From a virus, in the IMG/VR virus record IMGVR_UViG_3300018954_000017, positions 1-64,000 of that record: a stretch of DNA of 64,000 nt; one strand, given 5' to 3'. How positions within the stretch are numbered: position 1 is the first letter of the stretch; each line of letters opens with the position of its first letter. The position numbers and the translations under genes were made by a program. Positions 1 to 64,000 of this stretch are shown piece after piece. The notes under the pieces were generated by a model. The model had not been told where the DNA came from. It saw only the letters and a program-made list of their open reading frames with translations, and did not search any database.

Positions 1-420
1 GAGTTGGGCAGATTGAAGAAAGATTTCTCGTAGATCACGCGCTCGGTCGCTTGGGCTTAACCTCTTCACTAAGGTTACGAGGTTAGCCCGTCTCCGTCGC
101 TTAATAGACTCGTTTTGCTCACGCCTCCGTAGAGAAATGCAGGTTTGTTCGCTATTGCTCACGGAGCAAAGCTGACCTAACTTACCATCATCGTCTTAAA
201 GATCTAGAACAAGGGCTAGTCTATTAACTCGGAAAATAGACACGTAAACTACCCGTGCAGAAGATGTTGGATCGGTGTAGATCTTTTAAATACGATTTCG
301 CCCCCGCAAATTTCGCCTCAGAGCCGCGCAGACCGATGAACCAGCCAATCCCACCACTTACCCCGTAGACACCGCTTACTGCCGCACCCAGGCACATTTC
401 CCGCTAAGTTTACGCTAGCG
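1..420 (+). ncRNA. Candidate structured RNA element, copy 1 (5' end cut)
   Basis: Noncoding, no recognised RNA family. Positions 181-300 closely match 26146-26265 and 35044-35162; the 44-base core 257-300 differs from them at only one to three positions. Predicted pairings: TTAAAGATCTA (196-206) with TAGATCTTTTAA (278-289); GTCTATT (219-225) with AATAGAC (235-241). A hairpin peculiar to this copy is GGGCTTAACCTC (53-64) with GAGGTTAGCCC (79-89). A C-rich, G-poor tail follows (about 330-420). The first bases match the inside of copies 2 and 3, so the window starts within the element. It lies upstream of the tail-fibre operon. RNA status is inferred; a DNA role such as an origin or packaging site is possible. 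Confidence 0.45.
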
Positions 421-533
421 TCCCTCTGGTGACCTCAGTTGCCGCAGAGTTCTTTAGATTGCTGCGAAAAACCCCACATTGCTTTTTGGTAAGAGGGTGC
501 AAAGTAGAGGTGTATTGAAATCTTTATTTTTAA

Positions 534-2618
534 ATGGCACTAATCACGTCGCGACCTAAAAGCACAACGACAGTGGATGGCTTGCCTCTCGCGTATCAAC
601 TGTTTACCGAGGGCAACTATGTTCCCTTGGTAGTAGAAGTTGAACGAACAACTATTACCGACGATTTGACGGATTCAATCGTGGTCTTTAGTGCTAGTGG
701 GGGGAATGGTAACGAATACTACATTTCTAAGTCGTCAGAATATCCTGGTCAGATCTCACTGATTAGCATCACCAACGATCGCATTAAAGCTCTTGTAAAG
801 TTGGTAAAAGAGGACACACTGTTCTTTCTAGACAATGTGACCAATTTTCAGTATTCGGTTGGACTGAAAACCAATTTGGGTTTGATGGAGCTGGAACGTG
901 GGTACTTTAATGTGAATCCGAGCATTGCTCTCGGCAAACTTTCGCAAGCACCTGTACCTGATGCCCCTCCAGTTATCGAATTGATAGCTCCCCAATCCAA
1001 CCAAAAACTTTTTGTCAACAAGCCTGTCAAATTATTGGCGAAAGCTTCAGATCTTGGCGGTGGCATTGAGAAAGTCGATTTTTATGCTAACGAGATCAAG
1101 ATCGGCACCAATAGTTCGTACTCTCAAAAGGGTACTTGGGACTTTCGATATAATCCAACTCAAGCGGGTTCTGTTACTTTTTACGCAATTGCAACTGATA
1201 GCAGCGGATACACGAGCAAAAGCAATGCCGTAGCGGTTAGTGTAGACCCGGAACCAATCACTCCTACCGCAAACTTCAGTTTCTCTCCTCTTATGGGTTC
1301 AGCGCCGCTGTCAGTGACGTTCACCAATACTTCTGTGAATGCCTCTAGCTATTCCTGGAATTTTGGTGACGGAACTGCTGTTTCTACTGCCATTGCGCCA
1401 ACGCATATCTACCAGGTTTCTGGCAATTACACAATTACTTTGACGGCAACTAATACCTATGGCAGTGTTTCGATTACCAAAGTCATTACGGTTGATGTTG
1501 CAACAAATCAGCCTCCAACCATTAGCGTTACCAATCCTACAAATAATTCAAACATTACTGTAGGACAACAGGTAGCATTAACTGCAACAGCAAGCGATGG
1601 CGACGGAAGTATCAGTAGCGTTCAATTTAAAGTCAACAATACTAATCTGGGATCGCCAATCACTTCTTCGCCGTATACAACCTCTTGGACGCCTAGTGTT
1701 GCAGGTAGCTATACGATTACAGCAGTAGCAACGGATAATTTGGGCTTGACTGCTACTAGTACAGGAGTAGCAACAAATGTCACCGCTCCTGTAAATCAGG
1801 CTCCTGTTATCAGTGTGACTGCTCCAGCTAACAATGCCAGCTTGACAACCAATCAGGCTGTGACTTTGACGGCAACAGCAAACGATCCCGATGGTACAAT
1901 TGCTTTAGTCCAATTCAAGGTTAATGGAGTCAATCTTAACGCTCCGGTAACCACATCCCCTTACACAACCTCCTGGACACCAACGTTGGCTGGTAATTAC
2001 ACGATTACAGCAACCGCAACGGATAATGGTGGCACAAGCACGACCAGTGCTGCTATAGCTGTTGTTGCAGCCGCACCCACTATACCTGTGCCTACAGTAG
2101 CAATTGCATCAGCAGTTCCTAGTGCTGGTATGATTAGCATTCCTATTACACTATCAGCAACCGCAAGTATTAGTGGTGACACTTTGACTGGTACTCAGTT
2201 CAAGGTCAACAACAGTAACCAAGGTACACTCCAGACCGGAGGCACACCTTCCGTATCTTGGACTCCTACTGCAAAAGGCGTGTATTCAATCACTGCAACA
2301 GCAACAGGATCTCAAGGCGGGTCAACTACCAGTGCTGTTAAATCTATTCAAGCTTTTGATACAAAAGCTACTGGAGGTGGGGCTAGTGCTGCCGGAGCGT
2401 CTTTAGGGGCTGCAAGTGCAGATTACATCTTGTATGACAACAATCAGTCTGCTGGGGGAAATGCTGCCACTATGAACTTGTTTGTGGGTGGGAGCCAAAT
2501 AGGAGCATTCAACTTCCCTGACGCGGCATATGTGGGCAAACCGTTTGCCTATTTCTATGCTGCAACTAATACGTTGTATACCAAAACGATAGCCGCAGGA
2601 ACGGTCAATTTACCATAG
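534..2618 (+). CDS. Virion surface / tail-fibre protein with PKD and Ig-like domains
   Basis: 694 aa. An N-terminal region of about 140 aa with no family I recognise is followed by an Ig-like unit (about 145-235), a PKD domain (about 240-320, with the hallmark WNFGDG) and three Ig-like repeats (about 325-610), several sharing the pattern VQFKVN..L. The C-terminus is Gly/Ala-rich and then compact. PKD and Ig repeats on phage virions typically act as surface adhesion modules that bind carbohydrates weakly. First gene of a tightly packed plus-strand fibre operon; the next gene starts on the base after its stop. No signal peptide, as expected for a virion protein. A tail fibre or a decorated tail-tip protein are both possible. 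Confidence 0.75.
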   Translation: MALITSRPKSTTTVDGLPLAYQLFTEGNYVPLVVEVERTTITDDLTDSIVVFSASGGNGNEYYISKSSEYPGQISLISITNDRIKALVKLVKEDTLFFLDNVTNFQYSVGLKTNLGLMELERGYFNVNPSIALGKLSQAPVPDAPPVIELIAPQSNQKLFVNKPVKLLAKASDLGGGIEKVDFYANEIKIGTNSSYSQKGTWDFRYNPTQAGSVTFYAIATDSSGYTSKSNAVAVSVDPEPITPTANFSFSPLMGSAPLSVTFTNTSVNASSYSWNFGDGTAVSTAIAPTHIYQVSGNYTITLTATNTYGSVSITKVITVDVATNQPPTISVTNPTNNSNITVGQQVALTATASDGDGSISSVQFKVNNTNLGSPITSSPYTTSWTPSVAGSYTITAVATDNLGLTATSTGVATNVTAPVNQAPVISVTAPANNASLTTNQAVTLTATANDPDGTIALVQFKVNGVNLNAPVTTSPYTTSWTPTLAGNYTITATATDNGGTSTTSAAIAVVAAAPTIPVPTVAIASAVPSAGMISIPITLSATASISGDTLTGTQFKVNNSNQGTLQTGGTPSVSWTPTAKGVYSITATATGSQGGSTTSAVKSIQAFDTKATGGGASAAGASLGAASADYILYDNNQSAGGNAATMNLFVGGSQIGAFNFPDAAYVGKPFAYFYAATNTLYTKTIAAGTVNLP

Positions 2619-2972
2619 ATGGCAAACCTTACTAGTGGTATCCAAAGATACGGAACAAATTACACTCCTACCGTAGTGCCTTGTACAGGAAGCCCTTTTG
2701 ATGTTGCTGGGACAACAATTTATATCTTGGATACTACAGGAGGATTAAAATCTTGGGCGTCAGGTAGAGCATCGTTTTTGAACAATTTAGGGGGTTCAAG
2801 TAAAGATGAGATCCCTCCATACACCGCCTTTTTAGTTTTACCAGGAGGCACGATTGTGACAGATGATAGTAAGCTTTCGTTTGGCACACCGATAGTTGGT
2901 GCTACTGGTGGGATTTTTATCGATGTACCAATAGAAGAAAATTTAAGAGCATTAGGAGTTTTTGAATCATGA
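2619..2972 (+). CDS. Small fibre-operon structural protein, unknown
   Basis: 117 aa; ATG follows the upstream stop codon with no gap, implying translational coupling. Rich in Gly, Thr and Ser, with predicted beta character and no membrane segment. I recognise no domain. Its position between a PKD-type fibre protein and a giant fibre protein suggests a virion tail-tip or fibre-associated subunit or fibre chaperone. That role is inferred from context only. Confidence 0.6.
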   Translation: MANLTSGIQRYGTNYTPTVVPCTGSPFDVAGTTIYILDTTGGLKSWASGRASFLNNLGGSSKDEIPPYTAFLVLPGGTIVTDDSKLSFGTPIVGATGGIFIDVPIEENLRALGVFES

Positions 2973-3409
2973 GTATCTCAATTAACGGTCGCAAATATGC
3001 AGGATCTGGTGATGGCACCACAACAGATTTGAAGCCTCGTCAGGATGTTGATCTTGTCTCATTCCCACCCACAAGTTTAGATGGCAACGGAAACCTTAAG
3101 GTGGCGACTGTTACTCTTGCAACAATGGGAACATTTGCCGACAAAAGTGGCAGTACGAGCGCAACACCGAACACAGCCGCTCCTATTATGGCTGCAAATG
3201 CCAACCGGACGAGCTGGTATATTCAAAATATCAGTGATCAGCTCATAGTCTTGCTCTATGGTACTGTTGCCTTTAGGGTTTTGTATCCTGGACAGTCACA
3301 TTATGTTGGTATTGCCGACATGAGAGATGTTGACAAGGGAATTATTAACTCGAAATGTGCAGTAGCTTCTGCATCCTTTTACGCGAACGATACTACGGCA
3401 GGAGCTTAA
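2969..3409 (+). CDS. Fibre-operon structural protein, unknown
   Basis: 146 aa; its ATG overlaps the previous stop by 4 bp (ATGA). The centre (about 75-115) contains a YIQN..D.LIVLLYG pattern and then YPGQSHY, a beta-sandwich-like stretch of the kind often seen in small phage surface or trimming proteins. No catalytic motif. Probably co-translated with the neighbouring tail-fibre genes; a virion role is inferred from context. Confidence 0.6.
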   Translation: MSISINGRKYAGSGDGTTTDLKPRQDVDLVSFPPTSLDGNGNLKVATVTLATMGTFADKSGSTSATPNTAAPIMAANANRTSWYIQNISDQLIVLLYGTVAFRVLYPGQSHYVGIADMRDVDKGIINSKCAVASASFYANDTTAGA

Positions 3410-3411
3410 TC

Positions 3412-6400
3412 ATGCCTTCAAATTTAACCGAAAGATCTCCTCTTGCTGTATCTTTTCAACAGTCTTTTCCTTATTTTTCTCAAAAGCATTTGGAGAAAGC
3501 TGTAACGGCAATTTCTTTAGCCTCTATTGATTTTCCTAGTTACAGTCCAATAGCAATTTTGCATCTTCTCAGACGGGGCAAGTTATGGGTTTCTTTACGA
3601 GAGTCTAAGGTTTACAAAAGTAATGGGACTCCTGTTGTAGTAGATGGGATTTCTGATACCTCCTTCACACAAATACGTGACAGCATAAATAATACTTTGC
3701 TGACAGGTGTGGGCGGAGGTTGCAATATCTTTGACTATGCTTCAAAGATCAATGGCACGACATACAATGCTAATCTAAACTTTCTAGTAAATAGCACGTT
3801 TTCTTACATTTATGTTGGAGCTTCGTTTAGTGACTACGGCTATGAAACAACTAATCCTCTTCCTATTTATTTGCTGGGGGGATCTAGCACTACAGATTCG
3901 ACTTACTTTAAGTTGGGTCTAACTGCCAAAAACGTTCTTGACGTAGGTATCTCAACTGCCGCTAAAGTAAGTGCGACTGTCACTATTGATACAAACGAAC
4001 GCGACGAACCCTTCATACTCAGTGGATCACTTTCAGACTCAAGTCTTAACATTTACAAAAACGAAACACTAGCTGGCTCTGTTGCTACAACAAGTAAAAT
4101 AACAAGTTTTCCTGATGCTCAGGTCTTTCCAAGGTGGTACGGATATTGCAACGATGTTTTTCTGGCGACTCCGGCTTACACGGATGCTGAATTACAAGTC
4201 GTACGAAGATTTTTCGCGTACTTCAACAGTTTTGAAAGATACAGACCCGATATTTACAAAACTTCTTCCTATCTAAAAGAAGCCAAGCAATACAATTTTC
4301 TGGGTGGCATAGGGAATAATGCCAGTGATCTTCGCAAGTCTACACAATATAGCATCACCGGAATTAGTGCAGACAGTGATGGTAGTGGGAATTTGTATGG
4401 TACGGCTCCGTACAATGAGCTTGGACGGGCTTTTATATTTAAAAATGGTGCAGTTGATAGATACTCGTATGGCAACTTCGGTGGCAGTGCAACTGCATCT
4501 GATGCTAATTATATTTATTATGCATACGGTAGTTTTGCTAACGGCACTATTACTTATGGAGTCATTAGAGTTTCTAAAACTACTAGATTGACTGTAGATT
4601 TTACCAGCGCTGGTACAGTGATTCCTGTTTGTACTAAAACGGGAACAGGATTTGATTATCAGACCGCTATCACTGGTATGACAGTTAGCGGAACTGAACT
4701 TTTTGTAGTTGATCCTATCAATGCAAAGATTAAGGTATACGACACAACTACGGGGTCTTTCTTTAGGGACTGGACACCAGAAGCGGCACCTATACGAATT
4801 AGAAAGGATGCAACTGGTAATATTTGGTCTATACTCGCCAACGGTAAAGTTATAAGATACTCTCCTACTGGAGCAATTCAAAAAACTATTACAGGTTTAT
4901 CTCAACCATCTGGGATTGCAGTCAACGGAAACACCTTGTACGTTGCAACAAATGACCTGAAAACTATTAGGGTTTTTGATGTTTCGGTTGAACCATCTGT
5001 TCAAATCGGAACATTAGGAAAATCCCTATTTGACAGTTCTCGTTTGCCTGCTGATATTGGGCGATGTGCTCCCGGCTACTTTCGGTATATTACCGATATT
5101 GCTACAGACGGTACAAACCTCTACGTAGTTGACTGTAAGCCACTAGGAACAGATATCTTTATCGGCGTTCAAGTGACTTCATATTTACTTAGCAACTTTT
5201 CTATGAATTGGATGTGCTACGGTCACCTGTTCACGGAATCTGCGGGATTTGATGACGGAAACGTTCAAATAGTCTACGGTCGGACACACAAATATTCTAT
5301 TAACCCTGGTGATATCACCAGGAATGCAATAGTTGCTTGCACAATAAATTTGGACAAGTATCCAAATGACGAAAGAATTGAGGGATTTGGGAGTAATTCA
5401 GAAGTTGTAGCTTTAGCTGGCAGACGTTTTCTGATTACCAGAATTCAGCAAAAACTGTTAATGCATCGATTTAACCCAAGTACTGACGGTGAAGTCGCAA
5501 TTCCTTGTGTAACTTTCGATTTCCAGAACAAAACATATTGGAAAGACTCTCAAGGGGATGGACTAAAAACTTTAGATGAAGTTTCTTCTATATCATTTCC
5601 AGTTGCAACAGACGCAACAGCAGAGTTTGCACTAGATGGCTATGGCAATATTATTGTCATTTACCCTTCTTCCGGGTGTTTACAACTAATTCGTCTCACT
5701 GGATTTGATTCTTTTGGTATTCCCGTTTATCGCATATCTCCTATAGACGTGATTCCGCTACCTGTAGGTGATTTTTCAGCAATTACACGAGTATTTCATC
5801 AACGAAATAAAAATTATTTGTTTGTTGGTGGAAACAAAGTAGGTACTACCGGATCTGTTGATATCCGCTACATGGGAAACAAAGTTGTTAGGTATCTTTA
5901 TGACGGGATAACCATCAAAAAAGATACTGAGCTGGAACTGTACACAAACGCAAATTCACTAATATGTGACATTGCCGGATTTGACGATTATTTGTTTGTA
6001 GGTCATGTTCAAGACTATTCATTCTTTTCGATAGAAGCGACCAGTCAATGGCGTCTTTATGATCTAAAACAGAAAAAATTACTAACAAAACTGAATGCAA
6101 TCCCTACAAATTTAGATCAGAGTTGGCTAGATATCAATCATCCATTTAATATATTACAAGCCACAAAAGACTCTTTTTACATTTTACAAGAGAGTGTAGC
6201 AGGGATATACAACAGTTTGTATTACCTTTCATATGCAGATGTGGTTTTTGATGCGGTTACTTTGGATTTTATTGCCCGAATAAAAACTCAAGGAACCGAT
6301 GCTTCATTTGCTGCATTATTTCCGACGATTGTTGCAATAGATCGATTTGTAAAAGGGTGCAAAGCAGACGGATTTTGGGACGCTTTTTTGCAAATTTATG

Positions 6401-7017
6401 TTGGAGTTGGAAGTAGTCTAAATGAGATTTTGGTTAGTCTCATTTATGACACTGTTCCAAGCAATATTGCTTTTAATTTTACTGCAAATGACTACTATCC
6501 CTTAAAGGGTTTACAGGGAGGTGCTTCTAAATATATCAATACAGGTTTGGCTATTAATAAATTAGCTGCAAATAATGGATTTATGAGCGCTTTTGTAAGT
6601 GCCAATACAAATCTAAACACTTATGGAATGATATTAGGACATAATGGGCTACCTAGATTGTATACTAGGTCAGACGGTGTTACTGGTTTTAGTTATAACA
6701 ATATTCTGAATTTTGAAATAGCCACAGCCATCAACGGAGAACCAGGAGAAGGTTTGTATACGGCAAATGCTATTCCTGGTAGAAACACCTCCTGGAAAAA
6801 CAAAAGATTGATTAGCAGTTTGACGGCAGTTCCAGACCCATTTACAATCACTCAGTCCTTATTCCTATATGCCCAAAATGGATTCGGAACTCCAAATGTT
6901 TATTTTGATGGTACTATCTCATTTGCTGCTTTTGGAAAACGAGGACTTACTGATGCAGAAATGGCAAAGTATTATGATCGTGTCGTGGCTCTTCAAAAGG
7001 ATTTAGGAAGAGCCTAA
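3412..7017 (+). CDS. Large receptor-binding / tail-fibre protein
   Basis: 1201 aa from the ATG at 3412, two bases after the previous stop; a longer frame from 3355 would overlap the upstream gene and is less likely. About residues 60-270 resemble a concanavalin/LamG-type beta sandwich. Residues about 300-560 contain NHL/beta-propeller-like repeats (patterns such as GIAVNGNTLYVA and DLKTIRVFDV). The C-terminal 170 residues again look LamG-like and end with a short helix. Such modular beta proteins serve as host-recognition fibres. It is the last gene of the plus-strand block before a convergent terminator. Fibre assignment is good; the receptor is unknown. Confidence 0.7.
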   Translation: MPSNLTERSPLAVSFQQSFPYFSQKHLEKAVTAISLASIDFPSYSPIAILHLLRRGKLWVSLRESKVYKSNGTPVVVDGISDTSFTQIRDSINNTLLTGVGGGCNIFDYASKINGTTYNANLNFLVNSTFSYIYVGASFSDYGYETTNPLPIYLLGGSSTTDSTYFKLGLTAKNVLDVGISTAAKVSATVTIDTNERDEPFILSGSLSDSSLNIYKNETLAGSVATTSKITSFPDAQVFPRWYGYCNDVFLATPAYTDAELQVVRRFFAYFNSFERYRPDIYKTSSYLKEAKQYNFLGGIGNNASDLRKSTQYSITGISADSDGSGNLYGTAPYNELGRAFIFKNGAVDRYSYGNFGGSATASDANYIYYAYGSFANGTITYGVIRVSKTTRLTVDFTSAGTVIPVCTKTGTGFDYQTAITGMTVSGTELFVVDPINAKIKVYDTTTGSFFRDWTPEAAPIRIRKDATGNIWSILANGKVIRYSPTGAIQKTITGLSQPSGIAVNGNTLYVATNDLKTIRVFDVSVEPSVQIGTLGKSLFDSSRLPADIGRCAPGYFRYITDIATDGTNLYVVDCKPLGTDIFIGVQVTSYLLSNFSMNWMCYGHLFTESAGFDDGNVQIVYGRTHKYSINPGDITRNAIVACTINLDKYPNDERIEGFGSNSEVVALAGRRFLITRIQQKLLMHRFNPSTDGEVAIPCVTFDFQNKTYWKDSQGDGLKTLDEVSSISFPVATDATAEFALDGYGNIIVIYPSSGCLQLIRLTGFDSFGIPVYRISPIDVIPLPVGDFSAITRVFHQRNKNYLFVGGNKVGTTGSVDIRYMGNKVVRYLYDGITIKKDTELELYTNANSLICDIAGFDDYLFVGHVQDYSFFSIEATSQWRLYDLKQKKLLTKLNAIPTNLDQSWLDINHPFNILQATKDSFYILQESVAGIYNSLYYLSYADVVFDAVTLDFIARIKTQGTDASFAALFPTIVAIDRFVKGCKADGFWDAFLQIYVGVGSSLNEILVSLIYDTVPSNIAFNFTANDYYPLKGLQGGASKYINTGLAINKLAANNGFMSAFVSANTNLNTYGMILGHNGLPRLYTRSDGVTGFSYNNILNFEIATAINGEPGEGLYTANAIPGRNTSWKNKRLISSLTAVPDPFTITQSLFLYAQNGFGTPNVYFDGTISFAAFGKRGLTDAEMAKYYDRVVALQKDLGRA

Positions 7018-7019
7018 AA

Positions 7020-7055
7020 CTAACGGCTCTCAGTGATATATTTGGGAGCCGTTAA
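7020..7055. terminator. Bidirectional terminator hairpin
   Basis: TAACGGCTC (7021-7029) pairs with GAGCCGTTA (7046-7054) between convergent genes ending at 7017 (+) and 7057 (-). AT-rich flanks follow on both sides. It probably stops both the fibre operon and the primase-like operon. Confidence 0.7.
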
Positions 7056-7056
7056 A

Positions 7057-7899
7057 CTAAAAATTTAATTTTGTGTTTTTCATTTCATTTGCAACAGCCG
7101 ACAAAAGCTCTACGTTAGCTTCATTTGCTTGCACCCAATCTGCTATGTCGAACCCTTCTTGAATATCACTCCAAATGCGCCGAGGATCGACTACAACTAG
7201 CTTAAACTTGTCTTTAGGTAACACTGGCAGGCTACAGACTTCCCAAAGTTTTTGCGCCTTCTTGAAACCTGGTATATCTAAGTCACTCCAGTAAACCATT
7301 CCGCGCACTCCTGCTGACTTTAGCTGCACAATAGTTGCCATAAGGTCTACCGGAGTCCACGAGGAACCTTGCCAAGTTATAGCAACAAGTCCAAGCAATC
7401 GCGCATACTCAACGCACTTCTCTCCCTCAACACCAAGTATCCACTTCCCAGACGCTTGGTGTATTTCGTTAGCTCGATACGGTAGCCACAATTGCTTGCC
7501 TTTGCCACGAGTACCGTTGCAATAGGGTATTGTAAATTTGTTGTCACCTTCGTAGTAGCGGTGGACTCGACATGAGTTACTGTAGTCATACCAAGTCTCG
7601 TTAGCTAAGTCAGCTTGAACGGGTGACGAGAATGTTGCCAGATCAATTTCTTCGTCTATGAATGCAGGCTGAAACTTCTTGATTATTGTCGGTTTATATC
7701 GTCTGATTGCCGCCCCGGTGTCCCCCAGAGCCTCTCGAATATCAACACTAGGGCATTCAGTCGTCCAGCAACTATAGGCTCCTGTGGCTTTACTGATGGT
7801 CAATCGCTTGCCACTACAGACGGGGCACTCGCAAGCGTATTCAGTTGGAAGGTCTGAAATAATTGTCAGTTGATCGAGATGATTGAGTATTGACCACAT
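7057..7899 (-). CDS. Primase-like protein: zinc finger plus Toprim domain
   Basis: 280 aa. A zinc-binding finger near the N-terminus (C25-x2-C28 ... C44-x4-C49) precedes a Toprim-like domain with the conserved EGEK element (158-161) and a later SDLD acidic pair (D206, D208). These are the metal-binding positions of Toprim primases. No helicase motor follows, so this is a stand-alone primase or Toprim nuclease rather than a gp4-type primase-helicase. It is the last gene of a minus-strand operon that starts with two SSB genes, consistent with phage DNA replication. Lagging-strand priming is an inference. Confidence 0.7.
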   Translation of the reverse strand: MWSILNHLDQLTIISDLPTEYACECPVCSGKRLTISKATGAYSCWTTECPSVDIREALGDTGAAIRRYKPTIIKKFQPAFIDEEIDLATFSSPVQADLANETWYDYSNSCRVHRYYEGDNKFTIPYCNGTRGKGKQLWLPYRANEIHQASGKWILGVEGEKCVEYARLLGLVAITWQGSSWTPVDLMATIVQLKSAGVRGMVYWSDLDIPGFKKAQKLWEVCSLPVLPKDKFKLVVVDPRRIWSDIQEGFDIADWVQANEANVELLSAVANEMKNTKLNF

Positions 7900-7956
7900 G
7901 AAGACTCCGGTGGCGACGATAGGACAGCAGATGCACCTGAAGTCAGTCTAGCAGAG

Positions 7957-8088
7957 TTATCTTTTCCGGTCGATACGACGAGAAATTACACAGTATCCTT
8001 CATAAGTTCCACCTGATTCCAGATGTTCACATAAAGCCTGTGATTGCACTCGACCATCATCTAAATTGAATTGTTGATCAGTAATCAT
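7957..8088 (-). CDS. Small hypothetical protein
   Basis: 43 aa, N-terminus MITDQQFNLD. The ATG overlaps the stop of the upstream gene as TAATG, a typical reinitiation arrangement, which is the main reason to call it. No domain recognised; the C-terminus is basic. Lies between the replication-operon small genes and the Toprim gene. Confidence 0.5.
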   Translation of the reverse strand: MITDQQFNLDDGRVQSQALCEHLESGGTYEGYCVISRRIDRKR

Positions 8089-8402
8089 TACCAAGACTCC
8101 ACCACTTTGTTGTTTCCATCAACCTTGCACCAATACGACCAGAGCGGATCTGTAAACGGTATTGATTGCATAAATGGCAAACTTTTGATATGACTCACCC
8201 AATCCAGTGGCACTCCCGGAAACACCAAGTCTGCCTCATCTCCCCAGACCTCTAAGTCGCCTTGTTCTAATGCTGCAATTTCCGCATCACTCAAGTCAAA
8301 CTCTAGCCTGCCATAGCCACCACGAGTAACTACAGTAGCTTTGGAGCGATCTACATAGTAGCCACCAGATTGAGCCGGGATGAAAATAATCTTTGTTATC
8401 AC
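8088..8402 (-). CDS. Hypothetical protein of the SSB/primase operon
   Basis: 104 aa, starting at GTG 8402, which overlaps the stop of the preceding 38-aa gene (GTGA). Acidic, with several Trp residues and an amphipathic start (MITKIIFIPAQ). No family recognised. Tight coupling on both sides supports that it is translated. Confidence 0.6.
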   Translation of the reverse strand: MITKIIFIPAQSGGYYVDRSKATVVTRGGYGRLEFDLSDAEIAALEQGDLEVWGDEADLVFPGVPLDWVSHIKSLPFMQSIPFTDPLWSYWCKVDGNNKVVESW

Positions 8403-8515
8403 ACTTCCTCCACTGTTCTTAGTATCCTTGCAATTGTCACTACAGCGTCAAATGTTTGCTTTAGCTCCCGCCAATTTTCATCTTCTCGATTGAATCGAGA
8501 TTGAACTGTTCTCAT
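8399..8515 (-). CDS. Very small hypothetical protein
   Basis: 38 aa, helical and charged, N-terminus MRTVQSRFNRED. Supported mainly by the GTGA overlap with the next gene start at 8402. No domain recognised. Possibly a leader cistron that sets translation of the next gene. Confidence 0.4.
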   Translation of the reverse strand: MRTVQSRFNREDENWRELKQTFDAVVTIARILRTVEEV

Positions 8516-8586
8516 AGCTAAACTCTGGTTTGATTAACTTGAGTCTGACCATAGCAGCCAATGTATTCATGAGTTTCACGATAGTA

Positions 8587-8772
8587 CTACCGCCAATCGA
8601 TAAACTCGTTAGCAACATAGAGACTAACATGACCGTAACCAATGTCTATCAACTGTATGGCTTCAGTATCCTTCAATGATGCCCAAGGTATAACAGCGCC
8701 TAAAAGCTCAATTACCTTGCCGCTCCAAACATTTGTGTAACCCCGCATCGCTACCTCCCTTTCAGTAGTCAT
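8587..8772 (-). CDS. Hypothetical protein
   Basis: 61 aa. Its start overlaps the stop of the upstream 59-aa gene (ATGA). An internal ATG (MRGYTNVW, eight codons in) is an alternative start. The sequence has a hydrophobic centre but no clear membrane helix. No family recognised. Confidence 0.5.
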   Translation of the reverse strand: MTTEREVAMRGYTNVWSGKVIELLGAVIPWASLKDTEAIQLIDIGYGHVSLYVANEFIDWR

Positions 8773-8948
8773 AGCCCCAACACCTCAAACTCTGTATCTT
8801 CACCAACTTGCCCCTCAAATGTCAACAGGTACTGCTGCGGATACAACTCAATAAACATCGGTGTTACATCTGTTACCGTTAGTACCCCTTTGCCGCTAGC
8901 GTAAACTACGAGCATTCCGGGTTTTAGGTCTTGCACTTTAACTTTCAT
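8769..8948 (-). CDS. Small beta-rich hypothetical protein
   Basis: 59 aa, N-terminus MKVKVQDLKPGMLVVY. The pattern of short strands around LKPGM is typical of small SH3-like barrels. It overlaps both neighbours (ATGA at 8769-8772 and an 11-bp overlap with the gene ending at 8938), which supports real translation. Function unknown. Confidence 0.55.
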   Translation of the reverse strand: MKVKVQDLKPGMLVVYASGKGVLTVTDVTPMFIELYPQQYLLTFEGQVGEDTEFEVLGL

Positions 8949-9279
8949 GGTTTACTACTTCAAGTGATTTATAGTCGCTCCAAGTCATTCGCAGTTTGTA
9001 TTCTGGCAGCTCTCTTGGATTTGAATAATTACGGAACTCTTTTCGTTTAAAACGAATCACAACACCTTTAGCCATTTGTGTATCTATGACACCGTATCCG
9101 GCAAGATAAAAATCGGCAAATGCAGGCAGTTGTGCTATAGCTTCAGCAGGAACTTGCACATGAGATCCGTCAAAATGTTCGTAACCTAAATTTTCAAAAA
9201 CCTCAGAATCTATGAGGATTTCAACTTTTGCAGCTCGATCTAGGTTAAGCTGGTTAAAATTCAGTGGAGCTAAAATCAT
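8938..9279 (-). CDS. Hypothetical protein
   Basis: 113 aa, N-terminus MILAPLNFNQLN, C-terminus basic then acidic. No family or motif recognised. It sits in the minus-strand replication operon with a 3-bp gap to the upstream gene, so it is probably expressed with the SSBs. Confidence 0.6.
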   Translation of the reverse strand: MILAPLNFNQLNLDRAAKVEILIDSEVFENLGYEHFDGSHVQVPAEAIAQLPAFADFYLAGYGVIDTQMAKGVVIRFKRKEFRNYSNPRELPEYKLRMTWSDYKSLEVVNHES

Positions 9280-9282
9280 AAC

Positions 9283-9639
9283 TTACTCCTCGATAGTCCG
9301 CAATCTCAAAATATCTTGCGCTCCCCTCTTCCACAGACTCGCCCACCAATATTCCCAACTAGCCTCATTTTCGCAGACTTCGGGGCAACTTTCAATCCAA
9401 TTGGTAATTTGAAAGCTCAACTGAATGAAATCATCAGTAGACCAAGTGCGACAAGTAGCTGACTCTAGCCACTTATGTTGAATGTCTTGGCAGATAGCTT
9501 GAACTTTTACCCCAGAGATCTTCGTCCGGACAGCGGGAAGTTCAATTTTAGTCAGACTAACATTGTAAACTTTGCCGTACATTGAGATGACGCTAATTGT
9601 TTGCAGCGCATCGTACTGTCTTAGCATTTGAATTTTCAT
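9283..9639 (-). CDS. Hypothetical Trp-rich protein
   Basis: 118 aa with eight Trp residues, most in the C-terminal half (for example WEYWWASLWKRG). Overlaps the upstream gene by 4 bp. No domain recognised. The aromatic-rich C-terminus suggests a protein- or membrane-interaction surface. Confidence 0.6.
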   Translation of the reverse strand: MKIQMLRQYDALQTISVISMYGKVYNVSLTKIELPAVRTKISGVKVQAICQDIQHKWLESATCRTWSTDDFIQLSFQITNWIESCPEVCENEASWEYWWASLWKRGAQDILRLRTIEE

Positions 9640-9833
9640 CGTAACTCCTTAGTATTCAAAAGCCGCCTATAGAAGCTGTGAGCATTGAGCAAGTCCCGCG
9701 TCGTCCCTGCAATGATTCGTTGATCATGCAAAATTTCAATGGAACGCGACTGGACTTGGGCTATGAGCTTAAAATTATTGCTCACGGCTCCTAGCTGATA
9801 GCTCAGGGCTTGTAGGCGGCAGATTCTAGTCAA
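9636..9833 (-). CDS. Small basic hypothetical protein
   Basis: 65 aa, rich in Arg and Leu with a helical composition. Its stop overlaps the next start by 4 bp. No family recognised; the charge could fit nucleic-acid binding. It starts 11 bp after the SSB2 stop. Confidence 0.45.
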   Translation of the reverse strand: MTRICRLQALSYQLGAVSNNFKLIAQVQSRSIEILHDQRIIAGTTRDLLNAHSFYRRLLNTKELR

Positions 9834-9843
9834 TTACAGAGAG

Positions 9844-10224
9844 CTATTCAAAAGGGAAATCATCATCATCAATTTCACTTGCTTCAGTCTCCACCGTCTC
9901 TTGGCTGATGTTTGGGGTTTTTGTTGGGCTACCAAATGACTCAAGTCGGTTAATGGTGAATTCGGGCACGGTACGATTGCCTGCATCAGTAGCTACTTTA
10001 TTCATTCGCAGACTACCTTCCATGACGACCATAGCACCCTGTGGAATGCTATGGAGAGCATCAGCTACCTTTCCGAATGCAACGGCTTTGATGGTCGCGT
10101 TGGCGGCTTCCTTGGTGCGTTCCACGAATTGAACGTAAGTGGTGCAGATAGGTTTCTGATCTGATGAAGTGTAGCGAAGTTCAGGCTGCTGGATTAATGT
10201 TCCGTACAATGTGGCAGAGTTCAT
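9844..10224 (-). CDS. ssb: Single-stranded DNA-binding protein, paralogue 2
   Basis: 126 aa from the ATG at 10224 (MNSATLYG); a longer frame reaches 10284 but its extra 20 residues do not look like SSB. An OB-fold of about 100 aa ends in an acidic tail EIDDDDFPFE, close to the canonical DDDIPF partner-binding tip but with one extra Glu. SSB coats phage ssDNA during replication and recruits partners through this tail. It follows a second SSB gene directly. A TACTATTGTGC-type sequence upstream (about 10250) recurs before the gene starting at 21424 and may mark its own promoter. Confidence 0.85.
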   Translation of the reverse strand: MNSATLYGTLIQQPELRYTSSDQKPICTTYVQFVERTKEAANATIKAVAFGKVADALHSIPQGAMVVMEGSLRMNKVATDAGNRTVPEFTINRLESFGSPTKTPNISQETVETEASEIDDDDFPFE

Positions 10225-10329
10225 GACAATGTTTAGTAGGTAATGTTTACTATTGTGCGAGGTCAGGTTTAAGCTATTAGCCATGAGCCTTTAGAAGAAT
10301 TAAAAGCTCATAGCCCACGGCTCACAGCT

Positions 10330-10671
10330 TTAATCTTCGTCGTCTGGAGCAGCATTTGTATCGCTACGGCTCCCCAACAGCTCAATCTCGTCAACATGAA
10401 TGACTGCTCGTGACCGCTCTTGACCCGTTTGCTTGTCATTCCAACGGTCAAATTTAAGATGACCTTTGATAGCCACCTGTTTACCTTTGGTCACATAATT
10501 GGCGATCACTTCCGCTGTCTTCCCCCACGCTTCACAATTAAACCAATCGGGTGCATCATCTTTTTTGCGGCGATTGACAGCTAAAGTGAACTGGGACTTA
10601 ACCGTGCCAGACTCAAAGTATTTGACATCTGGATCTCCACCGACGCGACCGACTAAAGTAACACTGTTCAT
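10330..10671 (-). CDS. ssb: Single-stranded DNA-binding protein, paralogue 1
   Basis: 113 aa, standard bacterial/cyanobacterial SSB OB-fold: MNSVTLVGRVG start, then DWFNCEAWGKTAEV and GKQVAIKGHLKFDRW. The acidic C-terminus ends APDDED and lacks the usual terminal Pro-Phe, so partner recruitment may be weaker than in paralogue 2. AGGAG lies about ten bases before the ATG. First gene of the minus-strand replication operon, preceded by a long leader with a promoter near 11005-11034. Confidence 0.9.
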   Translation of the reverse strand: MNSVTLVGRVGGDPDVKYFESGTVKSQFTLAVNRRKKDDAPDWFNCEAWGKTAEVIANYVTKGKQVAIKGHLKFDRWNDKQTGQERSRAVIHVDEIELLGSRSDTNAAPDDED

Positions 10672-10693
10672 TTTTACATGCTCCTAAAGGTAT

Positions 10694-10717
10694 TTCGGAA
10701 TCTAACGCTGTTCCGAA
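10694..10717 (-). promoter_or_regulatory. Hairpin just upstream of the SSB1 ribosome-binding site
   Basis: Perfect inverted repeat TTCGGAA (10694-10700) / TTCCGAA (10711-10717), ending about ten bases before the SSB1 Shine-Dalgarno in the minus-strand leader. It could be a translational operator, since SSBs are often autoregulated. No experimental basis. Confidence 0.35.
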
Positions 10718-10742
10718 GCAGCGCTTGTCTTCTATTGTAGGC

Positions 10743-10755
10743 TACTGAGGCATTG
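10743..10755 (-). promoter_or_regulatory. Proximal SSB promoter with partial TACTG palindrome
   Basis: Minus-strand TACAAT (+ ATTGTA, 10734-10739) is preceded by AATGCCTCAGTA, a one-sided match to the TACTGCCTCAGTA palindrome found at 11014, 34213 and 38059. The -35 is poor. It would give a leader of about 55 nt before SSB1. Confidence 0.4.
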
Positions 10756-11004
10756 GCATTGATTCTTGGGCTGATTTTGCGGTTAGTTTATTCCCGTCTT
10801 ACAAAGCATTTTTGAGTCTTGCAACTCACTCCTCAAGCTTAAATTTCCGTGTGCCCCACGGTATTTGTTACGAGTCTTTCCCAATGTGTGGAGTTGCTTC
10901 AAGCTCTGTCTCGCACACAGATTTCAATTCTCTTACTTCGTTAAAGGGGAGTCAGACGAACTTGAACATCCTTTTAGGTGAAGTCTAACCCAATTACTCT
11001 TTTC

Positions 11005-11034
11005 ATTCTAGTGTACTGAGGCAGTAGGTGTCAA
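11005..11034 (-). promoter_or_regulatory. Distal promoter of the SSB operon with operator in the spacer
   Basis: Minus-strand TTGACA (11034-11029), an 18-bp spacer and TAGAAT (11010-11005). The spacer holds the palindrome TACTGCCTCAGTA (11014-11026). The nearest downstream minus gene is SSB1, about 330 nt away, so the transcript would carry a long leader. I see no other gene in 10690-11030. Confidence 0.6.
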
Positions 11035-11333
11035 ACTGAATAAAGTTTGTCGATTGTCTTACGCATTGCGAATGAAAATTTGAGTATTTCGCGAACTATC
11101 TTCTCTTCATCAAGAGTATCTCCCGCTTGGTCAATCTCGTCAAATGTTATTTCCAAGACGTAACGCAAGTTTAACAAGAGTGCTTCTACTACATCAGGTT
11201 TTGCCCAATTGTAGTCCATGTAGATTGTTGAACGGATGGCGCTGATTGATGCTTCTAAAACGTTTTCTGCTGTCGGCGGCAGATCACCCAATTCATCTTC
11301 CAACACTTTCAATGCTAATTCTTCTCGGTTCAT
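11031..11333 (-). CDS. Hypothetical acidic helical protein
   Basis: 100 aa, Leu/Glu-rich, predicted mostly helical. Starts in a 4-bp overlap with the upstream gene. Its 3' end reaches the distal SSB promoter. No family recognised. Confidence 0.6.
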   Translation of the reverse strand: MNREELALKVLEDELGDLPPTAENVLEASISAIRSTIYMDYNWAKPDVVEALLLNLRYVLEITFDEIDQAGDTLDEEKIVREILKFSFAMRKTIDKLYSV

Positions 11334-11662
11334 GAGTATTCTCCGTTAGATCTTAATGTTGTCGGTTCAACGAGTTTGAACAATGCGTCCTCCTCTAAAT
11401 TTGTCACCGGATGCCGCCAGAACTGACCAGATCGCAAGTGAACGTCCATATCAATCCTCAATCCCTCAAACTGCCACAAAGTCTCAAACTTGAGAGGATT
11501 GTTAATCAACTCGGCTCGCAACAGTTGCCAAATTAACAAGTTGCAAGTTTCAACTACCGCATCATCCTCTGTCTCCAATGTCCGCATATGCCTTGCTACT
11601 GTCGCTTCTGCGTCAAAGTCGGACACAGGCGCGGCGTAACGGGTGAAGTTAATTGTTCGCAT
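11330..11662 (-). CDS. Hypothetical protein
   Basis: 110 aa if it starts at MRTINFTRY (11662), giving a short 14-bp overlap with the upstream gene; the longest frame from 11731 would overlap it by about 80 bp and is unlikely. No domain recognised. Part of a four-gene minus-strand set (11031-12422) with 3- to 14-base junctions. Confidence 0.55.
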   Translation of the reverse strand: MRTINFTRYAAPVSDFDAEATVARHMRTLETEDDAVVETCNLLIWQLLRAELINNPLKFETLWQFEGLRIDMDVHLRSGQFWRHPVTNLEEDALFKLVEPTTLRSNGEYS

Positions 11663-11939
11663 CGGGTTTCTCAATCGGTTCAACTGACAAGACTGTGACA
11701 TTATCATAGCCGCCTGGGTCATCTTCGGCAACTTCCGCCAACACTCGCTGCGTTGGTTTCTCTGGCTGAGTGTAGCAGTACAAGCTAAGTGTTTCCCAAA
11801 CAGGATCTGTGTGGTAGTTGGTAATTTTCATTCCACATTTAGCTGTGATGCCAAGTTTTGGGCTAGGGATTAGGTAATAATAAACCCGAACGTAATCTTT
11901 GATTTCTTGCTGAATCACCGCTTCGATCCTGGTTGTCAT
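11649..11939 (-). CDS. Hypothetical protein
   Basis: 96 aa, beginning MTTRIEAVIQQEIKDYV, with a Tyr-rich helix-strand N-terminus and acidic C-terminus. No family recognised. Three bases separate it from the upstream gene. Confidence 0.6.
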   Translation of the reverse strand: MTTRIEAVIQQEIKDYVRVYYYLIPSPKLGITAKCGMKITNYHTDPVWETLSLYCYTQPEKPTQRVLAEVAEDDPGGYDNVTVLSVEPIEKPDANN

Positions 11940-11942
11940 TAG

Positions 11943-12422
11943 TCACTCCGGTGGGTTTTCAATTGTGAATCTTGCGATCGCTTCTGCAATAGCTTCGGCG
12001 CGTTTGAGCGAGTAGGATGTAGCAATGTCATTTGAATAATGCGGCACGTAAGCTAACGTCACTCCACGATAGTCACCAGGTTGAGGTTCAGAGAAGTTCT
12101 GAGAAATTACTGTGATGCAGTTGGAATTTCTCTTAAACTCAATCCGCCCCGTATCCGTCACCTTATCCGTATTCTGCTCACGACGGTAGCTATTGATACG
12201 CATCAGTATCTCTAGCCCGTGTTCAGTTGTCAATAGCTCGTCAATGACCAGGCTGACCGCACCCTCGAATGTCTCACGGGCAATGAATTCGGTGTTTGGG
12301 TTGTTCGCTGATGCAGCGGTTAACGCACGGTATAATTGGTCTTCGCTATAGTCTTCAGCCGCATCGTACATATCAATGATTTCTTTACTCAGTTCATCGA
12401 CTAACTTGAATCGCTCAACCAT
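11943..12422 (-). CDS. Hypothetical protein
   Basis: 159 aa, acidic, with a helical N-terminal half and a C-terminal amphipathic helix (RAEAIAEAIARF). No domain recognised. First gene of the 11031-12422 set. The palindromic pair at 12515-12551 lies about 90 bp upstream and could control it. Confidence 0.6.
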   Translation of the reverse strand: MVERFKLVDELSKEIIDMYDAAEDYSEDQLYRALTAASANNPNTEFIARETFEGAVSLVIDELLTTEHGLEILMRINSYRREQNTDKVTDTGRIEFKRNSNCITVISQNFSEPQPGDYRGVTLAYVPHYSNDIATSYSLKRAEAIAEAIARFTIENPPE

Positions 12423-12514
12423 CGGCTCTCTCCCTTAACTCCCCTCAATCTAACTTACCCACCTTCCCTCGTCAATACCCACTAAGCAAGTGTTAGCGGT
12501 TGTGGACTTTGGCA

Positions 12515-12551
12515 ATCTACAGTAGATCAGGATTGCCAATTTACTGTAGAT
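12515..12551. promoter_or_regulatory. Paired palindromes, 24-bp spacing (ACTGTA family)
   Basis: ATCTACAGTAGAT (12515-12527) and ATTTACTGTAGAT (12539-12551), start-to-start 24 bp. The same pair with the same spacing occurs at 34692-34728 and, degenerate, at 50355-50390. It lies between the stop of the winged-helix-like gene (12574) and the start of the next operon. Likely an operator or iteron for a dimeric DNA-binding protein. Confidence 0.6.
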
Positions 12552-12573
12552 TGGGATTCTTGATTTGTACAAA

Positions 12574-13785
12574 TTAGAGTTTTGACCAAGGTATTACTCT
12601 AAGGTTCCCACAAGACCTTCGGACACAAACACGGGGTTCCTCATCTTTGTCCCCGTCATGCCACAAATAATCTGTCACAAGGTCATCCAGCAACCCTTGA
12701 GGCACCTCATCACACTCGGCTTCTGCTTTGTAACCCTCAACTATTGGATACAACTTGCCCCGTTCTAACTCTTTCTGAAACCTAGTCAGACTTTTGTGCC
12801 AGGAACCCTTCAAAAGCCCCGCTTCTGACAACCTATGCTTAACTGTTATATAGACCCGACTACATTCAGCAGGATCGGGAGCTATACGGGGCTGCAAGGT
12901 AGGTTCAAAGGGTGGCTCGTCGGATTGGGCGTCCCACGGGTCGGGCGGGTTTTGCGGGGCTTCTAGCGCGGGTTCGGCTGGCGAAATTTGCGCGGCGGAA
13001 ATCGTATTTAATTGACCACACTGATCCATTATCTTTTGCACGGGTATTTCATCTTCTCGTCTTCCGGGTTCACTAACTAGCCCGTGTTCTAGATTCTTTT
13101 TCGATGAATCGAAGTCAGTAAGGCTTGCCTCCGGATTCTCTTCACGAGTCAACTTAGCGTCGGGAGCCGGAGCAGACCCCGTAACCTTAGTGCAGGGGGC
13201 TAGCTCCGAGCAACCAGAGCGAGATATAGACGAAGAATCTTTTTGTAGATCTCGATCAGTCTCATTTAGTCTTATTAAGTCTAGAGGAGAATAAGAACCA
13301 GACAGGGAAAGGGTTTCGCTTTCGATAGCGTGTCTTTCCTGATCGATAGCGTGTCTTTCCTGATCGATAGCGTGTCTTTCCTGATCGATAGCGTGTCTTT
13401 CCTGACACGGTATTTCTTTTGGTTCCAAAGGTTCTGAATTCGACTGTGCATTGGTTTCGCCCTCTTGGGCTTTCCAATAATCCATCTCAGATCCATGCAA
13501 GTTCTTGACCATCCAGTGTTGGATTTTACGTCGATCACGTCCGTAATATTTCGGTTCAAACTCGAATAGTCCTTCATCTTCCAGCACCAGTCTCGCCCTT
13601 TTGAAGGAAGTTTCTTTTAAGTGGGTTTTAAGTGGTTTGAAATTTTCTCCGAACGGATCTGCCAACGATGCCTCAATCCACAATTTGATAACGCACTCGT
13701 TCTGCGTCAACAACCACTCTCCATCATCTTCCGACATTTTTGCAAAGCGCTTGTTCAATCTTTTTGCTACACTTGACTTACTCAT
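12574..13785 (-). CDS. Winged-helix-like DNA-binding protein, candidate replication initiator or regulator
   Basis: 403 aa from the ATG at 13785 (AAGG eight bases upstream). The N-terminal ~95 residues form a compact helical domain that aligns with the whole of the plus-strand protein at 34281-34619: shared CV..LWI, FG..F, T.L.E.SF..A and W.V.N.HG..YW. The centre is low complexity with four ERHAIDQ repeats. A C-terminal domain of about 100 aa is unfamiliar. The fold is inferred from the alignment and composition. Paired palindromes lie just past its 3' end, as for its paralogue, suggesting a protein-site module such as a Rep with iterons or a repressor with operators. Confidence 0.5.
   Translation of the reverse strand: MSKSSVAKRLNKRFAKMSEDDGEWLLTQNECVIKLWIEASLADPFGENFKPLKTHLKETSFKRARLVLEDEGLFEFEPKYYGRDRRKIQHWMVKNLHGSEMDYWKAQEGETNAQSNSEPLEPKEIPCQERHAIDQERHAIDQERHAIDQERHAIESETLSLSGSYSPLDLIRLNETDRDLQKDSSSISRSGCSELAPCTKVTGSAPAPDAKLTREENPEASLTDFDSSKKNLEHGLVSEPGRREDEIPVQKIMDQCGQLNTISAAQISPAEPALEAPQNPPDPWDAQSDEPPFEPTLQPRIAPDPAECSRVYITVKHRLSEAGLLKGSWHKSLTRFQKELERGKLYPIVEGYKAEAECDEVPQGLLDDLVTDYLWHDGDKDEEPRVCVRRSCGNLRVIPWSKL
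13322..13405. repeat. Four tandem 21-bp repeats inside the winged-helix-like gene
   Basis: Unit about GATAGCGTGTCTTTCCTGATC, four copies nearly identical at DNA level, encoding the heptad ERHAIDQ on the minus strand. Near-identity at third positions implies recent expansion by slippage; copy number may vary between relatives. Confidence 0.85.
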
Positions 13786-13845
13786 TGTATTAACCTTCAA
13801 TGACACTAGATTCGCCGTCGTCAGCCATTGCAGCTTGCGGCGGCT

Positions 13846-13868
13846 TTTGCTATGCTTATGATAGCAAA
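13846..13868. promoter_or_regulatory. Inverted repeat between divergent regulator genes
   Basis: TTTGCTAT (13846-13853) / ATAGCAAA (13861-13868), between the winged-helix-like gene (-) and the first ribbon-helix-helix gene (+). Placement in a divergent promoter region suggests an operator, perhaps for the adjacent RHH protein. Confidence 0.45.
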
Positions 13869-13886
13869 GATACCTAATTGACTGCT

Positions 13887-14096
13887 ATGAATTTTACATT
13901 AAGACTCCCTCCCAATGAGGAAGCGATCATTAGTCACTATTGTGCGCTAACGGGGCGAACGAAGACTGACGTGATCAGAGAGTTTGTCCGGTCACTAGAC
14001 CAAAAGAACTGGTTCCTTGAGGGTAATCAACAGCCTCTATCAGAGCCGCTTAAGCCGCAATCGTGGGACGAGTGGAGCGTTGACAATCTATGGTAA
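13887..14096 (+). CDS. Ribbon-helix-helix protein
   Basis: 69 aa from the ATG at 13887. Residues 1-45 match the Arc/MetJ/CopG pattern: an N-terminal strand (MNFTLRLP), then two helices with TGRTKTDVIREFV at the turn. The tail is short and Trp-containing. Probably a dimeric DNA-binding repressor; divergent from the winged-helix-like gene and adjacent to an inverted repeat. Confidence 0.7.
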   Translation: MNFTLRLPPNEEAIISHYCALTGRTKTDVIREFVRSLDQKNWFLEGNQQPLSEPLKPQSWDEWSVDNLW

Positions 14097-14146
14097 TCGA
14101 TTACCCGTTTTACCCAATCACAATGCTTGCAGATTAGGAATAAGTC

Positions 14147-14572
14147 ATGAAACGCACCCCAAACGACCAACCCCGTCGTCCTCGCACAGTCTACCTCACA
14201 GACGCCGCCTGGGAAGCTATAGAGGCAATGGGAGCACGAAAGGGTTACTCTCGGTCTGAAATGATTGAGCAGGCTGTGAGACAGAATGTGGCTATGTATG
14301 AGACTTTGCCAGCAGAAGTTGTTGCTGTCTTACGATCTCCCGAAGGATGGAAATTCACAGACTCTGGAAAGTTAATGGGTGCTTATCGAGGAATACGCAT
14401 CCTTTTGCATTTTGAAGATTCTAATTGGGTAGCAAACTTTTTCTCTCCAGGTCACGATATGATTGTTGGTCATTCTTGTGAAGGTGACCTGATTACAAGT
14501 GTTGAGTATGTCCAAGATTATATCGACTCATTCTTGGATGATGACAAACTTCCATTCACCGACGATTTCTAA
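14147..14572 (+). CDS. Ribbon-helix-helix protein with C-terminal extension
   Basis: 141 aa. Residues about 12-55 form a CopG-like unit (RTVYLTDAAWEAIEAMG ... YSRSEMIEQAV). The C-terminal ~80 aa are an unrecognised acidic domain. Follows the first RHH gene by 50 bp and ends before a strong terminator. Possibly an antitoxin-like regulator, but no toxin partner is visible. Confidence 0.65.
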   Translation: MKRTPNDQPRRPRTVYLTDAAWEAIEAMGARKGYSRSEMIEQAVRQNVAMYETLPAEVVAVLRSPEGWKFTDSGKLMGAYRGIRILLHFEDSNWVANFFSPGHDMIVGHSCEGDLITSVEYVQDYIDSFLDDDKLPFTDDF

Positions 14573-14593
14573 AACTTAACAAAACATCCCTGC

Positions 14594-14652
14594 AACCTCC
14601 ACGTTCCTTTCAGTCACTGTAGTGAGCGAAGCGAACGTGGAGGTTTTCTTTT
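14594..14652 (+). terminator. Rho-independent terminator
   Basis: AACCTCCACGTTC (14594-14606) pairs with GAACGTGGAGGTT (14633-14645), followed by TTTTCTTTT. Terminates the two plus-strand RHH genes. Confidence 0.85.
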
Positions 14653-14745
14653 GCTAGCCATAGTCTGACTATTGTGGGGCGAATGAGGGGGATGAGGCAG
14701 GGACTGAGAGGGGTTCTAGATACTATTTAAAATATTTTTGTTTCA

Positions 14746-15160
14746 AAACCGGACACCTGATCACAAAATCCGGACTGTCCGAAATCTCTACGTATGCGCC
14801 TCACTAAATGACACATGGTGTACTTGGTGTCCGAATTCACTGTCCGGTTATTAAGCCAGTCCTATTGACTGTCCGAGTTTTACATTTCGCGGATTTTTAC
14901 TGTCCGAATTCTAAAAATATGATAGACATCCACCAATTTGCTGTGGATAGCCATCAATATTTATCTGCCAGCGCCCAGTATTTCTAACAACTAATGACTG
15001 ACTACTGAACACTCTATTGCAATCTATTCTCAACAACTACCTTACTAAGTATTTATACCTGTCCGAATTTACTGTCCGGTTAGGTGTCCGGTTTTATCAA
15101 GCCTACTTATAGGCACATTGTCACTGTCCGAATTTGTTGTCACAAGCAAAAGTAATTCTT
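14746..15160. repeat. TGTCCG repeat array, copy 1 (noncoding)
   Basis: About 415 bp without a gene. It holds about nine direct CTGTCCGAATT-like motifs (near 14775, 14828, 14840, 14869, 14900, 15060, 15073, 15085, 15125) and inverted CCGGACACC / CCGGAC at the left end. The centre has no such motifs but is conserved with copy 2 at 51448-51842 (shared GTGGATAGCCATCA, CTCTATTGCAATCTATTCTC). It could be an iteron origin, a partition site, or a mini-transposon with multi-site ends. Purpose unknown. Confidence 0.7.
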
Positions 15161-15211
15161 TAGCCTACAAATGCTCGACCAAAGTATTACTAAAGATGAC
15201 TATAGTTGCCA

Positions 15212-15243
15212 TAGAAAAGCCCTCTAGTTAACTCTAGAGGGCG
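15212..15243 (-). terminator. Rho-independent terminator
   Basis: Minus strand: GCCCTCTAG pairs with CTAGAGGGC around a short loop (15219-15242), followed by TTTTC. It ends the minus operon whose last gene stops at 15269. Confidence 0.8.
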
Positions 15244-15268
15244 CGTGAGAGGCTTTAGGTAGCTGTTG

Positions 15269-15511
15269 TTAACGGTCGTCGTGTTGCGGGATTGTGAACC
15301 AACTGTTAAGCCATTTACCTAGTGCGGGATCTGCAAGTTTGACTGATTCATAACAATTGCTTGCCAATGAACTTGCAAGTTTTTCACCAAAGATTATGCC
15401 AGCCAAATCACAGAGTCTGGACATTTCCCTTTGGTCTTTAGCGAACACTGCGTCGATGAACTTATCAGTGAATTCATCCTCAGTCATCTCAATCGGTTGA
15501 AAGAATCTCAT
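15269..15511 (-). CDS. Hypothetical protein
   Basis: 80 aa, helical, N-terminus MRFFQPIEMTED. Overlaps the upstream 37-aa gene by ATGA. No family recognised. Last gene before the terminator at 15212. Confidence 0.6.
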   Translation of the reverse strand: MRFFQPIEMTEDEFTDKFIDAVFAKDQREMSRLCDLAGIIFGEKLASSLASNCYESVKLADPALGKWLNSWFTIPQHDDR

Positions 15512-15621
15512 ACTCGCTCCAAATCCAACTCATCAATTATCTTACCAATCCTATCTGTCACTTCTTGCAAGATTGCTTCGCATACTAGATACTTCTTAAG
15601 TGTTACGAAGTAACCTTGCAT
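15508..15621 (-). CDS. Small hypothetical protein
   Basis: 37 aa, MQGYFVTLKKY..., a predicted helix with an acidic C-terminus. Supported by the 4-bp stop-start overlap with the next gene. No domain recognised. Confidence 0.45.
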   Translation of the reverse strand: MQGYFVTLKKYLVCEAILQEVTDRIGKIIDELDLERV

Positions 15622-15808
15622 CTCTCGTGCCAATTGCTGCCAACGTTCCGCTCGTGGTTTGACATTTGCTACTCAAGACAGCAGATGTTGCACTACATGA
15701 AAGGTTGCTTCGCAACACTAAAGATGTTTGTTTAATCTTGCGAAGCAAGTTTGCACCTGAAGCACTACCTGCGGTTAACGGGTTTCTGGGTTTGATTGCG
15801 CCTGGAGT

Positions 15809-16189
15809 CTAAAAATACTCAAATCCTTTGTTCAACAAAAGTTCTCTTGTGATATCTGGTGTGTGCTGAAGTTCTGCATATAGGGCTTCAGCCTCTTCTG
15901 TTTGATCTAGAGTGAAATCTTTGATGATACCGAGGTCGTCATTGCCCCAAGCTGCAACACGGACGAATGACGACGCGGGATTAGTATGAACGGTGCGACT
16001 TATTTTTAACTCCACATACTCTTCACCGTCCCAACTCCACGGTTTGGTGTCATCATAATACGCAGGACGATCTGCATTCATTCCGTACCGCTCATAGAAT
16101 GTTGTGCCGTCTTCGTAGTAGTTGCCACACCACTGATCGGAAGTTTTGACGAAACAACTTTTTTGATAGCTTCCTTTTAAATCTAGCAT
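15809..16189 (-). CDS. Hypothetical protein
   Basis: 126 aa, rich in Tyr and Trp (for example YYDDTKPWSWDGEEYVE). A GGAGG sequence precedes the ATG. No family recognised. The 190 bp downstream (15622-15808) holds only repeat-like sequence (GGTTGCTTCGCAACAC near 15706). Confidence 0.6.
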   Translation of the reverse strand: MLDLKGSYQKSCFVKTSDQWCGNYYEDGTTFYERYGMNADRPAYYDDTKPWSWDGEEYVELKISRTVHTNPASSFVRVAAWGNDDLGIIKDFTLDQTEEAEALYAELQHTPDITRELLLNKGFEYF

Positions 16190-16248
16190 TTCATCCTCCG
16201 GTAATCAGTAAAACCTTTTTTGATAGCAAATGTGACCCTGAGTGAACT

Positions 16249-16509
16249 TTAATCATCTCTCATCCTTTCTAACCTAAATTGAGAAGACTCGTCTTGAGCA
16301 ATGTAGTCGTCATTGGTTCGCTTCACAACAGCGATTACTTCGTCGGGCATATGCGGATCATACAGCCAATACTCGTTAGCTGTCAGAGTACCAAAGATTC
16401 GCTTTAGATGGCAATGGTAGCTTGTGCTGTATCGCTCGCACCCGCTACTTTTGGGTGGCGTTGGATTTAGGTTGGCAAACGGGCAGTTGATTGCTTTACA
16501 AATGTTCAT
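16249..16509 (-). CDS. Hypothetical Cys-rich protein
   Basis: 86 aa with four Cys in the first half (C4, C9, C24, C33) plus His nearby, suggesting a small metal-binding module followed by a strand-rich C-terminus. No known family. The upstream 300 bp to 16811 have no supported gene and contain another GGTTGCTTCGCAACACTT repeat (about 16605). Confidence 0.55.
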   Translation of the reverse strand: MNICKAINCPFANLNPTPPKSSGCERYSTSYHCHLKRIFGTLTANEYWLYDPHMPDEVIAVVKRTNDDYIAQDESSQFRLERMRDD

Positions 16510-16811
16510 TTTAGTTCCCTAAATTACTGTCAGTGTGATTAGATTCGACCTCCACTATCATGTCATGAGCTAGCTGTTGATCCCAATAGAATCTCGCGTA
16601 CCAAGGTTGCTTCGCAACACTTAACTTGTTTAATTGGTGACCGAAGTGAACTTGCATAGACCGAGAGAACCAACGGAGTAGATGGAACCAAGTTTAGTCA
16701 TTCGAGTCGTTTGGTGGGTATCTACTAGTAATTTTACATTAAGCGAATGCGTGTGTCTACAGTATCCTAGACTCCCCTGGCAAGCTAACGTAGAGCTAAA
16801 GTCCACTTACA

Positions 16812-17687
16812 GTGAGTAAAACGAACGTGCCACCAAAGCCAGAGGAATATCGGTACATTCAGGGAAAATTTGGGAACGGAAAGATTCCGATGTGTGGGTG
16901 TAAGCGGGTCAAATGCCGCGATTGTGGGCGTCGGTTCCCGAAAGAAGAACACGAGCTAGACGATTGCCCCGATTGTGGGAAGGAACGATATTGTACGAAT
17001 GCAAGAATCAAAGATCCAAATAATCCTGGCAAGTGGTTACCTTGCTCGATCCACGGGGGAAAATCTTTTAAGTCTAGAGGAGCTGCTCATCCAAATTACA
17101 AGGATGGTAAATATAGCCGCCATATGCCTGCTAGACTCCTTGAAGCTTACGATCAATCTCGCAATGACCCAGACATTCTCTCACTTAACGAAGACATCTC
17201 ACTCACGGAAGCTAGAGTTGCTGACGTACTCCAACGGGTAGACACCGCTGAGTCTGGCGCGATGTGGGATGAGTTGAGTAAGTTGGGGAAGGAGATTAAA
17301 CTTGCTCGTAAGTCGGGCGATCCTGGTCTAGTCGAGGATCTGTTTGACGAGATGTTGAAGTTGATTGCTAAGGGTAAGGGCGATCGCGAGAACTGGCGGG
17401 AGATTGGCGACCTACTCGAACGTAAGCGAAAACTCTCTGAGAGCCAGCTCAAGCTACTTGTGACGAAGCAAGAGTTCATTAGCCGACAACAGGCAGTCGT
17501 CCTCGTCAGTCATCTCGTAGAGGTCGTTAAGACTCATGTGACAGACTCTAACACCAAGAGGCGCATCATGGGCGGCATTAGTCAGCTAATGAACTTGCAA
17601 GAGGGACAGTCAATCTCAGAGATACCTGGATTGACCAGTTTTCAGGAGAAGAAGGTTGAAGTGGAAGAGTTTGATGACGACGATTAG
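16812..17687 (+). CDS. Candidate small terminase subunit / zinc-ribbon protein
   Basis: 291 aa from GTG. The N-terminal Cys-rich region (C28, C30, C35, C38, C52, C55, C61) looks like one or two zinc ribbons. It is followed by HGGKSFKSRGAAHPNYKDGKYS and a helical region (about 105-280), a layout I associate with phage proteins next to terminase genes. DNA recognition for packaging is therefore plausible, but no large terminase ORF lies in this window, so this stays tentative. It is an isolated plus-strand gene in a minus-strand block. Confidence 0.45.
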   Translation: MSKTNVPPKPEEYRYIQGKFGNGKIPMCGCKRVKCRDCGRRFPKEEHELDDCPDCGKERYCTNARIKDPNNPGKWLPCSIHGGKSFKSRGAAHPNYKDGKYSRHMPARLLEAYDQSRNDPDILSLNEDISLTEARVADVLQRVDTAESGAMWDELSKLGKEIKLARKSGDPGLVEDLFDEMLKLIAKGKGDRENWREIGDLLERKRKLSESQLKLLVTKQEFISRQQAVVLVSHLVEVVKTHVTDSNTKRRIMGGISQLMNLQEGQSISEIPGLTSFQEKKVEVEEFDDDD

Positions 17688-17923
17688 AGTGAAGCTAGGT
17701 AGCCTCTCAAAGCTTTTACTGCGCCTTGCAAGCTATCCCATTGAGTCAATTCTTCAGAATTCTCGTTATTTGTAGCTTCGGTGTAAAGTCCACCACTAAT
17801 ATCACCAAAGAGTTGCATATATACAATGGTTTTGCTTTTCATGTTAATTTGTTTGAGCAGTTCGCGCATTTGCCAAAGTTGCTCAAGCTCAAACCTTTCG
17901 GAATCGGATAGATTGTCTAACAT
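17684..17923 (-). CDS. Small hypothetical protein, IW.LF-like family
   Basis: 79 aa from MLDNLSDSERFE (AAGGAT upstream). Resembles the neighbour at 17967-18176 and the product of 22919-23182: a leading amphipathic helix, a central strand pair with acidic/Gly residues, then a closing helix with a W(D/G).L..A(V/I)..L..YL pattern. Function unknown. Converges with the terminase-like gene with a 4-bp overlap. Confidence 0.6.
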   Translation of the reverse strand: MLDNLSDSERFELEQLWQMRELLKQINMKSKTIVYMQLFGDISGGLYTEATNNENSEELTQWDSLQGAVKALRGYLASL

Positions 17924-17944
17924 CGTTGTATCCTTTATAGTTTT

Positions 17945-17959
17945 GCAGTAGATGCGCCC
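17945..17959 (-). promoter_or_regulatory. CATCTACTGC intergenic motif
   Basis: Minus strand GGGCGCATCTACTGC, followed by CTATAAAGG and the start of the gene at 17923. One of at least fourteen similar motifs ahead of small minus-strand genes in 17.9-31.1 kb. Confidence 0.5.
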
Positions 17960-17966
17960 AAGTTTG

Positions 17967-18176
17967 CTATTGGTCACCTAAGTATTGCTTAAGCCTTTCG
18001 ATGGCGTCGTCAAGATTGCCCCAATCAACCAGCAAGGCGTAATTATCACCAATTAGAGAACCTGAACCATCTTCAAATAGAGTGATTTCAGGATAACTCA
18101 TGCTGCACTGATTTTTAATTTGACAAAATAGTCGCCAGATTTGCACTAACTTCTCTTCATTCGCTGTCAGATTCAT
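17967..18176 (-). CDS. Small hypothetical protein, IW.LF-like family
   Basis: 69 aa, MNLTANEEKLVQIWRLF start and C-terminal AIERLKQYLGDQ. Paralogue of the products at 17684-17923 and 22919-23182. A central FEDGSGSL hairpin is conserved in type. Function unknown. Confidence 0.6.
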   Translation of the reverse strand: MNLTANEEKLVQIWRLFCQIKNQCSMSYPEITLFEDGSGSLIGDNYALLVDWGNLDDAIERLKQYLGDQ

Positions 18177-18582
18177 GAGCCAGCTCCTCCTGTAATTTAT
18201 CCATTTGTGGTTTCAACGCCTCATGAACTTCTTCAGTCAACCCTAGCGCATCACAAGCTGACATTAGCTGACCGGGGGTGAAATCTCCTTGGTGACTACG
18301 GTAGTCACCGAAGATGCTCTTGAGCTTATGGTAAGCTGTGGTTGCTACAGTATCTTCGTATAAGTCGCGGTCTGAGAGGTGGATACGGTACGATGCACCG
18401 TAACAGGTATCATGTAATAGATCTTCAAGTCGAAACCGTACATCTCGTGGAACTTCGGAAACCTCAAAATACTTGCGACCAACTGTGGTAACAGTGACCC
18501 ATTGACACCGTTTAACTCCTGCACCTTCAAACCGTAAATTGAGTCTCTCTAAGATAACTCTCTGACCAACTTCAAGTTTCAT
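18157..18582 (-). CDS. Hypothetical protein
   Basis: 141 aa from MKLEVGQRV (18582), with GGGAG upstream; five extra codons upstream are possible. The N-terminus is strand-rich (EVGQRVILERLNLRF), the C-terminus helical and acidic. No family recognised. Overlaps the downstream gene by 20 bp. Confidence 0.6.
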   Translation of the reverse strand: MKLEVGQRVILERLNLRFEGAGVKRCQWVTVTTVGRKYFEVSEVPRDVRFRLEDLLHDTCYGASYRIHLSDRDLYEDTVATTAYHKLKSIFGDYRSHQGDFTPGQLMSACDALGLTEEVHEALKPQMDKLQEELAHESDSE

Positions 18583-18583
18583 C

Positions 18584-18712
18584 TTACTCTCTCCCACATC
18601 CAGGTACGGGTGATTCAGTTCTTTGTGAGCATTCGTCGCTATTGTCAGCTATTGCGGACGGAATGACGGTCACCGCTATTAGGGCTAGTAAAGCTAGGCA
18701 AATAGTTTTCAT
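18584..18712 (-). CDS. Small secreted protein candidate
   Basis: 42 aa. MKTICLALLALIAVTVIPSA is a textbook signal peptide with an ALA-type cleavage region, leaving a mature peptide of about 20 aa with two Cys (a possible disulphide). Overlaps the preceding gene by ATGA. A secreted or periplasmic peptide encoded by an early-region gene could act in superinfection exclusion or lysis; that is speculation. Confidence 0.5.
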   Translation of the reverse strand: MKTICLALLALIAVTVIPSAIADNSDECSQRTESPVPGCGRE

Positions 18713-18840
18713 GCTTTCCTCTTCTTTAGTGCGTCTTTGGTGTCTACATCAATCATCTTATATCCCACGGCAGTGTTAATAACCTCTGCGACTACGATGA
18801 TACTAACTAGAATTGCGATCGACTCTAATGTCTCTTTCAT
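18709..18840 (-). CDS. Small membrane protein
   Basis: 43 aa with one predicted transmembrane helix (IAILVSIIVVAEVI, about 8-21) and a basic C-terminus (LKKRKA), so N-out/C-in by the positive-inside rule. It overlaps the next gene by ATGA, and a CATCTACC-type motif lies just upstream (18861-18874). Role unknown; paired with a secreted peptide it resembles accessory membrane cassettes of phages. Confidence 0.5.
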   Translation of the reverse strand: MKETLESIAILVSIIVVAEVINTAVGYKMIDVDTKDALKKRKA

Positions 18841-18860
18841 GTTACTTGCTCTGAAGGTTA

Positions 18861-18874
18861 GCGGTAGATGCTCC
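18861..18874 (-). promoter_or_regulatory. CATCTACC intergenic motif
   Basis: Minus strand GGAGCATCTACCGC ahead of the membrane-peptide gene (start 18840). Member of the recurrent motif family. Confidence 0.45.
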
Positions 18875-18891
18875 TGTAATCTATAGCCAGT

Positions 18892-19179
18892 CTACAGTTC
18901 GGCAAGGGCGGCGTCAACTGTGTCGAACCAATATTCAGAAAGCAACATGACCAAATTTCGACTGCCATCAGGTCGGTGTCCAATGATAGCAATGCATTCA
19001 TCAGCAACATCGCCATCAAATACTTCAACATCAGGAAACACCCGTCTGGTAATTGATGGCGATGTTGCTGATGCTCGTCTCCAAATCTCGTCAAACTTTT
19101 TTTGGTCACTATCGGAAATTACTGCACAGCCATAGAAAAACATTAGATCTCGCAATTGTTGCAATTCTTCTTTCATCAC
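18892..19179 (-). CDS. Hypothetical protein
   Basis: 95 aa; the start (ATGATG) overlaps the upstream stop by ATGA. Helical N-terminus, strand-rich centre, C-terminal FDTVDAALAEL helix; it may be distantly related to the IW.LF-like family. No function recognised. Confidence 0.6.
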   Translation of the reverse strand: MMKEELQQLRDLMFFYGCAVISDSDQKKFDEIWRRASATSPSITRRVFPDVEVFDGDVADECIAIIGHRPDGSRNLVMLLSEYWFDTVDAALAEL

Positions 19180-19523
19180 TCTCTCTCCACGTAAATTCCG
19201 TTGTGAGCTGTAACTAGCACTCGCGCGCCGGAGTAGACAGGAGCACCTGTAGTTTGGTCAACAAATGTTGCAAACTTGTAAGGGTTGTAAATCACCCAGC
19301 GAGCATTTTCTCTGTTAAAGATTCGGTCTACATCCAAGACCCAGGCGTAAGGCGTCTCAAATGCTTGCTCCAACATTCCTATAGTGAACGCATGAACATT
19401 CTTCTGCTGCTCTCGCAACACTCGCTGCTTGCCCGACTCTCGCACCCTAAATTCAACATCGGTCAATATTACTGCCTCAGCATGTTCGCTTCGCTCAACT
19501 CGTGCAGAAGATTTGTCTGTCAT
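19176..19523 (-). CDS. 3' part of a split phage gene
   Basis: 115 aa from MTDKSSAR. After a short atypical start it continues AVILTDVEFRVRESGKQRVL, which I recall as the middle of a phage-conserved protein whose N-terminus resembles YVYRNL. That N-terminal part is encoded immediately upstream in another frame (19495-19641). The junction lies in a small repeat. Either this is a decayed gene or the downstream part is reinitiated. Function of the family unknown. Confidence 0.5.
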   Translation of the reverse strand: MTDKSSARVERSEHAEAVILTDVEFRVRESGKQRVLREQQKNVHAFTIGMLEQAFETPYAWVLDVDRIFNRENARWVIYNPYKFATFVDQTTGAPVYSGARVLVTAHNGIYVERE

Positions 19524-19552
19524 TTTGCGAACGATTGCGTAGCACATGACCT
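19481..19552. repeat. Small dispersed repeat at a gene break
   Basis: About 70 bp: CATGTTCGCTTCGCTCAAC ... GCGAACGATTGC ... CATGAC. A relative with the same ends lies at 20563-20629. This copy sits within what looks like one ancestral reading frame. Similar GTTCGCTTCGCTCA pieces occur elsewhere (27310, 51588). Confidence 0.5.
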
Positions 19553-19641
19553 ACGACGGCATTAGCTTGCATTAGGCTGAGACAATTGCGGCGAAGGTTG
19601 CGGTAGACGTAAATCTTCTTAGCTGGGTTGAGGGGTTTCAT
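19495..19641 (-). pseudogene. 5' part of the split phage gene
   Basis: 48 codons: MKPLNPAKKIYVYRNLRRN then LMQANAVVGHV. The last ~15 codons come from the inserted repeat. Continuation of the protein is found in another frame in the 19176-19523 gene. Called a gene fragment because the family normally has both parts in one chain; this relies on my memory of the family, not on a search. Confidence 0.45.
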
Positions 19642-19676
19642 AAGGCTTTACTACAAGGTAAACATCTCCCTGTAAA

Positions 19677-20072
19677 TCATGGCTCACCTCTTGCGTCAAT
19701 TACTTTGTCGTTCAAGTACTGCCGTAGTACACCGATGTCGGCTTCTGCAATCTCCTGTCCTTCATCCCAAGACCAAGTTGTACGACCATAATAGAGATCG
19801 TCTAGTTCGGTGTCGGGGTCGTTGGAACATCCACGCCAATAGATGATCTTTTCTTTGAAGGTCAAGTTAGCTTTGATGAGATCCCAAGGGTATTGATCAG
19901 ACCGGATATCGTACAAGTCATTATCTTGTTCAGCATACTTGTAACTACTTGCCCTATTAGCTTTCAACCACTCGTAGACTTGTTCGTCATTTTCTGCAAT
20001 CAGCAGACAATCAATGCCACTTTTGGCATCTTTAGGACTGTAATGAGTCAGCGTTATTGTGTAGAGTTTCAT
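19677..20072 (-). CDS. Hypothetical protein
   Basis: 131 aa from MKLYTITLTHYSPKD (start overlaps the end of the upstream gene). An alpha/beta-looking N-terminal region and an acidic C-terminus with a WSWDEGQEI stretch. No family recognised. Confidence 0.6.
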   Translation of the reverse strand: MKLYTITLTHYSPKDAKSGIDCLLIAENDEQVYEWLKANRASSYKYAEQDNDLYDIRSDQYPWDLIKANLTFKEKIIYWRGCSNDPDTELDDLYYGRTTWSWDEGQEIAEADIGVLRQYLNDKVIDARGEP

Positions 20073-20073
20073 T

Positions 20074-20322
20074 TTACGCAAGAGTTAGTTTTTCCCAATC
20101 CGTGAAAGCTACCTGATGTTGTTGGGCAAGGACTATGAGTTGAGCCTGTGAAGTAGCTCTCACTCCAATACCTGAACCAACCAATGCTTCTGCTGCGACT
20201 AAAGTATCTGATGCTTGCACTGGCTTCTCAACACACGAGCCATTAGTGCTGAGGTAATAACGACCTAGTACGAGCCGTGTCGCATCCTGTGGTTCATTGG
20301 TCAACGAGTTCCAAACTTTCAT
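20074..20322 (-). CDS. Hypothetical protein
   Basis: 82 aa, N-terminus MKVWNSLTNEPQD, with no recognised motif. Its stop adjoins the start of the next gene. Confidence 0.55.
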   Translation of the reverse strand: MKVWNSLTNEPQDATRLVLGRYYLSTNGSCVEKPVQASDTLVAAEALVGSGIGVRATSQAQLIVLAQQHQVAFTDWEKLTLA

Positions 20323-20357
20323 TGTGTTGCACCCTGCAAAAAACTGTTTTCCCTAGT

Positions 20358-20564
20358 CTAACTTAGATCACTGGATTGCAATTGCTCCTCAGAATACCAA
20401 CACCCTCGACCCTCACCAAAGCTAATGAGATAGACCGCTTCATACGGTAGATGCTGTCGTAGTCTACGATCCCAGCGACGATTGAGCTGACCAGCCATTA
20501 CCGTACCTTGAGATTGATATCCACCGAAACTGACCAAAACTTTATCAGGATAGTTGAATTTCAT
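20358..20564 (-). CDS. Hypothetical protein
   Basis: 68 aa from MKFNYPDKVLVSF, a small strand-rich protein. The frame is open to 20627, but the extra 21 codons lie in a small dispersed repeat (20563-20629), so the shorter start is preferred. Function unknown. Confidence 0.5.
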   Translation of the reverse strand: MKFNYPDKVLVSFGGYQSQGTVMAGQLNRRWDRRLRQHLPYEAVYLISFGEGRGCWYSEEQLQSSDLS

Positions 20565-20629
20565 GTTCGCTTCGCTCAACCCGCTACTTATATTGTTTGT
20601 ATTTCCGCGAACGTTAGCAACGCTCATGA
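20563..20629. repeat. Small dispersed repeat, second copy
   Basis: CATGTTCGCTTCGCTCAAC at one end and CGCGAACGTTAGC...CATGAC at the other, matching the ends of 19481-19552 with a different centre. Intergenic here. Confidence 0.5.
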
Positions 20630-20914
20630 CGCCAATACCTCATCTAACCAATTGAACATTGAGTGGTTTTCGTTTGCCAATGCTGTTGCAATTGTATGAC
20701 TACCGCCAGCTTTAGCTAATGCTAGTGTGACTCGTGCAGTGGATGCCAAATCCTTGATCATCTTTGTACTGTAACCTTGAGTGCGCGAGTTAACTATAGC
20801 CTGCCTGAGTGTTGCTATAGAGTCCTCTATTAAACTCCAGTGCGACTCTAAAGGAAATTCGTCAGTCTGTAGCACGAGTCGGTCTAATGTTGCTATTGCT
20901 TGTTCTACTTTCAT
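20624..20914 (-). CDS. Hypothetical helical protein
   Basis: 96 aa, predicted all-helical, rich in Ala and Leu (STARVTLALAKAGG). No family recognised. Stops within the dispersed repeat. Confidence 0.6.
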   Translation of the reverse strand: MKVEQAIATLDRLVLQTDEFPLESHWSLIEDSIATLRQAIVNSRTQGYSTKMIKDLASTARVTLALAKAGGSHTIATALANENHSMFNWLDEVLAS

Positions 20915-20995
20915 CCGGGTGTCCTGCTAATGTAATCACAGTTTAGTAGTTGCACCCGGAGATTAACCGGGAGACGTGGCAGTTATTGGGAGCGC

Positions 20996-21424
20996 CTACA
21001 TCTTTTCCATGCCGATCGCAAACAGTAGAGACTCTGTAACACTGCCCACTGCCGTTAGATAACCATGCAATCCTCTCGCTTGCTCTAGCTCGCGGGAGTA
21101 GTTAAAACGTAGTTCGTAACCCGTCGAATCTGACAGATGGACTGTGACAGTTACCAAATCTGCTTCTCGCATCGTCGTCAACACAACATCAAACAGCTTG
21201 TACTCAATCTCACCATCATCATCCACTGACAACCCTTGAGTCATTTTAGGCTGCTCTAGTGGCTCAAGCTTGCCTATAGTGAGCCACTGCTTGAATATGG
21301 GGCAATCAAACAGATATTGTAATGTCTCATCGTGCCGACGAATGCCTGCGATAGTTCCTGTGTAACCAGATGTTGTGTGAACTGCGCTCTCACCGATTAC
21401 AAATGCTGCGTGTGGAAGCCTCAT
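20996..21424 (-). CDS. Hypothetical protein
   Basis: 142 aa from MRLPHAAFVIGE (21424); upstream codons to 21475 are unlikely. The N-terminal ~50 aa look like a small beta barrel (GYTGTIAGIRRHD). A promoter-like TTGACA at about 21484 with CACAAT about 17 bases later, and a palindrome near the start codon (TACTGCCTCAGT, 21429-21440), suggest repression. Confidence 0.6.
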   Translation of the reverse strand: MRLPHAAFVIGESAVHTTSGYTGTIAGIRRHDETLQYLFDCPIFKQWLTIGKLEPLEQPKMTQGLSVDDDGEIEYKLFDVVLTTMREADLVTVTVHLSDSTGYELRFNYSRELEQARGLHGYLTAVGSVTESLLFAIGMEKM

Positions 21425-21462
21425 GATTACTGCCTCAGTTATTGGTGGGTATTTACTATTGT

Positions 21463-21477
21463 GCGGTAGATGCACTC
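21463..21477 (-). promoter_or_regulatory. CATCTACC motif within a TTGACA promoter
   Basis: Minus strand TTGACA then GAGTGCATCTACCGC then CACAATAGT: here the recurrent motif occupies the -35/-10 spacer of a plausible promoter for the gene starting at 21424. Confidence 0.5.
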
Positions 21478-21488
21478 TCGTGTCAAGT

Positions 21489-21803
21489 TTAGGTCAACTT
21501 TTGATTGTGGGAGTGAGGGCGATTTGCAATTACAACATTGCCTGTGTAATAAGGTTCATTCATGATAGCCTCTCCAGTTGCACAGATTATGTTGTACATT
21601 CGTTGACCACCATTTTTAATGTATGAGCCAACTATTTTGAGTTCCGATGACCATTGCTCATCTAAAGGAATTTCGTAGCCGTTTACGGTGTGAAGCCAGA
21701 TTGAGTAAGTTCCAGATGGCAACTCATCATAGTAGTCAACCTCTAGATCTTTTAAAACTCCGCCACAAGTCTCCCAGTCAAGTTTGACAGGTAAATCGTT
21801 CAT
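21489..21803 (-). CDS. Hypothetical protein
   Basis: 104 aa from MNDLPVKLDWETCGG. Strand-rich with a conserved-looking GTYSIWLHTVNGYEI. No family recognised. Overlap/spacing of 4 bp to the upstream gene. Confidence 0.6.
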   Translation of the reverse strand: MNDLPVKLDWETCGGVLKDLEVDYYDELPSGTYSIWLHTVNGYEIPLDEQWSSELKIVGSYIKNGGQRMYNIICATGEAIMNEPYYTGNVVIANRPHSHNQKLT

Positions 21804-21807
21804 AGTT

Positions 21808-22116
21808 TCACTCCATCTCAAACCAAAAAGTGTTGACCGCTTTTATGCTAACTCCAGTCGTACTAAAGTCGCCATCGAAGCGAACGTGGACGATTTCTGA
21901 ATCAGGATATGCATTAGCAAATGATGCCAACCCATATTTTGTATCTAACCGCAGCCCCTTACCCGTTCTAGATAATTCGTTCAGTCTTCTCAGTATTCGG
22001 TACGACTGATTTCCTTCAATTCCATCATACGCCGCCCGTAGCTCTTGCAAATGCTGCTGTAGCTCGCTAGCGGTCGCAGCTGTGAAGATTGGGTGATCGT
22101 GGTCAGTGGTGTACAT
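21808..22116 (-). CDS. Hypothetical protein
   Basis: 102 aa from the ATG at 22116, which overlaps the preceding stop as TAATG. Helical first half, strand-rich C-terminus. No family recognised. Confidence 0.6.
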   Translation of the reverse strand: MYTTDHDHPIFTAATASELQQHLQELRAAYDGIEGNQSYRILRRLNELSRTGKGLRLDTKYGLASFANAYPDSEIVHVRFDGDFSTTGVSIKAVNTFWFEME

Positions 22117-22343
22117 TAGAGATCCTCGAAATCTAGGATAATGGCGTCGAAAGCTAATTCGGAACATACCTCTAATGGCGGATAAGCATATGATTCACAT
22201 ATGGAACCGTTGTTAGAGAACGCTAATTTGAGGACGGTTACAGCTTGAAGTCGCTCAAATTTTTCTGTGTAGATGTTTGACCTGACTATTTGGGCTTTGG
22301 GCGGCATTTGTTGCAATAACTCAATCAACTGTTCTGCGGTCAT
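22116..22343 (-). CDS. Hypothetical protein
   Basis: 75 aa, N-terminus MTAEQLIELLQQMPPKAQI, a pattern of many phage small proteins (LI..L..MPP.A.V). No function known. GCGCAATAGTAAA inside the upstream methyltransferase gene may act as its promoter. Confidence 0.6.
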   Translation of the reverse strand: MTAEQLIELLQQMPPKAQIVRSNIYTEKFERLQAVTVLKLAFSNNGSICESYAYPPLEVCSELAFDAIILDFEDL

Positions 22344-22346
22344 TCG

Positions 22347-22919
22347 TTAACCCTTTTGTTTCTTAGGTTTACTATTGCGCGGCTTCGGTATGCGTTTGAC
22401 CCAATTAATCTTGCAACCAGCTTGCGGAACCTCTCGTGTCCAAATGTACCAGTCACAAGCCACCATGTCGCTATTGCCGTCGCCAGTGAACGACACTCTG
22501 GGACAAAAGATGATTTGCGCCATGTGGTTTTCATACTTCTGTAGCCAATCCTGTCTGTCAAAACAAGACTCAGTGATCGACTTGCGCATGAACAAAGCTA
22601 TACCCTTATTGCAACTCTCGAACATTTGTGGTAATGCTTCTGCTATGACATTGAAGGGTGGGTTTGTAATAATCCAGTCCACAGTGGACGGCGGGTTCCA
22701 AGTGCGTATGTCGCAATGATAGTCGGCTTCTATATCTGGGTCAATGTCATTTGTCATCACTCGATATCCCGCAGATTCCAATGGCTTGGCGATCGCCCCA
22801 TCACCCACAGCACATTCGAGTATGGTGTCTGTCGTACTAATGCCAACCTGTTGGTTCTCTAGTAACCAGGTGGCTACTGTAGCGGGGCTGTAGTATGCGT
22901 CAAGTTTGCGACGTGACAT
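22347..22919 (-). CDS. Adenine-specific DNA methyltransferase
   Basis: 190 aa class I SAM-dependent methyltransferase: glycine-rich SAM motif ILECAVGDG (33-41), acidic strand end NDID (57-60) and catalytic NPPF (86-89), characteristic of N6-adenine methylation. The compact size and lack of a target-recognition domain are typical of orphan phage Dam-like enzymes. No cognate restriction gene is adjacent, so a role in protecting phage DNA from host restriction is likely. Overlaps the upstream small gene by one base. Confidence 0.8.
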   Translation of the reverse strand: MSRRKLDAYYSPATVATWLLENQQVGISTTDTILECAVGDGAIAKPLESAGYRVMTNDIDPDIEADYHCDIRTWNPPSTVDWIITNPPFNVIAEALPQMFESCNKGIALFMRKSITESCFDRQDWLQKYENHMAQIIFCPRVSFTGDGNSDMVACDWYIWTREVPQAGCKINWVKRIPKPRNSKPKKQKG

Positions 22920-23182
22920 CAGCTCATCTCCTGTAAATATACTGTCAAAACCTCGATGCCCTTGTCAAACGTGTCCCAGGTTACCTCTCGCGTTCCACAG
23001 GGAAACTCTAAATAGTCACCGTTGTCAATGTGATTGACCCATCCGTAGCCATCCTCTGATAGCTCAAGGGTACAATGTTCACGATTGTCGCCAACGGCTT
23101 GCAGTCGATTGAACAGGTGCCAGATCTCAAGCACCTTTGCTGAGGTTTCTGTGATTGTAACTGTCTTGTAATGATGTAGCAT
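22919..23182 (-). CDS. Small hypothetical protein, IW.LF-like family
   Basis: 87 aa, with LEIWHLFNRLQ, LELSEDGYGWV and a closing helix GIEVLTVYLQE, matching the pattern of the products of 17684-17923 and 17967-18176. Function unknown; translationally coupled to the methyltransferase. Confidence 0.6.
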   Translation of the reverse strand: MLHHYKTVTITETSAKVLEIWHLFNRLQAVGDNREHCTLELSEDGYGWVNHIDNGDYLEFPCGTREVTWDTFDKGIEVLTVYLQEMS

Positions 23183-23194
23183 TGCAACTCTCCT

Positions 23195-23404
23195 CTATAG
23201 ATTGGGTATCCGGCTCTCTAGCCAAACCTCGAACTGCACACCTCGATACTCAACCACCACTGTACAATCCTCAGTCTTCCCGGTAGAGCGAAGTACCTCG
23301 CACCCTAACCAGTGATCATTGTAGAGAGCTGCTGCCAACTTGCCAGCAGCAATGTAGTCTTCCGCAGTTAACTGTCGTATATCTGTCGAATAACACAAGC
23401 TCAT
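23195..23404 (-). CDS. Hypothetical protein
   Basis: 69 aa from MSLCYSTDIRQ. N-terminal helix, then strands (CTVVVEYRGVQFEVWL). No family recognised. A motif CATCTACC lies 22-36 bp upstream (23426-23440). Confidence 0.55.
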   Translation of the reverse strand: MSLCYSTDIRQLTAEDYIAAGKLAAALYNDHWLGCEVLRSTGKTEDCTVVVEYRGVQFEVWLESRIPNL

Positions 23405-23425
23405 AAGTCTCACAGATTAAGTTAA

Positions 23426-23440
23426 TTGGTAGATGACCCT
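23426..23440 (-). promoter_or_regulatory. CATCTACC motif downstream of a TTGTCA box
   Basis: Minus strand TTGTCAGGGTCATCTACC, then AATTAACTTAAT. Recurrent motif ahead of the gene starting at 23404. Confidence 0.45.
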
Positions 23441-23447
23441 GACAACT

Positions 23448-23678
23448 TTAGTTTTCTGTGGGGTTGTTGAAGTTGACAAGATGCTCATACTGGTACTCGT
23501 ATCCAGTTTTCGTTACTTTCACCGAGTAGTTTCGAGTTGTCACATTGATGACTTTCGGTAACTCGATTAACCCTTTACGCTGCAACGCCCTCCACACATT
23601 GAGATTATGATGATGTACTGAGCAACCAGGGCTGATTGCGTCTGCTAATGCTATCTCTTGCACTTTCGTTAGCTTCAT
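23448..23678 (-). CDS. Small winged-helix-like protein
   Basis: 76 aa, helix-rich start (TKVQEIALADAI), WRALQRKGLIELP reminiscent of a recognition helix and wing, then two strands. Probably a small DNA-binding regulator; no precise family. A CATCTGCC motif lies at 23706-23720. Confidence 0.5.
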   Translation of the reverse strand: MKLTKVQEIALADAISPGCSVHHHNLNVWRALQRKGLIELPKVINVTTRNYSVKVTKTGYEYQYEHLVNFNNPTEN

Positions 23679-23705
23679 TAGTTATCTCTGTTGGATGACT
23701 ATAGA

Positions 23706-23720
23706 TTGGCAGATGCGCCC
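23706..23720 (-). promoter_or_regulatory. CATCTGCC motif with TATAGT
   Basis: Minus strand GGGCGCATCTGCCAATC then TATAGT, about 30 bp upstream of the gene at 23678. Member of the recurrent family; here a -10-like hexamer is evident. Confidence 0.5.
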
Positions 23721-23750
23721 GATTGCGGTCAAAGTTTGCTATCGCAAAAC

Positions 23751-23936
23751 TTAATAGCCTTTCTGAGCAATGTGTTCGATTTGTTCTAGTTCGTATTCCA
23801 TCTGTCGGAGTCCGCGTTCTAAGGCTTCCTTGATGATTACGCTCTGGCGACGGTTTGTTTTAGCCATCAATCGCTCAATAGCCGCACCTGTGTCTGGGTA
23901 AATAGCTACAGCTTGTCGTGGAGTTCGATTTGCCAT
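23751..23936 (-). CDS. Ribbon-helix-helix protein
   Basis: 61 aa, CopG-like: QAVAIYPDTGAAIERLM strand and helix, then NRRQSVIIKEALERGLRQM. Likely a dimeric repressor. Divergent from the antirepressor gene (start 24067), so it may regulate that region. Confidence 0.7.
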   Translation of the reverse strand: MANRTPRQAVAIYPDTGAAIERLMAKTNRRQSVIIKEALERGLRQMEYELEQIEHIAQKGY

Positions 23937-24066
23937 TGTTTTTCTTATGTGTCGTAAATTCAGTGGTCACCAGCGGTTACCTTATGTTAACATGGGAGAA
24001 GCAGCTAGGTCAAGTCTGCGATGTCTAACCCTAGCTGCCCGTAACATCCACAATACCCATTCTATC

Positions 24067-24828
24067 ATGAGTAATCTTTCTGTCACATTGCCTGAGTCTA
24101 CAATTGTTGGATTTCTGGAGTCTGAATACGAGTGTGCAGTTGATATTGAGTTGTTAGTAGGCATTGGTGTCTACAGCAGAAAAGACCATGCAGTTCGAGC
24201 ATTGAAGAAAAACTTTGAAGAAGGTATTGACTTCTCCTCTTCAAAGGGGAGAGCAAGCCAGCAGGGAGTTTCAGCTACCTGTTACTTCTTAACCTCAGAC
24301 TGCTTCAAGCAGATGTGTATGATGGCTGAAACAGAATTCGGTCGTGCAGTCCGCAAATACTACCTCGAAGTCGAACGTCGCTGGAAAGAGTCTCGCAAGA
24401 CTTCTCAAGCACCCTATCATTGGCAAAGGTTACAAACGTTCAGCGAGAAAACCGGACGGTTACCTGCGGGATACTTTTGCATCTTCCAAGAGATAACGCC
24501 ATTGGTCAGAGATCTGGAGTCTTTAGGCTATCACCTCCCAGAGAATGCAATCATCGACTCTAGTATCGGCAAACGCTTCTGTGAACATTTGCGGAACGAA
24601 TGCCAGATAGATCCGGATGTAGTGTGTAGAACTTACAAACATTGGTATCCAGGGCGGCGTTGGTCAGTAGATGCAAACCTGTATCCACTCAATCTCATCG
24701 GAGTTTTCCGGGAGTGGTTGGAATACCAGTACTATCACGAGTATCTCATTCCCTACTTCAAGGGTCGTCGTGACCCCAAAGCCCTCCAAGCCGCCTCTAG
24801 ATTCCTCGGCTTACTTCCGTCACAATAG
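24067..24828 (+). CDS. Phage antirepressor-like protein (AntA/BRO type)
   Basis: 253 aa from the ATG at 24067. The N-terminal ~100 residues match the AntA/BRO pattern: YSRKDHAVRALKKNF and EGIDF near the start, then YFLTSDCFKQMCMMA and GRAVRKYYLEVERRW. The C-terminal domain (about 115-250) is helical and unfamiliar but common in this group. Antirepressors inactivate or compete with repressors to trigger lytic growth. An isolated plus-strand gene with its own terminator, divergent from an RHH gene. Confidence 0.75.
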   Translation: MSNLSVTLPESTIVGFLESEYECAVDIELLVGIGVYSRKDHAVRALKKNFEEGIDFSSSKGRASQQGVSATCYFLTSDCFKQMCMMAETEFGRAVRKYYLEVERRWKESRKTSQAPYHWQRLQTFSEKTGRLPAGYFCIFQEITPLVRDLESLGYHLPENAIIDSSIGKRFCEHLRNECQIDPDVVCRTYKHWYPGRRWSVDANLYPLNLIGVFREWLEYQYYHEYLIPYFKGRRDPKALQAASRFLGLLPSQ

Positions 24829-24856
24829 ACTACTAATGTCGGTCTAGAGCTGTTTT

Positions 24857-24879
24857 AGCCCCGGTAGAGGGGCTTTTTA
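24857..24879 (+). terminator. Rho-independent terminator
   Basis: AGCCCC (24857-24862), six-base loop, GGGGCT (24869-24874), then TTTTT. Follows the antirepressor gene. Confidence 0.85.
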
Positions 24880-24921
24880 ATGCTCATAGCTCACGAAGCG
24901 TAGCGCAGTTACTCATAGCTC

Positions 24922-25218
24922 TCATCCCCGACTCTTCCGTAACTCCTCCACCTCACTCCTAATCTCATCCAACATCACCCTCTGTTCCTCAATCCACAGA
25001 GCCAATGCCGCTATAGCATCCTCTTGAGTGCTATAGCAGTCTTCCGGGCGGAAGTAACGGACATTTGTGTCGAAGATGTAACCCGCCCGATTGATTGATT
25101 TGACGGTTGAGCTAACGATTAACCGTTCGCAACACCTCCAATTGTCTAGCGAGTTGAGGTTGATAAAGAAAAATCTGTCGCCAGGTTTCAAACTAACCAT
25201 TCCGCTTTCTCCTAACAT
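24922..25218 (-). CDS. Hypothetical protein
   Basis: 98 aa. N-terminal half strand-rich (SLKPGDRFFFINL), C-terminal 40 residues a likely coiled coil (ALWIEEQRVMLDEIRSEVEE). No family recognised. Confidence 0.6.
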   Translation of the reverse strand: MLGESGMVSLKPGDRFFFINLNSLDNWRCCERLIVSSTVKSINRAGYIFDTNVRYFRPEDCYSTQEDAIAALALWIEEQRVMLDEIRSEVEELRKSRG

Positions 25219-25258
25219 TAATTAGCCTAACTATAGCAGCTTTTGCTAACAATTGAAG

Positions 25259-25549
25259 CTAGTACTCTGCTATTACAGTTTCACCGAATTCTGCGCCGTT
25301 GTCCATGAACCAATCAGAAGCAATACAGTCGCCACGTTCGATAATAAGATCACCATCTTGCCAGAGAATTTGTCCGCCTTGATAATCTCTCATGAACTTG
25401 CACTCGCTCAGTCCGTAAACGTAAAACCTTCGCATATCACCCGGAAGGCACTCGTTGCAGACTTCTACAAACCGATTCCAGACATCTATCGGCATACCAG
25501 ATCGAACATTGAAGTGCTTCATGGATTGGTAATACTGCTTAACCATCAC
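25259..25549 (-). CDS. Hypothetical protein
   Basis: 96 aa, with Cys and aromatic residues (CNECLPGDMRRFYVYGLSEC). No family recognised. The overlapping plus-strand frame at 25253-25612 is taken as a shadow, because the region's minus genes are regularly spaced. Confidence 0.55.
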   Translation of the reverse strand: MMVKQYYQSMKHFNVRSGMPIDVWNRFVEVCNECLPGDMRRFYVYGLSECKFMRDYQGGQILWQDGDLIIERGDCIASDWFMDNGAEFGETVIAEY

Positions 25550-25742
25550 GCGTTTCCTCGCTCAACTTCCCCAATTGTAGCTCTAGCGTCACTCTGGCGT
25601 CAAACACGGTAAGTGGGGAATCTCGATTTACTGTAAATCTGGACTTCGACCGTACCTCTTTACCGTGAGAACCGTACCGTAGCAATCTAAAATCGTTGAT
25701 GTGTAAGGATTTGAGGTTGTTTTTAGTCAAACTTTCCCACAA
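25539..25742 (-). CDS. Doubtful small hypothetical protein
   Basis: 67 aa, basic, with a normal-looking composition, but its frame spans the perfect palindrome ATTTACTGTAAAT (25626-25638), which elsewhere is intergenic. Either a short gene with an internal operator or a chance frame. Confidence 0.3.
   Translation of the reverse strand: MWESLTKNNLKSLHINDFRLLRYGSHGKEVRSKSRFTVNRDSPLTVFDARVTLELQLGKLSEETRDG
25626..25638. promoter_or_regulatory. Single ACTGTA-family palindrome
   Basis: Perfect ATTTACTGTAAAT, flanked by CG and CTGG as in other copies. About 360 bp upstream of structured element copy 2; unlike the other sites it is not paired. Confidence 0.55.
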
Positions 25743-25901
25743 TGTCGTATAGCTGTGAATCGCTCTAATGCCTACTATAGCGGCGTTTGAGACGATAAAT
25801 CTGAATGATTTCGGTGATTTTAGGGCGAAAATTGCGATAGTTCTCTTTTGTATGAACCAATAAGCCAGAACGTAGACTGGGCGGTTATCTTAGCGAATTA
25901 C

Positions 25902-25929
25902 TTGACAAACAGAAAATCTGTGTTACCCT
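25902..25929 (+). promoter_or_regulatory. Promoter reading into structured element copy 2
   Basis: TTGACA (25902-25907), 16-bp spacer, TACCCT (25924-25929). The spacer contains the inverted repeat ACAGAAAATCTGT. It would transcribe the plus strand through the element starting at 25985. Confidence 0.55.
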
Positions 25930-25984
25930 TAAGAATCTATATTTTATTATTCTTATAATTAAGTTAATTAACTAAGAATCCTCC

Positions 25985-26433
25985 GTTAATTCTTTTATTC
26001 GTTCCTCATAAAAGAATTAACTACGGTGCGCTAATCGCGCAAGCTGGACGGTCAGGAGGATGATTGAGAAAGAATACGGATTGCTCACGCCTATACGACC
26101 AATCTAAGGGGTATTCGCTGCGCTCATGGGCAAAGCCTGACCTGACTTACCATCATCGTCTTAAAGATCTCGAATACGGGCTGGTCTGTTAACTCGGAAG
26201 ACAGATACTTAAACTTCCCGTGCAGAAGATGCTGGATCGGTGTAGATCTTTTAAATACGATTTCGTCCCCGCTAAAATCGCCAAGAAGCTGCCCCAAATT
26301 CCGCGAACGTCCAATCCTACCCGCGACCCCCTAAACCCGCCCTCCTGCCCCGTACAGCCGCCTCTGAGCTAACCCACACGCAACCCATCCACCCTACCTA
26401 ACAGAGCTAGCCGCCCAACTAACGCAAAATCGT
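25985..26433 (+). ncRNA. Candidate structured RNA element, copy 2
   Basis: Begins with a perfect 14-bp stem GTTAATTCTTTTAT / ATAAAAGAATTAAC (25985-25998, 26008-26021), then TGCGC / GCGCA (26027-26031, 26037-26041). Core pairings: TTAAAGATCT (26161-26170) with AGATCTTTTAA (26244-26254); ACGGG (26176-26180) with CCCGT (26217-26221); TCTGT (26185-26189) with ACAGA (26201-26205). The first and last inner stems differ in sequence from copies 1 and 3 yet still pair. A C-rich, G-poor tail (about 26290-26420) ends at AACGCAAAATCGTT. The 775 bp between genes hold no convincing ORF. Confidence 0.5.
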
Positions 26434-26463
26434 TGTTTGACCAGTTCGTCCCGAATATGACAA

Positions 26464-26496
26464 AGCCCTCGAAGGCGATAGGTGCTTTCGAGGGCT
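26464..26496 (+). terminator. Hairpin after structured element copy 2
   Basis: AGCCCTCGAA (26464-26473) / TTCGAGGGCT (26487-26496), a perfect 10-bp stem without a strong T-run. Could end a transcript of the element or terminate the minus gene at 26518. Confidence 0.5.
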
Positions 26497-26517
26497 GTAG
26501 GAGGCTATTGGGTGACT

Positions 26518-26760
26518 TTAGTCGTCCGATTCTAGTTCTAGATCGTGGTCGCTCACTGAACTCTCACAGGATTGTCGGTAACTCATTTCATCTAACCCTG
26601 CTTGGATTGCATCAACCACCAAACATTTCGCGATGTCTTCAATGTCTAAATCCTCAGATAGTCCCAATTTCCGGCACAACTTTTTTAGTTCAGATTTAGT
26701 TTTGGGCAACGCTAACGGAACACAAACTTCTACCAATCCATTCACTGTTACTTCTTGCAT
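26518..26760 (-). CDS. Hypothetical protein
   Basis: 80 aa from MQEVTVNGLVEV (GGAG seven bases upstream). An acidic C-terminus (SVSDHDLELESDD) follows a helical middle with KSELKKLCRKLGLS. No family recognised. Confidence 0.6.
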   Translation of the reverse strand: MQEVTVNGLVEVCVPLALPKTKSELKKLCRKLGLSEDLDIEDIAKCLVVDAIQAGLDEMSYRQSCESSVSDHDLELESDD

Positions 26761-26857
26761 TTCTATCTCCAATCTTTTGCTTAGTTAATGTTAGCTAAAG
26801 TGGCTAATGATACATCCGCTCTGCTCAATGTTTGCTTTGGTTGGTGTTAAGAGAACT

Positions 26858-27178
26858 CTACCACGAATGATCGATTAAGTAGTTTCCTTGGGGAAGGTAA
26901 CCGTCGTAAACTAGACGGGCGAGTATTGCGCCGATGTCACCCCAATATTCGGACTCAAGGTAGTTGACTATCATCAGGGCATTTTCCGTGTCATATCCGG
27001 CAAAAGAACCCTCACCAAAGTCTGGCTGTTTGTCGTGGACTATCTCAAACAATCTCATGTCCCCATTATTACCGCCACAAAACATAAATATTTGCGGCAA
27101 CCCGTAACAGTCTGTGATGAATCGACATAAGTCCGAACTATCCACACAGATCACCGTCTTACTCGTACTCTTTAGCAT
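26858..27178 (-). CDS. Hypothetical protein
   Basis: 106 aa, alpha/beta composition, with MFCGGNNGDMRLF and a GYDTENALMIVNYLE helix. No family recognised. A CATCTACC motif is at 27230-27243. Confidence 0.6.
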   Translation of the reverse strand: MLKSTSKTVICVDSSDLCRFITDCYGLPQIFMFCGGNNGDMRLFEIVHDKQPDFGEGSFAGYDTENALMIVNYLESEYWGDIGAILARLVYDGYLPQGNYLIDHSW

Positions 27179-27229
27179 CGATTGCTCCTATAGTTTGCGA
27201 TTGAAGTGTTGCAATAGCAACCTTTGACT

Positions 27230-27243
27230 GCGGTAGATGCGCC
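27230..27243 (-). promoter_or_regulatory. CATCTACC intergenic motif
   Basis: Minus strand GGCGCATCTACCGC about 50 bp before the gene at 27178. Confidence 0.4.
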
Positions 27244-27367
27244 AATAGTTCGAGCCATTGAAGCTTTCGTTGATTTGTGCTAATCGATTGATTGCTCTTG
27301 TGAAGTCCATGTTAGCTTCGCTCACTATCTAAGGTTTACTTGTTGTTGCAGATGTCTTCGATAGTCG

Positions 27368-27589
27368 TCAAATGTTGGCTTCGGGTTCTGATAGGTAGGA
27401 GTCAGTCTGATGTATTTCGTAATTGCCGCGATCGTCCACCCATTGACCTCGCGCAAATCTTCTTTCTTTCCACTGTGAACCCTTTCGTTGGTCTTTAGCC
27501 ACTTCCAGTGTTGGATACACACCCAACACCGTGAAAGACTCGTAATCATCCCACATTATCAAAACGAATAATTGTTGTAACATTGTCAT
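27368..27589 (-). CDS. Hypothetical protein
   Basis: 73 aa, MTMLQQLFVLIMWDDYES start after a good AAGGAG site. A W/F-rich beta-like sequence. A second minus frame at 27325-27549 overlaps most of it, has no ribosome site and is treated as a shadow. Confidence 0.55.
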   Translation of the reverse strand: MTMLQQLFVLIMWDDYESFTVLGVYPTLEVAKDQRKGSQWKERRFARGQWVDDRGNYEIHQTDSYLSEPEANI

Positions 27590-27622
27590 TCTCCTTTGGT
27601 TATTTCTGCTAACTTTTGCCGC

Positions 27623-27934
27623 TTAAGTTCCTTTAGACCGAGTTTTAATTCTTTTTCTGACCTGTATGATAGCTGACCTGATGCATCGCCATTGTGCGTT
27701 GTCGAAGTTGTCAGAACCCAATTCTCCAAATTGCAACGAATAGTCCCAAGCTAAATCTGCAAAGTTTTCACAACGAATCTCTCCACCATCCTTAAACAAG
27801 TTATCAAGAAATGTATTGAAGTTGTCAACCGAAATTCCAGCGAGACTTTTGTTTGCACTTGCTGCCTTGTCGATTAATGAGTCAGCCATGCGATCTGCTG
27901 TTTCACGCACGGTTATCTTTAATTTGTTAGCCAT
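27623..27934 (-). CDS. Hypothetical protein
   Basis: 103 aa, helical with a basic end (QVRKRIKTRSKGT). The N-terminus contains ITVRETADRMADSLI. No family recognised. Confidence 0.6.
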   Translation of the reverse strand: MANKLKITVRETADRMADSLIDKAASANKSLAGISVDNFNTFLDNLFKDGGEIRCENFADLAWDYSLQFGELGSDNFDNAQWRCIRSAIIQVRKRIKTRSKGT

Positions 27935-27971
27935 TTTATTTTTCTCAATTACGTTACTGTAGCCCTACATT

Positions 27972-27993
27972 AGCCGCTTTCGGGCGGCTTTTT
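27972..27993 (+). terminator. Terminator-like hairpin on the plus strand
   Basis: AGCCGC / GCGGCT followed by TTTTT reads as a plus-strand rho-independent terminator, although both flanking genes are on the minus strand. It may block antisense transcription or work bidirectionally. Confidence 0.6.
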
Positions 27994-27996
27994 AAG

Positions 27997-28206
27997 TTAC
28001 TGAGCTGTGTCGTTACTTTTCACGAATGATTCTGTGAGGACGATGCCAGATGAGTCGTTGCTGAGTTTATTCTCAAACTCTATCAACTTTCTCATCAACT
28101 CGTAACTACCTGTCGGCGTTCCGTCAGAGTCTAGTCCATGAATACTGACTAAGTTGACTAGTCTTCTGTACTCTAATTTTGTCAATTTGATTGCTGGTAA
28201 ACTCAT
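27997..28206 (-). CDS. Hypothetical protein
   Basis: 69 aa, MSLPAIKLTKLEYRRLVNLV, helical and acidic. No family recognised. Motif CATCTACTGC at 28231-28245 lies 25-39 bp upstream. Confidence 0.55.
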   Translation of the reverse strand: MSLPAIKLTKLEYRRLVNLVSIHGLDSDGTPTGSYELMRKLIEFENKLSNDSSGIVLTESFVKSNDTAQ

Positions 28207-28230
28207 GTTTCTCTCCGGTGACTTAAGTTT

Positions 28231-28245
28231 GCAGTAGATGACCCT
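28231..28245 (-). promoter_or_regulatory. CATCTACTGC intergenic motif
   Basis: Minus strand GGGTCATCTACTGC followed by AAACTTAAGTC; recurrent family. Confidence 0.45.
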
Positions 28246-28257
28246 AGCTGACTTTAG

Positions 28258-28620
28258 CTACAGGATATCCCAGCTAAAGTAACCGTAGACCAAGACCTCA
28301 GAGTCATTTACGTACCAAACATTATCACCTTCACTCATCAGAGTGCCGTATTTCAATTGCCAGTCAGCAACCTCATCAATCACCAACTGTTCTAGCAGAA
28401 CTGCTGCATCCTCATCATTACTCGGTAGGATCGCCCATAACTCCTCGTATCCAGAGCCACCCAAGACTTCACTAGCTACCAATTGAGCCAACTCTCGTGA
28501 ACTCATGCTGTCATAGTACTCCACAGTAATCAGTTGCTCGCCTTCGCGATTGTGGTGGTCAGTGAGGTAGTCGGGTGTGCAAATGTCGATGAAGTTGTAA
28601 CGCAGATTGTAGTTGTTCAT
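28258..28620 (-). CDS. Hypothetical protein
   Basis: 120 aa from MNNYNLRYNFIDICT. Acidic, with two likely helical segments (SSRELAQLVASEVLGG; DDEAAVLLEQL-like) and a C-terminal strand. No family recognised. Confidence 0.55.
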   Translation of the reverse strand: MNNYNLRYNFIDICTPDYLTDHHNREGEQLITVEYYDSMSSRELAQLVASEVLGGSGYEELWAILPSNDEDAAVLLEQLVIDEVADWQLKYGTLMSEGDNVWYVNDSEVLVYGYFSWDIL

Positions 28621-28671
28621 GAGTTTAATGGTTGTGATGGGTTTACTGTAGACGCTTCCTGACTCAATCAA

Positions 28672-29055
28672 CTATAACAAGTGGGCATCCACGCGGTCAA
28701 TCGTAACACCAGCCAGCGTATGTTGACTCATGTAGTCGAGGATCGCTCTCAGCTCTTGACGTGATGCAGAATTCTTCAACGTGTTGGCACGGTAGCTAAT
28801 GATGCGACAGTTCGCTTGAGTGTAGCCCTTCGAGTTATCAACCCGATCCACTGAGGGAGCGTGTGGTAGGTCAGATCTGTCACAACCAACAGTGATGGGA
28901 ATGTTGAGTACTGGGCAACGTTTAGGTAGGTTAGCCAGCAGCCACTCAGTTGTCAGGTCAAACTCTAATCCTAACTCTTGCGCTCGTTTGCGGCTTCTGT
29001 ATAGCTGTAGCCGCGCCCACCCAGTGCGGGATTGTCTGTAGGATTTGGTTGTCAT
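28672..29055 (-). CDS. HNH-type endonuclease-like protein
   Basis: 127 aa from MTTKSYRQSRTG. Contains the pattern CPVLNIPI ... PSVDRVDNSKGYTQANCR then ISYRANTLKNSAS, as in small phage HNH/endonuclease VII-like proteins, where SxDRxD..KGY..(G/A)N marks the HNH core. The N-terminus is basic. Probable DNA nuclease, homing or recombination-related. Some catalytic positions cannot be confirmed by eye. Confidence 0.6.
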   Translation of the reverse strand: MTTKSYRQSRTGWARLQLYRSRKRAQELGLEFDLTTEWLLANLPKRCPVLNIPITVGCDRSDLPHAPSVDRVDNSKGYTQANCRIISYRANTLKNSASRQELRAILDYMSQHTLAGVTIDRVDAHLL

Positions 29056-29100
29056 GGGTTGCAATTGGTAACGTGTGGAGTAGATGCAACACTGATGACA

Positions 29101-29526
29101 TCAGTTAAGGCGATAGACGTAGTAGTTAGACCAATCTTTTTTCTTGATCTTAAGGATTCGAGCGATTTCTCGTGTATCATCCGAGTCAATCTCGTCCAAC
29201 GTGTATTCTTCGCCATTATAACTTGAGAGGAAATGACCCCGACTATCAGCACTGACTGCATCATGTACAAACTTTTTGAAGTCTGGAATGAGTTTGTGGA
29301 GCATAGGATTGGCATCCTCATACTTTGACTGAATCACTTTGATAACATCAATATCGTCAATGATTGCGTGACTAGCAATAAAGTTTGACTCAAAGCTCCA
29401 CACCGAATCGTGAATGTATTTCTCAACTGCTGTATCTGCCTCATCATTAGTTCCTACCGCGTACTCACGATTACCTAAGCTAACCATTGTCATGCCGTAG
29501 AAGTCGTAGCCTAATATCTTGGTCAT
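29101..29526 (-). CDS. Hypothetical protein
   Basis: 141 aa, MTKILGYDFYGMTMVSLGNREYAVGT, alpha/beta with an acidic middle and basic C-terminal region. It has the look of a conserved phage early protein but no assigned function. Confidence 0.6.
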   Translation of the reverse strand: MTKILGYDFYGMTMVSLGNREYAVGTNDEADTAVEKYIHDSVWSFESNFIASHAIIDDIDVIKVIQSKYEDANPMLHKLIPDFKKFVHDAVSADSRGHFLSSYNGEEYTLDEIDSDDTREIARILKIKKKDWSNYYVYRLN

Positions 29527-29604
29527 TTTTACATCCTCAGTTGTGAATCTATTGTAACTTTAGCTAAACTATTGGGTCAAAGCTTGCTATCGCAAGACTT
29601 AATT

Positions 29605-29619
29605 GCGGTAGATGCACCG
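29605..29619 (-). promoter_or_regulatory. CATCTACC intergenic motif
   Basis: Minus strand GGTGCATCTACCGCAATTAAGTC, 79 bp before the gene start at 29526. Confidence 0.45.
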
Positions 29620-29628
29620 GATGATTGT

Positions 29629-29835
29629 TTACCGATACATCCCATACAATTCGTTCGCCCTCAGCCACTCGGCAGGCTCTAGGGAAACGTTCGCAGCTAA
29701 TCCTAACAGAATGTTCTGATTGTTGTGGAGTTTGTAGACGTTGTCTAATGCTGCTTTGGCTTGCGATAGTTTCTGTGGCGCGATTGAGGCGAAGAATATC
29801 TCGGTTTGGATGTAGCGGTCGATTGTGTTGTTCAT
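29629..29835 (-). CDS. Hypothetical protein
   Basis: 68 aa, helical, N-terminus MNNTIDRYIQTEI. No family recognised. Starts about 22 bp from the intergenic repeat at 29857. Confidence 0.5.
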   Translation of the reverse strand: MNNTIDRYIQTEIFFASIAPQKLSQAKAALDNVYKLHNNQNILLGLAANVSLEPAEWLRANELYGMYR

Positions 29836-29856
29836 GAGTTGAGGGTGTTGTTGTTT

Positions 29857-29885
29857 GCCAGCAAATGCGCCCTGATGTGGTCAAT
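29857..29885 (-). promoter_or_regulatory. TTGACC-ACATCAGGG-CATTTGC repeat
   Basis: Minus strand TTGACCACATCAGGGCGC then ATTTGC. First of four near-identical intergenic units (also 30318, 30766, 31033), each just upstream of a gene start; a likely promoter/operator cassette duplicated with the genes. Confidence 0.6.
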
Positions 29886-29887
29886 CG

Positions 29888-30286
29888 CTAGCTGAGATAC
29901 ACCTGACCATTGTCGCCTATATATGGCTCTCTCTCGCCAAATGAGTTAGCAGAGTCGGTTAACAGAGTGGCATAAGGCTCTTCATAATCACCATCCCAGA
30001 ATCCGCAGCCATGACTATTACGTGTTAACCAGAAGTCATGCATGATTGTGCTTAACTCGTGACCATTTTCTCGTAATGCGACAATTAGACTGTAATTACT
30101 TTGTATGAAATGTTCACATTCAATCCGGTGGAACTGTAACGACTCAGTATCTACATCATCAAAGTCGTAATTGGCATCCAACGGCGCACCATTGTCATCT
30201 GTAGTTGACCATAGTGCGGTTGCTACGTACTGTTGGAATGCTTCGGAATCTAGAAGATTAACTGTTCTGTATGTTGAAACTACCAT
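29888..30286 (-). CDS. Conserved phage hypothetical protein
   Basis: 132 aa. The C-terminal block MHDFWLTRNSHGCGFWDGDY and GEREPYIGDNGQVYL is a signature I know from many unrelated phages, with no known function. The gene is well conserved in length for that family. Confidence 0.65.
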   Translation of the reverse strand: MVVSTYRTVNLLDSEAFQQYVATALWSTTDDNGAPLDANYDFDDVDTESLQFHRIECEHFIQSNYSLIVALRENGHELSTIMHDFWLTRNSHGCGFWDGDYEEPYATLLTDSANSFGEREPYIGDNGQVYLS

Positions 30287-30317
30287 TGATAATGCCCGCG
30301 TGTTGGTTGACTCAATT

Positions 30318-30346
30318 ACAGCAAATGTACCCTGATACGGTCAATT
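30318..30346 (-). promoter_or_regulatory. TTGACC-TATCAGGG-CATTTGC repeat
   Basis: Second unit of the four-copy intergenic cassette, minus strand TTGACCGTATCAGGGTAC then ATTTGC, 32 bp before the gene start at 30286. Confidence 0.6.
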
Positions 30347-30730
30347 GATTGGTTCCGCCCAGTACTCAGATTGCTCGAAGTCCATGTTGCTAGCATATTC
30401 GTCAGCAGCTTCCTGAGAGTCAAACTCTACGGTCTCGACAATCTCGGAACTGGAACCCGTTAGACACCAGATGTTGTACTGTTGCGGCTTTGGTCGGCTT
30501 GAGTCGGCTGATGGTTGCTCCGGGTAGAGCTGATAGCTAATGTTCAGGATGTGTTGAGAATCAACTATCAAGTCGCTGGGATGATAATCTGTAATTGCTT
30601 GAATCTCATTCCAAGTTGCTTCCTTCAGAGTGGCAATCGCTTCCCTCAAGTCATTCTGATGTTGCTCTTGTGGGTATGTGTTGCTTGAGAGCCAAGATTC
30701 TGCTAGTTGAATTGCGGTGATTAATTGCAT
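30341..30730 (-). CDS. Hypothetical protein
   Basis: 129 aa; helical start (LITAIQLAESWLSS) and an acidic strand-rich end. The stop lies within the intergenic cassette. No family recognised. Confidence 0.6.
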   Translation of the reverse strand: MQLITAIQLAESWLSSNTYPQEQHQNDLREAIATLKEATWNEIQAITDYHPSDLIVDSQHILNISYQLYPEQPSADSSRPKPQQYNIWCLTGSSSEIVETVEFDSQEAADEYASNMDFEQSEYWAEPIN

Positions 30731-30765
30731 TTTGGGGTTCCTGTGTGGCGTTGGTTGGCTTCAGT

Positions 30766-30795
30766 TTGGCAGACGCACCCTGATGTGGTCAATTG
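30766..30795 (-). promoter_or_regulatory. TTGACC-ACATCAGGG-CGTCTGCC repeat
   Basis: Third unit of the intergenic cassette, about 35 bp before the gene start at 30730. Confidence 0.6.
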
Positions 30796-30800
30796 TAGAG

Positions 30801-30998
30801 CTATTGCTGCTCAAACTTTGCTACAAGTTTGTCATAGTACAGTTGAGCTTCGTAGTCATCCTCATCTTCGATATTTGATGTCATGCGACCTGGCTTGTAA
30901 CTTGATTCCGACAAAAATTTGTATTGCCAAGACCATTGCCCAGTATGATGATTGTTGCAATACCAATATAAACCAACCAACTTGCTGAAAGTACTCAT
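30801..30998 (-). CDS. Hypothetical protein
   Basis: 65 aa, MSTFSKLVGLYWYC start, acidic C-terminal helix (DEDDYEAQLYYDKLV). No family recognised. An overlapping frame at 30862-31059 is a shadow. Confidence 0.55.
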   Translation of the reverse strand: MSTFSKLVGLYWYCNNHHTGQWSWQYKFLSESSYKPGRMTSNIEDEDDYEAQLYYDKLVAKFEQQ

Positions 30999-31032
30999 TA
31001 CTTAATCCTCTGTTGCGTTTGTTGACTTTAGT

Positions 31033-31061
31033 CTGGCAGATGTACCCTGATGTGGTCAATT
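31033..31061 (-). promoter_or_regulatory. TTGACC-ACATCAGGG-CATCTGCC repeat
   Basis: Fourth unit of the intergenic cassette, about 35 bp before the gene start at 30998. Confidence 0.6.
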
Positions 31062-31103
31062 GCTTACTGTGGTGGCGTTAGGGGCAAACATGAATGATTA
31101 TTC

Positions 31104-31139
31104 ACATTTTGTCTATAGATGCTGAGAGGTGCAAAATGT
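31104..31139. other. Hairpin in a gene-free stretch
   Basis: ACATTTTG (31104-31111) / CAAAATGT (31132-31139), followed by ATGTC...GACAT. Lies in 150 bp without a gene; possible operator or terminator. Confidence 0.4.
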
Positions 31140-31209
31140 CTCTTATATGGGACATCCTCCTACAATTCCCCCTCCCAGACACCTATAGCAACCTACAGCC
31201 TCAGTAGCG

Positions 31210-31494
31210 TTACCTTAGAGAAGCTTTGGTGTGCTCTCGTCTGGCAATGGTAGTCATAAACCCTGCTAGTTCCCGGTCAGTAAGCCTTGTACAGCGGTAG
31301 CGATCTCTTACAAGCTCTCGAAACGATCGCCCGACAGAGGGGGCTACAGTGAGCTTTAGGTATAGTGTGGGAGGCACTTGTCTGTAATCGTATGCTGTGC
31401 CAGAGGTGAATACGATTCTGAGGGTGTGAGATGGTACATCATAGGCGATGTACTGGATTGCGGTGGAATTTACGAACCTGTAGTGATTGAACAT
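31210..31494 (-). CDS. KTSC-domain protein, paralogue 1
   Basis: 94 aa. KTSC pattern: STAIQYIAYDVPSHTLRIVF, SGTAYDYRQVP, then SVGRSFRELVRDRYRC. KTSC domains are small, of unknown function, often in phages or fused to lysyl-tRNA synthetase. The C-terminus is a basic helix. A second KTSC gene follows upstream. Confidence 0.7.
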   Translation of the reverse strand: MFNHYRFVNSTAIQYIAYDVPSHTLRIVFTSGTAYDYRQVPPTLYLKLTVAPSVGRSFRELVRDRYRCTRLTDRELAGFMTTIARREHTKASLR

Positions 31495-31579
31495 GATGTC
31501 TATTGCGTCCTATGCGAAAGGATTGAAGCCTTCTTGGATAGCATAAGCCAAACCATTGGCAGTAGATACACCCGACATC

Positions 31580-31927
31580 CTACAGTCTCATCAGTCCTGA
31601 AGTCATCTCTTGCTGTACTTTAGCAGCCAATTGCAAGGCTTTTGAGACTTTGGAGTCTAGACGTTCACGCTTATAGGATGCCTTTAGAGACTCGCGGATA
31701 TCAGCTTTAGGATCATGTGACATCAATTTCACTAGCTGTGCATCATGCAATGACACCCCATAGTAATCATAGCCAGCACCAGAACCATAGATGACCCTGA
31801 GAGTGCGTGTCTCGTGGTTGTAGAAGATTGCCTCTACTGAGGATGAACACTCACAACGTAAGACTGAAACTACTGTGGAGGATGCTTTCTTGGCTGTACG
31901 TGCGATACGTTTGTGGATTGCAGACAT
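31580..31927 (-). CDS. KTSC-domain protein, paralogue 2
   Basis: 115 aa from MSAIHKRIARTAKK (AAGG upstream). Basic N-terminal tail of about 30 aa, then a KTSC core: VEAIFYNHETRTLRVIYGSG, AGYDYYGVSL and a loop to DIRESLKASYKRERL. Diverged tandem duplicate of the gene at 31210. Function unknown. Confidence 0.65.
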   Translation of the reverse strand: MSAIHKRIARTAKKASSTVVSVLRCECSSSVEAIFYNHETRTLRVIYGSGAGYDYYGVSLHDAQLVKLMSHDPKADIRESLKASYKRERLDSKVSKALQLAAKVQQEMTSGLMRL

Positions 31928-32014
31928 TGTGAAATACCTTTTATGTGTTGGTGTTGTGAATAATCTAACCTTTGGTAGATACAGTGTCAAAGGCTGCTAA
32001 AGCAACACTTGAAT

Positions 32015-32110
32015 CTAGAGAAGGATGAGTGACCAAACGAGACAGCCAGTAACGAACGTTGTCAGGAAACTCACTGTAAATCCTACAGTAAACAGGAATA
32101 ATGCTTTCAT
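32015..32110 (-). CDS. Tiny membrane peptide
   Basis: 31 aa, almost entirely one hydrophobic helix (LFLFTVGFTVSFLTTFVTG then VWSLILL). No SD evident. Could be a holin-like or exclusion peptide, but short hydrophobic frames also occur by chance. ACTGTAAAT / ACAGTAAA half-sites (32073-32092) overlap its start region. Confidence 0.35.
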   Translation of the reverse strand: MKALFLFTVGFTVSFLTTFVTGCLVWSLILL

Positions 32111-32162
32111 GCGAATACCTTGTGTGAATGATGTGGGAGTTACTCAGCTAACTTAGCCAATT

Positions 32163-33149
32163 TTACGCAGCTACGGCAAGTTTAGCAAGTTTAGCAAGTT
32201 TAGCAAGTTTAGCATCTTTCCGGGCACGGGCAAGGTTAGATAGGTGGAGTTCCTTGATGGGGGTCTTGCTAGGGGATACTGTCACTTCGGCTATGTCCAC
32301 GCCTTGGCTTCTGAAGTAGTCAGCACAGCCCTTGAGTAACGCCTCCCCAGTCGCGCCCTTGCCCCCAATGTTGCCTTGGAATAACCCTTGTGAGCGTAGA
32401 GCCTTGCACACCTGTTGCAGTTGACGATACTTCATCCCCTTGCACTCCTCCCACGATAGACCCTCAGGAAGGCTAATGATTTCTTGAGTCTTGGCTTTGG
32501 TCGCCTTGGGAGCCTTAGCAGGGCTAGCTGGTGCTACGTACGCAGAGTTGAGGATGTGGTGAGCTAATGCAGCTTTGATGAGGGTGCTAGCAGATTTACC
32601 TGTGATACCTGTATGTAGAGCATGATGATTTAACGCTTGAGCAGCTTGCACCAACTCCCTCCGTGACATTGCCTCTAGAGCCTCTATTGAAGCGATAGTG
32701 GGCATAGGTAGCTTTGGGGTCTTAGGCGCTTTAGATGCCTTGGATGACTCAGGCTCATCAACTGTAGCGTCAGGCTTGCTTTTGATAACCTCTGTTGCTG
32801 TAGTACCCGCAGCAATTATCTCACCATTAACAAAAGGCGCTGCTGACATTGTGGCTATGTTTTCGTCAGGAGTATTTAGTTTGACAAGATCTAGAAAGTC
32901 TTTAGAATTCTTGACTTGTTGCACAATCTTGAACACACCTCGTAGCTTTGCCTGTTCAGCGATAAGAGCTAAAGCCGCTTGAGTAGAACTATTGGTTGAC
33001 TTGAGATACTCTTGGATACTGAGAACTAGGTCATCAATCAGTTTGTTATTGAATCTGTAATCCATCAGGACATTTTCAATTACATCTAGCACTCTGACAT
33101 CCATTGCGGCGGCGATCTCAGGTGTGACTGTGGCGACTGTAGTTGTCAT
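32163..33149 (-). CDS. Two-repeat Ala/Lys-rich protein, unknown
   Basis: 328 aa. A helical N-terminal domain (1-110) and a Pro/Ser/Lys linker precede two related ~45-aa units: SIEALEAMSRRELVQAAQAL and LSWEECKGMKYRQLQQVCKAL, each followed by a Gly-Lys-(S/G)A loop and a helix. These resemble SAP/Rho-N type helical extensions that bind DNA or RNA. The C-terminus is a LAK repeat. It has a strong promoter. A chromatin- or RNA-binding role is possible; not proven. Confidence 0.5.
   Translation of the reverse strand: MTTTVATVTPEIAAAMDVRVLDVIENVLMDYRFNNKLIDDLVLSIQEYLKSTNSSTQAALALIAEQAKLRGVFKIVQQVKNSKDFLDLVKLNTPDENIATMSAAPFVNGEIIAAGTTATEVIKSKPDATVDEPESSKASKAPKTPKLPMPTIASIEALEAMSRRELVQAAQALNHHALHTGITGKSASTLIKAALAHHILNSAYVAPASPAKAPKATKAKTQEIISLPEGLSWEECKGMKYRQLQQVCKALRSQGLFQGNIGGKGATGEALLKGCADYFRSQGVDIAEVTVSPSKTPIKELHLSNLARARKDAKLAKLAKLAKLAVAA
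32177..32212. repeat. Short tandem repeat encoding LAK units
   Basis: Four to five copies of TTTAGCAAG at the 3' end of the 328-aa gene, encoding a Leu-Ala-Lys repeat; slippage-prone. Confidence 0.8.
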
Positions 33150-33178
33150 TTGCTTAACTCCTGTGGGCTGATGTGTCT

Positions 33179-33207
33179 AATCTAACTGAGTGGCTATCGA
33201 CTGTCAA
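33179..33207 (-). promoter_or_regulatory. Strong sigma70-type promoter
   Basis: Minus strand TTGACA (33207-33202), 17-bp spacer, TAGATT (33184-33179), 30 bp upstream of the 328-aa gene. The region 33208-33583 holds no convincing gene; a plus frame at 33190-33534 would begin inside this promoter. Confidence 0.7.
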
Positions 33208-33583
33208 GAGTTTTCTGAAGAATCTTTTGAAACTACTGTAACCCTTGCGTTGCCGTCGTTCCTTACCCCTGATGTCTCTATTATGGCATGGTGGCTACCC
33301 ACTGGTCATGAGTATATATGCCTAATTGAGAAATTGCTTCTGATTGGCGTCTCCTCTCCCGCATTCTTTTTAAACAAAGGAAAGAGGTTAGCACGGGGAT
33401 CGGTAGATGTCTATAAGTACTTGTGCTTACAGTTGTTTGTTTTCGACCAACTAATAACACAAATTACGTCACCAGGCTGCGTCCCCCTAATCTACACCAC
33501 ACAAAATTTTGAACAATACTTGGTCTATAGCTGAGGATGTAAGTCATAAAATACTAACACACCCTACAGACCTACTAATTCGG

Positions 33584-33589
33584 TATAAT
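33584..33589 (+). promoter_or_regulatory. -10 element TATAAT
   Basis: TATAAT 34 bp before the gene at 33624; no clear -35. Type-2-like cyanobacterial promoter possible. Confidence 0.4.
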
Positions 33590-33623
33590 AATCAATATTG
33601 AACTTAGTTAGTAGGTAACTCCA

Positions 33624-33935
33624 ATGTCTAACAGAAGCTTACCAAAGCCACTAGGGCTATCAAGAGTCATGCCACATGATGTAGTCTTCGATCATTACCT
33701 ATCTGAAGATGAGAGACGAGAGCGAACATTAGCAGCATTTGCCTGGGTCGAAAGCAAACTGGAGCTGTTCATGCCACTATCGCCAATGCAACAGGTCAGT
33801 CTAAAGAAGATATTGTCAGCAGTCCGCCGCAGTGATGCTATTGCTGCTGAAGTTGCTATTGCAGAGCTGATATATCTAGAGGAGCCAGTCAAGAAGGGAT
33901 GGAATAAGTTTGGAGTGGGTGAAGGAGAAGTCTAG
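33624..33935 (+). CDS. Hypothetical protein
   Basis: 103 aa, helical (KKILSAVRRSDAIAAEVAIAE), N-terminus with LGLSRVMPHD. No family recognised. Convergent with the minus gene at 33932 (4-bp overlap). Confidence 0.6.
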   Translation: MSNRSLPKPLGLSRVMPHDVVFDHYLSEDERRERTLAAFAWVESKLELFMPLSPMQQVSLKKILSAVRRSDAIAAEVAIAELIYLEEPVKKGWNKFGVGEGEV

Positions 33936-34168
33936 TCAGGAATGTACTCCACAAAGTATTCATACAAATCGAGATTGAGTGGATGTTGTAATTGAGACTC
34001 CACGAATCTTACCTGCTCACTAGTTTCAACAGGATAGGCATCATACATGGGATTGTCTGACTCAATATTGAACAACCTTTGAAGATCGGACAGTGTTACC
34101 ACTTTTAAAGGTGACGAACCAATTAAACCATCGCAATCTTTCTCAAACCAAATCACTGTAGGAATCAT
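33932..34168 (-). CDS. Hypothetical protein
   Basis: 78 aa, acidic, MIPTVIWFEKDCDG. No family recognised. It has a promoter with a palindromic operator upstream (34204-34234). Confidence 0.55.
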   Translation of the reverse strand: MIPTVIWFEKDCDGLIGSSPLKVVTLSDLQRLFNIESDNPMYDAYPVETSEQVRFVESQLQHPLNLDLYEYFVEYIPD

Positions 34169-34203
34169 TTGCGTCTCCAGAAAAACTAAAGTCTACTATT
34201 GTC

Positions 34204-34234
34204 ATTATAGAAACTGAGGCAGTAAGATAGTCAA
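34204..34234 (-). promoter_or_regulatory. Promoter with TACTGCCTCAG operator in the spacer
   Basis: Minus strand TTGACT (34234-34229), 19-bp spacer containing TACTGCCTCAGT (34213-34224), then TATAAT (34209-34204). Same layout as the distal SSB promoter. Confidence 0.6.
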
Positions 34235-34280
34235 ATTGCGGATTGAACTGCAACAACAATCCGCAATAATCCAAGTAATT

Positions 34281-34619
34281 ATGGTGAATATTACGATTAT
34301 GCCAGAAAACAAAAGGTACGCAAAGATGCACAGAACAATTTCTTTAGAAGACTTGAGATGGCTAAAGACACAAGAGCCTTGCGTAAAAGAATTATGGATT
34401 GACTGTGTAATAGCGGAGGGATTCGGAGACAGATTTGTTGATGTTGAGACAGACTTGAGCGAAAAGTCATTCCGCAAAGCGAAGAAAGCCCTTGAGTCAC
34501 GGTTCTTTGAATTTCAGGCAAATCTAGAACTGAGTGCCGCTGGAAGAGGGGTGATTACAGGATGGAAAGTTCGGAACGTCCACGGTACACGCAACAGGAA
34601 ATACTGGTCTGAAGAATAG
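34281..34619 (+). CDS. Winged-helix-like protein, paralogue of the 12.6-13.8 kb protein
   Basis: 112 aa from MVNITIMPENK (an ATG at 34299 and an earlier one are alternatives). It corresponds to the N-terminal domain of the 403-aa protein: TQEPCVKELWI, GFGDRF, TDLSEKSFRKAKKALE and GWKVRNVHG...YW all align. It lacks the long C-terminal region. Followed by a terminator and then paired palindromes, as in the paralogue's locus. Probably a DNA-binding regulator or short Rep-like form. Confidence 0.55.
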   Translation: MVNITIMPENKRYAKMHRTISLEDLRWLKTQEPCVKELWIDCVIAEGFGDRFVDVETDLSEKSFRKAKKALESRFFEFQANLELSAAGRGVITGWKVRNVHGTRNRKYWSEE

Positions 34620-34642
34620 AGCTAAGTCGAATATTGGAGTTT

Positions 34643-34668
34643 AAGCAGGCTTTCGGGTCTGCTTTTTT
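34643..34668 (+). terminator. Rho-independent terminator
   Basis: AAGCAG (34643-34648) / CTGCTT (34659-34664) with TTTTTT. Ends the short winged-helix-like gene. Confidence 0.75.
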
Positions 34669-34691
34669 ATGTAGGTAAATAGGGATTCCTC

Positions 34692-34728
34692 ATTTACTGT
34701 AAATCGGGAAAGCCAATCTACTGTAAAT
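34692..34728. promoter_or_regulatory. Paired palindromes, 24-bp spacing (ACTGTA family)
   Basis: ATTTACTGTAAAT (34692-34704) and ATCTACTGTAAAT (34716-34728), same spacing and intervening CGGGAAAGCCA-like sequence as at 50355 and 12515. Lies between the winged-helix-like gene and element copy 3. Confidence 0.65.
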
Positions 34729-34796
34729 TGAGCCATGGGAACTCAGCCGATTTCACGGGAAGCAAAAAAGTTCTCATGGTAAAAGATTCCAGAGGA

Positions 34797-34838
34797 GAGA
34801 GCCGGAATTCTTTAACAGTAAGCATTTTCGCGGCTCTC
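34797..34838. other. Hairpin upstream of element copy 3
   Basis: GAGAGCCG (34797-34804) / CGGCTCTC (34831-34838), followed by two CATGATCTAA direct repeats. Possibly part of the element's 5' region or its promoter. Confidence 0.4.
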
Positions 34839-34883
34839 ATGACTTATTCATGATCTAATACATGATCTAAGATCTATCACTCC

Positions 34884-35335
34884 GGTTATTTACTACTCAC
34901 TTCGTTCGTTGTAAATAACCTCCGTGACGCAACAAGTTGCGAGTTGGACAGTCAGGAGGATGATTGAGAAAGAAAGAATTGCTCACGCCTCTACGACCAA
35001 TCTAAAGGGTGTTCGCTGCGCTCACGGGCAAAGCCTGACCTGACTTACCATCATCGTCTTACAGATCTAGAACACGGGCTAGTCACTACGAACGAAGATG
35101 AACACTTAAACTTCCCGTGCAGAAGATGCTGGATAGGTGTAGATCTTTTAAATACGATTTCGCCCCCACTAAAATCGCCAAGAAGCCGCCCCGAATTTCG
35201 CGAACGTCCAATCCTACCCGCGACCCACTAAACCCGCCTTGCTGCCCCGTACAGCCACTCCTGAGAGAACGCGCACCCTGCCTATCTACCTCGACTTACA
35301 TGTGCAACTTCTAGACTAACGATTTTGCGTCAATC
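34884..35335 (+). ncRNA. Candidate structured RNA element, copy 3
   Basis: Starts with GGTTATTTAC / GTAAATAACC (34884-34893, 34911-34920) and CGCAAC / GTTGCG (34928-34933, 34936-34941), stems at the same places as in copy 2 but of different sequence. Core stems: AGATCTA (35063-35069) with TAGATCT (35140-35146); ACGGG (35074-35078) with CCCGT (35114-35118). The 44-base core is 35119-35162. The C-rich, G-poor tail runs to about 35310 and ends at AACGATTTTGCGT, which is the reverse complement of the end of copy 2's tail. A promoter for tiny peptides follows. No known RNA class recognised. Confidence 0.5.
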
Positions 35336-35352
35336 TAGCCTCGTGCTACAAT
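35325..35352 (+). promoter_or_regulatory. Promoter after element copy 3
   Basis: TTGCGT (35325-35330), 16-bp spacer, TACAAT (35347-35352) in TGCTACAAT, as also found after element copy 4 (50708-50716). Confidence 0.5.
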
Positions 35353-35382
35353 GATGATTAAGAATTCGACAGAGGAGTGCAA

Positions 35383-35451
35383 ATGTTAGATTTTGTGTTG
35401 CTACTGATTTGGTTAGGGTTTCTGTTGTGGCTAGTAAGCTTGGCGTGGTGA
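35383..35451 (+). CDS. Tiny membrane peptide 1
   Basis: 22 aa, MLDFVLLLIWLGFLLWLVSL, one hydrophobic helix; GAGGAG is seven bases before the ATG and a promoter lies 30 bp upstream. Resembles type I toxin-like or holin-accessory peptides in size and composition. Confidence 0.5.
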   Translation: MLDFVLLLIWLGFLLWLVSLAW

Positions 35452-35454
35452 GAT

Positions 35455-35532
35455 ATGATGATTGACTTGTTTTTGATTACGTTGTGGTTTATGTTTTTGA
35501 CTTGGGCACTAATGCCACCAGAAGATGATTGA
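35455..35532 (+). CDS. Tiny membrane peptide 2
   Basis: 25 aa, MMIDLFLITLWFMFLTWAL helix and acidic end (MPPEDD). Begins three bases after peptide 1 stops, so probably co-translated. Followed by about 110 bp of noncoding sequence and a terminator. Confidence 0.45.
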   Translation: MMIDLFLITLWFMFLTWALMPPEDD

Positions 35533-35645
35533 GGAGATTTAAGAAGACAATATTGGTGGAATTTACCAAAACTACAGGATTAATTAATTGTGCTATTCTC
35601 ATTATTAGGCACAGCCTAGGGATTGTCGTTATGACTGTCGTAAAC

Positions 35646-35680
35646 AAAAGAAGCACCAGAGATAATCTAGTGCTTCTTTT
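35646..35680. terminator. Bidirectional terminator
   Basis: AAAAGAAGCAC (35646-35656) / GTGCTTCTTTT (35670-35680), A-run before and T-run after: serves the plus-strand peptides and the convergent minus operon. Confidence 0.85.
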
Positions 35681-35697
35681 GCGTATCTGTTGTCAAG

Positions 35698-36267
35698 CTA
35701 ATGTCTTGAGTATTTTATCAGGTCGTCTAGATTGCGGTGTAAATCTTCGATGGTGAAATTGTTATTTAGAGGAAACACTTGATTGCCGTGGTTCCATAAC
35801 ATTTCTCGAATCTGCGTGTAGTGTTCATCGGAGGTTTCCTTTTTAGCAGAATCCCGATGCAGACTAAACACAACCAGTTGATGATCGCCTGCGTCTCGAA
35901 TGTCTACCAATGCCTCAACCTCTTGTATGTTACGGAGACTGACAACGCAAACATCCTGGTACGAGAGCAGTTTTGGCATATGCGCTTGCATCGCCAACGT
36001 ACTCCGCCCCGGCATCCACTCCTTGTAGAAGTGGTAAAGAGCGATCATGTACTCTTGCATACTCTTGTTCTCATTGGTAGGCACTGGCGCGTTTTTGCCT
36101 TCTATGGTGTCGAGAAAGCCTTCTGGGAATCCGCAAAGTTTTTCCTCGAAGCGTTTCATGAATCCAATTGGATGGTAATGATGAATGTTGTATTTGGATT
36201 CTAGGTAGTTAGCAACTTCAGTTTTCCCTTCGCCAGTCCTACCATGTGCGACATAGATTATAGCCAC
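35698..36267 (-). CDS. P-loop nucleotide kinase-like protein
   Basis: 189 aa. Walker A GRTGEGKT (9-16) near the N-terminus, followed by YLESKY, a layout like deoxynucleoside monophosphate kinases (T4 gp1-like) that raise dNTP precursors. VCVVSLRNIQEVEAL and the LHRDS region fit a kinase core and lid. Last gene of the 35.7-39.2 kb minus operon; overlaps the upstream gene by 10 bp. Confidence 0.65.
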   Translation of the reverse strand: MAIIYVAHGRTGEGKTEVANYLESKYNIHHYHPIGFMKRFEEKLCGFPEGFLDTIEGKNAPVPTNENKSMQEYMIALYHFYKEWMPGRSTLAMQAHMPKLLSYQDVCVVSLRNIQEVEALVDIRDAGDHQLVVFSLHRDSAKKETSDEHYTQIREMLWNHGNQVFPLNNNFTIEDLHRNLDDLIKYSRH

Positions 36268-36800
36268 GAAGATTCTCCCTTAAGTGCTTCAACTGAGTAA
36301 AAAACGGGAATACCTAGTTTTTGGGCGAAAGCTCGTTCTTCGGTCGCTCCTGATGACTTTTGCCACTCTGGCATCATGAGGATGTAGTCGCATTGACGAA
36401 GGATATCTAGATCACCTTGAAGAAACATTTCTGGCGTCCCTCCAAATCTGTCCATCAACATTCCGTTAGTGTGAGGACAGATAGCTGCAAAACCTGCAAT
36501 CCAGACTTGGCGCGATATGTTCCAAGCTTTGTAAATATTAATCAGCTCACCAATGACTGACGGAAGCCAGCGAGAGCCGCGCCAACGGTATGCTCCTGCG
36601 ACGTAAACTGTTTTCATGTTGCTTGTACCTTTTACTCTCTCAATGGTATCAAAAAGTTCAATGGGAATTGATTGTTTGGAGCCGACGATGTACATCTCTC
36701 CATTAATAAGTTGGGCGGGTTTGATTTGTTGCCTCGGATCTTCTTTAAATTTAACCCAATAGAACTCATGATTTCTCATTTGTCTCATCCTTTTTGTCAA
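36258..36800 (-). CDS. DUF4406 / nucleoside deoxyribosyltransferase-like protein
   Basis: 180 aa. From about residue 62 (MKTVYVAGAYRW) it matches DUF4406, related to nucleoside 2-deoxyribosyltransferases: ICPHTN, RFGGTPEMFLQGDLDILRQC and SSGATEERAFAQKLGIPVFY. The first 60 residues look like a separate small strand-rich module, perhaps a fusion, or translation may start internally at residue 62. Likely nucleotide salvage or modification. Confidence 0.65.
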   Translation of the reverse strand: MTKRMRQMRNHEFYWVKFKEDPRQQIKPAQLINGEMYIVGSKQSIPIELFDTIERVKGTSNMKTVYVAGAYRWRGSRWLPSVIGELINIYKAWNISRQVWIAGFAAICPHTNGMLMDRFGGTPEMFLQGDLDILRQCDYILMMPEWQKSSGATEERAFAQKLGIPVFYSVEALKGESSWL

Positions 36801-36987
36801 AATTTCCAGAGATCAATTTGAACTTAGTCTTTGGCTCGAAGAACAGCATTAGGACGCCAGTGCCCTGTATCTGCCCCGGTAGGAATTCAGTAGTGAACAG
36901 TCTGTACTCTTTGCCGAGCTTGATACATACGGCTTCAATGGCATCTGGATATGTGCTATCAGGGTGTTGGATTGTGATGACTTTCAT
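36766..36987 (-). CDS. Hypothetical protein
   Basis: 73 aa, strand-rich (MKVITIQHPDSTYPDAIEAV) with a basic C-terminus. Overlaps the next gene by 35 bp and the previous by 4 bp. No family recognised. Confidence 0.5.
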   Translation of the reverse strand: MKVITIQHPDSTYPDAIEAVCIKLGKEYRLFTTEFLPGQIQGTGVLMLFFEPKTKFKLISGNFDKKDETNEKS

Positions 36988-37382
36988 ACATTACATGGGT
37001 GAGGAAACTCAATGTCTTTGTAATACTTTACCCTTTGCCTTTCAACAGCAATAACAAACCACTCTGGCAAATCATAATGCTGTTGTATCTCCAGCAACTC
37101 TTCGTGTCCCATCCAGCCTTTTGCCCGACTGTCAGCGTATTGTTTGATGTGGAAGTTTAAAGAAGCTTTAGCCGCAACTGTCTGCACGAGTTCGCTTTTG
37201 TTGGCTATGGCAAATAGTTTACCATGAGTGTCGAATTGAAAGAATGCTTGTTTGATGTCAATATCCCCTAAAGGTTCTAACCACGGGCGATTTTTTAGCA
37301 CATCAAATGGCGCGAACGTAAAGTCGTAGCGGAGACGATAATACAACTCGAAGTCCTCCTCGAATCTTTTTGAGTATTTCAA
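36984..37382 (-). CDS. Hypothetical protein
   Basis: 132 aa, aromatic- and Lys-rich, with helical segments. No family recognised. Overlaps both neighbours by 4 bp. Confidence 0.55.
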   Translation of the reverse strand: MKYSKRFEEDFELYYRLRYDFTFAPFDVLKNRPWLEPLGDIDIKQAFFQFDTHGKLFAIANKSELVQTVAAKASLNFHIKQYADSRAKGWMGHEELLEIQQHYDLPEWFVIAVERQRVKYYKDIEFPHPCNV

Positions 37383-38023
37383 GTGGCATTCTCCCTTTTC
37401 TGGAAATAGTACTGTCTCACATACTCTTCCAAATCTTTTTTCAGCACGGATATATCTGGTCGTTGGATTACCTTTGCAATCTCATCTAGTTTGCTTGCCT
37501 GCTTTTGCTCTCCAAGACCATAGTAGTGATGCAGTAGAGTGACTATGTCGCGCTGTTCTTTGTCAACGAGTCGAGCCGCATCTTTCCCCATTAACACAAA
37601 CTTATTCATCAATTGCTGCTGAAGAAAATCAACAAACTCAACTGTCTGCAAAACAATTTCGGACGGTAGTTCCTTTTGCCGCTTTAGTGCGAGCACTTGT
37701 CTGGCGGCAGGACAGCTTTCGTTGCCACAGTATTGATGTCTTTCAGCCTTTAAGTTGCTTCCCCAAAACTTTACTTGGTTATTACAAACACCATGTAGTT
37801 CTGGATCGTAGATGTTACCAGAGCAACGACAGTACCAAGTGCTATGCGCTTGCTGGTTTCCGGCATCGCCAACTACTGTGAGAGCGCCAAAGGTTTGTCC
37901 TACAAGATTGTCTCGCTTGGGTTGTCCGCGTCTAGACAGATTAATGCGACGTTCCTGCTCTAAGATAATGTCGGCAAGAACGTCTTTATCGAGTAGTAGT
38001 AGTTCGTCTTTAGAATACCCCAT
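37379..38023 (-). CDS. Zinc-finger phage protein
   Basis: 214 aa. After an N-terminal helix, GQTFGALTVVGDAG...STWYCRC and Cys pairs (CRC, CNN, YCGNESC) form a zinc-binding module of the kind that in phages often precedes AP2 or NUMOD domains. The C-terminal half is helical. Its promoter contains a TACTGCCTCAGTA palindrome (38059-38071). DNA binding likely. Confidence 0.55.
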   Translation of the reverse strand: MGYSKDELLLLDKDVLADIILEQERRINLSRRGQPKRDNLVGQTFGALTVVGDAGNQQAHSTWYCRCSGNIYDPELHGVCNNQVKFWGSNLKAERHQYCGNESCPAARQVLALKRQKELPSEIVLQTVEFVDFLQQQLMNKFVLMGKDAARLVDKEQRDIVTLLHHYYGLGEQKQASKLDEIAKVIQRPDISVLKKDLEEYVRQYYFQKRENAT

Positions 38024-38047
38024 TTGTTTGCTGAATGGTAAGTGTCT

Positions 38048-38071
38048 ATTATAACACGTACTGCCTCAGTA
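38048..38071 (-). promoter_or_regulatory. Promoter with TACTGCCTCAGTA palindrome
   Basis: Minus strand TATAAT (38053-38048) with the perfect palindrome TACTGAGGCAGTA (38059-38071) just upstream, inside the 3' end of the 86-aa gene. It would start transcription at the gene beginning 38023. Confidence 0.55.
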
Positions 38072-38326
38072 GGCATTGTATTCTAAAACATAAGCATCAG
38101 GATAGAACACCTTACAGAATGCTCTAGATTGAGTGACGGCTTGCGCTAATGTGTCTTCGTATCTGAAGATAGCTATTGTGCACTTTTGCCCCAATAGCCG
38201 CCTGTAAATGACAACTTCTAGAGCGCTCATGTCAATGCGACTATAGAGCTTTGTAGTTTTCCGCTTCAAAAAGTATTCACGAATTTTCTTTTCTGCGCAA
38301 CAAGAACGAGCTTTCCCCATTAACAA
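38066..38326 (-). CDS. Hypothetical basic protein
   Basis: 86 aa, Arg/Lys-rich N-terminus (MLMGKARSCCAEKKIREYFLKRK). No family recognised. Overlaps the upstream gene by 7 bp. Confidence 0.55.
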   Translation of the reverse strand: MLMGKARSCCAEKKIREYFLKRKTTKLYSRIDMSALEVVIYRRLLGQKCTIAIFRYEDTLAQAVTQSRAFCKVFYPDAYVLEYNAY

Positions 38327-38658
38327 TCTCGGTCACCCATGCCAAACATTTGTCGAAGATGAGACTCAACAGTTGCTTTAAAGTCTTCTTCTTCTTCCCA
38401 GGGGTCGTCATTTTCTAACTTTTGTTTACCTAAAGCCTTCTTGTGGGACTTCAATTCTTTGGCAAATTCTTTAGATGCTTCATCAGCAAGAAATTGTCGA
38501 ACATCATGCAACTTCTGTAGCGCCTGTCCAATATATGCCCCCGTACAAATTAACGGGGTCTGGTCACTGCTTTCAAATGCTGCTGTGTTTAAATCTTCTA
38601 TAGCGGCACTGATGTTGCGATCAATCTGCTCTGCCTGTTCGTCTGTTAGCTTAATCAT
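38320..38658 (-). CDS. Hypothetical protein
   Basis: 112 aa from MIKLTDEQAEQID, helical and acidic, with an EEEED-type stretch. No family recognised. Its start overlaps the tiny membrane-peptide gene. Confidence 0.55.
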   Translation of the reverse strand: MIKLTDEQAEQIDRNISAAIEDLNTAAFESSDQTPLICTGAYIGQALQKLHDVRQFLADEASKEFAKELKSHKKALGKQKLENDDPWEEEEDFKATVESHLRQMFGMGDRDC

Positions 38659-38728
38659 CAATCTCTCCTTGTTGAATAATCCACCAAATCATGAGTACAA
38701 ATCCTGTAACTATCAATGCTATAGTCAT
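38651..38728 (-). CDS. Tiny membrane peptide
   Basis: 25 aa: MTIALIVTGFVLMIWWII then QQGEIDD; one transmembrane helix with an acidic tail. It overlaps the next gene start, whose ribosome site lies inside it. Similar in style to the peptides at 35383-35532. Confidence 0.45.
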   Translation of the reverse strand: MTIALIVTGFVLMIWWIIQQGEIDD

Positions 38729-38732
38729 TTTG

Positions 38733-39236
38733 TCAAAATTTTACTCTCTCTTCAATTTCAGTCCAGTTGTCTTCTTTCAATTTAGTCAAGTCGGAGTTTA
38801 AGCCTTTGAGTTGACTGAAGCTTTCATAGCCGCCCTCTGGTTGTCTCGATAGAATCTTCTGTGCGTAGCCATCGCCAATCCCAGGCATCTCTAGCAACTG
38901 AGGTTTGCTGAGGATGGGCAGACGCTCTTCGGGTGAAACGGGGTCGGGCAACACGTCGATCTTTGGTGTGTCGAATACGGGCAGAGGTTCGCCATTGCGA
39001 CGGGAGTCTACCACTTGGAAGCCTTCGAGTTCAGAGGTTTTTGCGGGTTCACGGAGGAGAAGTTCAATGGTTTCGTTTTCGTATAGAAACTGAAAGATTG
39101 GATGTTTGTGGAGAGCCTCAACATCTTCGTCAGGAATGTTGAGGTTAATTCCGGGCATAACGAACAGCGTTTTCTGTTGTTTGCCGAGCATGTAGTTGAA
39201 AGTGTAGCCGGAGCCGTTGTTGCGAATGGATGCCAT
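38733..39236 (-). CDS. Helix-hairpin-helix virion-associated protein candidate
   Basis: 167 aa. The N-terminal ~60 residues (MLGKQQKTLFVMPGINLNIP then LHKHPIFQFL) resemble a small phage head/tail-associated module. The C-terminal ~60 carry a ComEA-type HhH: ILSKPQLLEMPGIGDGYAQK ... SFSQLKGLN. The HhH binds DNA non-specifically, so a DNA-end or capsid-internal role is plausible. First gene of the 35.7-39.2 kb minus operon. Confidence 0.5.
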   Translation of the reverse strand: MASIRNNGSGYTFNYMLGKQQKTLFVMPGINLNIPDEDVEALHKHPIFQFLYENETIELLLREPAKTSELEGFQVVDSRRNGEPLPVFDTPKIDVLPDPVSPEERLPILSKPQLLEMPGIGDGYAQKILSRQPEGGYESFSQLKGLNSDLTKLKEDNWTEIEERVKF

Positions 39237-39347
39237 AGTTTGCTTTTGTTGACTGGGGTTTATAGAAGAAAGTATAATGTAGGACGAGGGGTTAGTGCTT
39301 ACGATTCACCCCTCGACTTGAACAGATCACTTATGGAGATAAGCAAT

Positions 39348-40295
39348 ATGTCTATTCTAGACTATAATTTTGGAATTGAGTTCAATCCGGAAACACATAT
39401 CTTAGGTGACCTGTGTTCTTTGCGACACAGGTATCAAGGTTTAGATTTCAGTTTGCGTTTGAAAAAGACAAACCAATGTTGTTTCTGTAAGCGTGAGTAT
39501 AGACAGAAGAAAGACGAAACAGTGCATCCTGAGCGCGTTGCTCGTAAAAAAGAGTTTCATCAAAAAAAAGATAAGCCAGTTTCGGCAGAACGTTTTCCAT
39601 TTAATCCTCAAAGTCATCAGTTAGGTAACCTTTGCAAAGAACGTCACAATTATGACAGTACAGGGAAGACACTTCGCAAGAAAACAAAAAATGGACTAGG
39701 TGGCAATTGTATAGCGTGTGAACGAGAGCAATATCAGGCTAAAGCTGATTTGCGTATTGCAGAACAGCATAAAACGCAACCGTATGTCAAGCACTGCAAA
39801 TGTGACAGTTGTCAGGTTGAGTTGAAGCGAAGAGCAGATCAAAGGTTGATTGCTCAAAAAATTACGACTAAAGCTTGGTTAGAAAGAAACCCAGATTATC
39901 ACAAAGACTGGCAGAAAACAGGAAAAGGATTGGAATATCGAAGAGAAAAAGATAAATTGAGACACGCCAGGAAAAGAAAACCAGGTGGTTCTCGCTATTC
40001 TCCTGTAGAATGGCAAGAAAGAAAAGCATTGTTTGACAACAAATGTGTCTATTGTGGTAGTAGTAGTCACATCACTTTAGAGCACGTTATTCCGTTGTGT
40101 GATGACAGAGGATTTGATAGAATCACGAACATCGTTCCGGCTTGTTGGGAATGCAACTGTAAGTCTAAACGTGACAAAAGAATGGCTGACTGGTATCCGC
40201 AGCAACCATTCTTCACGATACAGAGGTTTGAGAAATTGATGTCTGCTTTGGGAGAGGCAGAGATCGACGCTGTGCTTTCCGATCTAGACCTTTAA
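39348..40295 (+). CDS. HNH endonuclease with duplicated zinc-finger repeat
   Basis: 315 aa from the ATG at 39348 (GGAG nine bases upstream); an in-frame ATG lies 15 bp earlier. Two ~45-aa repeats near the N-terminus (FNPETHILGDLC...CCFCKREY and FNPQSHQLGNLC...CIACEREQY) each contain Cys pairs. The C-terminal HNH has CVYCG...TLEHVIPLCDDRG and a later NIVPACWECN...K. Free-standing HNH genes inserted among structural genes are typical mobile homing-type nucleases. Plus strand, convergent with the capsid gene. Confidence 0.8.
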   Translation: MSILDYNFGIEFNPETHILGDLCSLRHRYQGLDFSLRLKKTNQCCFCKREYRQKKDETVHPERVARKKEFHQKKDKPVSAERFPFNPQSHQLGNLCKERHNYDSTGKTLRKKTKNGLGGNCIACEREQYQAKADLRIAEQHKTQPYVKHCKCDSCQVELKRRADQRLIAQKITTKAWLERNPDYHKDWQKTGKGLEYRREKDKLRHARKRKPGGSRYSPVEWQERKALFDNKCVYCGSSSHITLEHVIPLCDDRGFDRITNIVPACWECNCKSKRDKRMADWYPQQPFFTIQRFEKLMSALGEAEIDAVLSDLDL

Positions 40296-40299
40296 AAGG

Positions 40300-41229
40300 T
40301 TACAAACCCTCATACATTCTTATTGACATGAACTTCAAAGGTACGATTCCGCCTGTACGTGCGCGACAGACCACTCGATTAGAGAATGTTACTTCCTGGG
40401 GTGGTCTCTGTTCAAAATCGAGCGGAATCTCGTAACGGATCTTGTTTACGTTCTTCTGATACGCGATCATCAGGTCACTACCACCAGTTCCAGCTCCGCT
40501 CAACATCTCGCAAGGCAAAATTTCCTTAATACCAGACGGGTTTGCTCGTTGGGTTTCAAGGATGAACTTCAGCAGAGTGTTATCGGTATTCGCTGGAAAC
40601 ACTAGTTCGCTAATGCGGTCGTATTGAGCCTGGGGTATCAGTAGAATCTCAGGTTTTTCAATACTCCGGGTAGCTTGGCGCATTCGGGTCAGGAAGCTAG
40701 TAATCTCAAGATACAGTTGATCAGCGGTTTTGTGAATCCATCGCGTACTATTGGTGCCACCGTTGCTATTGCCGTTATTGGGCGCAGTCTCGCGTGTCAC
40801 GTTGGGAAGATTGAATAATCCAAGTAGACCATTCTCAGCAGCACCCACATAACCCAAACGATCTAAACCTTCCTCAATGACCCGACGAGCAGTAATTGCC
40901 AGTTCAGCGGAGATATTGACTCCAGCGTACTGAGCTGCTTCAAGGTCTTCGAGAGTAATTTCGTAACCGTCAACCAGTGTGCGAATGATGCCCATTTTTT
41001 TCTGGACATAGTTATTGACCAACGGAACATCTTGAGCGCCATTAGAAAGGATTTTAGCCTCACCGACCGCTGTCATGAGCGTGTAGCTGAATGTCTCTGC
41101 TCGGTAGTCAACCTGATTGGTAATCGGAACCAACATGCCATTGGACATCATGAGGTCTGGAAACTCCTCTTTAACGACCAAGTTCATGACATATTCTAAT
41201 TGGTCACGAAAGAAAATACTGTTAGGCAT
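40300..41229 (-). CDS. Major capsid protein (DUF2184 family)
   Basis: 309 aa. The family is recognised from the N-terminal MPNSIFFRDQLEYVMNLVV arm and the P-domain-like region ending IPLDFEQRPPQ and a C-terminal VPLKFMSIRMYEGL. Length fits DUF2184 capsid proteins. HK97-fold shell subunit. Preceded by decoration and scaffold genes in the normal order. Confidence 0.8.
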   Translation of the reverse strand: MPNSIFFRDQLEYVMNLVVKEEFPDLMMSNGMLVPITNQVDYRAETFSYTLMTAVGEAKILSNGAQDVPLVNNYVQKKMGIIRTLVDGYEITLEDLEAAQYAGVNISAELAITARRVIEEGLDRLGYVGAAENGLLGLFNLPNVTRETAPNNGNSNGGTNSTRWIHKTADQLYLEITSFLTRMRQATRSIEKPEILLIPQAQYDRISELVFPANTDNTLLKFILETQRANPSGIKEILPCEMLSGAGTGGSDLMIAYQKNVNKIRYEIPLDFEQRPPQEVTFSNRVVCRARTGGIVPLKFMSIRMYEGL

Positions 41230-41245
41230 TTGTTATATCAGTTCC

Positions 41246-41788
41246 TTATAGTTTCAAGTCGAGAATAGCCAGACCTGCTGCGTTGGTTTTCTCAAACCAT
41301 TGTGCGTTAGCAAGTGGCAGCGTTTCACCAGCAACAGCAGCACTACGGAAGTTGCCCAATTGCAAAACACCTGTGCCAGGAGCAAAGCGAACGTGGACAG
41401 GCAGGTTGCGGTCTACTGGGGTTTCGCTATAGACGTAAATTTTCCCGACTTTTCTCGTAGGAATTGAGTACTTGGCAGGATAGTTCGTGGAAAGGTTGTC
41501 GGTAGTTTCGTAGAAGTAACTGGGTTCCCCAGTCACCTGTGGTGTACGATAGCGCAGTACGGCTACACCCAAGATAACATCAGTAGCAGCAGTCGGCAGT
41601 TTGACAGTAGGACGACCTGTAGTGTCGGCACCCCCAGCGTATGCGAGAGCCTGACCGTATTCGATAGGGACTGTGGAAATAGTTGTGATATCTTCAGTAC
41701 CATGTTCTACACCAAACAGCATCCCCTTAAGGGCTTTAGCGTGGTAGTAGTTGTAGTCTGAAGTTACGTATTGACTTGCACCAGCCAT
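41246..41788 (-). CDS. Capsid decoration / stabilisation protein
   Basis: 180 aa, beta-rich. Contains VILGVAVLRYR and a GKIYVYSETPVDRNLPVHVR stretch like DUF2190/trimeric head-cement proteins. Sits directly before the major capsid gene in transcription order, as usual for this type of phage. Confidence 0.65.
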   Translation of the reverse strand: MAGASQYVTSDYNYYHAKALKGMLFGVEHGTEDITTISTVPIEYGQALAYAGGADTTGRPTVKLPTAATDVILGVAVLRYRTPQVTGEPSYFYETTDNLSTNYPAKYSIPTRKVGKIYVYSETPVDRNLPVHVRFAPGTGVLQLGNFRSAAVAGETLPLANAQWFEKTNAAGLAILDLKL

Positions 41789-41800
41789 TAATTGTCTCCT

Positions 41801-42604
41801 TTATTTGTTTGAGTAGGCGGAAGGCAGCTTGCGCTCTTTTCTCGCCTTCATGGTGGGCGAGTCTTCTTTGGGTGTGAAAGAACCCTTCTTGTCTCCAGCA
41901 TCCAACGTCAAACCTCGATTCTGTTCGATAGCAGCAGCAAGCTGTTGTGAACCTTCGTCAGCTTTAGTGGGCGCGGGAGCATCGGCTACAGTTGGCTTGA
42001 GAGCAAGATACAGGTGTTCAACAAACATGTCGCGTTCGTCACCAGAGCTGTCAATGCGAGCCTTAGCTTCTGCGGGTAGCGTTGCAATGGTCTTGAGATA
42101 CTGAGCCTTGTAGTCAAGGGGGCTTAGACCGAAATCTGGCTCAAATGCTGAGTCAACTTTCTTGAGGGCGGGAGTCACTTCAGATACAACAGACAGAAAC
42201 TCTTTGCAGTAAGACTTTACTTCATCTGAGTCCATCTTTGGCTTACCTTTGCCTTTCTTCGGTTTGCCATCTTCACCCATTTCTTCTTCAATATCTTCGT
42301 CCGGCTTCTTGCTGTGGGCGTTTTTCAGCTCGGCATCTTTTGCATCCAATTTAGTCTGTAGCGCGACAATGTCAGCATCAGCCTGAACTTTAGCGGCATT
42401 AGCAGTACTTAGGGAGGCTTGAGCTTCTGAGAGTTGAGAATCCAGGGTGGTACGTGCAGTTTCTGCGGCATCCAATCGGGTTTTGTAATCTGAGAGTTCA
42501 ATGGCTAGAGAGTCGTATTTGCTCAACTGTGTTTCGATAGCACTTCCGAGTGCTGCATCGTCTAATTGAAATACGCTGTTGCCAAGTTTAATGGCTTGTG
42601 GCAT
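41801..42604 (-). CDS. Scaffold-like protein
   Basis: 267 aa. A long Ala-rich coiled coil (about 25-95), an acidic/Gly-Lys segment (EEEMGEDGKPKKGKGKPK region), then a helical C-terminal half with PTMKAR near the end. Such coiled-coil proteins between protease and capsid genes serve as assembly scaffolds. The function is inferred from position and composition. Confidence 0.6.
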   Translation of the reverse strand: MPQAIKLGNSVFQLDDAALGSAIETQLSKYDSLAIELSDYKTRLDAAETARTTLDSQLSEAQASLSTANAAKVQADADIVALQTKLDAKDAELKNAHSKKPDEDIEEEMGEDGKPKKGKGKPKMDSDEVKSYCKEFLSVVSEVTPALKKVDSAFEPDFGLSPLDYKAQYLKTIATLPAEAKARIDSSGDERDMFVEHLYLALKPTVADAPAPTKADEGSQQLAAAIEQNRGLTLDAGDKKGSFTPKEDSPTMKARKERKLPSAYSNK

Positions 42605-42759
42605 AGTTTATGCAAGCATGAGTGAATGAGTGATTAAGTGTTGCGAAGCAACCTTTCGTATGGGTTCTTCGATTTAAAGCTCGAAGATACGGTACATTTA
42701 TGAGTGGACTATTCTAGGCTACGGAATTCTACAGCAAACTAATGTGGTATTTGTACGCA

Positions 42760-42963
42760 TTAGTCTACAATTGCTGCTGAGTAGTTTGATTTCAAGCGTT
42801 CAGTTACGGACTTCAAAAACTCTACGTTATTCAAATCTGGCTCATTCCACTGAAGACTAGCCAATAGTTGTCCAATTTCTTCTGCTCCCTCTAGCTGCAC
42901 ATGATCGTCAATAGCTTCTGCTGTTCCTATTGATCCGCCGTCTTTATAAATCTCAATCTTCAT
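42760..42963 (-). CDS. Small protein coupled to the kinase-like gene
   Basis: 67 aa, acidic, starts in a 4-bp overlap with the stop of the kinase-like gene. MKIEIYKDGGSIGTAEAID start, then a helical C-terminal half. No family recognised. Position and coupling suggest an immunity/antidote or chaperone for the upstream product; inference only. Confidence 0.5.
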   Translation of the reverse strand: MKIEIYKDGGSIGTAEAIDDHVQLEGAEEIGQLLASLQWNEPDLNNVEFLKSVTERLKSNYSAAIVD

Positions 42964-43946
42964 AGTCTGAATAATTCTCCATAAGTAGTTTTACCGGGAA
43001 CATAGGTTTTCTCGATGTGGTTAAGTCTGCGACGTACAATGGGATCGTTACCGGATGCTTCAATAATTTTGTCTTTATTGTCGAGCATGTTTTTGACTGG
43101 TTTTTCTGATATGATCCGCTCTTTAGTTTCTTTACGAGCAAACAACATGTCGTCTATATGAAAGCCAATATCTAAATCATCATTACGACGTAAGAAATTA
43201 TTTTTACGTTGTCGGTCTTTGATTTTTTTGGGGTCGCCAAGAGCTATGTAGAATGTGTTGACGGGATTGTATTTAAGCGGGTCAGAACTTTTTTGTCCTG
43301 TTGTGAAGTACCGATTTCCAAAGCTCAACTCATTATCAATTAATTTCACTTGTCCGCTTTGGGTTACGAATGTATTCCCCATGTGTCGATCGCTTTGATC
43401 TATCACATAGTCATATAACAACGCTTTTTCGGCTGTCTCTTTGTCATAGAACAATTTGCGTTCTTTCTGCTCCCTACTGACTTCTTTTCCTAAATATGGT
43501 GACACAGCGTATGTTTCCCCATTAATTTTGTATTGTTTGATGGGAACAACGTTATCACCAAGACCCATTGCTTCGCCAATTTTGTACGCCTTCTCTTCTG
43601 CTCGAAATTCCGAAGCCTTCATCCCCCCTTTGACAAAGTATTTTTTGCCATCAATTTCAATGGTACCAATGTTGGCTCCATTTTTGCTCTTTAGACCAAG
43701 ATTAGTGATTTGAGCATTAGAAACTTTAGTCTCATCAGGTAAACTATTGTTAACTTTAGAGTCACTAGTTGCTTTACTACTACCTCCTCCCCCAGAACTC
43801 CAGCGACCTGTACGATCGCGAGGCTGACGAGGGTTGTAATCTAAATGAAGATCAGGGTGGTTTAATAAAAATGAGGCACAATTGAGAAGATTAAAACCGT
43901 CCACATTAGACCCCCAAAAGAATACTGGCAGCTTGTATGAAATCAA
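42960..43946 (-). CDS. PI3/4-kinase-like effector with NPxQPRD tag
   Basis: 328 aa. An N-terminal hydrophobic segment LLNCASFLL (20-28) is followed by YNPRQPRDRTGRW (37-49), a Gly/Ser linker and a kinase-like domain. SDRHMGN (about 189-195) corresponds to the catalytic DRHxxN of PI3/4-kinases and IDNELSFG (about 204-211) to the metal-binding IDxG. KYFVKGG provides the ATP-lysine region. The first 41 bp overlap the protease gene. Located within the head operon, so the product may be carried in or assembled with the capsid; its target is unknown. HipA-like kinases are an alternative. Confidence 0.6.
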   Translation of the reverse strand: MISYKLPVFFWGSNVDGFNLLNCASFLLNHPDLHLDYNPRQPRDRTGRWSSGGGGSSKATSDSKVNNSLPDETKVSNAQITNLGLKSKNGANIGTIEIDGKKYFVKGGMKASEFRAEEKAYKIGEAMGLGDNVVPIKQYKINGETYAVSPYLGKEVSREQKERKLFYDKETAEKALLYDYVIDQSDRHMGNTFVTQSGQVKLIDNELSFGNRYFTTGQKSSDPLKYNPVNTFYIALGDPKKIKDRQRKNNFLRRNDDLDIGFHIDDMLFARKETKERIISEKPVKNMLDNKDKIIEASGNDPIVRRRLNHIEKTYVPGKTTYGELFRL

Positions 43947-44568
43947 ACAGCGGTTTGGGTGGGACTAAAGCTAGATCTTGTACTTCAATAGTTGATTGCT
44001 GTTCCGCAAACTCTTCGTCACTATCGAATCTAACTCTTGCATTCCGACCCGCTCGTGCAAAGTCAACAATTGCCAAGTGATTGTACCTAATGTTACGCTG
44101 TCGCTTATCGTAAGTGAGCTGCTCACCTTCATCATTAGTCCAGGTGCCCGACTCATCTGTTACGTCGCAATCGTAGCCACAGGATAACTCTCGCATACCT
44201 TTAGCTATTACAGCGTCGATACCGTCCTTCTTTTGAAGGTTGAGTTTGACACGAATGTACGGGTTGACCAATGCATCAATATCATCCCCTACAACTCCAA
44301 CTCCGTATTGATTAAAATTGCCAGGAGTCACCCGCACTGGAGGGTGTTTGACAGTAAGCGGAACTCCAGCCAGTGTGTGGAGTGAGTCTTCGTTCAGCAC
44401 ATCTTCTGGGTGCCGAAGTTCACGAATGATTTTACCAGAGGTGCGATCGCGATACTCGAAGACGCCGACTCTAGTAGCAATACCATCGAGCCGAAGGTGA
44501 CCTTGGTGAGCTTTAAAGGGCTTATGTAGCGATTGAATAATTGTGCCGTTGTCAAATCTAAATGTCAT
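43906..44568 (-). CDS. Prohead protease / head maturation protein (DUF2213)
   Basis: 220 aa. DUF2213 pattern: GVFEYRD near residue 35, LTVKHPPV, MRELSCGYDCDV, and YNHLAIVDFARAGRNARVR. This group acts as Mu-I-like or related prohead proteases. The C-terminus ends FIQAASILLGV, resembling the hydrophobic starts of the two effector-like proteins. Directly upstream of scaffold and capsid genes in function. Confidence 0.7.
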   Translation of the reverse strand: MTFRFDNGTIIQSLHKPFKAHQGHLRLDGIATRVGVFEYRDRTSGKIIRELRHPEDVLNEDSLHTLAGVPLTVKHPPVRVTPGNFNQYGVGVVGDDIDALVNPYIRVKLNLQKKDGIDAVIAKGMRELSCGYDCDVTDESGTWTNDEGEQLTYDKRQRNIRYNHLAIVDFARAGRNARVRFDSDEEFAEQQSTIEVQDLALVPPKPLFDFIQAASILLGV

Positions 44569-44571
44569 TGA

Positions 44572-44763
44572 TTATACAGTGCCTAATAGTAAACGAGATG
44601 CAAATGCTAGAGTTGGTTGAGGGAAACTTAAAGTACGTCGTTCGATTTCATCTTCTGAAAGATCTGAAGCGTATAAATCAAGAATCTTATTTACATCGTC
44701 AAAACTGATATTCTTTTCAGCACACATTTTTTTTACGATTTCTGTACTTGTCAGTTTGCTCAT
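44572..44763 (-). CDS. Small protein coupled to the unknown effector, paralogue of 50739-50933
   Basis: 63 aa, start overlaps the effector stop by 4 bp. Similar to the 64-aa product at 50739: a helical start, ..LDLYAS..SEDEI..R..., and a C-terminal PxPxxAxxxxLLL. Possible immunity-like partner; function unknown. Confidence 0.5.
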   Translation of the reverse strand: MSKLTSTEIVKKMCAEKNISFDDVNKILDLYASDLSEDEIERRTLSFPQPTLAFASRLLLGTV

Positions 44764-45587
44764 GTTTTCTTTTGTTTTCTATAGTTTTCTGCGGTTTGCC
44801 TGTACTCACTTGCAGCTTCTTCGGCTTCTTCTTCGGTGATACGTAAATCGAATTCTTCTTCTCTAACCCTTTTCATGTCAGGTTCAAGCTTTCCGTTTTT
44901 CACGACTGCATATTGATACCCCCCAGCCTCCCCACCAGAAGGTCTGCTGAATTTTGCTATTCTTTCGTAAGCGTATGCTCTGACTGCACCATATTCATCG
45001 CTGTCATCGGTATATGCAGAGGTTTGATACTGTTCTCCATCTTCTCTACGGGAAGCATCATATTGAAGTATCTTGGCAATTTTGATGGAGATACGATTAC
45101 TTTCTTCTGAACTGATCTTGTCATCTTTGTCAAAACTGTCGTTAATGCTAAAATCAACAACTTTAGATTTGCCGTCACCTACGGGTAATATACTGACATC
45201 TAGTTTGTTGTTCTCTTTTGTAGTGTGACTGTATGCAAAACCACCACGACCCAGATCTGTTTCTTCAACATCTTTTAATTTGGGCTTAGATTCCTCTAGT
45301 TTGACTTTGTTTGCTTCCTCTTCAAGTTTTCGGGCGTGTGCTCGACCAATTGCACTATTAGGATCAAATAGCTGCTCAGATCCATTGCGGTTCTCGGCAC
45401 CACTTTCAACCCACCTGCCGTCCCCACCTCGACTTTGGTTTGGATTGTACCCAGATCTCCGAGCACTTGATGAAGAGGGCGATGCACTAGATCCACCACT
45501 CTCTCCAGACGATCTACTTCGTGTGGTGTCAGTTTTAAATTGATCAAATAGTATTGATGCGCTAGTCAATAAATCATTCATGTACAT
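44760..45587 (-). CDS. Effector-like protein with NPxQ tag, unknown domain
   Basis: 275 aa. N-terminal LLTSASILF (6-14), a Ser-rich linker and YNPNQSRGGDGRW (47-59) match the layout of the kinase-like protein. The remaining ~200 residues contain a strand-rich region and ISIKIAKILQYDASRR, AVRAYAYERIAKFSRP, and an acidic helical C-terminus. I do not recognise the domain. It lies between portal and protease with a 4-bp coupled small gene after it. Confidence 0.5.
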   Translation of the reverse strand: MYMNDLLTSASILFDQFKTDTTRSRSSGESGGSSASPSSSSARRSGYNPNQSRGGDGRWVESGAENRNGSEQLFDPNSAIGRAHARKLEEEANKVKLEESKPKLKDVEETDLGRGGFAYSHTTKENNKLDVSILPVGDGKSKVVDFSINDSFDKDDKISSEESNRISIKIAKILQYDASRREDGEQYQTSAYTDDSDEYGAVRAYAYERIAKFSRPSGGEAGGYQYAVVKNGKLEPDMKRVREEEFDLRITEEEAEEAASEYRQTAENYRKQKKT

Positions 45588-45665
45588 ATCTGACTGTTAA
45601 TGCTAAACTAGCAACAGAAAGTACTTTTGATTTACGTAAAACACCATAGTTTACTAGAGTTACAT

Positions 45666-45932
45666 ATGTTCGTAGATATAATTGACAATGTGATAACAAC
45701 AACATTGGGTGAGCAAGTCGAGGAAGTGTCTATGGGATTGCTGTTAAATGTGAACGGGCAGGAGCAAGGCATTCCTGTTCGGGAACTAACTGACATTTAC
45801 CTAGACAACGAAGATATAAGTCAAGCGACTAAGTTGTATGTTACTTACCAAGATCAGGAATACGAATTCAAAGTACCTGAACAGGATACGGCTGACTGGC
45901 AGTATTTAGAACATTTAATCGAATTAGAATAG
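45666..45932 (+). CDS. Small acidic protein, sense-opposed to the head operon
   Basis: 88 aa from the ATG at 45666; strongly acidic. The stop abuts the portal gene's 3' end (45933), tail to tail. The only plus gene within the head operon. No family recognised; it might be an immunity protein for the portal's HNH-like C-terminus, but this is speculation. Confidence 0.5.
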   Translation: MFVDIIDNVITTTLGEQVEEVSMGLLLNVNGQEQGIPVRELTDIYLDNEDISQATKLYVTYQDQEYEFKVPEQDTADWQYLEHLIELE

Positions 45933-48900
45933 TTATTCTAGAGTTTTCCTTAAGTCCTTCAGATAATCTGAATACTTTGTAGCTTTCCCATGTGCTTGTT
46001 CCCAGAGTTCTTTAGCTTTCTCTGGACTCAAATTACCGTCACGTATACGTCTATTGATTTCATTTGCAGCAACAAAACTATAGCGGCGATAGTATTCTCT
46101 CCAAAAGGTTGGTCTAAAAGTTTGATTAAACCAATCACGTCCACCATCGCCATCTTTAGGAATACCAAAACGTTTCATGTCACCTGTGTCAGGATGAATA
46201 CCTTTCGGATGGTTTGCTCCATATAACGGAGAAGGTGCGGCATGAACTCCTTCTGCTAAAATAACTAATCGTCTGTCGGCTTTATTCTCTAGACTGATTG
46301 CGTAACCATTAATTTTGTTCGCGGGATCTGGTTGCAATAGATTCCTCATGCCATCTTTAGCCTGCTGTAGTGTCATTGCTCCAGACTTTAACCCATCATT
46401 AATCTCATCAAATCTGGCTTTGCTCCATTGGTGAACATGATGGATCTGCATTTTGCCATAGTCTCCGGGTCTATTGCCGGATCTGACTAAATCTTTATCT
46501 ACTTTTCCGTGGAATGTCGGTTTCCAGTCGGGCACGGTTGGTTGATTGCTTTTGTCTTCAACTAAACTCATTGTTGTAACAAGTCCACCAAACACTTGTT
46601 CATTTGTCATTTCTCGAAGTTTAGGGTAGTAGCTAGGAACTCCATCAACTCGTTCTCCCAGAATCTCTATACCATTCTTATGTTGATTTAGAGTCAGCTC
46701 TTTCCCTTCATGCTCAATTCTGTATTCAAAGTTTTTATTAGTCTTAAATTTAAAACTTGCTTCAAACTTTTTGTCTTCTGAATTTTGCCAAATTTCTACT
46801 TTACCGTCAACGCTGATTTCAAAGCTGTCACTCTTGACAACCTTTCGCAACGTTGGTAATCGTTTGCGTTTAATAGCGTTTTCAACTGTAGCTTCGGCTT
46901 TCTTTTGTATCTTTTGGTTTACAGCCGGATCTATGACAGGATCAATAGGTTTGGGTGGTTCCGGTGGTAACTGCAATTCTGGTTTCGGAGGTTCCACAAC
47001 AGGTTTCCCTGGTTGGCGTTTGCTCCCTTTAGCAAGCTTATATTTATAGATTTTTTCGAGTTTAGCTTGAGCAGTCTTTTCAGGATAAGGATCTGAGTTT
47101 GTTTGGTCTAGCTCCTGTTGTGCCCTTTTGCGACTGATCCCAACATCGCGCCAACGTCCAAACCTGTCTCGTGGTTGAAGTGGATTAAATTTACTTTTGC
47201 TTTTAGCAGTAGGTGTAGAAGCGACCGTACTTGAGCTGGACTCTGGTGCGGTTTCTAGTTTTTTTTTACCAATGCGGTCTTGACGAAATTCTACCTCATC
47301 CCGACGATATCGGTAATGTCGCAACTCTTCCGGGGTTAAGTCATTCACCAACCCCATGAACTCTGGGGGCATATGTTGCAAATACAGATCAATTGCAGCT
47401 TTTGCATCGTCGCAACCCAAGATTATTTTTGTTTCATCTAGCATCTTGCGTTCAAGCGGGTCATCGGCATTCGCTTTAAGTTGGTAGATTTCAAATATCT
47501 TTCCAACTGGCTTTTCCCCATTGCATAGAGCTTGATGGAATTCTGGGGTGGCATAGAAATCTAGAGGCTCATTATCATGACCTGTATGCTTCTGAATATA
47601 GCCATAGACCCCCTGCATTCTTCGGTTATGACGGACATCTCCTGGCAAGTATTCAATAGCTAGCGTTCGATCGCCCCAACGTAACTTCTGCTTGGCAGCA
47701 GCATCTCTGCGTTCATAAGAGTCAGTCCTTCGATTCTCCGCCATTCGATCGCGATCACTTTCTTGAGCCAACATTTCGGCATTGTTGCCGCCATCGCCGC
47801 CTGTGTCTGCTATAGCTGCTTGCCCCATTTTGGTTCCGACATCAACGCCTGTTTGAGCTGCACCAGACTTCGCACCCATGTTCTCGCCAGTTGGAGCGGC
47901 TGTCGGTTTGCCTGCAAGTACGGGCAATAAGAATTCTGGGTCATCTTTCTTACTCCACAGAGTTTTATCAATTGCGGGATCAAGTACAGTTTCCATTGAG
48001 TAATCTGGGGAACCAAAGCGGTTCTTGCGTATCTCAAGGGGATGAAGTACTCCAATCATTCGATAGACTTGATCTGTGCGAGCTTGAGTTTGCCTGAGTT
48101 TTGCTTCAGTTTCAAGGTCAAGCCTTAGTGACGAACGAGTGCTTAAGCGCCAACCTTCCGGGATTTTACCTTTAGTTATCCCTTTCTTACTAATTAGACA
48201 CAGCCGAGCAAGAACTTTAGTTGGTTTAAGCCAATTATGGCGCTGAAAGCTTTCCAGGGCGTCAGCGTAGTCATATTTCTCTGATTGACCACTAGTGTTA
48301 CCTTGGCTGCCTTCGCCCCAAAGTTTTGTATGGGGAATACCAGACTCTGCTGTCAGTAGCGCCTTTAGTCGGTCAACAATGTCCCCTACGCCCCCATAAT
48401 TACGTTGAACAAATCCGGCGTCTTCAGTTTCCGCATCCATAGCCAAACCTTTGTTGTAGCTCATGCCCATTTGGATAGCCAAGAAGCGACGAATAATTTG
48501 ATCGGATTGTCCTTTGAGAATTAAGTCAGCAAGACCTTTGAGTTTGTAGGTGAATACGCTGTAGTCTTGAATCATCCCAGAGCTAGCCATGACACCCTGC
48601 ATATAGCTGCCAAAAGCTACCAAAATAGATTGAAGTACGCTAAGGTCTTCCCCGTGGTTCTCATGTAGCATCCAGCCATATAGCTTGCGTCCCGAAAATT
48701 TGAGAACGCGAGACTTGTGAATTCGCATTTGGTTCAAGGGAATCTTTTGTTCATCCTTGAGCCGTTTGTTAAGCTCCCACAAGCCAATAAGGTCGTAGTA
48801 TTCCGGTTCCACTAAAGAGTAACCACCCAGCTCTGTGCCCCATACGGATGGTCGCAACTCATACGAAGAAAGAACTTTTAGCTCTACGATCTCTTCCAGA

Positions 48901-49301
48901 TTCTCTTCGTCTAATGGCTCATCTGCTTTACGTCCATCATTAGCGAAGATGACAATGTATGCGTTCCGATGCAAGCGAGCGAGCACTGAAGCTTCCACCA
49001 GTTTTTCGTGGAGACTCAATTTGTCTTCCAAATAGTTGGTAATTTCTTGAGGGGCTGTGGTATCTTTGCCGAGATTGAGAGAGTACCATTCAACCGGAGA
49101 ATCTTCGGGTAGTAGCGCTACTATTTTTTGAACAAGCCCGGAAGTCTTGAAGAGGGCGGAACACTCTTCCCTGCTAATGTTGGCAGCTTGTAAGTTGACT
49201 TCAAAGTTCAGGCTTTTATCTCGAAGAGTCCCCGCGCCTGTACTCATGTTGTACAAGCCAGCATATGCGTCCAGTAGCGCCCCGTCTTCTCTATAACTCA
49301 T
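45933..49301 (-). CDS. Portal protein fused to InPase-type and HNH-like domains
   Basis: 1122 aa. Residues about 1-460 are a DUF1073-type portal (Y...LADLILKGQSDQIIRRFL, SGIPHTKLWGEGSQG). About 540-650 match the InPase domain of phage polyvalent proteins (IEYLPGDVR, VYGYIQKHTGHDNEPLDFY, DETKIILGCDDAKAA). FNPLQPRDRFGRW occurs at about 703-716. The C-terminal 180 residues carry HHVHQWSK, RRLVILAEGVHAA and GANHPKGIHPDTG, an HNH-like nuclease of polymorphic-toxin type. Portals are usually 450-600 aa, so this is a trimodular fusion with possible internal processing. Confidence 0.75.
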   Translation of the reverse strand: MSYREDGALLDAYAGLYNMSTGAGTLRDKSLNFEVNLQAANISREECSALFKTSGLVQKIVALLPEDSPVEWYSLNLGKDTTAPQEITNYLEDKLSLHEKLVEASVLARLHRNAYIVIFANDGRKADEPLDEENLEEIVELKVLSSYELRPSVWGTELGGYSLVEPEYYDLIGLWELNKRLKDEQKIPLNQMRIHKSRVLKFSGRKLYGWMLHENHGEDLSVLQSILVAFGSYMQGVMASSGMIQDYSVFTYKLKGLADLILKGQSDQIIRRFLAIQMGMSYNKGLAMDAETEDAGFVQRNYGGVGDIVDRLKALLTAESGIPHTKLWGEGSQGNTSGQSEKYDYADALESFQRHNWLKPTKVLARLCLISKKGITKGKIPEGWRLSTRSSLRLDLETEAKLRQTQARTDQVYRMIGVLHPLEIRKNRFGSPDYSMETVLDPAIDKTLWSKKDDPEFLLPVLAGKPTAAPTGENMGAKSGAAQTGVDVGTKMGQAAIADTGGDGGNNAEMLAQESDRDRMAENRRTDSYERRDAAAKQKLRWGDRTLAIEYLPGDVRHNRRMQGVYGYIQKHTGHDNEPLDFYATPEFHQALCNGEKPVGKIFEIYQLKANADDPLERKMLDETKIILGCDDAKAAIDLYLQHMPPEFMGLVNDLTPEELRHYRYRRDEVEFRQDRIGKKKLETAPESSSSTVASTPTAKSKSKFNPLQPRDRFGRWRDVGISRKRAQQELDQTNSDPYPEKTAQAKLEKIYKYKLAKGSKRQPGKPVVEPPKPELQLPPEPPKPIDPVIDPAVNQKIQKKAEATVENAIKRKRLPTLRKVVKSDSFEISVDGKVEIWQNSEDKKFEASFKFKTNKNFEYRIEHEGKELTLNQHKNGIEILGERVDGVPSYYPKLREMTNEQVFGGLVTTMSLVEDKSNQPTVPDWKPTFHGKVDKDLVRSGNRPGDYGKMQIHHVHQWSKARFDEINDGLKSGAMTLQQAKDGMRNLLQPDPANKINGYAISLENKADRRLVILAEGVHAAPSPLYGANHPKGIHPDTGDMKRFGIPKDGDGGRDWFNQTFRPTFWREYYRRYSFVAANEINRRIRDGNLSPEKAKELWEQAHGKATKYSDYLKDLRKTLE

Positions 49302-49319
49302 ACTGCTTTAGCGGTTGTT

Positions 49320-49796
49320 TCATATGACAAATGCTGACATAGCTAATGCTCCACCGCCGCCTTTGCAGCCACAGAGTTCGTTAAGCGCTTCAATTGCTGT
49401 GAATCCTGGAGGGACAATGAGCGGGGTGCTAAGGTCGAGGCCAAGTTGAAGATTTAGATATGTTTCGATTGGTTTTGCTTGTCCCGTAAACGTGATCCCT
49501 TGTTCAGCTTTTGATAGTGCCTGAATTTCTAGATTTGTTTGTAACCGTCTAGCTGCCACGTAGTAAGTTCTGTAGGTTATTCCAGCAGCGAAAGCCGCTA
49601 ACTCATCCTCAGAATACAACGGATTTGCCACCGAACTCATCAGACTTGTTGCTTCAAAAGCCGCCTTGGCTGTCAAGTTAATGCCAGCAGAAACTTGCAA
49701 CAGATCGCTAATGAACTCTACATCTGTTTCTTCGGGTGCATCTGCTAGTACTTGGACTTTGGCTATAGCTTGAGCTAGTGTGAGCGGTTGTGGCAT
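49320..49796 (-). CDS. Head-operon protein, possible connector
   Basis: 158 aa from MPQPLTLAQ. Helical N-terminal two thirds, and a Gly-rich CGCKGGGGALAM near the C-terminus. It is the first gene of the minus head operon, directly before the portal, a usual place for connector or adaptor proteins. No direct match. Confidence 0.5.
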   Translation of the reverse strand: MPQPLTLAQAIAKVQVLADAPEETDVEFISDLLQVSAGINLTAKAAFEATSLMSSVANPLYSEDELAAFAAGITYRTYYVAARRLQTNLEIQALSKAEQGITFTGQAKPIETYLNLQLGLDLSTPLIVPPGFTAIEALNELCGCKGGGGALAMSAFVI

Positions 49797-49877
49797 TGGC
49801 AACACAAGTATATTCTTACACTCATACTACGGAGACTTGAGTGTTAAAGTGTGTGCGTTCACCCACACTAGATCACT

Positions 49878-50297
49878 ATGGCTTCTTTTACATACGTTAG
49901 CAATCGTAAAACTATTGAAAAGCAGTTGGATGCCGCATTTGATTCAACTATTGAGTACTACTTCAAAGCACTGAGGGCAGTCATCAATATTAGTCGTGGC
50001 TGGTCAGGATTTCAAAAGAACCCTTTTCGCTCGATCGTGGATACTGGAGAATTCCGTGACTCCCAAGGCAAAGAGAAGCTGGGTCGAATGGCATGGAATA
50101 TTTTTTGGCTAGCGGAATACTCGATCTTTATACGCTATGGCGGCACAACCCCGCAGAACGTCTCCTTCCCTGGTCGCAACTTCGAGGAGATCGCCCTCCA
50201 GGAAGTCGATTTAACCGAATTCTTCATCAAAGCATTTCAAGCCAAAGGTAATCTGAATGTTTCCGGTGTTGTCTTGATGAGCGGTCAGGAGCTATAG
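49878..50297 (+). CDS. Tail completion / minor tail protein candidate
   Basis: 139 aa. The pattern TIEYYFKALRAVINISRGW ... IVDTGEFRDSQ ... IFIRYGGTTPQN resembles HK97 gp10-like tail completion proteins, where a helix is followed by a strand region with the D(T/S)G..R motif. First gene of the plus tail module, diverging from the head operon. Confidence 0.55.
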   Translation: MASFTYVSNRKTIEKQLDAAFDSTIEYYFKALRAVINISRGWSGFQKNPFRSIVDTGEFRDSQGKEKLGRMAWNIFWLAEYSIFIRYGGTTPQNVSFPGRNFEEIALQEVDLTEFFIKAFQAKGNLNVSGVVLMSGQEL

Positions 50298-50354
50298 CCA
50301 ACAATAGCTTGCACTAGCAACGTAAGTCCGGTTTCTAGTAAAGAGACAAACCCG

Positions 50355-50390
50355 ATTCACAGTAAATTGGGAAAGCCAATTTACTTATAT
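50355..50390. promoter_or_regulatory. Paired palindromes, 24-bp spacing, second site degenerate
   Basis: ATTCACAGTAAAT (50355-50367) and ATTTACTTATAT (50379-50390). Same 24-bp register and intervening sequence as at 34692. Upstream of element copy 4. Confidence 0.5.
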
Positions 50391-50422
50391 ACATAGATGA
50401 TCTATTCATATATAAAATCTAA

Positions 50423-50710
50423 CTATCTCGCGTAAACGCTCGAACACAGATAGCTGATTGAGTATAAGTAAAGAATCAACGGCGACCTTACTCTTGCTCA
50501 ATGAATTTGGAGATCTACTTAACGGGCTAGTGATTCCGAACGAAGAAGAGCAGACTTGTACCCGTTCCTAGATGATGGATCTGTGAGGTAATAAAGATAA
50601 GCCCCAAAAATCGCCTGCAACCCGCCGCAGCACCGCAACCACCTCACACTACCTTGACCTACCTCAACACCTGCTCCTGCCCCCCTAGCCTTACTTAAGC
50701 CAACGTTTGC
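50423..50710 (+). ncRNA. Candidate structured RNA element, copy 4 (divergent)
   Basis: CTATCT / AGATAG (50423-50428, 50448-50453) at the 5' side; AACGGG (50521-50526) pairs with CCCGTT (50561-50566), one base pair longer than in copies 2 and 3; AGATC (50511-50515) pairs with GATCT (50578-50582). Sequence identity to the other copies is patchy but GGGCTAGT and the C-rich, G-poor tail (about 50596-50700) are kept. Ends at a TGCTACAAT promoter. The most diverged member; it lacks the 44-base core identity. Confidence 0.35.
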
Positions 50711-50716
50711 TACAAT
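50711..50716 (+). promoter_or_regulatory. Extended -10 promoter TGCTACAAT
   Basis: TACAAT within TGCTACAAT, as after copy 3; the -35 is unclear. Drives the 64-aa gene at 50739 (AGGAG at 50726-50730). Confidence 0.5.
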
Positions 50717-50738
50717 AGTCGTTTTAGGAGCGACGGAC

Positions 50739-50933
50739 ATGAGTCATAACAGTCAATTGTCTTTGAAAGAGTTATCTGAATTGAAGGGGGCAAAGTATCA
50801 AGATGTGTTGGACTTGCTGGAGTTGTACGATTCCATGTCACCAGAGGAAGAGATACTCAACCGAATTGCTACTTACCCCATGCCAGCTAGAGCGCTTGTT
50901 GCCGAACTCATATTACCTCAAGTTAGCGAGTAA
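50739..50933 (+). CDS. Small protein, paralogue of 44572-44763
   Basis: 64 aa. Shares helical pattern YQDVLDLLELYDSMSPEEE and the C-terminal MPARALVAELILPQV with the 63-aa product coupled to the unknown effector. Preceded by a clear promoter and SD, followed by a terminator. Function unknown. Confidence 0.6.
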   Translation: MSHNSQLSLKELSELKGAKYQDVLDLLELYDSMSPEEEILNRIATYPMPARALVAELILPQVSE

Positions 50934-50958
50934 CCACTTAAGCAGCAAAAGCTTATTG

Positions 50959-50992
50959 AAGCGAGTATAGATATATTCTGTACTCGCTTTTA
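50959..50992 (+). terminator. Rho-independent terminator
   Basis: AAGCGAGTA (50959-50967) / TACTCGCTT (50981-50989), then a T-run. Ends the small gene at 50739 and lies only a few bases before the next start at 50996, whose own promoter is not evident. Confidence 0.75.
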
Positions 50993-50995
50993 CGT

Positions 50996-51436
50996 ATGTA
51001 TTTTGCTACGACGAAACAATTTAGAGATTATTTATTTAAACTGCTTCAGCCCTACATTGGCAGCGCAAGATTGGCTGGAGGAGCTGTTGTGCCTGCCATT
51101 TTTGTTGGAGAACCTCCTATTGATACTCGCGTGACCGGAATGGAAGTGTCGCTGCCCAAAGACTCTAGCGGCAACAGTCAAGGGTTAACGGGCGGCATTG
51201 CTCCAACCAACAAGTTTGAATTCAGACTCATTCAACATCCAGGCAGTGACTTCTTAAGCCAAGCTAAAGACACAGTAGTCTCACATATGACTCCGATAGA
51301 TTACAGGTTCGTTGCGGCTGCTAGGGCACCAGCAGGGCAGAAAGAAGAACAGCTAACTTTAGACCAATATGTATTTAGTTTTAGTCGTAGTGCTTTAGTT
51401 TTACTGCCATTCAGGCAAGCTTTAACTACTATTTGA
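50996..51436 (+). CDS. Tail-module protein, unknown (possible tail terminator)
   Basis: 146 aa, mixed alpha/beta (FRDYLFKLLQPYIGSARL, then strands). Position between completion protein and tube protein suggests a tail terminator or neck protein. No direct family match. Ends just before the TGTCCG array. Confidence 0.5.
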   Translation: MYFATTKQFRDYLFKLLQPYIGSARLAGGAVVPAIFVGEPPIDTRVTGMEVSLPKDSSGNSQGLTGGIAPTNKFEFRLIQHPGSDFLSQAKDTVVSHMTPIDYRFVAAARAPAGQKEEQLTLDQYVFSFSRSALVLLPFRQALTTI

Positions 51437-51447
51437 AATTTGCTCGT

Positions 51448-51842
51448 TTCAAACCCGGACACCTGATCATCAAATCCGGACTGTCCGAGTTTCCACACCA
51501 ATATGACATAAAGTAAAACTACATGTACGTAGCTGTCCGATTTACTGTCCGATTATTAAGAACTCATTGTTGACTGATGCAGCCGCTTCGCTCACTGTCC
51601 GATTTCTGAAAACGTGGTGGGTATCTGTCAAATTTGTGTGGATAGCCATCAGCTTTCAGGTATCGGCTCTCAGTTTTTATAACAACTGATCCCTCATTAC
51701 TGATAGCTCTATTGCAATCTATTCTCAATAACCCGTTAACTAAGTATAAATACTTGTCCGAATTTACTGTCCGATTAGGTGTCTGGTTTTTCTAGTACAA
51801 ATGTTCTAGTGTCCGAATTTGTTATCACGACCGCAAATAATT
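51448..51842. repeat. TGTCCG repeat array, copy 2 (noncoding)
   Basis: About 395 bp, same order and orientation of landmarks as copy 1 at 14746-15160: left CCGGACACCTGATCA and CCGGACTGTCCGA, paired CTGTCCGATT motifs, the motif-free conserved centre (GTGGATAGCCATCAG; CTCTATTGCAATCTATTCTC), right CTTGTCCGAATTTACTGTCCGATTAGGTG and a final GTGTCCGAATTTGTT. Motif bases vary but the spacing is kept. Confidence 0.7.
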
Positions 51843-51943
51843 TCTATACTCATCCATCAACTTTAAGCTATTAATAAAAACTACTTCTATGGATTCACAG
51901 TATTCTTACGCAAAACAATTATTGGCAAATGTCTACTGTTAAA

Positions 51944-51957
51944 AAGTACATGTACTT
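51944..51957. promoter_or_regulatory. Perfect 14-bp palindrome before the tail-tube gene
   Basis: AAGTACATGTACTT, in the 590 bp between 51436 and 52028 outside the TGTCCG array. A possible operator for late tail genes; the rest of this stretch shows no other clear feature. Confidence 0.4.
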
Positions 51958-52027
51958 GTAAAACCATGAGCTACGAACCATGAGTTTTTACAGCAAATAT
52001 TTGCCCCTCCTATAGAAAGTTTTAAAA

Positions 52028-52912
52028 ATGGCTCAACAAGCAATTTGTCTTGATCTACTTGAATCAACTGGAACTCAGCTATTTGCTGGACTCGTACCAG
52101 TCGGCAGTTGTGTTCCTACCCCCTACACGGTTTCATTAGGCGCAGCTATTGCAATTGGCGACGAGACTGCAACTGTTACAGCTCTTCCTGTCGCCTTACC
52201 TCGTGGTAACAGACTGTCTTTTAGTCAACTAGTTACAGTGACTACAAGTGCAGCCGTGACCCCTGGCGCTACTACTATTGCTGTAACAGCCTTAGGTTCA
52301 GCAATTCCTGCAAGCACAACCCTCAAATTTGGCAACATCACAGTTCAAACGACTGCCGCATCTGCGCTTGGTGCAACTTCTTTGGTGGTCAACCCTGTTC
52401 CTGCTGCGATCGCGAGTGGAGCAACCGCTACATATCGTCCTAATCCTGTGACGATTGTTTTAGCCGCTGATGCTCCGGCAGCTGCAACAACAATTACCAT
52501 TGATCCTGCTCCAGCCATTGTTGGTACTGGTTTGACCGCTGTAACGTATGCTCTACTAGAGCTGTTGGGTGGTGAGTCTGCTCCCTTCCAAGGTTCAACA
52601 GAGCTAAACCAGGTTACCCTGTTAAACTCTGGTGGTTGGATGTCCAAGTCTGCATCTCAATCGCAGTACAACTTCAGCTGGACTGGTTACATTCCGGAAA
52701 ATTCAACCGCTGCTGCTGGCTATCGTCTGCTAAAGAATGCTTGGTTCAACAAGCGTTATCTTTACGTTGAGCGATACATGGCAAACGGCGAAATGACGGG
52801 TGGAACGGTTATTATCACTGCCTTCTCTGACCAAGTTCAAGGTGCAGGGTATGTTCAATACCAGTGTACCTTTGAAGGTCATGAAGCGCCTGTGTACACG
52901 TTTGCTGGCTAA
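52028..52912 (+). CDS. Major tail tube protein with inserted Ala/Thr-rich repeats
   Basis: 294 aa. The middle (about 30-170) has three to four short beta repeats of the type TTIAVTALGSAIPASTTLKF, and the C-terminal third is a compact tube-like domain ending FEGHEAPVYTFAG. Similar repeats decorate tail tube proteins of phages from cyanobacteria. The repeat stretch is Ala/Thr-rich and nearly charge-free, giving lower coding complexity than its neighbours. Followed by the chaperone genes. Confidence 0.65.
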   Translation: MAQQAICLDLLESTGTQLFAGLVPVGSCVPTPYTVSLGAAIAIGDETATVTALPVALPRGNRLSFSQLVTVTTSAAVTPGATTIAVTALGSAIPASTTLKFGNITVQTTAASALGATSLVVNPVPAAIASGATATYRPNPVTIVLAADAPAAATTITIDPAPAIVGTGLTAVTYALLELLGGESAPFQGSTELNQVTLLNSGGWMSKSASQSQYNFSWTGYIPENSTAAAGYRLLKNAWFNKRYLYVERYMANGEMTGGTVIITAFSDQVQGAGYVQYQCTFEGHEAPVYTFAG

Positions 52913-52920
52913 AGAAACTC

Positions 52921-53208
52921 ATGAAGTTGCTAAAGGGCACTAGAGTTACTGATACACAATCTCAAACAGCTCCAAAACATTTAGGGAGTGTTGATAGATT
53001 GATTTTGGTCAACTGTAGTGTCCGGGGCAACGAATTGACGGCTGGTTATTTTTATTGCGACAGAGGACTACAGGCTGGCAATTACAAACTTCAGTCAGAC
53101 AATGGTCGCACATTCGTAGTCAAGTTGCCCGATCAAGCTGTTAATTTGCCAGGGATCGGGCAGCAATTCAATTATCCATTTGAGATTTTAGAGGAGATCA
53201 TTTCATGA
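52921..53208 (+). CDS. Small tail-module protein
   Basis: 95 aa, strand-rich, starts nine bases after the tube gene; its stop overlaps the next start. No domain recognised. In this position it might be a tube-tail adaptor. Confidence 0.55.
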   Translation: MKLLKGTRVTDTQSQTAPKHLGSVDRLILVNCSVRGNELTAGYFYCDRGLQAGNYKLQSDNGRTFVVKLPDQAVNLPGIGQQFNYPFEILEEIIS

Positions 53209-53894
53209 AGAGATTACCATTTGTCGTAAAACCTAAAACTTCGTTTGAAATTGTAGGTAACGAAGATGTAGGTCAAATTAAGTTATTAAAAGTTAAGGGT
53301 CGTCTTGCAGCAGAACGTGTTGAGTTGGATGAAGAAGAATTCCGTCAGACGCGCCTACAGTTGGATATTCTTAAGCTTGCTCGTGACATTGCTAATGCAG
53401 AAGGAATGAGCGTAGAAGACGGGTTCAGTCTACTACAAAGCTTCAATTTAAGTGATCCTGTTCTTTCCAAATACCTTGATCCTGTTTCTGATTTACTAGA
53501 GCGGCAATTAGCGCTAATGAAAGCACAAGACCAAGCGGTCACATCTGTTATTAGGCATCGCATTGTGCATGTGGATGATGAGGGTAACGATTTGTTGGAC
53601 GAAAAAGGGAAGCATGTTATTGGGATGGATGAATGGGATATTCCAGACACTCAGACACTAACAGATCCTTTAATCAACGCAATTTACGCTTTTTATATTA
53701 AAGAGTTGAATGGCGGGAAAGACAGTGAAGATGATGATGAACTAGAGGAAAAAAAAGCTACAACGAGCAAATCGAAGAACTTGAAAAAATCCAACTTACA
53801 GACTGGGGAGACATCTATTGGCGAATCCAGTCCTATAGAATCAGAGACGAGAGATTTAACTCCGACAACTTTGGAAGACAACCCGACTGGTTAA
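53205..53894 (+). CDS. Tail assembly chaperone, short (G-like) form
   Basis: 229 aa. Helical N-terminal region (VELDEEEFRQTRLQLDILKLA), an acidic Asp/Glu-rich hinge near residue 178, and a tail rich in Ser/Thr/Lys. It overlaps the upstream gene by ATGA and precedes the tape measure, the position of phage lambda G. The reading frame continues in another frame after a run of As (53749-53756), giving a longer product. Confidence 0.7.
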   Translation: MKRLPFVVKPKTSFEIVGNEDVGQIKLLKVKGRLAAERVELDEEEFRQTRLQLDILKLARDIANAEGMSVEDGFSLLQSFNLSDPVLSKYLDPVSDLLERQLALMKAQDQAVTSVIRHRIVHVDDEGNDLLDEKGKHVIGMDEWDIPDTQTLTDPLINAIYAFYIKELNGGKDSEDDDELEEKKATTSKSKNLKKSNLQTGETSIGESSPIESETRDLTPTTLEDNPTG

Positions 53895-54208
53895 TCTTTC
53901 AAGCAATTGAATCATTTGAGCGGGAGAAAAGAGATATAGCAAATGCCAATAGCTTTACTACCGCTGTATTCGCTTCTGGAGTGTTCAACGGTTTTGCGGG
54001 AAGGGATGCAGAAAAATGTGAATTCATTGACTTATTGCCATTCTCTGCCGACATTAAAGATAACAAAGGTGATCGTAAACTTAATGAACCGACAAAGGAA
54101 ACAGCCAAGGTCTTCCTAGAGCTAATGGAAAAGCAGCTATTGCCACCGCAAGTAGTAGCTCAAGCGTTCAAAGCTAAAATTATCGAACGATTACAAGCAA
54201 TAGTGTAA
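53205..54208 (+). CDS. Tail assembly chaperone, extended (GT-like) product by -1 frameshift
   Basis: Coding of the -1 frame is continuous from the A8 run to the stop at 54208, encoding ELEKIQLTDWGDIYWRIQ, SDNFGRQPDWLIFQ, FNGFAGRDAEKC and AKVFLELMEKQLLPP. The join at A-AAA-AAA (53750-53756) would give about 333 aa. The downstream open frame has no good ATG of its own (the first start, GTG at 53981, would lose most of it), supporting a frameshift as in lambda G/GT. The start coordinate is that of the short form. Confidence 0.6.
53750..53756 (+). promoter_or_regulatory. Likely -1 ribosomal frameshift site
   Basis: A AAA AAA in the zero frame (GAA AAA AAA GCT), preceded by codons for an acidic stretch. 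Slipping back one base opens the downstream frame. No clear pseudoknot was identified by eye. Confidence 0.55.
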
Positions 54209-54212
54209 ACCC

Positions 54213-54404
54213 ATGATTCTACATGAACAAGATCCAATGCTTTCTGCTCTTATTGAGGGTATTGTAACTGGTATTTTAGCCACAATCCGAGAATTAAAGC
54301 TTGGGAATGAAAAGGAGATTGTTACTCAGGTATTAAAAAATCAACAAGAGTTGAGCCTGTCTGATATTGAGTATTGGGTTAATTGGTTCGGATTAAAAGA
54401 TTAA
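54213..54404 (+). CDS. Small hypothetical protein between chaperone and tape measure
   Basis: 63 aa, MILHEQDPMLSALIEGIV, helical with a C-terminal NWFGLKD. The tape measure starts one base after its stop. No family recognised. Confidence 0.55.
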   Translation: MILHEQDPMLSALIEGIVTGILATIRELKLGNEKEIVTQVLKNQQELSLSDIEYWVNWFGLKD

Positions 54405-54405
54405 T

Positions 54406-57400
54406 ATGGCTTTAGGTGGATCTGCATTAGGTACTTTAACTTTATATATCAAGGCAGATACTTCTAGCCTTGATCAAAGTTTGTCGTCTCTTGAAAGGAG
54501 AATAGCTGGATTTGCTGGTCGCGCCAGTAAACTGGGTGCAACTGGATTACAGTTGCACCCAACTGTAGACGACAGCGAACTAACAAGCCTTAACGAACAC
54601 CTTAGCATAAAGCAAAAACACTTTAGTCAAGTTGGAAGTTATTTTGCTGCCAATCCTCTAACACCAAAAGTAAATCTCAAGGATTTACAAAAATTATCTG
54701 TTGAATACGACAATATTGAGGCGAAAGCTAAAAAAAATCAAACTCGCGTTAATATGTCTGCTTCTATGGGCAATGCCAACAATGCCGTACAGCAGATTAG
54801 GACACCAGGTAGAGCTGCTAATGTTATTAACGTTGAAATAAAGAATGCAAGTATTGTTAGTTTGTCTAACTCAATTGCATTAGCAATACGGAAAAGTAAC
54901 AAAGAGACGGCAAAAGAAATAGCCAAAGCGCAACGTCCCAATGCCCTTCAACGTGTTATAGGTTTTGGTGGAGATATTCTTAAATCCACTGTACAAGGTG
55001 TGGCTTCTGGTGTGTCTTCTCGTGCAGCAAAAGGTATTCTTGGGGGTGTCGAGAAAAAAGCTGGCATTAGTATTGCTGATGCAGCAGAAAACGCCACATT
55101 TAAACTGCTAACCACAGTAGAAGATGTTTATAATTTTATATTTAAACGAAGAGTCTATAATCAACGCAAAGCCGATGAGATTGTAGCAAAATTAAAGACA
55201 GAAGAGACAGAAGCCGAAGCTGCCAAAGCTCCTCAAAAAGCAGCAAAAGGAACTGCTGTAACTTCAGAAGACGCAACAAAGCGTAAAGAAGTTAGAAAGA
55301 GACGAATACATAGCAAAAGAGCAAACGATGCCACTCAACTTTTTGAAGAAATAGACTTAAACGAAGACATAGCAAAATCAGAAGAAGGCATAAGTGAAGC
55401 AAAAGAATACCTTCAGCGTATTATTGCGTTAAAAAAACGGTTTTCTTCTGACCTGGATCAAGTCCCTAAAGATCTAAGTGAGCAGGCAGAAAAATATTTA
55501 AAGGCTATAGAAGAATACGAAAATTATTTGTCTGAAATTGCTGGAATTAAAAAAAAGCAACAACCATCAAATATTAAGCAGACAAATAATAAAGAAGTTC
55601 TAAACAAACTTCGTAATCGTCAAAAACAACCTGTTTCAAATCAACCCAAACCCGCTCAAAGTCAAAGAGAACAAAAGAGAGCGTCACAACAGCAAAATTA
55701 CTTCAATAATCGTATCGATGATGCTGATAAATTTTTTAATCAGATAGATCAAGTATTATCGGTATCAAAAAAAGAACCTATAGCAAAAACTGCGACTATA
55801 GGTTTGTTGACTCAAGTAAAATTACTGAAGAAGCGATTTGAAGATAGTTTAAACAATATCCCCGAAGAGTTTCAAGAGAAAACAAAAGAATACCTAAGCT
55901 TGCTAATAGAAACAGAGGCAGAGCTTAAGAACACATTAAACACTCAAAATTCCCAAAATGTTATCAGTAAATTAAATCAGCCACAAAATATTGAGAACAA
56001 AGCATCTCAATCTCAACAGCCACTACGAAGCTTTAAGATTGATCAAGAGTCTGGTATATTAGATCAATCACAACAACCTCGTACCGGATCTGACAATTTA
56101 CAGGAAAACTATAAGCGCATAGTTGCCGCGTCAGCCAAGGTTAGTGGACTCAAGTTAGACACATCTAGAATCCCCAATCTGAAAGTAGATAACAAGGCGT
56201 TAACTAAAATTACAGTTGACTACAAGAAACTACTTGCAGTTAACCCTACCGAAAAGCTTTTAGAAGCTATCGAAAAAGAAGATGCAGTAACACTTAAAGA
56301 ACTTATTTCTCGAAATAAAGAGTATGGAGAAGCAGTTAAAATTACAACGGGTAGAGCTTCTTATACTCCCCGAAGTAATACGATTACAATAACTTCTGCC
56401 CTAGAAGAACTTTTTTCACTTAGCTCTGAACAATTAGAGAAATTTGCTGAAAAATATCCTGAGTCTATTCAAAAATACACTGAAGATTTGATTCATGAAA
56501 TAAAGCACTCATTCCAGTTTGATTTTGGAAAAATATCTTATGGGGATTTGGCAACAGGTAAGATTAAATCTCCTACCATGACTAAGTTTGAAAACACAAA
56601 TAAGTATGCACAAAAATATGGAGAAGCCTCTGCTGCTGCTCCTTATTACAAGCAAGTAGCAAAACAAATGCCTCCGGGGTACTTAAAAGTAATTCGTGAC
56701 ACAGAAGCTGATGCCGCAAATTTTGAGTCAAGGTGGTCTGACGTACTCAATAGTTTTTTTAAGGCTGCAAATACCTCTTTAAACAAAATAGAAGAAGTAA
56801 GTAACGATGTAGGTGACGCTGCGAAATCGACAGGTGAAGAGGGGTTGCAGTCTTTCAGATTAGATGTACCTTTATCAAGTGGTAGGACAACAACCGGAGA
56901 TGATGATGTTGACAGATTGTTAAACGAAATCCATTCCCTCAGAGAGGGCATCAACTCCCCCAGTCCAAGTGGTGGTGCAGGAGGAGGGTCGTCTCAATCG
57001 ATGGATGATTTTATTAACGAAATTAATGAATTGCGTGAAAGTATCCGCAGTCTTCCTGATCTAGATGTAGATATTGATACTTCTAATCTTACTCTTTTGG
57101 AGCGCATCCTGTTAAACATAAGAGAAGATATGGAGTATGTCAACAATGGAGGCACGTTAAAGGGGCAATATATTAGAGGATCGGCGCGGGATTTGGGAAT
57201 TAAAATGACTGCTGGTCAAGCAGAAAAAATTGCAAAAGATGGAGGAGACTCTAACAAATTAATTGACGACATAGACCGAGGTCTTAACATTACAGGAGAT
57301 GCATTAAAGGGGAACTGGGGAAATGTATTTGTCAGTTTGATAGACGAAATAGATGCTTTCACAGATACTGCCCTCGACAAATTTGCCGATTTTGTAGAAA

Positions 57401-60400
57401 AGATTCCGGGTGGAGAAGCTTTTGCTAAACTTATTCGAGGATCTAAGCAGCTCAAAAGTGTGGCAGTCAGCATCTTTGGACTCCAAATGGCTTTTGATGC
57501 TCTTTCACAAACTAAACAATGGCTAGATAGTTTTGATGAAGTTTTTGTAGACGCAGCCGTTGAATGGGAAAAATTTGAAAAGATAATTGGTTTCTCTAGC
57601 AAAACGTTCAATCAAGCGCAAACCAATATTAAATTTGTAAGAGACGAAGCAGTTAGGTTGCGTACAGACTTAAAGCAATCTATGCAAGGCTTCAGTCAGC
57701 TTTCGGCAGCATCTATCGATACAGGCATGGAAGGAGAAGGGACTAAGCAGTTATTCTCCGCAGTAAACCAAGCTAGCTCAACTTACGGGTTAGACGCCGA
57801 AGGTCAGAGTCGAGTCTACTCAGCTTTAGGTCAGGTAATCTCAAAAAATACTGTATCAAGCGAAGAACTAAAGCAACAACTTGGAGAAATTTTACCAGGA
57901 TCTTTCCAAATTGCGGCACGAGCGGCTGGGAAAACAACACAAGAATTTCAGTCTTTATTAGAGACTGGGCAGATTCTAGCCGAAGATTTCCTACCCAAAT
58001 TTGCCCAACAATTGTCAGCAGAAACCGCTGTGGGTGTAGCGGGTGCTGCCCAAAGTGCTCAAGGTGCCACTAGCAGATTATCTACAGCAATGACTGAGTT
58101 GCAAGTCTCAATCGGAAGATTTGGGATGGATGAACGCAACATGTTTCTCAATGTTTATGCTTCTGGGCTAGAACTTTTGCAAAAAAACGCAACTCTCGTT
58201 AGCTACACGTTAACATCAATTTTGACGGGTGCGGTTATTACTTTCCTTGAAGCCTTAAAGAAGATGTCAGGGAGACTGATGTCAGCGGCGGCTGGATTTT
58301 TAGCTACAAGACTGGGGATAACTTCATTGGCAGTTGCTCTAAAAAAACTTGGAGAAACAGGAGCTAATGCTTTCAAAAGTTTCTTGATTTGGACGGCAAT
58401 AGGCGATATCTTTCAAATGTTAAAATCTGGGTTTTCCGACTCATCAGGAAAATCAAGAGATTTTGCAAACACTACAACAAATTCATTTAAAGAAGTTCAG
58501 AAATCTGTAGCTGAAGCTAGAGGAGAATTAGATAAATATTATGCATCTCAGGGCAAAAAAAACCCAGATGCCCCGAACCAAAAGAAACGTGGACAAGACA
58601 GCATCATTGACGAAGCTCCTATATTGAGTTGGGTTCTACCTAAAGAAATTGAGAAAGACGACAATATCTTCAACCAATTCAGATTTAAAGCACGACAAAC
58701 TGTTGCTAGTGCAATGGATGGTTTAGGAACTTTGACAAATCCAGGTGCTGCGTTTGAATCTGTCCGAAAAGGCGATCGCACGTTAATGCCTACTTATGCT
58801 AACAAAAAGTTCCAAGATCAAAAGAGAAGTACAACAGAAATATTAGGGAACAGCGCTAACACAATTAAAGCTACGGATTCAGCTTTAAATGACAATGAAC
58901 TTAAAAAGGTAAAAGAGTACGACGAAAAATTACGTCAAATTCAAATTAAACGTCGAGGATTAGTCCAAATTAATCCTGGTGACAAACAAGGACTGTCCGT
59001 TTTAAAACGTGAAGAAGAGTTAGTACTCAAAGATCGCCAAAAGGCATACAAACCACTAGCAGCTACGCAAGCTTCTAACCAGCAAGTGATTCAAGCTTTA
59101 GAGTCAGAAGTTGAAGTATATAAAGAAAAAATAGCTCAAGCAGAATCTGATTTTGGAAATGCAACAAAAAACAAAGATAAATTAGATATACAAGCTCGAT
59201 TAGATTACTACAAAAATACTTTGCCACAGTTGGAAGGCGCATTAAAGAAAACACAAGATGCACAAGACGCCTTTTCTAAATCTATTGGAGAGTCTGTTGA
59301 CAAATTCGCATTACTACAGAAACAACTGCAAAATGTTGCCGATAGATTTGCAGATGTAAGCGATCGCATTCAAATGATTGGTAACAGTGCTAAGACGGAC
59401 TTGTCACAAGCTGTCATCAATGGAGAGATGACACCAGGACAAGCAGAAGCTGGCAAACAAGCAATTGACAGAGACATTTTAGAAGAACAGTTAAAACGAA
59501 AGAAAGGGTCTATCAACGAGTATAAAGGTTTACTTTTTGGTGCAGATGCTCAGGCAATTCTCGAGTCGCGAGGAATCAAAGATATTCAAGATGTCGGGCA
59601 AGCTCAACTTGGTACTTTGGCGAGCAAGGCTAAAGACGGCACTCCTGAAAAAGAAGTGTTCACTCGGCTTCAGGATATGAAGAAAATGGAACTTGAAGCA
59701 TCAGATCTTCAAGTTCAACTTTCCGCAGTGCAAGAACAAGCCGCACAGCAAATACGCGAGTCCAACAAACAAATTGCCGATTACTTCCGCGACGTTTCCC
59801 GCCAAGCAGCAGAATTAGGTTTGAGTACAAAAGAAGCTCAAGCTCAGATTGCAATGCAACAGCAAAAAAACAAGCTTAAGTCAGCACTACAAGGTTTTCA
59901 AGACAACTTCTTTAGTTCGTTTGTTGATTCGCTCATTGAGGGGATGGATTCTCTCAACGAGCCAATAATGGCAAGCATTGAACGGGAACGAGAAGTCACT
60001 GCTGCCAACAACTCAAAACAAGACAGAGATCGTCAAACAGCTGACATATACAAATCACTTCCACTGCAAACTGAAGGAATTAAACTTGATTTTTCGGCTA
60101 TTGACTCAGCTCCGGTCAAACAACTCGAAGACAGCTTAAAGAAATCAGCAGAAGCCAGCAAAAACGTCACTACAGCATCTAAAGCAACGGGAGTAGCGAT
60201 TAGAGATTCTTCAAAAGAAGCAAGCGGCTTAGGTGACAAGGTTGAAGATGTTGCTAGTGGGATCAATAATATTGAGACTGCGACTGGAAGTGTGACAACA
60301 GCATTACAAGATAATGTTACGGCAGCACAAAATGTTGACTCTCAGCTACAGCTCAATAGAGATACAGTAGATAGCAATCGCATGGCTGTAGAAGAGGTCA

Positions 60401-63400
60401 ATGCCGCTGTAGTAACTCAATCCGGTAACATCTATGATGCTGCAATAGCAACTGAGCAATCCACGCAGACTACCAATATTCTACAGCAAGCATGGAATGG
60501 CGTATCCAACTGGGTGGTGAGTGTAGCCAGTCAGACTTGGGATTGGTTTAAAGGAATTGCTCAGAACATCCCCTTCCTGACTCAAATAGGAGACATGATT
60601 GGCGGGTGGAGCAAAAATCTCCAAGATCTGATTGCCAAAACTTGGGAGTGGATCAAAGGATTAGGAGACAATATTCCATTTTTGCAACAAATTGGAAGTA
60701 CTGTTGGCGGTTGGGGAAACGCTGTGGGTGGTGCAGTTCAAGGTGCCGCACAACAAGGTGGAAACTTGTGGAACCAAGGAGTTGGAGCAGCAAGAGGATT
60801 ACTTGGTATGGGTGAAGGAGTTGGAAAAGTTGGTAAATTTAATATTGTAGAGAGTGTTGGTGGGTCTGTTCAAACTGTTAAGAGTTATAAAGACCTTGAA
60901 AAACATCATCCTTCATCGGGAAGAGAGTATGGTCGTAATTACGAGACTGTTGACGGCAAACTGGAGGAAGTTCGTTACACACAAGATAAACGAACATTAA
61001 TCAAGAAAGATTTTGTTCTAGAAAAGGGTGGTAGTGCAAATGTAGATATCCCTGCTTTTGCTGCTGGCTATATTAAGCGCCTCAATGATGCGGTAAACAC
61101 AGTGCAAATATATGCTGACAAAGAAATGACTAAATTGGTTGGTCAATCTTTGCACATGAGCAGTGTTCCTGTCAAAACAGGAGATTATGTACGTTATGGT
61201 CAATCAATAGGCAAACAATCTGATACTGGATCACCCGGTTCTGTTCACGCACACATTGAAATGGAATTAGATCGTTTCAAGCAATACGTAGCAGATTTAA
61301 GTGACGGCACTTTTGAAGGCACCAAAGGAAAAGTACAAGAGCATGCGCTTGGTGACGGTCACAATCACTTTGGCGAAGAAGATCTTAAAAAAGCCAATCA
61401 AGGTGCCGCCGGAGCAATGGGCGGGTCTGCTCAAAAAATGCTTGCATCTATGGGTGGTGGCAACCAAAGTCTATCAATGGGTATTGGTCGAGCACCAAGA
61501 GGTGGCAGTGTCGCATCAGCAGAACGTGTGCAGTCAGATAAGTCTGGAGCAATGGCACTCGTTGCAACAGCTAAACGATTGGGACTGAAGCCAGAAGAAT
61601 TTACAGCGTTAATGAGCTGGGAATCTGGCGGCACCTTAAACCCTAATGTTATTGGAGGTGACGGAAATCAATATAAAGGTCTAATTCAATTTAGTCCAGA
61701 CAACCAAGCGAAATATGGAACTTCAAAGCAACAATCTATAGCACAACAAATCCCTTCAATCGAACAATATTTAAAAGATCGAGGATTTAAGCCTGGACAA
61801 CACGACATCCGTCATGCGTATTCCGCTGTATTGGCTGGAAATGCGTCAGAAAGATATTGGGGCAGTAGTGACAGCAATGGAACTAATGTTCGGAATGCTG
61901 CGCCAAAATTTCAAAAAGGCGATCATTATAACCGAGCAATACAATTCCTTCGTGATAGTGGAGTAGACGCAAATTCAGTCAATGCAAGTTTTGGAAATCA
62001 ACCCAGTAGTATGGAATCACCTGCAATAACTACTCCTACTCCTACTCCAATGATTGCACCTGTGCCTTTCGCTTCTTTAAGAGGCGCTAGCTACAGCGGC
62101 ACTAGCGTGGATGTTGGCAAGTTGAATGCTGCTCAATCTGAAAGCGAAAAGATTCGCAAGCAGCAAGAGCAACAAGCGATCGCCAAAGAAAGAGCTAGAG
62201 TTGAGCAAGCTGGCGTAGAAGGGAAGCAGCGACAAAAACAGAGACTTGAGCAACTACGGCAAAGCATTCGTGATACTGAAGGGGATCGCATTCAATCTAC
62301 TCGTCAATTCAGAGACTTGGGATTAGATATTGGCATTCAAACACCAGACAAGGAATCCCAAAGAAAAATCACGGGAGTAGGCGACACATATGATGATTTA
62401 GAACGAGACTTGACCGAAAAGATTCGGAAAACTACTGCTGGTCGGGATCAAGCAAAAGCGACTCTAGGCAAATTGTCGTCCCCAGATTATGTCCCTCAAC
62501 CAGGACAAGATGTTGCTAAAGATGTTGAAGCCACAAAGGCTGCGATTGCTCAAGCAGAGAAATATTTGGGTGATTTAACCAAAATTCAAGGTGACCTCAA
62601 AACACAACCGCCTCGCCGCGCTGCGCGGCCAGAAGAGCAGGCTGCTCGCGAGAAGAAACTGAGACAACAACAAGAGAAATTTGCGACTGAAGAAATTAGC
62701 ATATCTGTTCTAGAAGCCGAAGCTCAAAGACTCAACGATTTGAAAGGTCGTGGGGTTCGGGATCAAGGTGTAGAAAATCTGCCAAAGCTTGAGGCGACTA
62801 TAACTGCACGGAAGGAAGAACTTCAGTTACAACAGAAACTTACAGAAATTGACGAGAATGCGCGGAAAAATGGCACAGATAAAGCTGTAGTAGATGAACA
62901 GAAGAAGGGGTTAAACGAAAGACTAACAATTGTTAAGAAAACGATTGATGAAAATCGCAAATACGCTGAGACGATTGCTGGACGTGAAAACGATAAACGA
63001 AGCCGTGAGCAAAACACTGAGTTAGCTCGTGGAGAATTGGCAGTTTTGAAACAGCGACTGGAAGCAGCTCAAGCTATTGGTCAAATAAACCCATTGGCAC
63101 CAGAAGCTTTAGGCATTCCTGAGATGGAAAAAACTATTGCTCTCAAAGAAGCAGAACTCACTCTCAGCGAACAAATAGCAGGCATTGAAGACAAACGCTT
63201 CAGTAAAGAGCTAACGGATGCCGCTGCCGACAAACGTATTGCCGATCTAAAGACTGAGAACGGACAGTTAGTTGACAATATCAACAAACGTGCTGAACGT
63301 GCAACCAAAGAGCAAGAGTTCGCTCGTCGTCGTGCTGCTTTGGAAAACAAGAATCAAGATATTGAAGTCGGAGGTTCAGTCACCGAAGCTCTTGCCAAGA

Positions 63401-64000
63401 ATATAGAGTACGGGCGCTCCAAAGGCAGTCCAATAGCAATGCGTTTTGATATTCAAAAAGCGCAAGTTGAAGCTAGTCTTGAGAGAAGTCTTCTAGATAT
63501 GGACGAGCTAGAAGCTAGTGGTAAAAGGTCTAAAGAAGCGGTAGATGCCCTAAGAGCGGCATACAAACAGTTAGCGGAAGTTAGCTTAGACAATCTTAAG
63601 GTCGAGCAACAGCGAGCGACTGAAGACCAAATCATGGAAATTGCAGGTCGCGTAAACAGCTCTCGCAATGGCGTATTGACTGGTAAAGCTGATTTATTGT
63701 CGAGTATGGGGCTAGATACTCAGGCAAAAGAATATAAAAAAGTCGCTGCAATAAACGATCAAAAACAATCTTATTCTCAGGAGTCTTTAAATCTTGAGCG
63801 TTTCATTGCTCAAATGAATATGTCAAATGAGGGAGCACTTGAACTTAGAGCTAACTTGAGTGCTGTCAATGAAATGAAAATGGAGCAAATTCAAGCTGAA
63901 TTTTCAACAATGAATGAGTTGATGACTGGGGTTCAGAGCACATTTGAGTCAGCTTTCACATCAATTCTGGACGGCAGTAAAACAATTGGAGAAGCTGCTA
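54406..64000 (+). CDS. Giant tape-measure protein, 3' end outside the window
   Basis: More than 3198 codons, open to the window edge. N-terminus MALGGSALGTLTLYIKADTS is typical of phage tape measures. Domains in order: long coiled-coil/linker regions; a zincin-like motif HEIKH (697-701) with a possible third ligand in DTEADAANFE; a hydrophobic mid region (about 1270-1330); an M23-like domain ending in HAHIE (2281-2285), with its first H poorly conserved; an SLT/lysozyme-like domain with SWESGG (E2406); then a long coiled coil. It sets tail length and probably degrades peptidoglycan during DNA entry. Confidence 0.8.
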   Translation, partial: MALGGSALGTLTLYIKADTSSLDQSLSSLERRIAGFAGRASKLGATGLQLHPTVDDSELTSLNEHLSIKQKHFSQVGSYFAANPLTPKVNLKDLQKLSVEYDNIEAKAKKNQTRVNMSASMGNANNAVQQIRTPGRAANVINVEIKNASIVSLSNSIALAIRKSNKETAKEIAKAQRPNALQRVIGFGGDILKSTVQGVASGVSSRAAKGILGGVEKKAGISIADAAENATFKLLTTVEDVYNFIFKRRVYNQRKADEIVAKLKTEETEAEAAKAPQKAAKGTAVTSEDATKRKEVRKRRIHSKRANDATQLFEEIDLNEDIAKSEEGISEAKEYLQRIIALKKRFSSDLDQVPKDLSEQAEKYLKAIEEYENYLSEIAGIKKKQQPSNIKQTNNKEVLNKLRNRQKQPVSNQPKPAQSQREQKRASQQQNYFNNRIDDADKFFNQIDQVLSVSKKEPIAKTATIGLLTQVKLLKKRFEDSLNNIPEEFQEKTKEYLSLLIETEAELKNTLNTQNSQNVISKLNQPQNIENKASQSQQPLRSFKIDQESGILDQSQQPRTGSDNLQENYKRIVAASAKVSGLKLDTSRIPNLKVDNKALTKITVDYKKLLAVNPTEKLLEAIEKEDAVTLKELISRNKEYGEAVKITTGRASYTPRSNTITITSALEELFSLSSEQLEKFAEKYPESIQKYTEDLIHEIKHSFQFDFGKISYGDLATGKIKSPTMTKFENTNKYAQKYGEASAAAPYYKQVAKQMPPGYLKVIRDTEADAANFESRWSDVLNSFFKAANTSLNKIEEVSNDVGDAAKSTGEEGLQSFRLDVPLSSGRTTTGDDDVDRLLNEIHSLREGINSPSPSGGAGGGSSQSMDDFINEINELRESIRSLPDLDVDIDTSNLTLLERILLNIREDMEYVNNGGTLKGQYIRGSARDLGIKMTAGQAEKIAKDGGDSNKLIDDIDRGLNITGDALKGNWGNVFVSLIDEIDAFTDTALDKFADFVEKIPGGEAFAKLIRGSKQLKSVAVSIFGLQMAFDALSQTKQWLDSFDEVFVDAAVEWEKFEKIIGFSSKTFNQAQTNIKFVRDEAVRLRTDLKQSMQGFSQLSAASIDTGMEGEGTKQLFSAVNQASSTYGLDAEGQSRVYSALGQVISKNTVSSEELKQQLGEILPGSFQIAARAAGKTTQEFQSLLETGQILAEDFLPKFAQQLSAETAVGVAGAAQSAQGATSRLSTAMTELQVSIGRFGMDERNMFLNVYASGLELLQKNATLVSYTLTSILTGAVITFLEALKKMSGRLMSAAAGFLATRLGITSLAVALKKLGETGANAFKSFLIWTAIGDIFQMLKSGFSDSSGKSRDFANTTTNSFKEVQKSVAEARGELDKYYASQGKKNPDAPNQKKRGQDSIIDEAPILSWVLPKEIEKDDNIFNQFRFKARQTVASAMDGLGTLTNPGAAFESVRKGDRTLMPTYANKKFQDQKRSTTEILGNSANTIKATDSALNDNELKKVKEYDEKLRQIQIKRRGLVQINPGDKQGLSVLKREEELVLKDRQKAYKPLAATQASNQQVIQALESEVEVYKEKIAQAESDFGNATKNKDKLDIQARLDYYKNTLPQLEGALKKTQDAQDAFSKSIGESVDKFALLQKQLQNVADRFADVSDRIQMIGNSAKTDLSQAVINGEMTPGQAEAGKQAIDRDILEEQLKRKKGSINEYKGLLFGADAQAILESRGIKDIQDVGQAQLGTLASKAKDGTPEKEVFTRLQDMKKMELEASDLQVQLSAVQEQAAQQIRESNKQIADYFRDVSRQAAELGLSTKEAQAQIAMQQQKNKLKSALQGFQDNFFSSFVDSLIEGMDSLNEPIMASIEREREVTAANNSKQDRDRQTADIYKSLPLQTEGIKLDFSAIDSAPVKQLEDSLKKSAEASKNVTTASKATGVAIRDSSKEASGLGDKVEDVASGINNIETATGSVTTALQDNVTAAQNVDSQLQLNRDTVDSNRMAVEEVNAAVVTQSGNIYDAAIATEQSTQTTNILQQAWNGVSNWVVSVASQTWDWFKGIAQNIPFLTQIGDMIGGWSKNLQDLIAKTWEWIKGLGDNIPFLQQIGSTVGGWGNAVGGAVQGAAQQGGNLWNQGVGAARGLLGMGEGVGKVGKFNIVESVGGSVQTVKSYKDLEKHHPSSGREYGRNYETVDGKLEEVRYTQDKRTLIKKDFVLEKGGSANVDIPAFAAGYIKRLNDAVNTVQIYADKEMTKLVGQSLHMSSVPVKTGDYVRYGQSIGKQSDTGSPGSVHAHIEMELDRFKQYVADLSDGTFEGTKGKVQEHALGDGHNHFGEEDLKKANQGAAGAMGGSAQKMLASMGGGNQSLSMGIGRAPRGGSVASAERVQSDKSGAMALVATAKRLGLKPEEFTALMSWESGGTLNPNVIGGDGNQYKGLIQFSPDNQAKYGTSKQQSIAQQIPSIEQYLKDRGFKPGQHDIRHAYSAVLAGNASERYWGSSDSNGTNVRNAAPKFQKGDHYNRAIQFLRDSGVDANSVNASFGNQPSSMESPAITTPTPTPMIAPVPFASLRGASYSGTSVDVGKLNAAQSESEKIRKQQEQQAIAKERARVEQAGVEGKQRQKQRLEQLRQSIRDTEGDRIQSTRQFRDLGLDIGIQTPDKESQRKITGVGDTYDDLERDLTEKIRKTTAGRDQAKATLGKLSSPDYVPQPGQDVAKDVEATKAAIAQAEKYLGDLTKIQGDLKTQPPRRAARPEEQAAREKKLRQQQEKFATEEISISVLEAEAQRLNDLKGRGVRDQGVENLPKLEATITARKEELQLQQKLTEIDENARKNGTDKAVVDEQKKGLNERLTIVKKTIDENRKYAETIAGRENDKRSREQNTELARGELAVLKQRLEAAQAIGQINPLAPEALGIPEMEKTIALKEAELTLSEQIAGIEDKRFSKELTDAAADKRIADLKTENGQLVDNINKRAERATKEQEFARRRAALENKNQDIEVGGSVTEALAKNIEYGRSKGSPIAMRFDIQKAQVEASLERSLLDMDELEASGKRSKEAVDALRAAYKQLAEVSLDNLKVEQQRATEDQIMEIAGRVNSSRNGVLTGKADLLSSMGLDTQAKEYKKVAAINDQKQSYSQESLNLERFIAQMNMSNEGALELRANLSAVNEMKMEQIQAEFSTMNELMTGVQSTFESAFTSILDGSKTIGEAA

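Follow-up and report, generated by a model that had tools for sequence, protein, structure and literature searches.

A dispersed non-coding array of TGTCCG sites in a large uncultured phage and a similarly arranged element in a related phage

Introduction

Transposon ends of the Tn7/Mu type carry several binding sites near both ends, the outermost of which are inverted. Theta plasmid iteron origins consist of short direct repeats clustered next to an A+T-rich stretch, while the parC/parS arrays, such as R1 parC and the omega sites of pSM19035, are short direct-repeat arrays that lie at several places and can double as operators. Published accounts of Cluster A mycobacteriophages describe stoperators as short asymmetric sites that are bound by the phage repressor and are numerous across the genome (PMC9283540, PMC6550527).

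Here we analysed a window of 64 kb, that is, the first 64 kb of the 104,255-bp phage record IMGVR_UViG_3300018954_000017. A preliminary description of this window had reported two TGTCCG arrays of about 400 bp and listed iteron-type origins, partition sites, large operators and mini-transposons as candidates. It had also proposed a search for the array in other phages and plasmids, a check for flanking target duplications and a GC-skew analysis. Our analysis shows that both arrays belong to a single dispersed element, ~430 bp long and non-coding, of which they are two copies. Among the listed candidates the large operator, i.e. a multi-site regulatory array, fits best, while the mini-transposon and the partition site are weakened.

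Results

Two arrays are copies of one element

The two copies, a1 and a2, are 71% identical along their entire length, motifs and the rest alike (blastn). The preliminary description had placed them at 14746-15160 and 51448-51842, in direct orientation and 36.7 kb apart; positions, orientation and spacing were all verified in the sequence, except that the element begins ~25 bp further left, since the copies are alike over the full length (14721-15157 and 51427-51842). The arrays were also said to encode no protein, in agreement with which no ORF of at least 80 codons is present inside copy 1 or copy 2. Copy 2 is flanked by a tail gene on the left (50996-51436) and by the major tail protein gene on the right (52028-52912). 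The parts of the two copies are as follows.

14721-15157, + strand: copy 1 (a1), whole element; blastn self-match to 51427-51842 at 71%, and nhmmer profile match
14749-14757, - strand: inverted outer site CCGGACACC of copy 1, pairing with GGTGTCCGG at 15083-15091
14770-14783, + strand: abutting inverted and direct sites CCGGACTGTCCGAA (palindromic pair) of copy 1
14776-14906, + strand: left cluster of copy 1, with direct TGTCCG at 14776, 14828, 14841, 14870 and 14901
14911-15058, no strand: site-free centre of copy 1, 65% A+T, containing a hairpin built of heptamer-type repeats
15060-15090, + strand: right cluster of copy 1, with direct TGTCCG at 15060, 15073 and 15085 in 12-13 bp steps
15124-15144, + strand: right-end site and conserved end CTGTCCGAATTTGTTGTCACA of copy 1
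51427-51842, + strand: copy 2 (a2), whole element; blastn self-match to copy 1, and nhmmer profile match
51455-51463, - strand: inverted outer site CCGGACACC of copy 2
51482-51601, + strand: left cluster of copy 2, with direct TGTCCG at 51482, 51534, 51546 and 51596
51755-51815, + strand: right cluster and end site of copy 2, with TGTCCG at 51755, 51768 and 51810 and TGTCTG at 51780

Both copies share the same layout, in which an inverted CCGGACACC on the left is followed by the abutting inverted/direct pair CCGGACTGTCCG, the left direct cluster, a site-free centre of ~150 bp, the right cluster in 12-13 bp steps, and a final site followed by GTTRTCAC. The inverted left site noted earlier is thus found at both positions listed above, and the clusters on the left and right are present in both copies. 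The preliminary description had given the motif as CTGTCCGAATT; the clustering holds, whereas exact CTGTCCGAATT accounts for a minority of sites and the constant part is the hexamer TGTCCG. Its conserved centre is indeed free of sites but is not the best-conserved part, as 77% of the motif columns are invariant versus 47% of the other columns (Fisher p 1e-5).

Exact TGTCCG sites number 10 in copy 1 and 8 in copy 2, the latter having one TGTCTG in addition. Given a + strand background of 0.05 TGTCCG per 415 bp outside the arrays, the chance of finding 9 (copy 1) or 7 (copy 2) same-strand sites anywhere in the genome is ~2e-15 and ~5e-11, respectively. Consensus sites outside the arrays occur just twice in the 104-kb record, which is the chance level, and a system of single dispersed operators or stoperators was rejected on this count. 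The heptamer-type repeats of the central hairpin also occur singly elsewhere in both this phage and the related phage described below, and small intergenic palindromes made of such repeats (TAGCTATTAGC...) resemble the hairpin (window 10263-10330; L030:4627-4719 and 10575-10665; L033:5477-5552).

Kin fragments and a third copy

At the same place as copy 2, an array is also present in a phage fragment that is nearly identical to the record (L006/G001, 95.6% over 16.8 kb). This array is a mosaic, with a left half similar to that of copy 1 joined to the right half of copy 2, which shows that copies have exchanged halves; the array centre is among the most diverged parts in this phage. The count of two copies in the preliminary description has to be revised, since a third copy (a3) was detected at 35213-35639 of a 38.7-kb contig (G003). 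The last 146 bp of this contig match the record end at 99%, and an ATPase gene split across the record and the contig agrees with the gene order of the related phage. Judging from the end overlap, the contig appears to continue the genome to which the window belongs, in which case a3 would sit ~3 kb past the record end, in opposite orientation in the record frame. The phage genome would then hold three elements in total. Pairwise identity among the copies is 71-79%, with the sites best kept.

The array and the elements of the related phage have no similar DNA in 50,697 phage and 72,556 plasmid records, which answers the proposed search of other phages and plasmids in the negative. Exact-pattern scans of viral contigs returned, besides kin, only site pairs without an array, and one exact-pattern scan of 84,980 genomes gave no true copy and a single chance-like match. 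No comparable paired array was found in CL131, a cultured phage of Nostocales whose portal matches distantly, and a synteny search via the tail gene yielded no additional useful relative. The dispersed element is real and unmatched in the collections searched.

The genome also contains a second dispersed repeat family, with about eight copies of 0.1-0.4 kb that are mostly 72-88% alike (window 1-391, 12810-13241, 26039-26393, 34939-35290 and 50332-50453; outside the window L003:3711-4118 and L004:6335-6764 and 17275-17746). This family lies partly within the ORF 12574-13806 and is otherwise largely non-coding, and the starts of both the record and G003 fall in copies of it.

A similarly arranged element in a related phage

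A related phage of 147.7 kb (G002), with ~70% identity in shared genes, contains no TGTCCG array. At the place of copy 2 it has just a 130-bp intergenic gap, which is too diverged for a precise border. It carries 0.4-kb elements of its own, D1 (2512-2888) and D2 (94122-94486, reversed), which are 80% alike and have the layout of the array, with one inverted site on the left followed by five to seven direct sites TTTC[CT]G[AG]. The first two inverted CCGGA cores, as read from the sequence, are 21 bp apart in both the array (A) and D families. All copies within one genome use the same site word; the other genome has another word in the same layout. The nhmmer profiles of the two families match each other marginally (E 1.2-3.5), yet in register and orientation.

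D2 and a3 occupy the same place in the same orientation, between a 98-aa tail gene (44% identity between the two phages) and a small HTH-like gene (36%). The operon following the HTH-like gene is also the same at a3 and D2, encoding proteins of 227 aa and 129 aa, a 259-aa membrane protein and a P-loop ATPase. In contrast to this shared place, a1, a2 and D1 are at non-orthologous places. Homology of the A and D families is proposed from layout and synteny, with the sequence similarity marginal. Three 0.35-kb repeats of the related phage (L030:8229-8580, L032:6419-6772 and L035:7628-7994) form another non-coding family, in which GATCAATTTGATC words abound.

Adjacent genes and candidate binding proteins

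Four of the five copies (a2, a3, D1 and D2) have a same-strand gene start ~50-190 bp to their right; a1 has no close same-strand gene on that side, the next one being at 16812. Two features beside the copies in the window bear on regulation.

51822-51850, + strand: promoter-like TTATCA-17-TATACT with its -35 inside the conserved right end of copy 2; a consensus match, of which about as many are expected by chance
14147-14572, + strand: gene for an RHH_1 (ribbon-helix-helix) protein beside copy 1, a candidate binder

In a2 and a3, but not in a1, a promoter-like match starts within the conserved right end, the number of such matches being near chance, and promoter scans found none at the matching spot of D1 or D2. 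RHH proteins are encoded near copy 1 and also in the related phage. The small gene beside a3, at G003:35670-36056, shows a weak HTH signal (MerR model, E 0.0016, below the cut-off), and no MerR-type HTH signal was found for its relative in the related phage. The fold model of this HTH-like protein is poor (pLDDT 66) and has no structural match; no homologues were found in the phages and plasmids searched, and the search of viral contigs returned just the two known ones. The HTH-like protein beside a3 and D2, or the RHH protein beside a1, is the candidate binder.

Host and other genes

The top-ranked portal matches among cultured phages are cyanophages, at ~31% identity, and the genes for the 129-aa protein, the 259-aa membrane protein and the P-loop ATPase (L027:17080-18245 with L004:18703-19998; L037:3249-6246) have relatives on the Fischerella plasmid AP018303. 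Together, the portal matches and the operon relatives suggest a cyanobacterial host. One of these phages carries a gene for a Ro60/TROVE protein close to one for an RNA ligase (L004:7072-8661 and 9422-10417), as well as genes for two very long proteins, a DnaE (1793 aa) and a ribonucleotide reductase of 1490 aa that includes an endonuclease-like stretch, at L003:8119-13500 and 15000-19472, both of which possibly contain inteins.

Discussion

The sites are the best-conserved part of the element, each genome uses one word, and the word changes under a constant layout, all of which argue for an operator or enhancer. The sharing of one word by the copies of a genome is as expected for a shared trans-acting protein, and the TGTCCG words most probably serve to dock a DNA-binding protein of the virus. 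We tentatively favour, with slightly less than even confidence, the interpretation that the element is a multi-site operator/enhancer for such a phage protein and that its copies arose by duplication and stay similar through recombination; that a protein binds the sites, loops the DNA and regulates transcription, and which protein this is, are what we infer from the sequences. In this model, the 9-10 TGTCCG sites would be occupied cooperatively by a DNA-binding protein that the phage encodes. This protein could join the left and right clusters, ~155 bp apart, by looping out the centre, and the bound array would control transcription leaving the right-hand end. The copy a3 lies directly upstream of the conserved HTH-like gene and its operon; the HTH-like protein may be the binder, or else the RHH protein. 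Copies would duplicate into new intergenic places, and, as recombination would keep them alike, the site word could shift in step with the binding protein.

A non-autonomous mobile element, a mini-transposon or MITE that has several sites at its ends and is mobilised by a transposase of the host, would account for a 0.4-kb non-coding intergenic element with imperfect inverted ends (AAAACCGGACACCT on both sides), for a1, a2 and D1 at different places and for the short gap of the related phage where copy 2 would be; we consider it unlikely. No flanking word of at least 5 bp is shared at consistent borders of a1, a2, a3, D1 or D2, so that the proposed check gave no target-site duplication at any of the five (a3 is flanked on both sides by TTGTTA, offset from the borders). 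No transposase or integrase domain was matched in the scanned phage proteins, the Pfam scans taking in most ORFs of the phage, and a search with PF09299 (Mu-transpos_C), run without a positive control, gave no match. The sites are mainly direct rather than inverted and are the best-kept part of copies only 71-79% alike. The phage and plasmid records and the one exact-pattern scan of 84,980 genomes yielded no true copy and no autonomous relative either. It also speaks against a mobile element that two phages keep this layout, each with its own word, at an orthologous position. The two clusters of direct repeats, spaced at 12-13 bp and separated by a 65% A+T centre, could instead belong to an origin with initiator-bound iterons or to a centromere-like partition site of the ParR/ParB type. 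The RHH proteins near copy 1 and in the related phage would suit this, as would TGTGGATA, which all four A copies retain and which differs by one mismatch from an opposite-strand DnaA box. Clustered direct repeats do adjoin an A+T-rich stretch, though the centre is only moderately so. Against it, the genome has three copies, the D elements lack TGTGGATA, no Rep-type initiator match lies beside any copy, and ParA/ParM were unmatched in the part of the proteins scanned with Pfam. Moreover, the DnaB helicase and O-like genes are far off (85.7-89.1 kb), and the GC skew tracks gene strand with no clean origin signal. We consider an origin or partition role unlikely.

A structured RNA is very improbable, even though the A copies fold more stably than shuffled sequences (z -2 to -5) and seven pairs have changed on both sides. 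The folding excess goes together with the central hairpin and the inverted TGTCCG words, is seen on both strands, and is small or absent in the D elements (z -0.2 to -1.9). As this excess is not kept in the D elements and no Rfam match was found, the RNA gene was dropped.

If the operator/enhancer interpretation is true, these phages offer a clear example from nature of a DNA element in several copies that changes together with its binding protein within a phage lineage (TGTCCG versus TTTC[CT]G[AG]), and the arrays mark control points in large uncultured phages with little known regulation. If the element is a transposon remnant or an origin instead, it is an ordinary one. It is decidedly doubtful, though conceivable, that the modular 0.4-kb array represents a new class of phage cis element, dispersed over one genome and homogenised as halves are exchanged, with co-change of word and protein between phage lineages and a lineage-specific "address word"; such an array could act simultaneously at multiple loci in gene control, replication or the organisation of the genome.

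Among described systems, Tn7/Mu-type ends likewise have several sites near both ends with the outermost inverted, whereas the array comes without a transposase match or target duplication and most of its inner sites run in one direction across both halves. With theta-plasmid iteron origins it shares clustered direct repeats, an A+T-richer stretch and, in the A copies, a DnaA-box-like word, and differs from them in its three copies, in that no adjacent initiator gene was found and in that the word is not kept in the related phage. Two direct-repeat clusters, nearby RHH proteins and occurrence at several places recall R1 parC and the pSM19035 omega sites, unlike which no ParA/ParM partner was found among the Pfam-scanned proteins of the array phage. 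Finally, the array resembles the Cluster A stoperators in having a short asymmetric site at several genome places, repressor binding being a feature of stoperators as these are reported; stoperators are described as numerous across the genome, whereas here the sites are confined to 0.4-kb arrays and lone ones occur at chance level (PMC9283540, PMC6550527).

Follow-up and report, generated by a model that had tools for sequence, protein, structure and literature searches.

A DNA element about 370 bases long is present in approximately ten copies in one phage, and all of them adjoin arrays of a 15-bp palindrome. We consider it, with a probability of about 0.45, to be a dispersed cis-acting DNA element, the arrays of which are bound by phage winged-helix proteins. 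The unit would comprise an array of up to three palindromic putative protein-binding sites and a recombining body of ~370 bp. Seven such units are intergenic, while in three genes the body lies in-frame and is, incidentally, translated into a disordered linker. The winged-helix proteins are the most likely binders of the arrays, and the unit may work as a DNA site of the operator, replication, or partition type. Recombination would keep the shared body alike between the sites and would also let the 5′ half of the gene, the DNA-binding one, be exchanged. We infer that the exact role may be that of an operator, origin, centromere, or recombination cassette.

Phage Genome and Its Partner Contig

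The window analyzed here, a stretch of 64,000 nt, corresponds to positions 1–64000 of a virus record with a length of 104,255 bp. Its genes include those of the portal, major head, and tail proteins and a giant ORF resembling a tape measure protein; the part of the record outside the window adds tail fibre J, DNA polymerase, DnaB, and an O-like protein adjoining DnaB. The phage host is probably a filamentous cyanobacterium, since relatives of one DNA-binding domain are located on plasmids of Nostoc, Trichormus, and Calothrix. The GC skew of the record indicated no clear replication origin, and neither ParA nor ParB was identified among the proteins scanned.

One end of the IMG/VR contig G002 (38.7 kb) overlaps the end of the record by 146 bp with one mismatch, and its other end joins the start of the record within the element copy k1. 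None of the structural genes is duplicated between G002 and the record, which share repeats alone. Given the joining ends and the lack of duplicated structural genes, G002 probably represents the rest of this phage genome, the total length of which would be about 143 kb. Judging by eye, terminase appears to be encoded by G002. The repeat-only match with G002 was at first taken as a sign that the element is shared between unrelated phages; this conclusion was withdrawn because the ends of G002 join the record, and spread among unrelated phages is therefore not claimed. It can also be noted that the contig ends fall within element copies.

Copies of the Element

Eight copies were found in the record, five of them within the window, and two more in G002 (Table 1). 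Seven copies of the phage are intergenic and three are in-frame inside genes; a further coding allele is present in the relative contig G001. The coordinates were determined with an nhmmer profile that the copies themselves helped to build, so its E-values only summarize the copies, and the independent evidence is pairwise BLAST.

Table 1. Element copies, palindromic arrays, and associated winged-helix genes (positions in the record unless a contig is named).
Feature	Position	Strand	Context	Basis
Element k1	20–394	+	Intergenic, upstream of ORF 534–2618 (+); record starts inside k1	nhmmer
Three-site array	12514–12576	−	Directly 3′ of the P0002 stop; sites 12514 and 12538 score 20 of 24.6 bits	
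P0002, winged-helix/linker/C-terminal-domain gene, 410 aa	12574–13806	−	Element k13 is its linker	
Element k13	12878–13241	−	In-gene, read in-frame as linker SSSISRSGCSELAPCTKV...LNTISAA...	BLAST, translation, nhmmer
Perfect palindromic site GATTTACTGTAAATC	25625–25639	+	About 350 bp upstream of k26	
Element k26	25975–26361	+	Intergenic; different 5′ domain with 14-bp perfect hairpin	BLAST, nhmmer
P0004, solo winged-helix gene, 127 aa	34236–34619	+	Directly upstream of the k35 array	
Palindromic array	34667–34729	+	Upstream of k35; 34691 and 34715 strong, 24 bp apart	
Element k35	34886–35258	+	Intergenic	BLAST, nhmmer
Palindromic array	50330–50392	+	Upstream of k50; followed by AT-rich stretch	
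Element k50	50473–50691	+	Intergenic, divergent, without 5′ hairpin domain	Alignment, BLAST, nhmmer
Element copy	67711–68050	+	In-gene (outside window)	nhmmer, BLAST
Element k90	90253–90632	−	Intergenic (outside window)	nhmmer, BLAST
Element k101	101407–101777	+	Intergenic (outside window)	nhmmer, BLAST
Element copy, G002	12041–12407		In-gene	nhmmer
Element copy, G002	26803–27176		Intergenic	nhmmer
Element copy, G001	2298–1935		In-gene	nhmmer

When the record was compared with itself by BLAST, k1 and k26 showed 88% identity (E 1e-53). The identity of k35 with k26 is 89% in this comparison (E 4e-76) and 87% over 357 nt, that of k13 with k26 is 75% (E 1e-17), and k1 is 83–84% identical to the copies at 101 kb and 90 kb. 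The core of k50 is only 53–62% identical to those of the other copies, and its BLAST matches to another copy cover 62 nt (79% identity) and 24/24 nt (E 2e-9 and 1e-6). The four copies listed by the first-pass annotation (k1, k26, k35, and k50) were thus confirmed by alignment, in the case of k1 and k35 against k26 also by BLAST, with k50 being divergent; the nearly identical 44-base core of the first three and the ACGGG/CCCGT arms are present as well. Its count was too low, as copies at 13, 68, 90, and 101 kb also exist in the record, and its description of all copies as intergenic proved wrong, since those at 12.9–13.2 kb and 67.7 kb lie in open, conserved genes. The first-pass annotation had missed both the copies inside genes and the palindrome arrays beside the elements, and these change the interpretation of the element.

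The conserved core of the element is about 180 bp. All seven intergenic copies carry frameshifts and stops, and a protein-coding origin of these copies was rejected, as both occur throughout. One branch separates the intergenic copies from the coding ones; an insertion of ~47 nt is common to all intergenic copies except the shortened k50 and is absent from the coding copies. The intergenic copies vary more among themselves than the coding clade does. As to the hallmarks of a transposable element, IS, or MITE, the alignments show neither fixed ends nor target duplications common to the copies.

A blastn search of phage and plasmid records revealed no convincing match to the element, degenerate DNA patterns gave chance matches only in IMG/VR outside the two relatives G001 and G002, and up to 386 cyanobacterial genomes, searched at the DNA and protein levels, yielded nothing convincing. 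One weak DNA match of 48 nt was noted in the cyanobacterial genomes. The array pattern was not convincingly found elsewhere with exact-match patterns, which divergent arrays could escape.

Palindromic Arrays

The array consists of up to three 15-bp palindromes of the GATTTACTGTAAATC type at 24-bp spacing; GGGAAAGCC is an example of the spacer sequences. As in iterons, one site is repeated in tandem with a constant helical spacing. Arrays adjoin all ten phage copies; some member sites are degenerate, and just one or two strong sites are present at k26 and where the outer sites of several arrays are weak. An array is located upstream of 7/7 intergenic copies, that of k1 being at the start of the partner contig G002, and an inverted array directly follows the stop codon in 4/4 linker genes, the G001 allele included. 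The 24-bp spacing is kept, though the side on which the array lies differs between intergenic and coding copies. Because the arrangement differs between the two kinds of copies, the association of array and element looks functional rather than simply inherited. A conserved AT-rich stretch follows the array in five of the seven intergenic copies, namely k1 (via the partner contig), k50, k90, k101, and the G002 copy.

Sites scoring at least 18 bits occur beside elements only. In the record, 7/7 array loci are no more than 368 bp away from an element. The regions this close to elements make up 8% of the record; the corresponding probability is about 2e-8, with the 368-bp distance having been set after the fact.

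Genes with the Element as a Linker

The ORFs containing the element (12.9–13.2 kb, 67.7–68.1 kb, 12.0 kb in G002, and the G001 allele) encode proteins of 393–410 aa with a common plan: a variable N-terminal winged-helix domain is followed by the element as a linker (SSSISRSGCSELAPCTKVTGSAPAPDAKLTREENPEASLTDFDSSKKNLEHGLVSEPG...) and then by a C-terminal domain. All coding copies found belong to this gene family. The linker core (82 codons) shows 90–98% nucleotide identity between coding copies, dN of 0.02–0.11 vs. dS of 0.02–0.09, and dN/dS of about 1, with third positions being no more variable. In two winged-helix paralogues, the linker core is 98% identical despite diverged flanks. The C-terminal domain, with dN/dS of about 0.15 and dS of 0.57–2.5, is, judging by these values, under protein selection. 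In the N-terminal part, substitutions are saturated, and the level of identity between genes is 19–36% at the amino acid level.

The dN/dS of the C-terminal domain and the existence of Nostocales relatives of the N-terminus indicate that the linker ORFs are real genes. At the same time, as dN is close to dS in the linker while the flanks have diverged, the similarity of the linker is maintained at the level of nucleic acid and not of protein. This nucleotide-level likeness may be due either to function or to frequent recombination.

According to the AlphaFold models, the linker is predicted to be disordered (pLDDT < 50), and the N-terminus is confidently predicted to have a winged-helix topology. 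The N-terminal domain family is present on Nostocales plasmids. Alignment with the Nostoc plasmid relatives using hhalign was confident only in the winged-helix part, and homology of the linker to their palindrome-rich linkers was undetectable in a profile nhmmer search (E > 10). Fold searches with the linker-gene protein gave no significant or specific relative. The winged-helix genes ending at arrays did not match known initiators, while their predicted fold is confident.

Tests for a Structured RNA

The first-pass annotation had described the element as structured RNA-like and of unknown class. It matches no Rfam family: at the curated threshold there was no match in the window, HEARO, GOLLD, ROOL, introns, RNase P, tmRNA, and 6S included, and for k26 only chance below-threshold matches were obtained at E up to 10. 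The RNA structure itself was not borne out: neither excess folding stability nor significant covariation was found, and the structure signal was no weaker on the opposite strand. The longest well-preserved copy, k101, folds no better than its dinucleotide shuffles (z of +0.39 and −0.02 for the two strands). For the seven non-coding copies, RNAalifold gave z of −0.01 on the plus strand and −1.6 on the minus strand relative to column-shuffled alignments. The best local structure signal, located in the core of all copies, has z of −2.9 (+) vs. −4.6 (−); a signal that is as strong or stronger on the minus strand is expected of inverted DNA repeats and not of one RNA strand.

The stems proposed earlier pair in 80% of cells, and ACGGG/CCCGT is kept nearly everywhere among the copies. 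The arms of the TTAAAGATCT/AGATCTTTTAA stem are close to self-complementary (AGATCT), and this stem is disrupted in k50, the 90-kb copy, and the coding copies. The check for covariation in the proposed stems gave nothing significant beyond shuffles, the number of double-changed pairs being reached by 163/500 shuffles, with the limited power of 9–11 related sequences. The 5′ hairpin loop CACTAAGGTTAC is kept, and several pairs of its stem are changed between coding and non-coding copies. The perfect hairpins of k26 and k35 have unrelated sequences. Kept hairpins are compatible with either DNA or RNA. No sigma-70-like promoter above chance was detected in the upstream regions scanned. On the whole, the analysis favours a role at the DNA level, which the first-pass annotation had named as the main alternative.

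Mosaic Structure

The element copies are mosaics; all those compared stem from one phage population. The 5′ domains of k1, k90, k101, and the G002 copy are 89–98% identical, and yet the core of k90 is only 72–75% like the others. k26 and k35 combine a separate 5′ domain with a k1-like core and a C-rich end that is closer to the coding copies. In the strain pair G000/G001, the identity of G001 to the record is 91–93% on both sides, and the homology stops exactly at the left edge of the element (67698), beyond which G001 has another winged-helix half.

Possible Function and Alternative Explanations

The ten mosaic copies in one phage, the linker core shared by two paralogues with diverged flanks, the contig ends within copies, and the linker dN/dS of about 1 would also fit a non-autonomous mobile or recombinogenic repeat that does nothing for the phage, is propagated by recombination or by an enzyme not seen here, is tolerated both between genes and in-frame in a disordered linker, much as Rickettsia palindromic elements are, and carries the array along. 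Such a repeat is unlikely, though worth keeping in mind: it has no constant ends or target duplication, no mobilizing enzyme was seen in a non-systematic look, other phages, plasmids, and cyanobacterial genomes did not yield it, and the array, whose side changes between coding and intergenic copies, does not behave as part of one fixed mobile unit. It is doubtful that the array is the operator and the AT-rich stretch the promoter of a structured non-coding RNA of 350–450 nt represented by the body, with coding copies keeping the RNA part in their mRNA. The same order and orientation of array, AT-rich stretch, and body in five of the seven intergenic copies, the kept loop with differing stem bases, and the perfect hairpins of k26 and k35 despite their different sequences speak for this RNA; the lack of extra folding stability, of plus-strand structure at the alignment level, of significant covariation in the named stems, and of a promoter above chance in the scanned regions, as well as the equal or stronger signal of the other strand, speak against it. 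Finally, the intergenic copies could be remnants of winged-helix genes from which both end domains have disappeared. This is suggested by their stops and frameshifts and by P0004, the distance of which to the downstream k35 is similar to the corresponding spacing in intact genes. However, seven copies would have lost the same parts, all but k50 carry the ~47-nt insertion absent from the coding copies, their diversity exceeds that of the coding clade, and the array is kept upstream of each; decay is considered improbable.

The preferred reading, a DNA element with arrays bound by winged-helix proteins, has its own difficulty: the winged-helix halves differ strongly but the array does not, and this would be unexpected if it were read by each of the proteins. 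The nucleotide identity of the linker could result from recent gene conversion alone. A bolder form of the preferred reading, to which we give little credence, is that the DNA site makes its own protein carry it. The element would then be a recombination-kept disordered linker of DNA-binding proteins acting on its arrays, and with seven non-coding satellites it would constitute a single network for regulation or replication as well as a junction at which DNA-binding specificities are swapped.

Comparison with Known Systems

The element resembles stoperators, initiator-gene origins, dispersed centromeres, and in-frame palindromic repeats, and on the sequence features compared it would be placed in none of these classes. 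The stoperators of cluster A mycobacteriophages are single asymmetric 13-mers, the asymmetry being their defining feature (PMC9283540). Like the sites described here, they are numerous, dispersed, oriented, located in short intergenic spaces, and tied, here presumably, to a phage DNA-binding protein (PMC9283540). In contrast, our sites are palindromic 15-mers in 24-bp-spaced arrays, each with a conserved ~370-bp body that also occurs inside genes; being palindromic and clustered with elements, they are not asymmetric sites oriented with transcription.

Several other systems share part of these features. Iteron-type origins are located inside or beside the initiator gene in lambda (O/ori) and P1 (repL/oriL). 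A winged-helix N-terminus, a DNA site in the linker-coding part, repeats of fixed spacing, and an AT-rich stretch are common to them and to the element; however, there are ten copies per phage here, most of them without a gene, the array lies after the gene and not in the linker, and a separate O-like protein is encoded next to DnaB. Phage N15 has dispersed centromere sites, which are likewise palindromic and scattered over the phage genome but, unlike the present ones, lack a large conserved body; moreover, the proteins scanned here include no identified ParA/ParB. Rickettsia palindromic elements are palindromes of about 100–150 nt found in many unrelated genes. Here too the same repeat is both intergenic and in-frame in genes; it is, however, confined to one gene family, longer, and accompanied by binding-site arrays. 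GOLLD, ROOL, and HEARO/omega RNA are large phage or bacterial ncRNAs, with HEARO being multi-copy in some cyanobacteria. They too are several hundred nt long and intergenic, whereas our element has no Rfam match and no RNA-specific structure signal, and some of its copies are translated.

A nucleotide element lives here both between genes and in-frame in a linker, the amino acid sequence of which appears not to be under selection: dN/dS is about 1 in the linker, with the domains next to it being strongly constrained. Should the winged-helix proteins prove to bind the arrays, large cyanophages would possess a dispersed system of control or replication that has not been described so far, and phages would have a concrete route for swapping DNA-binding domains.

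Partner Contig and Accessory Genes

The missing part of the phage appears to be the 38.7-kb contig G002 (IMGVR_UViG_3300018954_000006), with both of its ends joining those of the record, and its addition would apparently bring the phage total to about 143 kb. The C-terminal part of two AntA-type proteins matches the BstA abortive-infection family (phrog_6287). The phage also encodes a Ro60/TROVE + vWA protein, whose gene is located near an RNA ligase gene; k90, a copy of the ~370-bp dispersed element, is downstream of the Ro60-like gene. The B12-dependent ribonucleotide reductase contains intein splicing and LAGLIDADG homing-endonuclease domains.

Features of the phage and compared sequences (L008 and L009, later stretches of the record; L025, a further sequence)
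Feature	Location	Strand	Record position
AntA-type protein	window 23947-24828	+	
AntA-type protein	L009 5197-6063	-	
Ro60/TROVE + vWA and RNA ligase region	L009 7072-8661, 9422-10417	-, -	91072-92661, 93422-94417
Ribonucleotide reductase	L008 15000-19472	-	
Second repeat (~400 bp)	window 14721-15155		
Second repeat	window 51427-51828		
Second repeat	L025 16221-16629		
QERHAID-encoding repeat	window 13301-13426		
Array after P0001	L008 4345-4431		68345-68431

Repeats and Winged-Helix Linker Genes

Another multi-copy non-coding repeat, distinct from the main element, has copies that are 74-78% identical, and TGTCCG motifs are abundant throughout it (CTGTCCGAATTTACTGTCCGG). In G002, it is located directly upstream of a gene encoding a helix-turn-helix-like protein.

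The part of the winged-helix gene P0002 that links its winged-helix domain to the element contains about four tandem copies of a 21-bp unit, which code for QERHAID repeats. In the palindrome array after the related gene P0001, a short G+C-rich insertion interrupts the middle palindrome.

The same winged-helix N-terminus is found, together with a linker that is long and rich in palindromes, in a widespread uncharacterised Nostocales gene (L011, L019-L021, L027-L067), which has no Pfam or NCBIfam name. On the plasmids examined, a hypothetical protein some 500-560 aa long is encoded ahead of this gene. Possibly, the product of this Nostocales gene is a plasmid replication or control protein.
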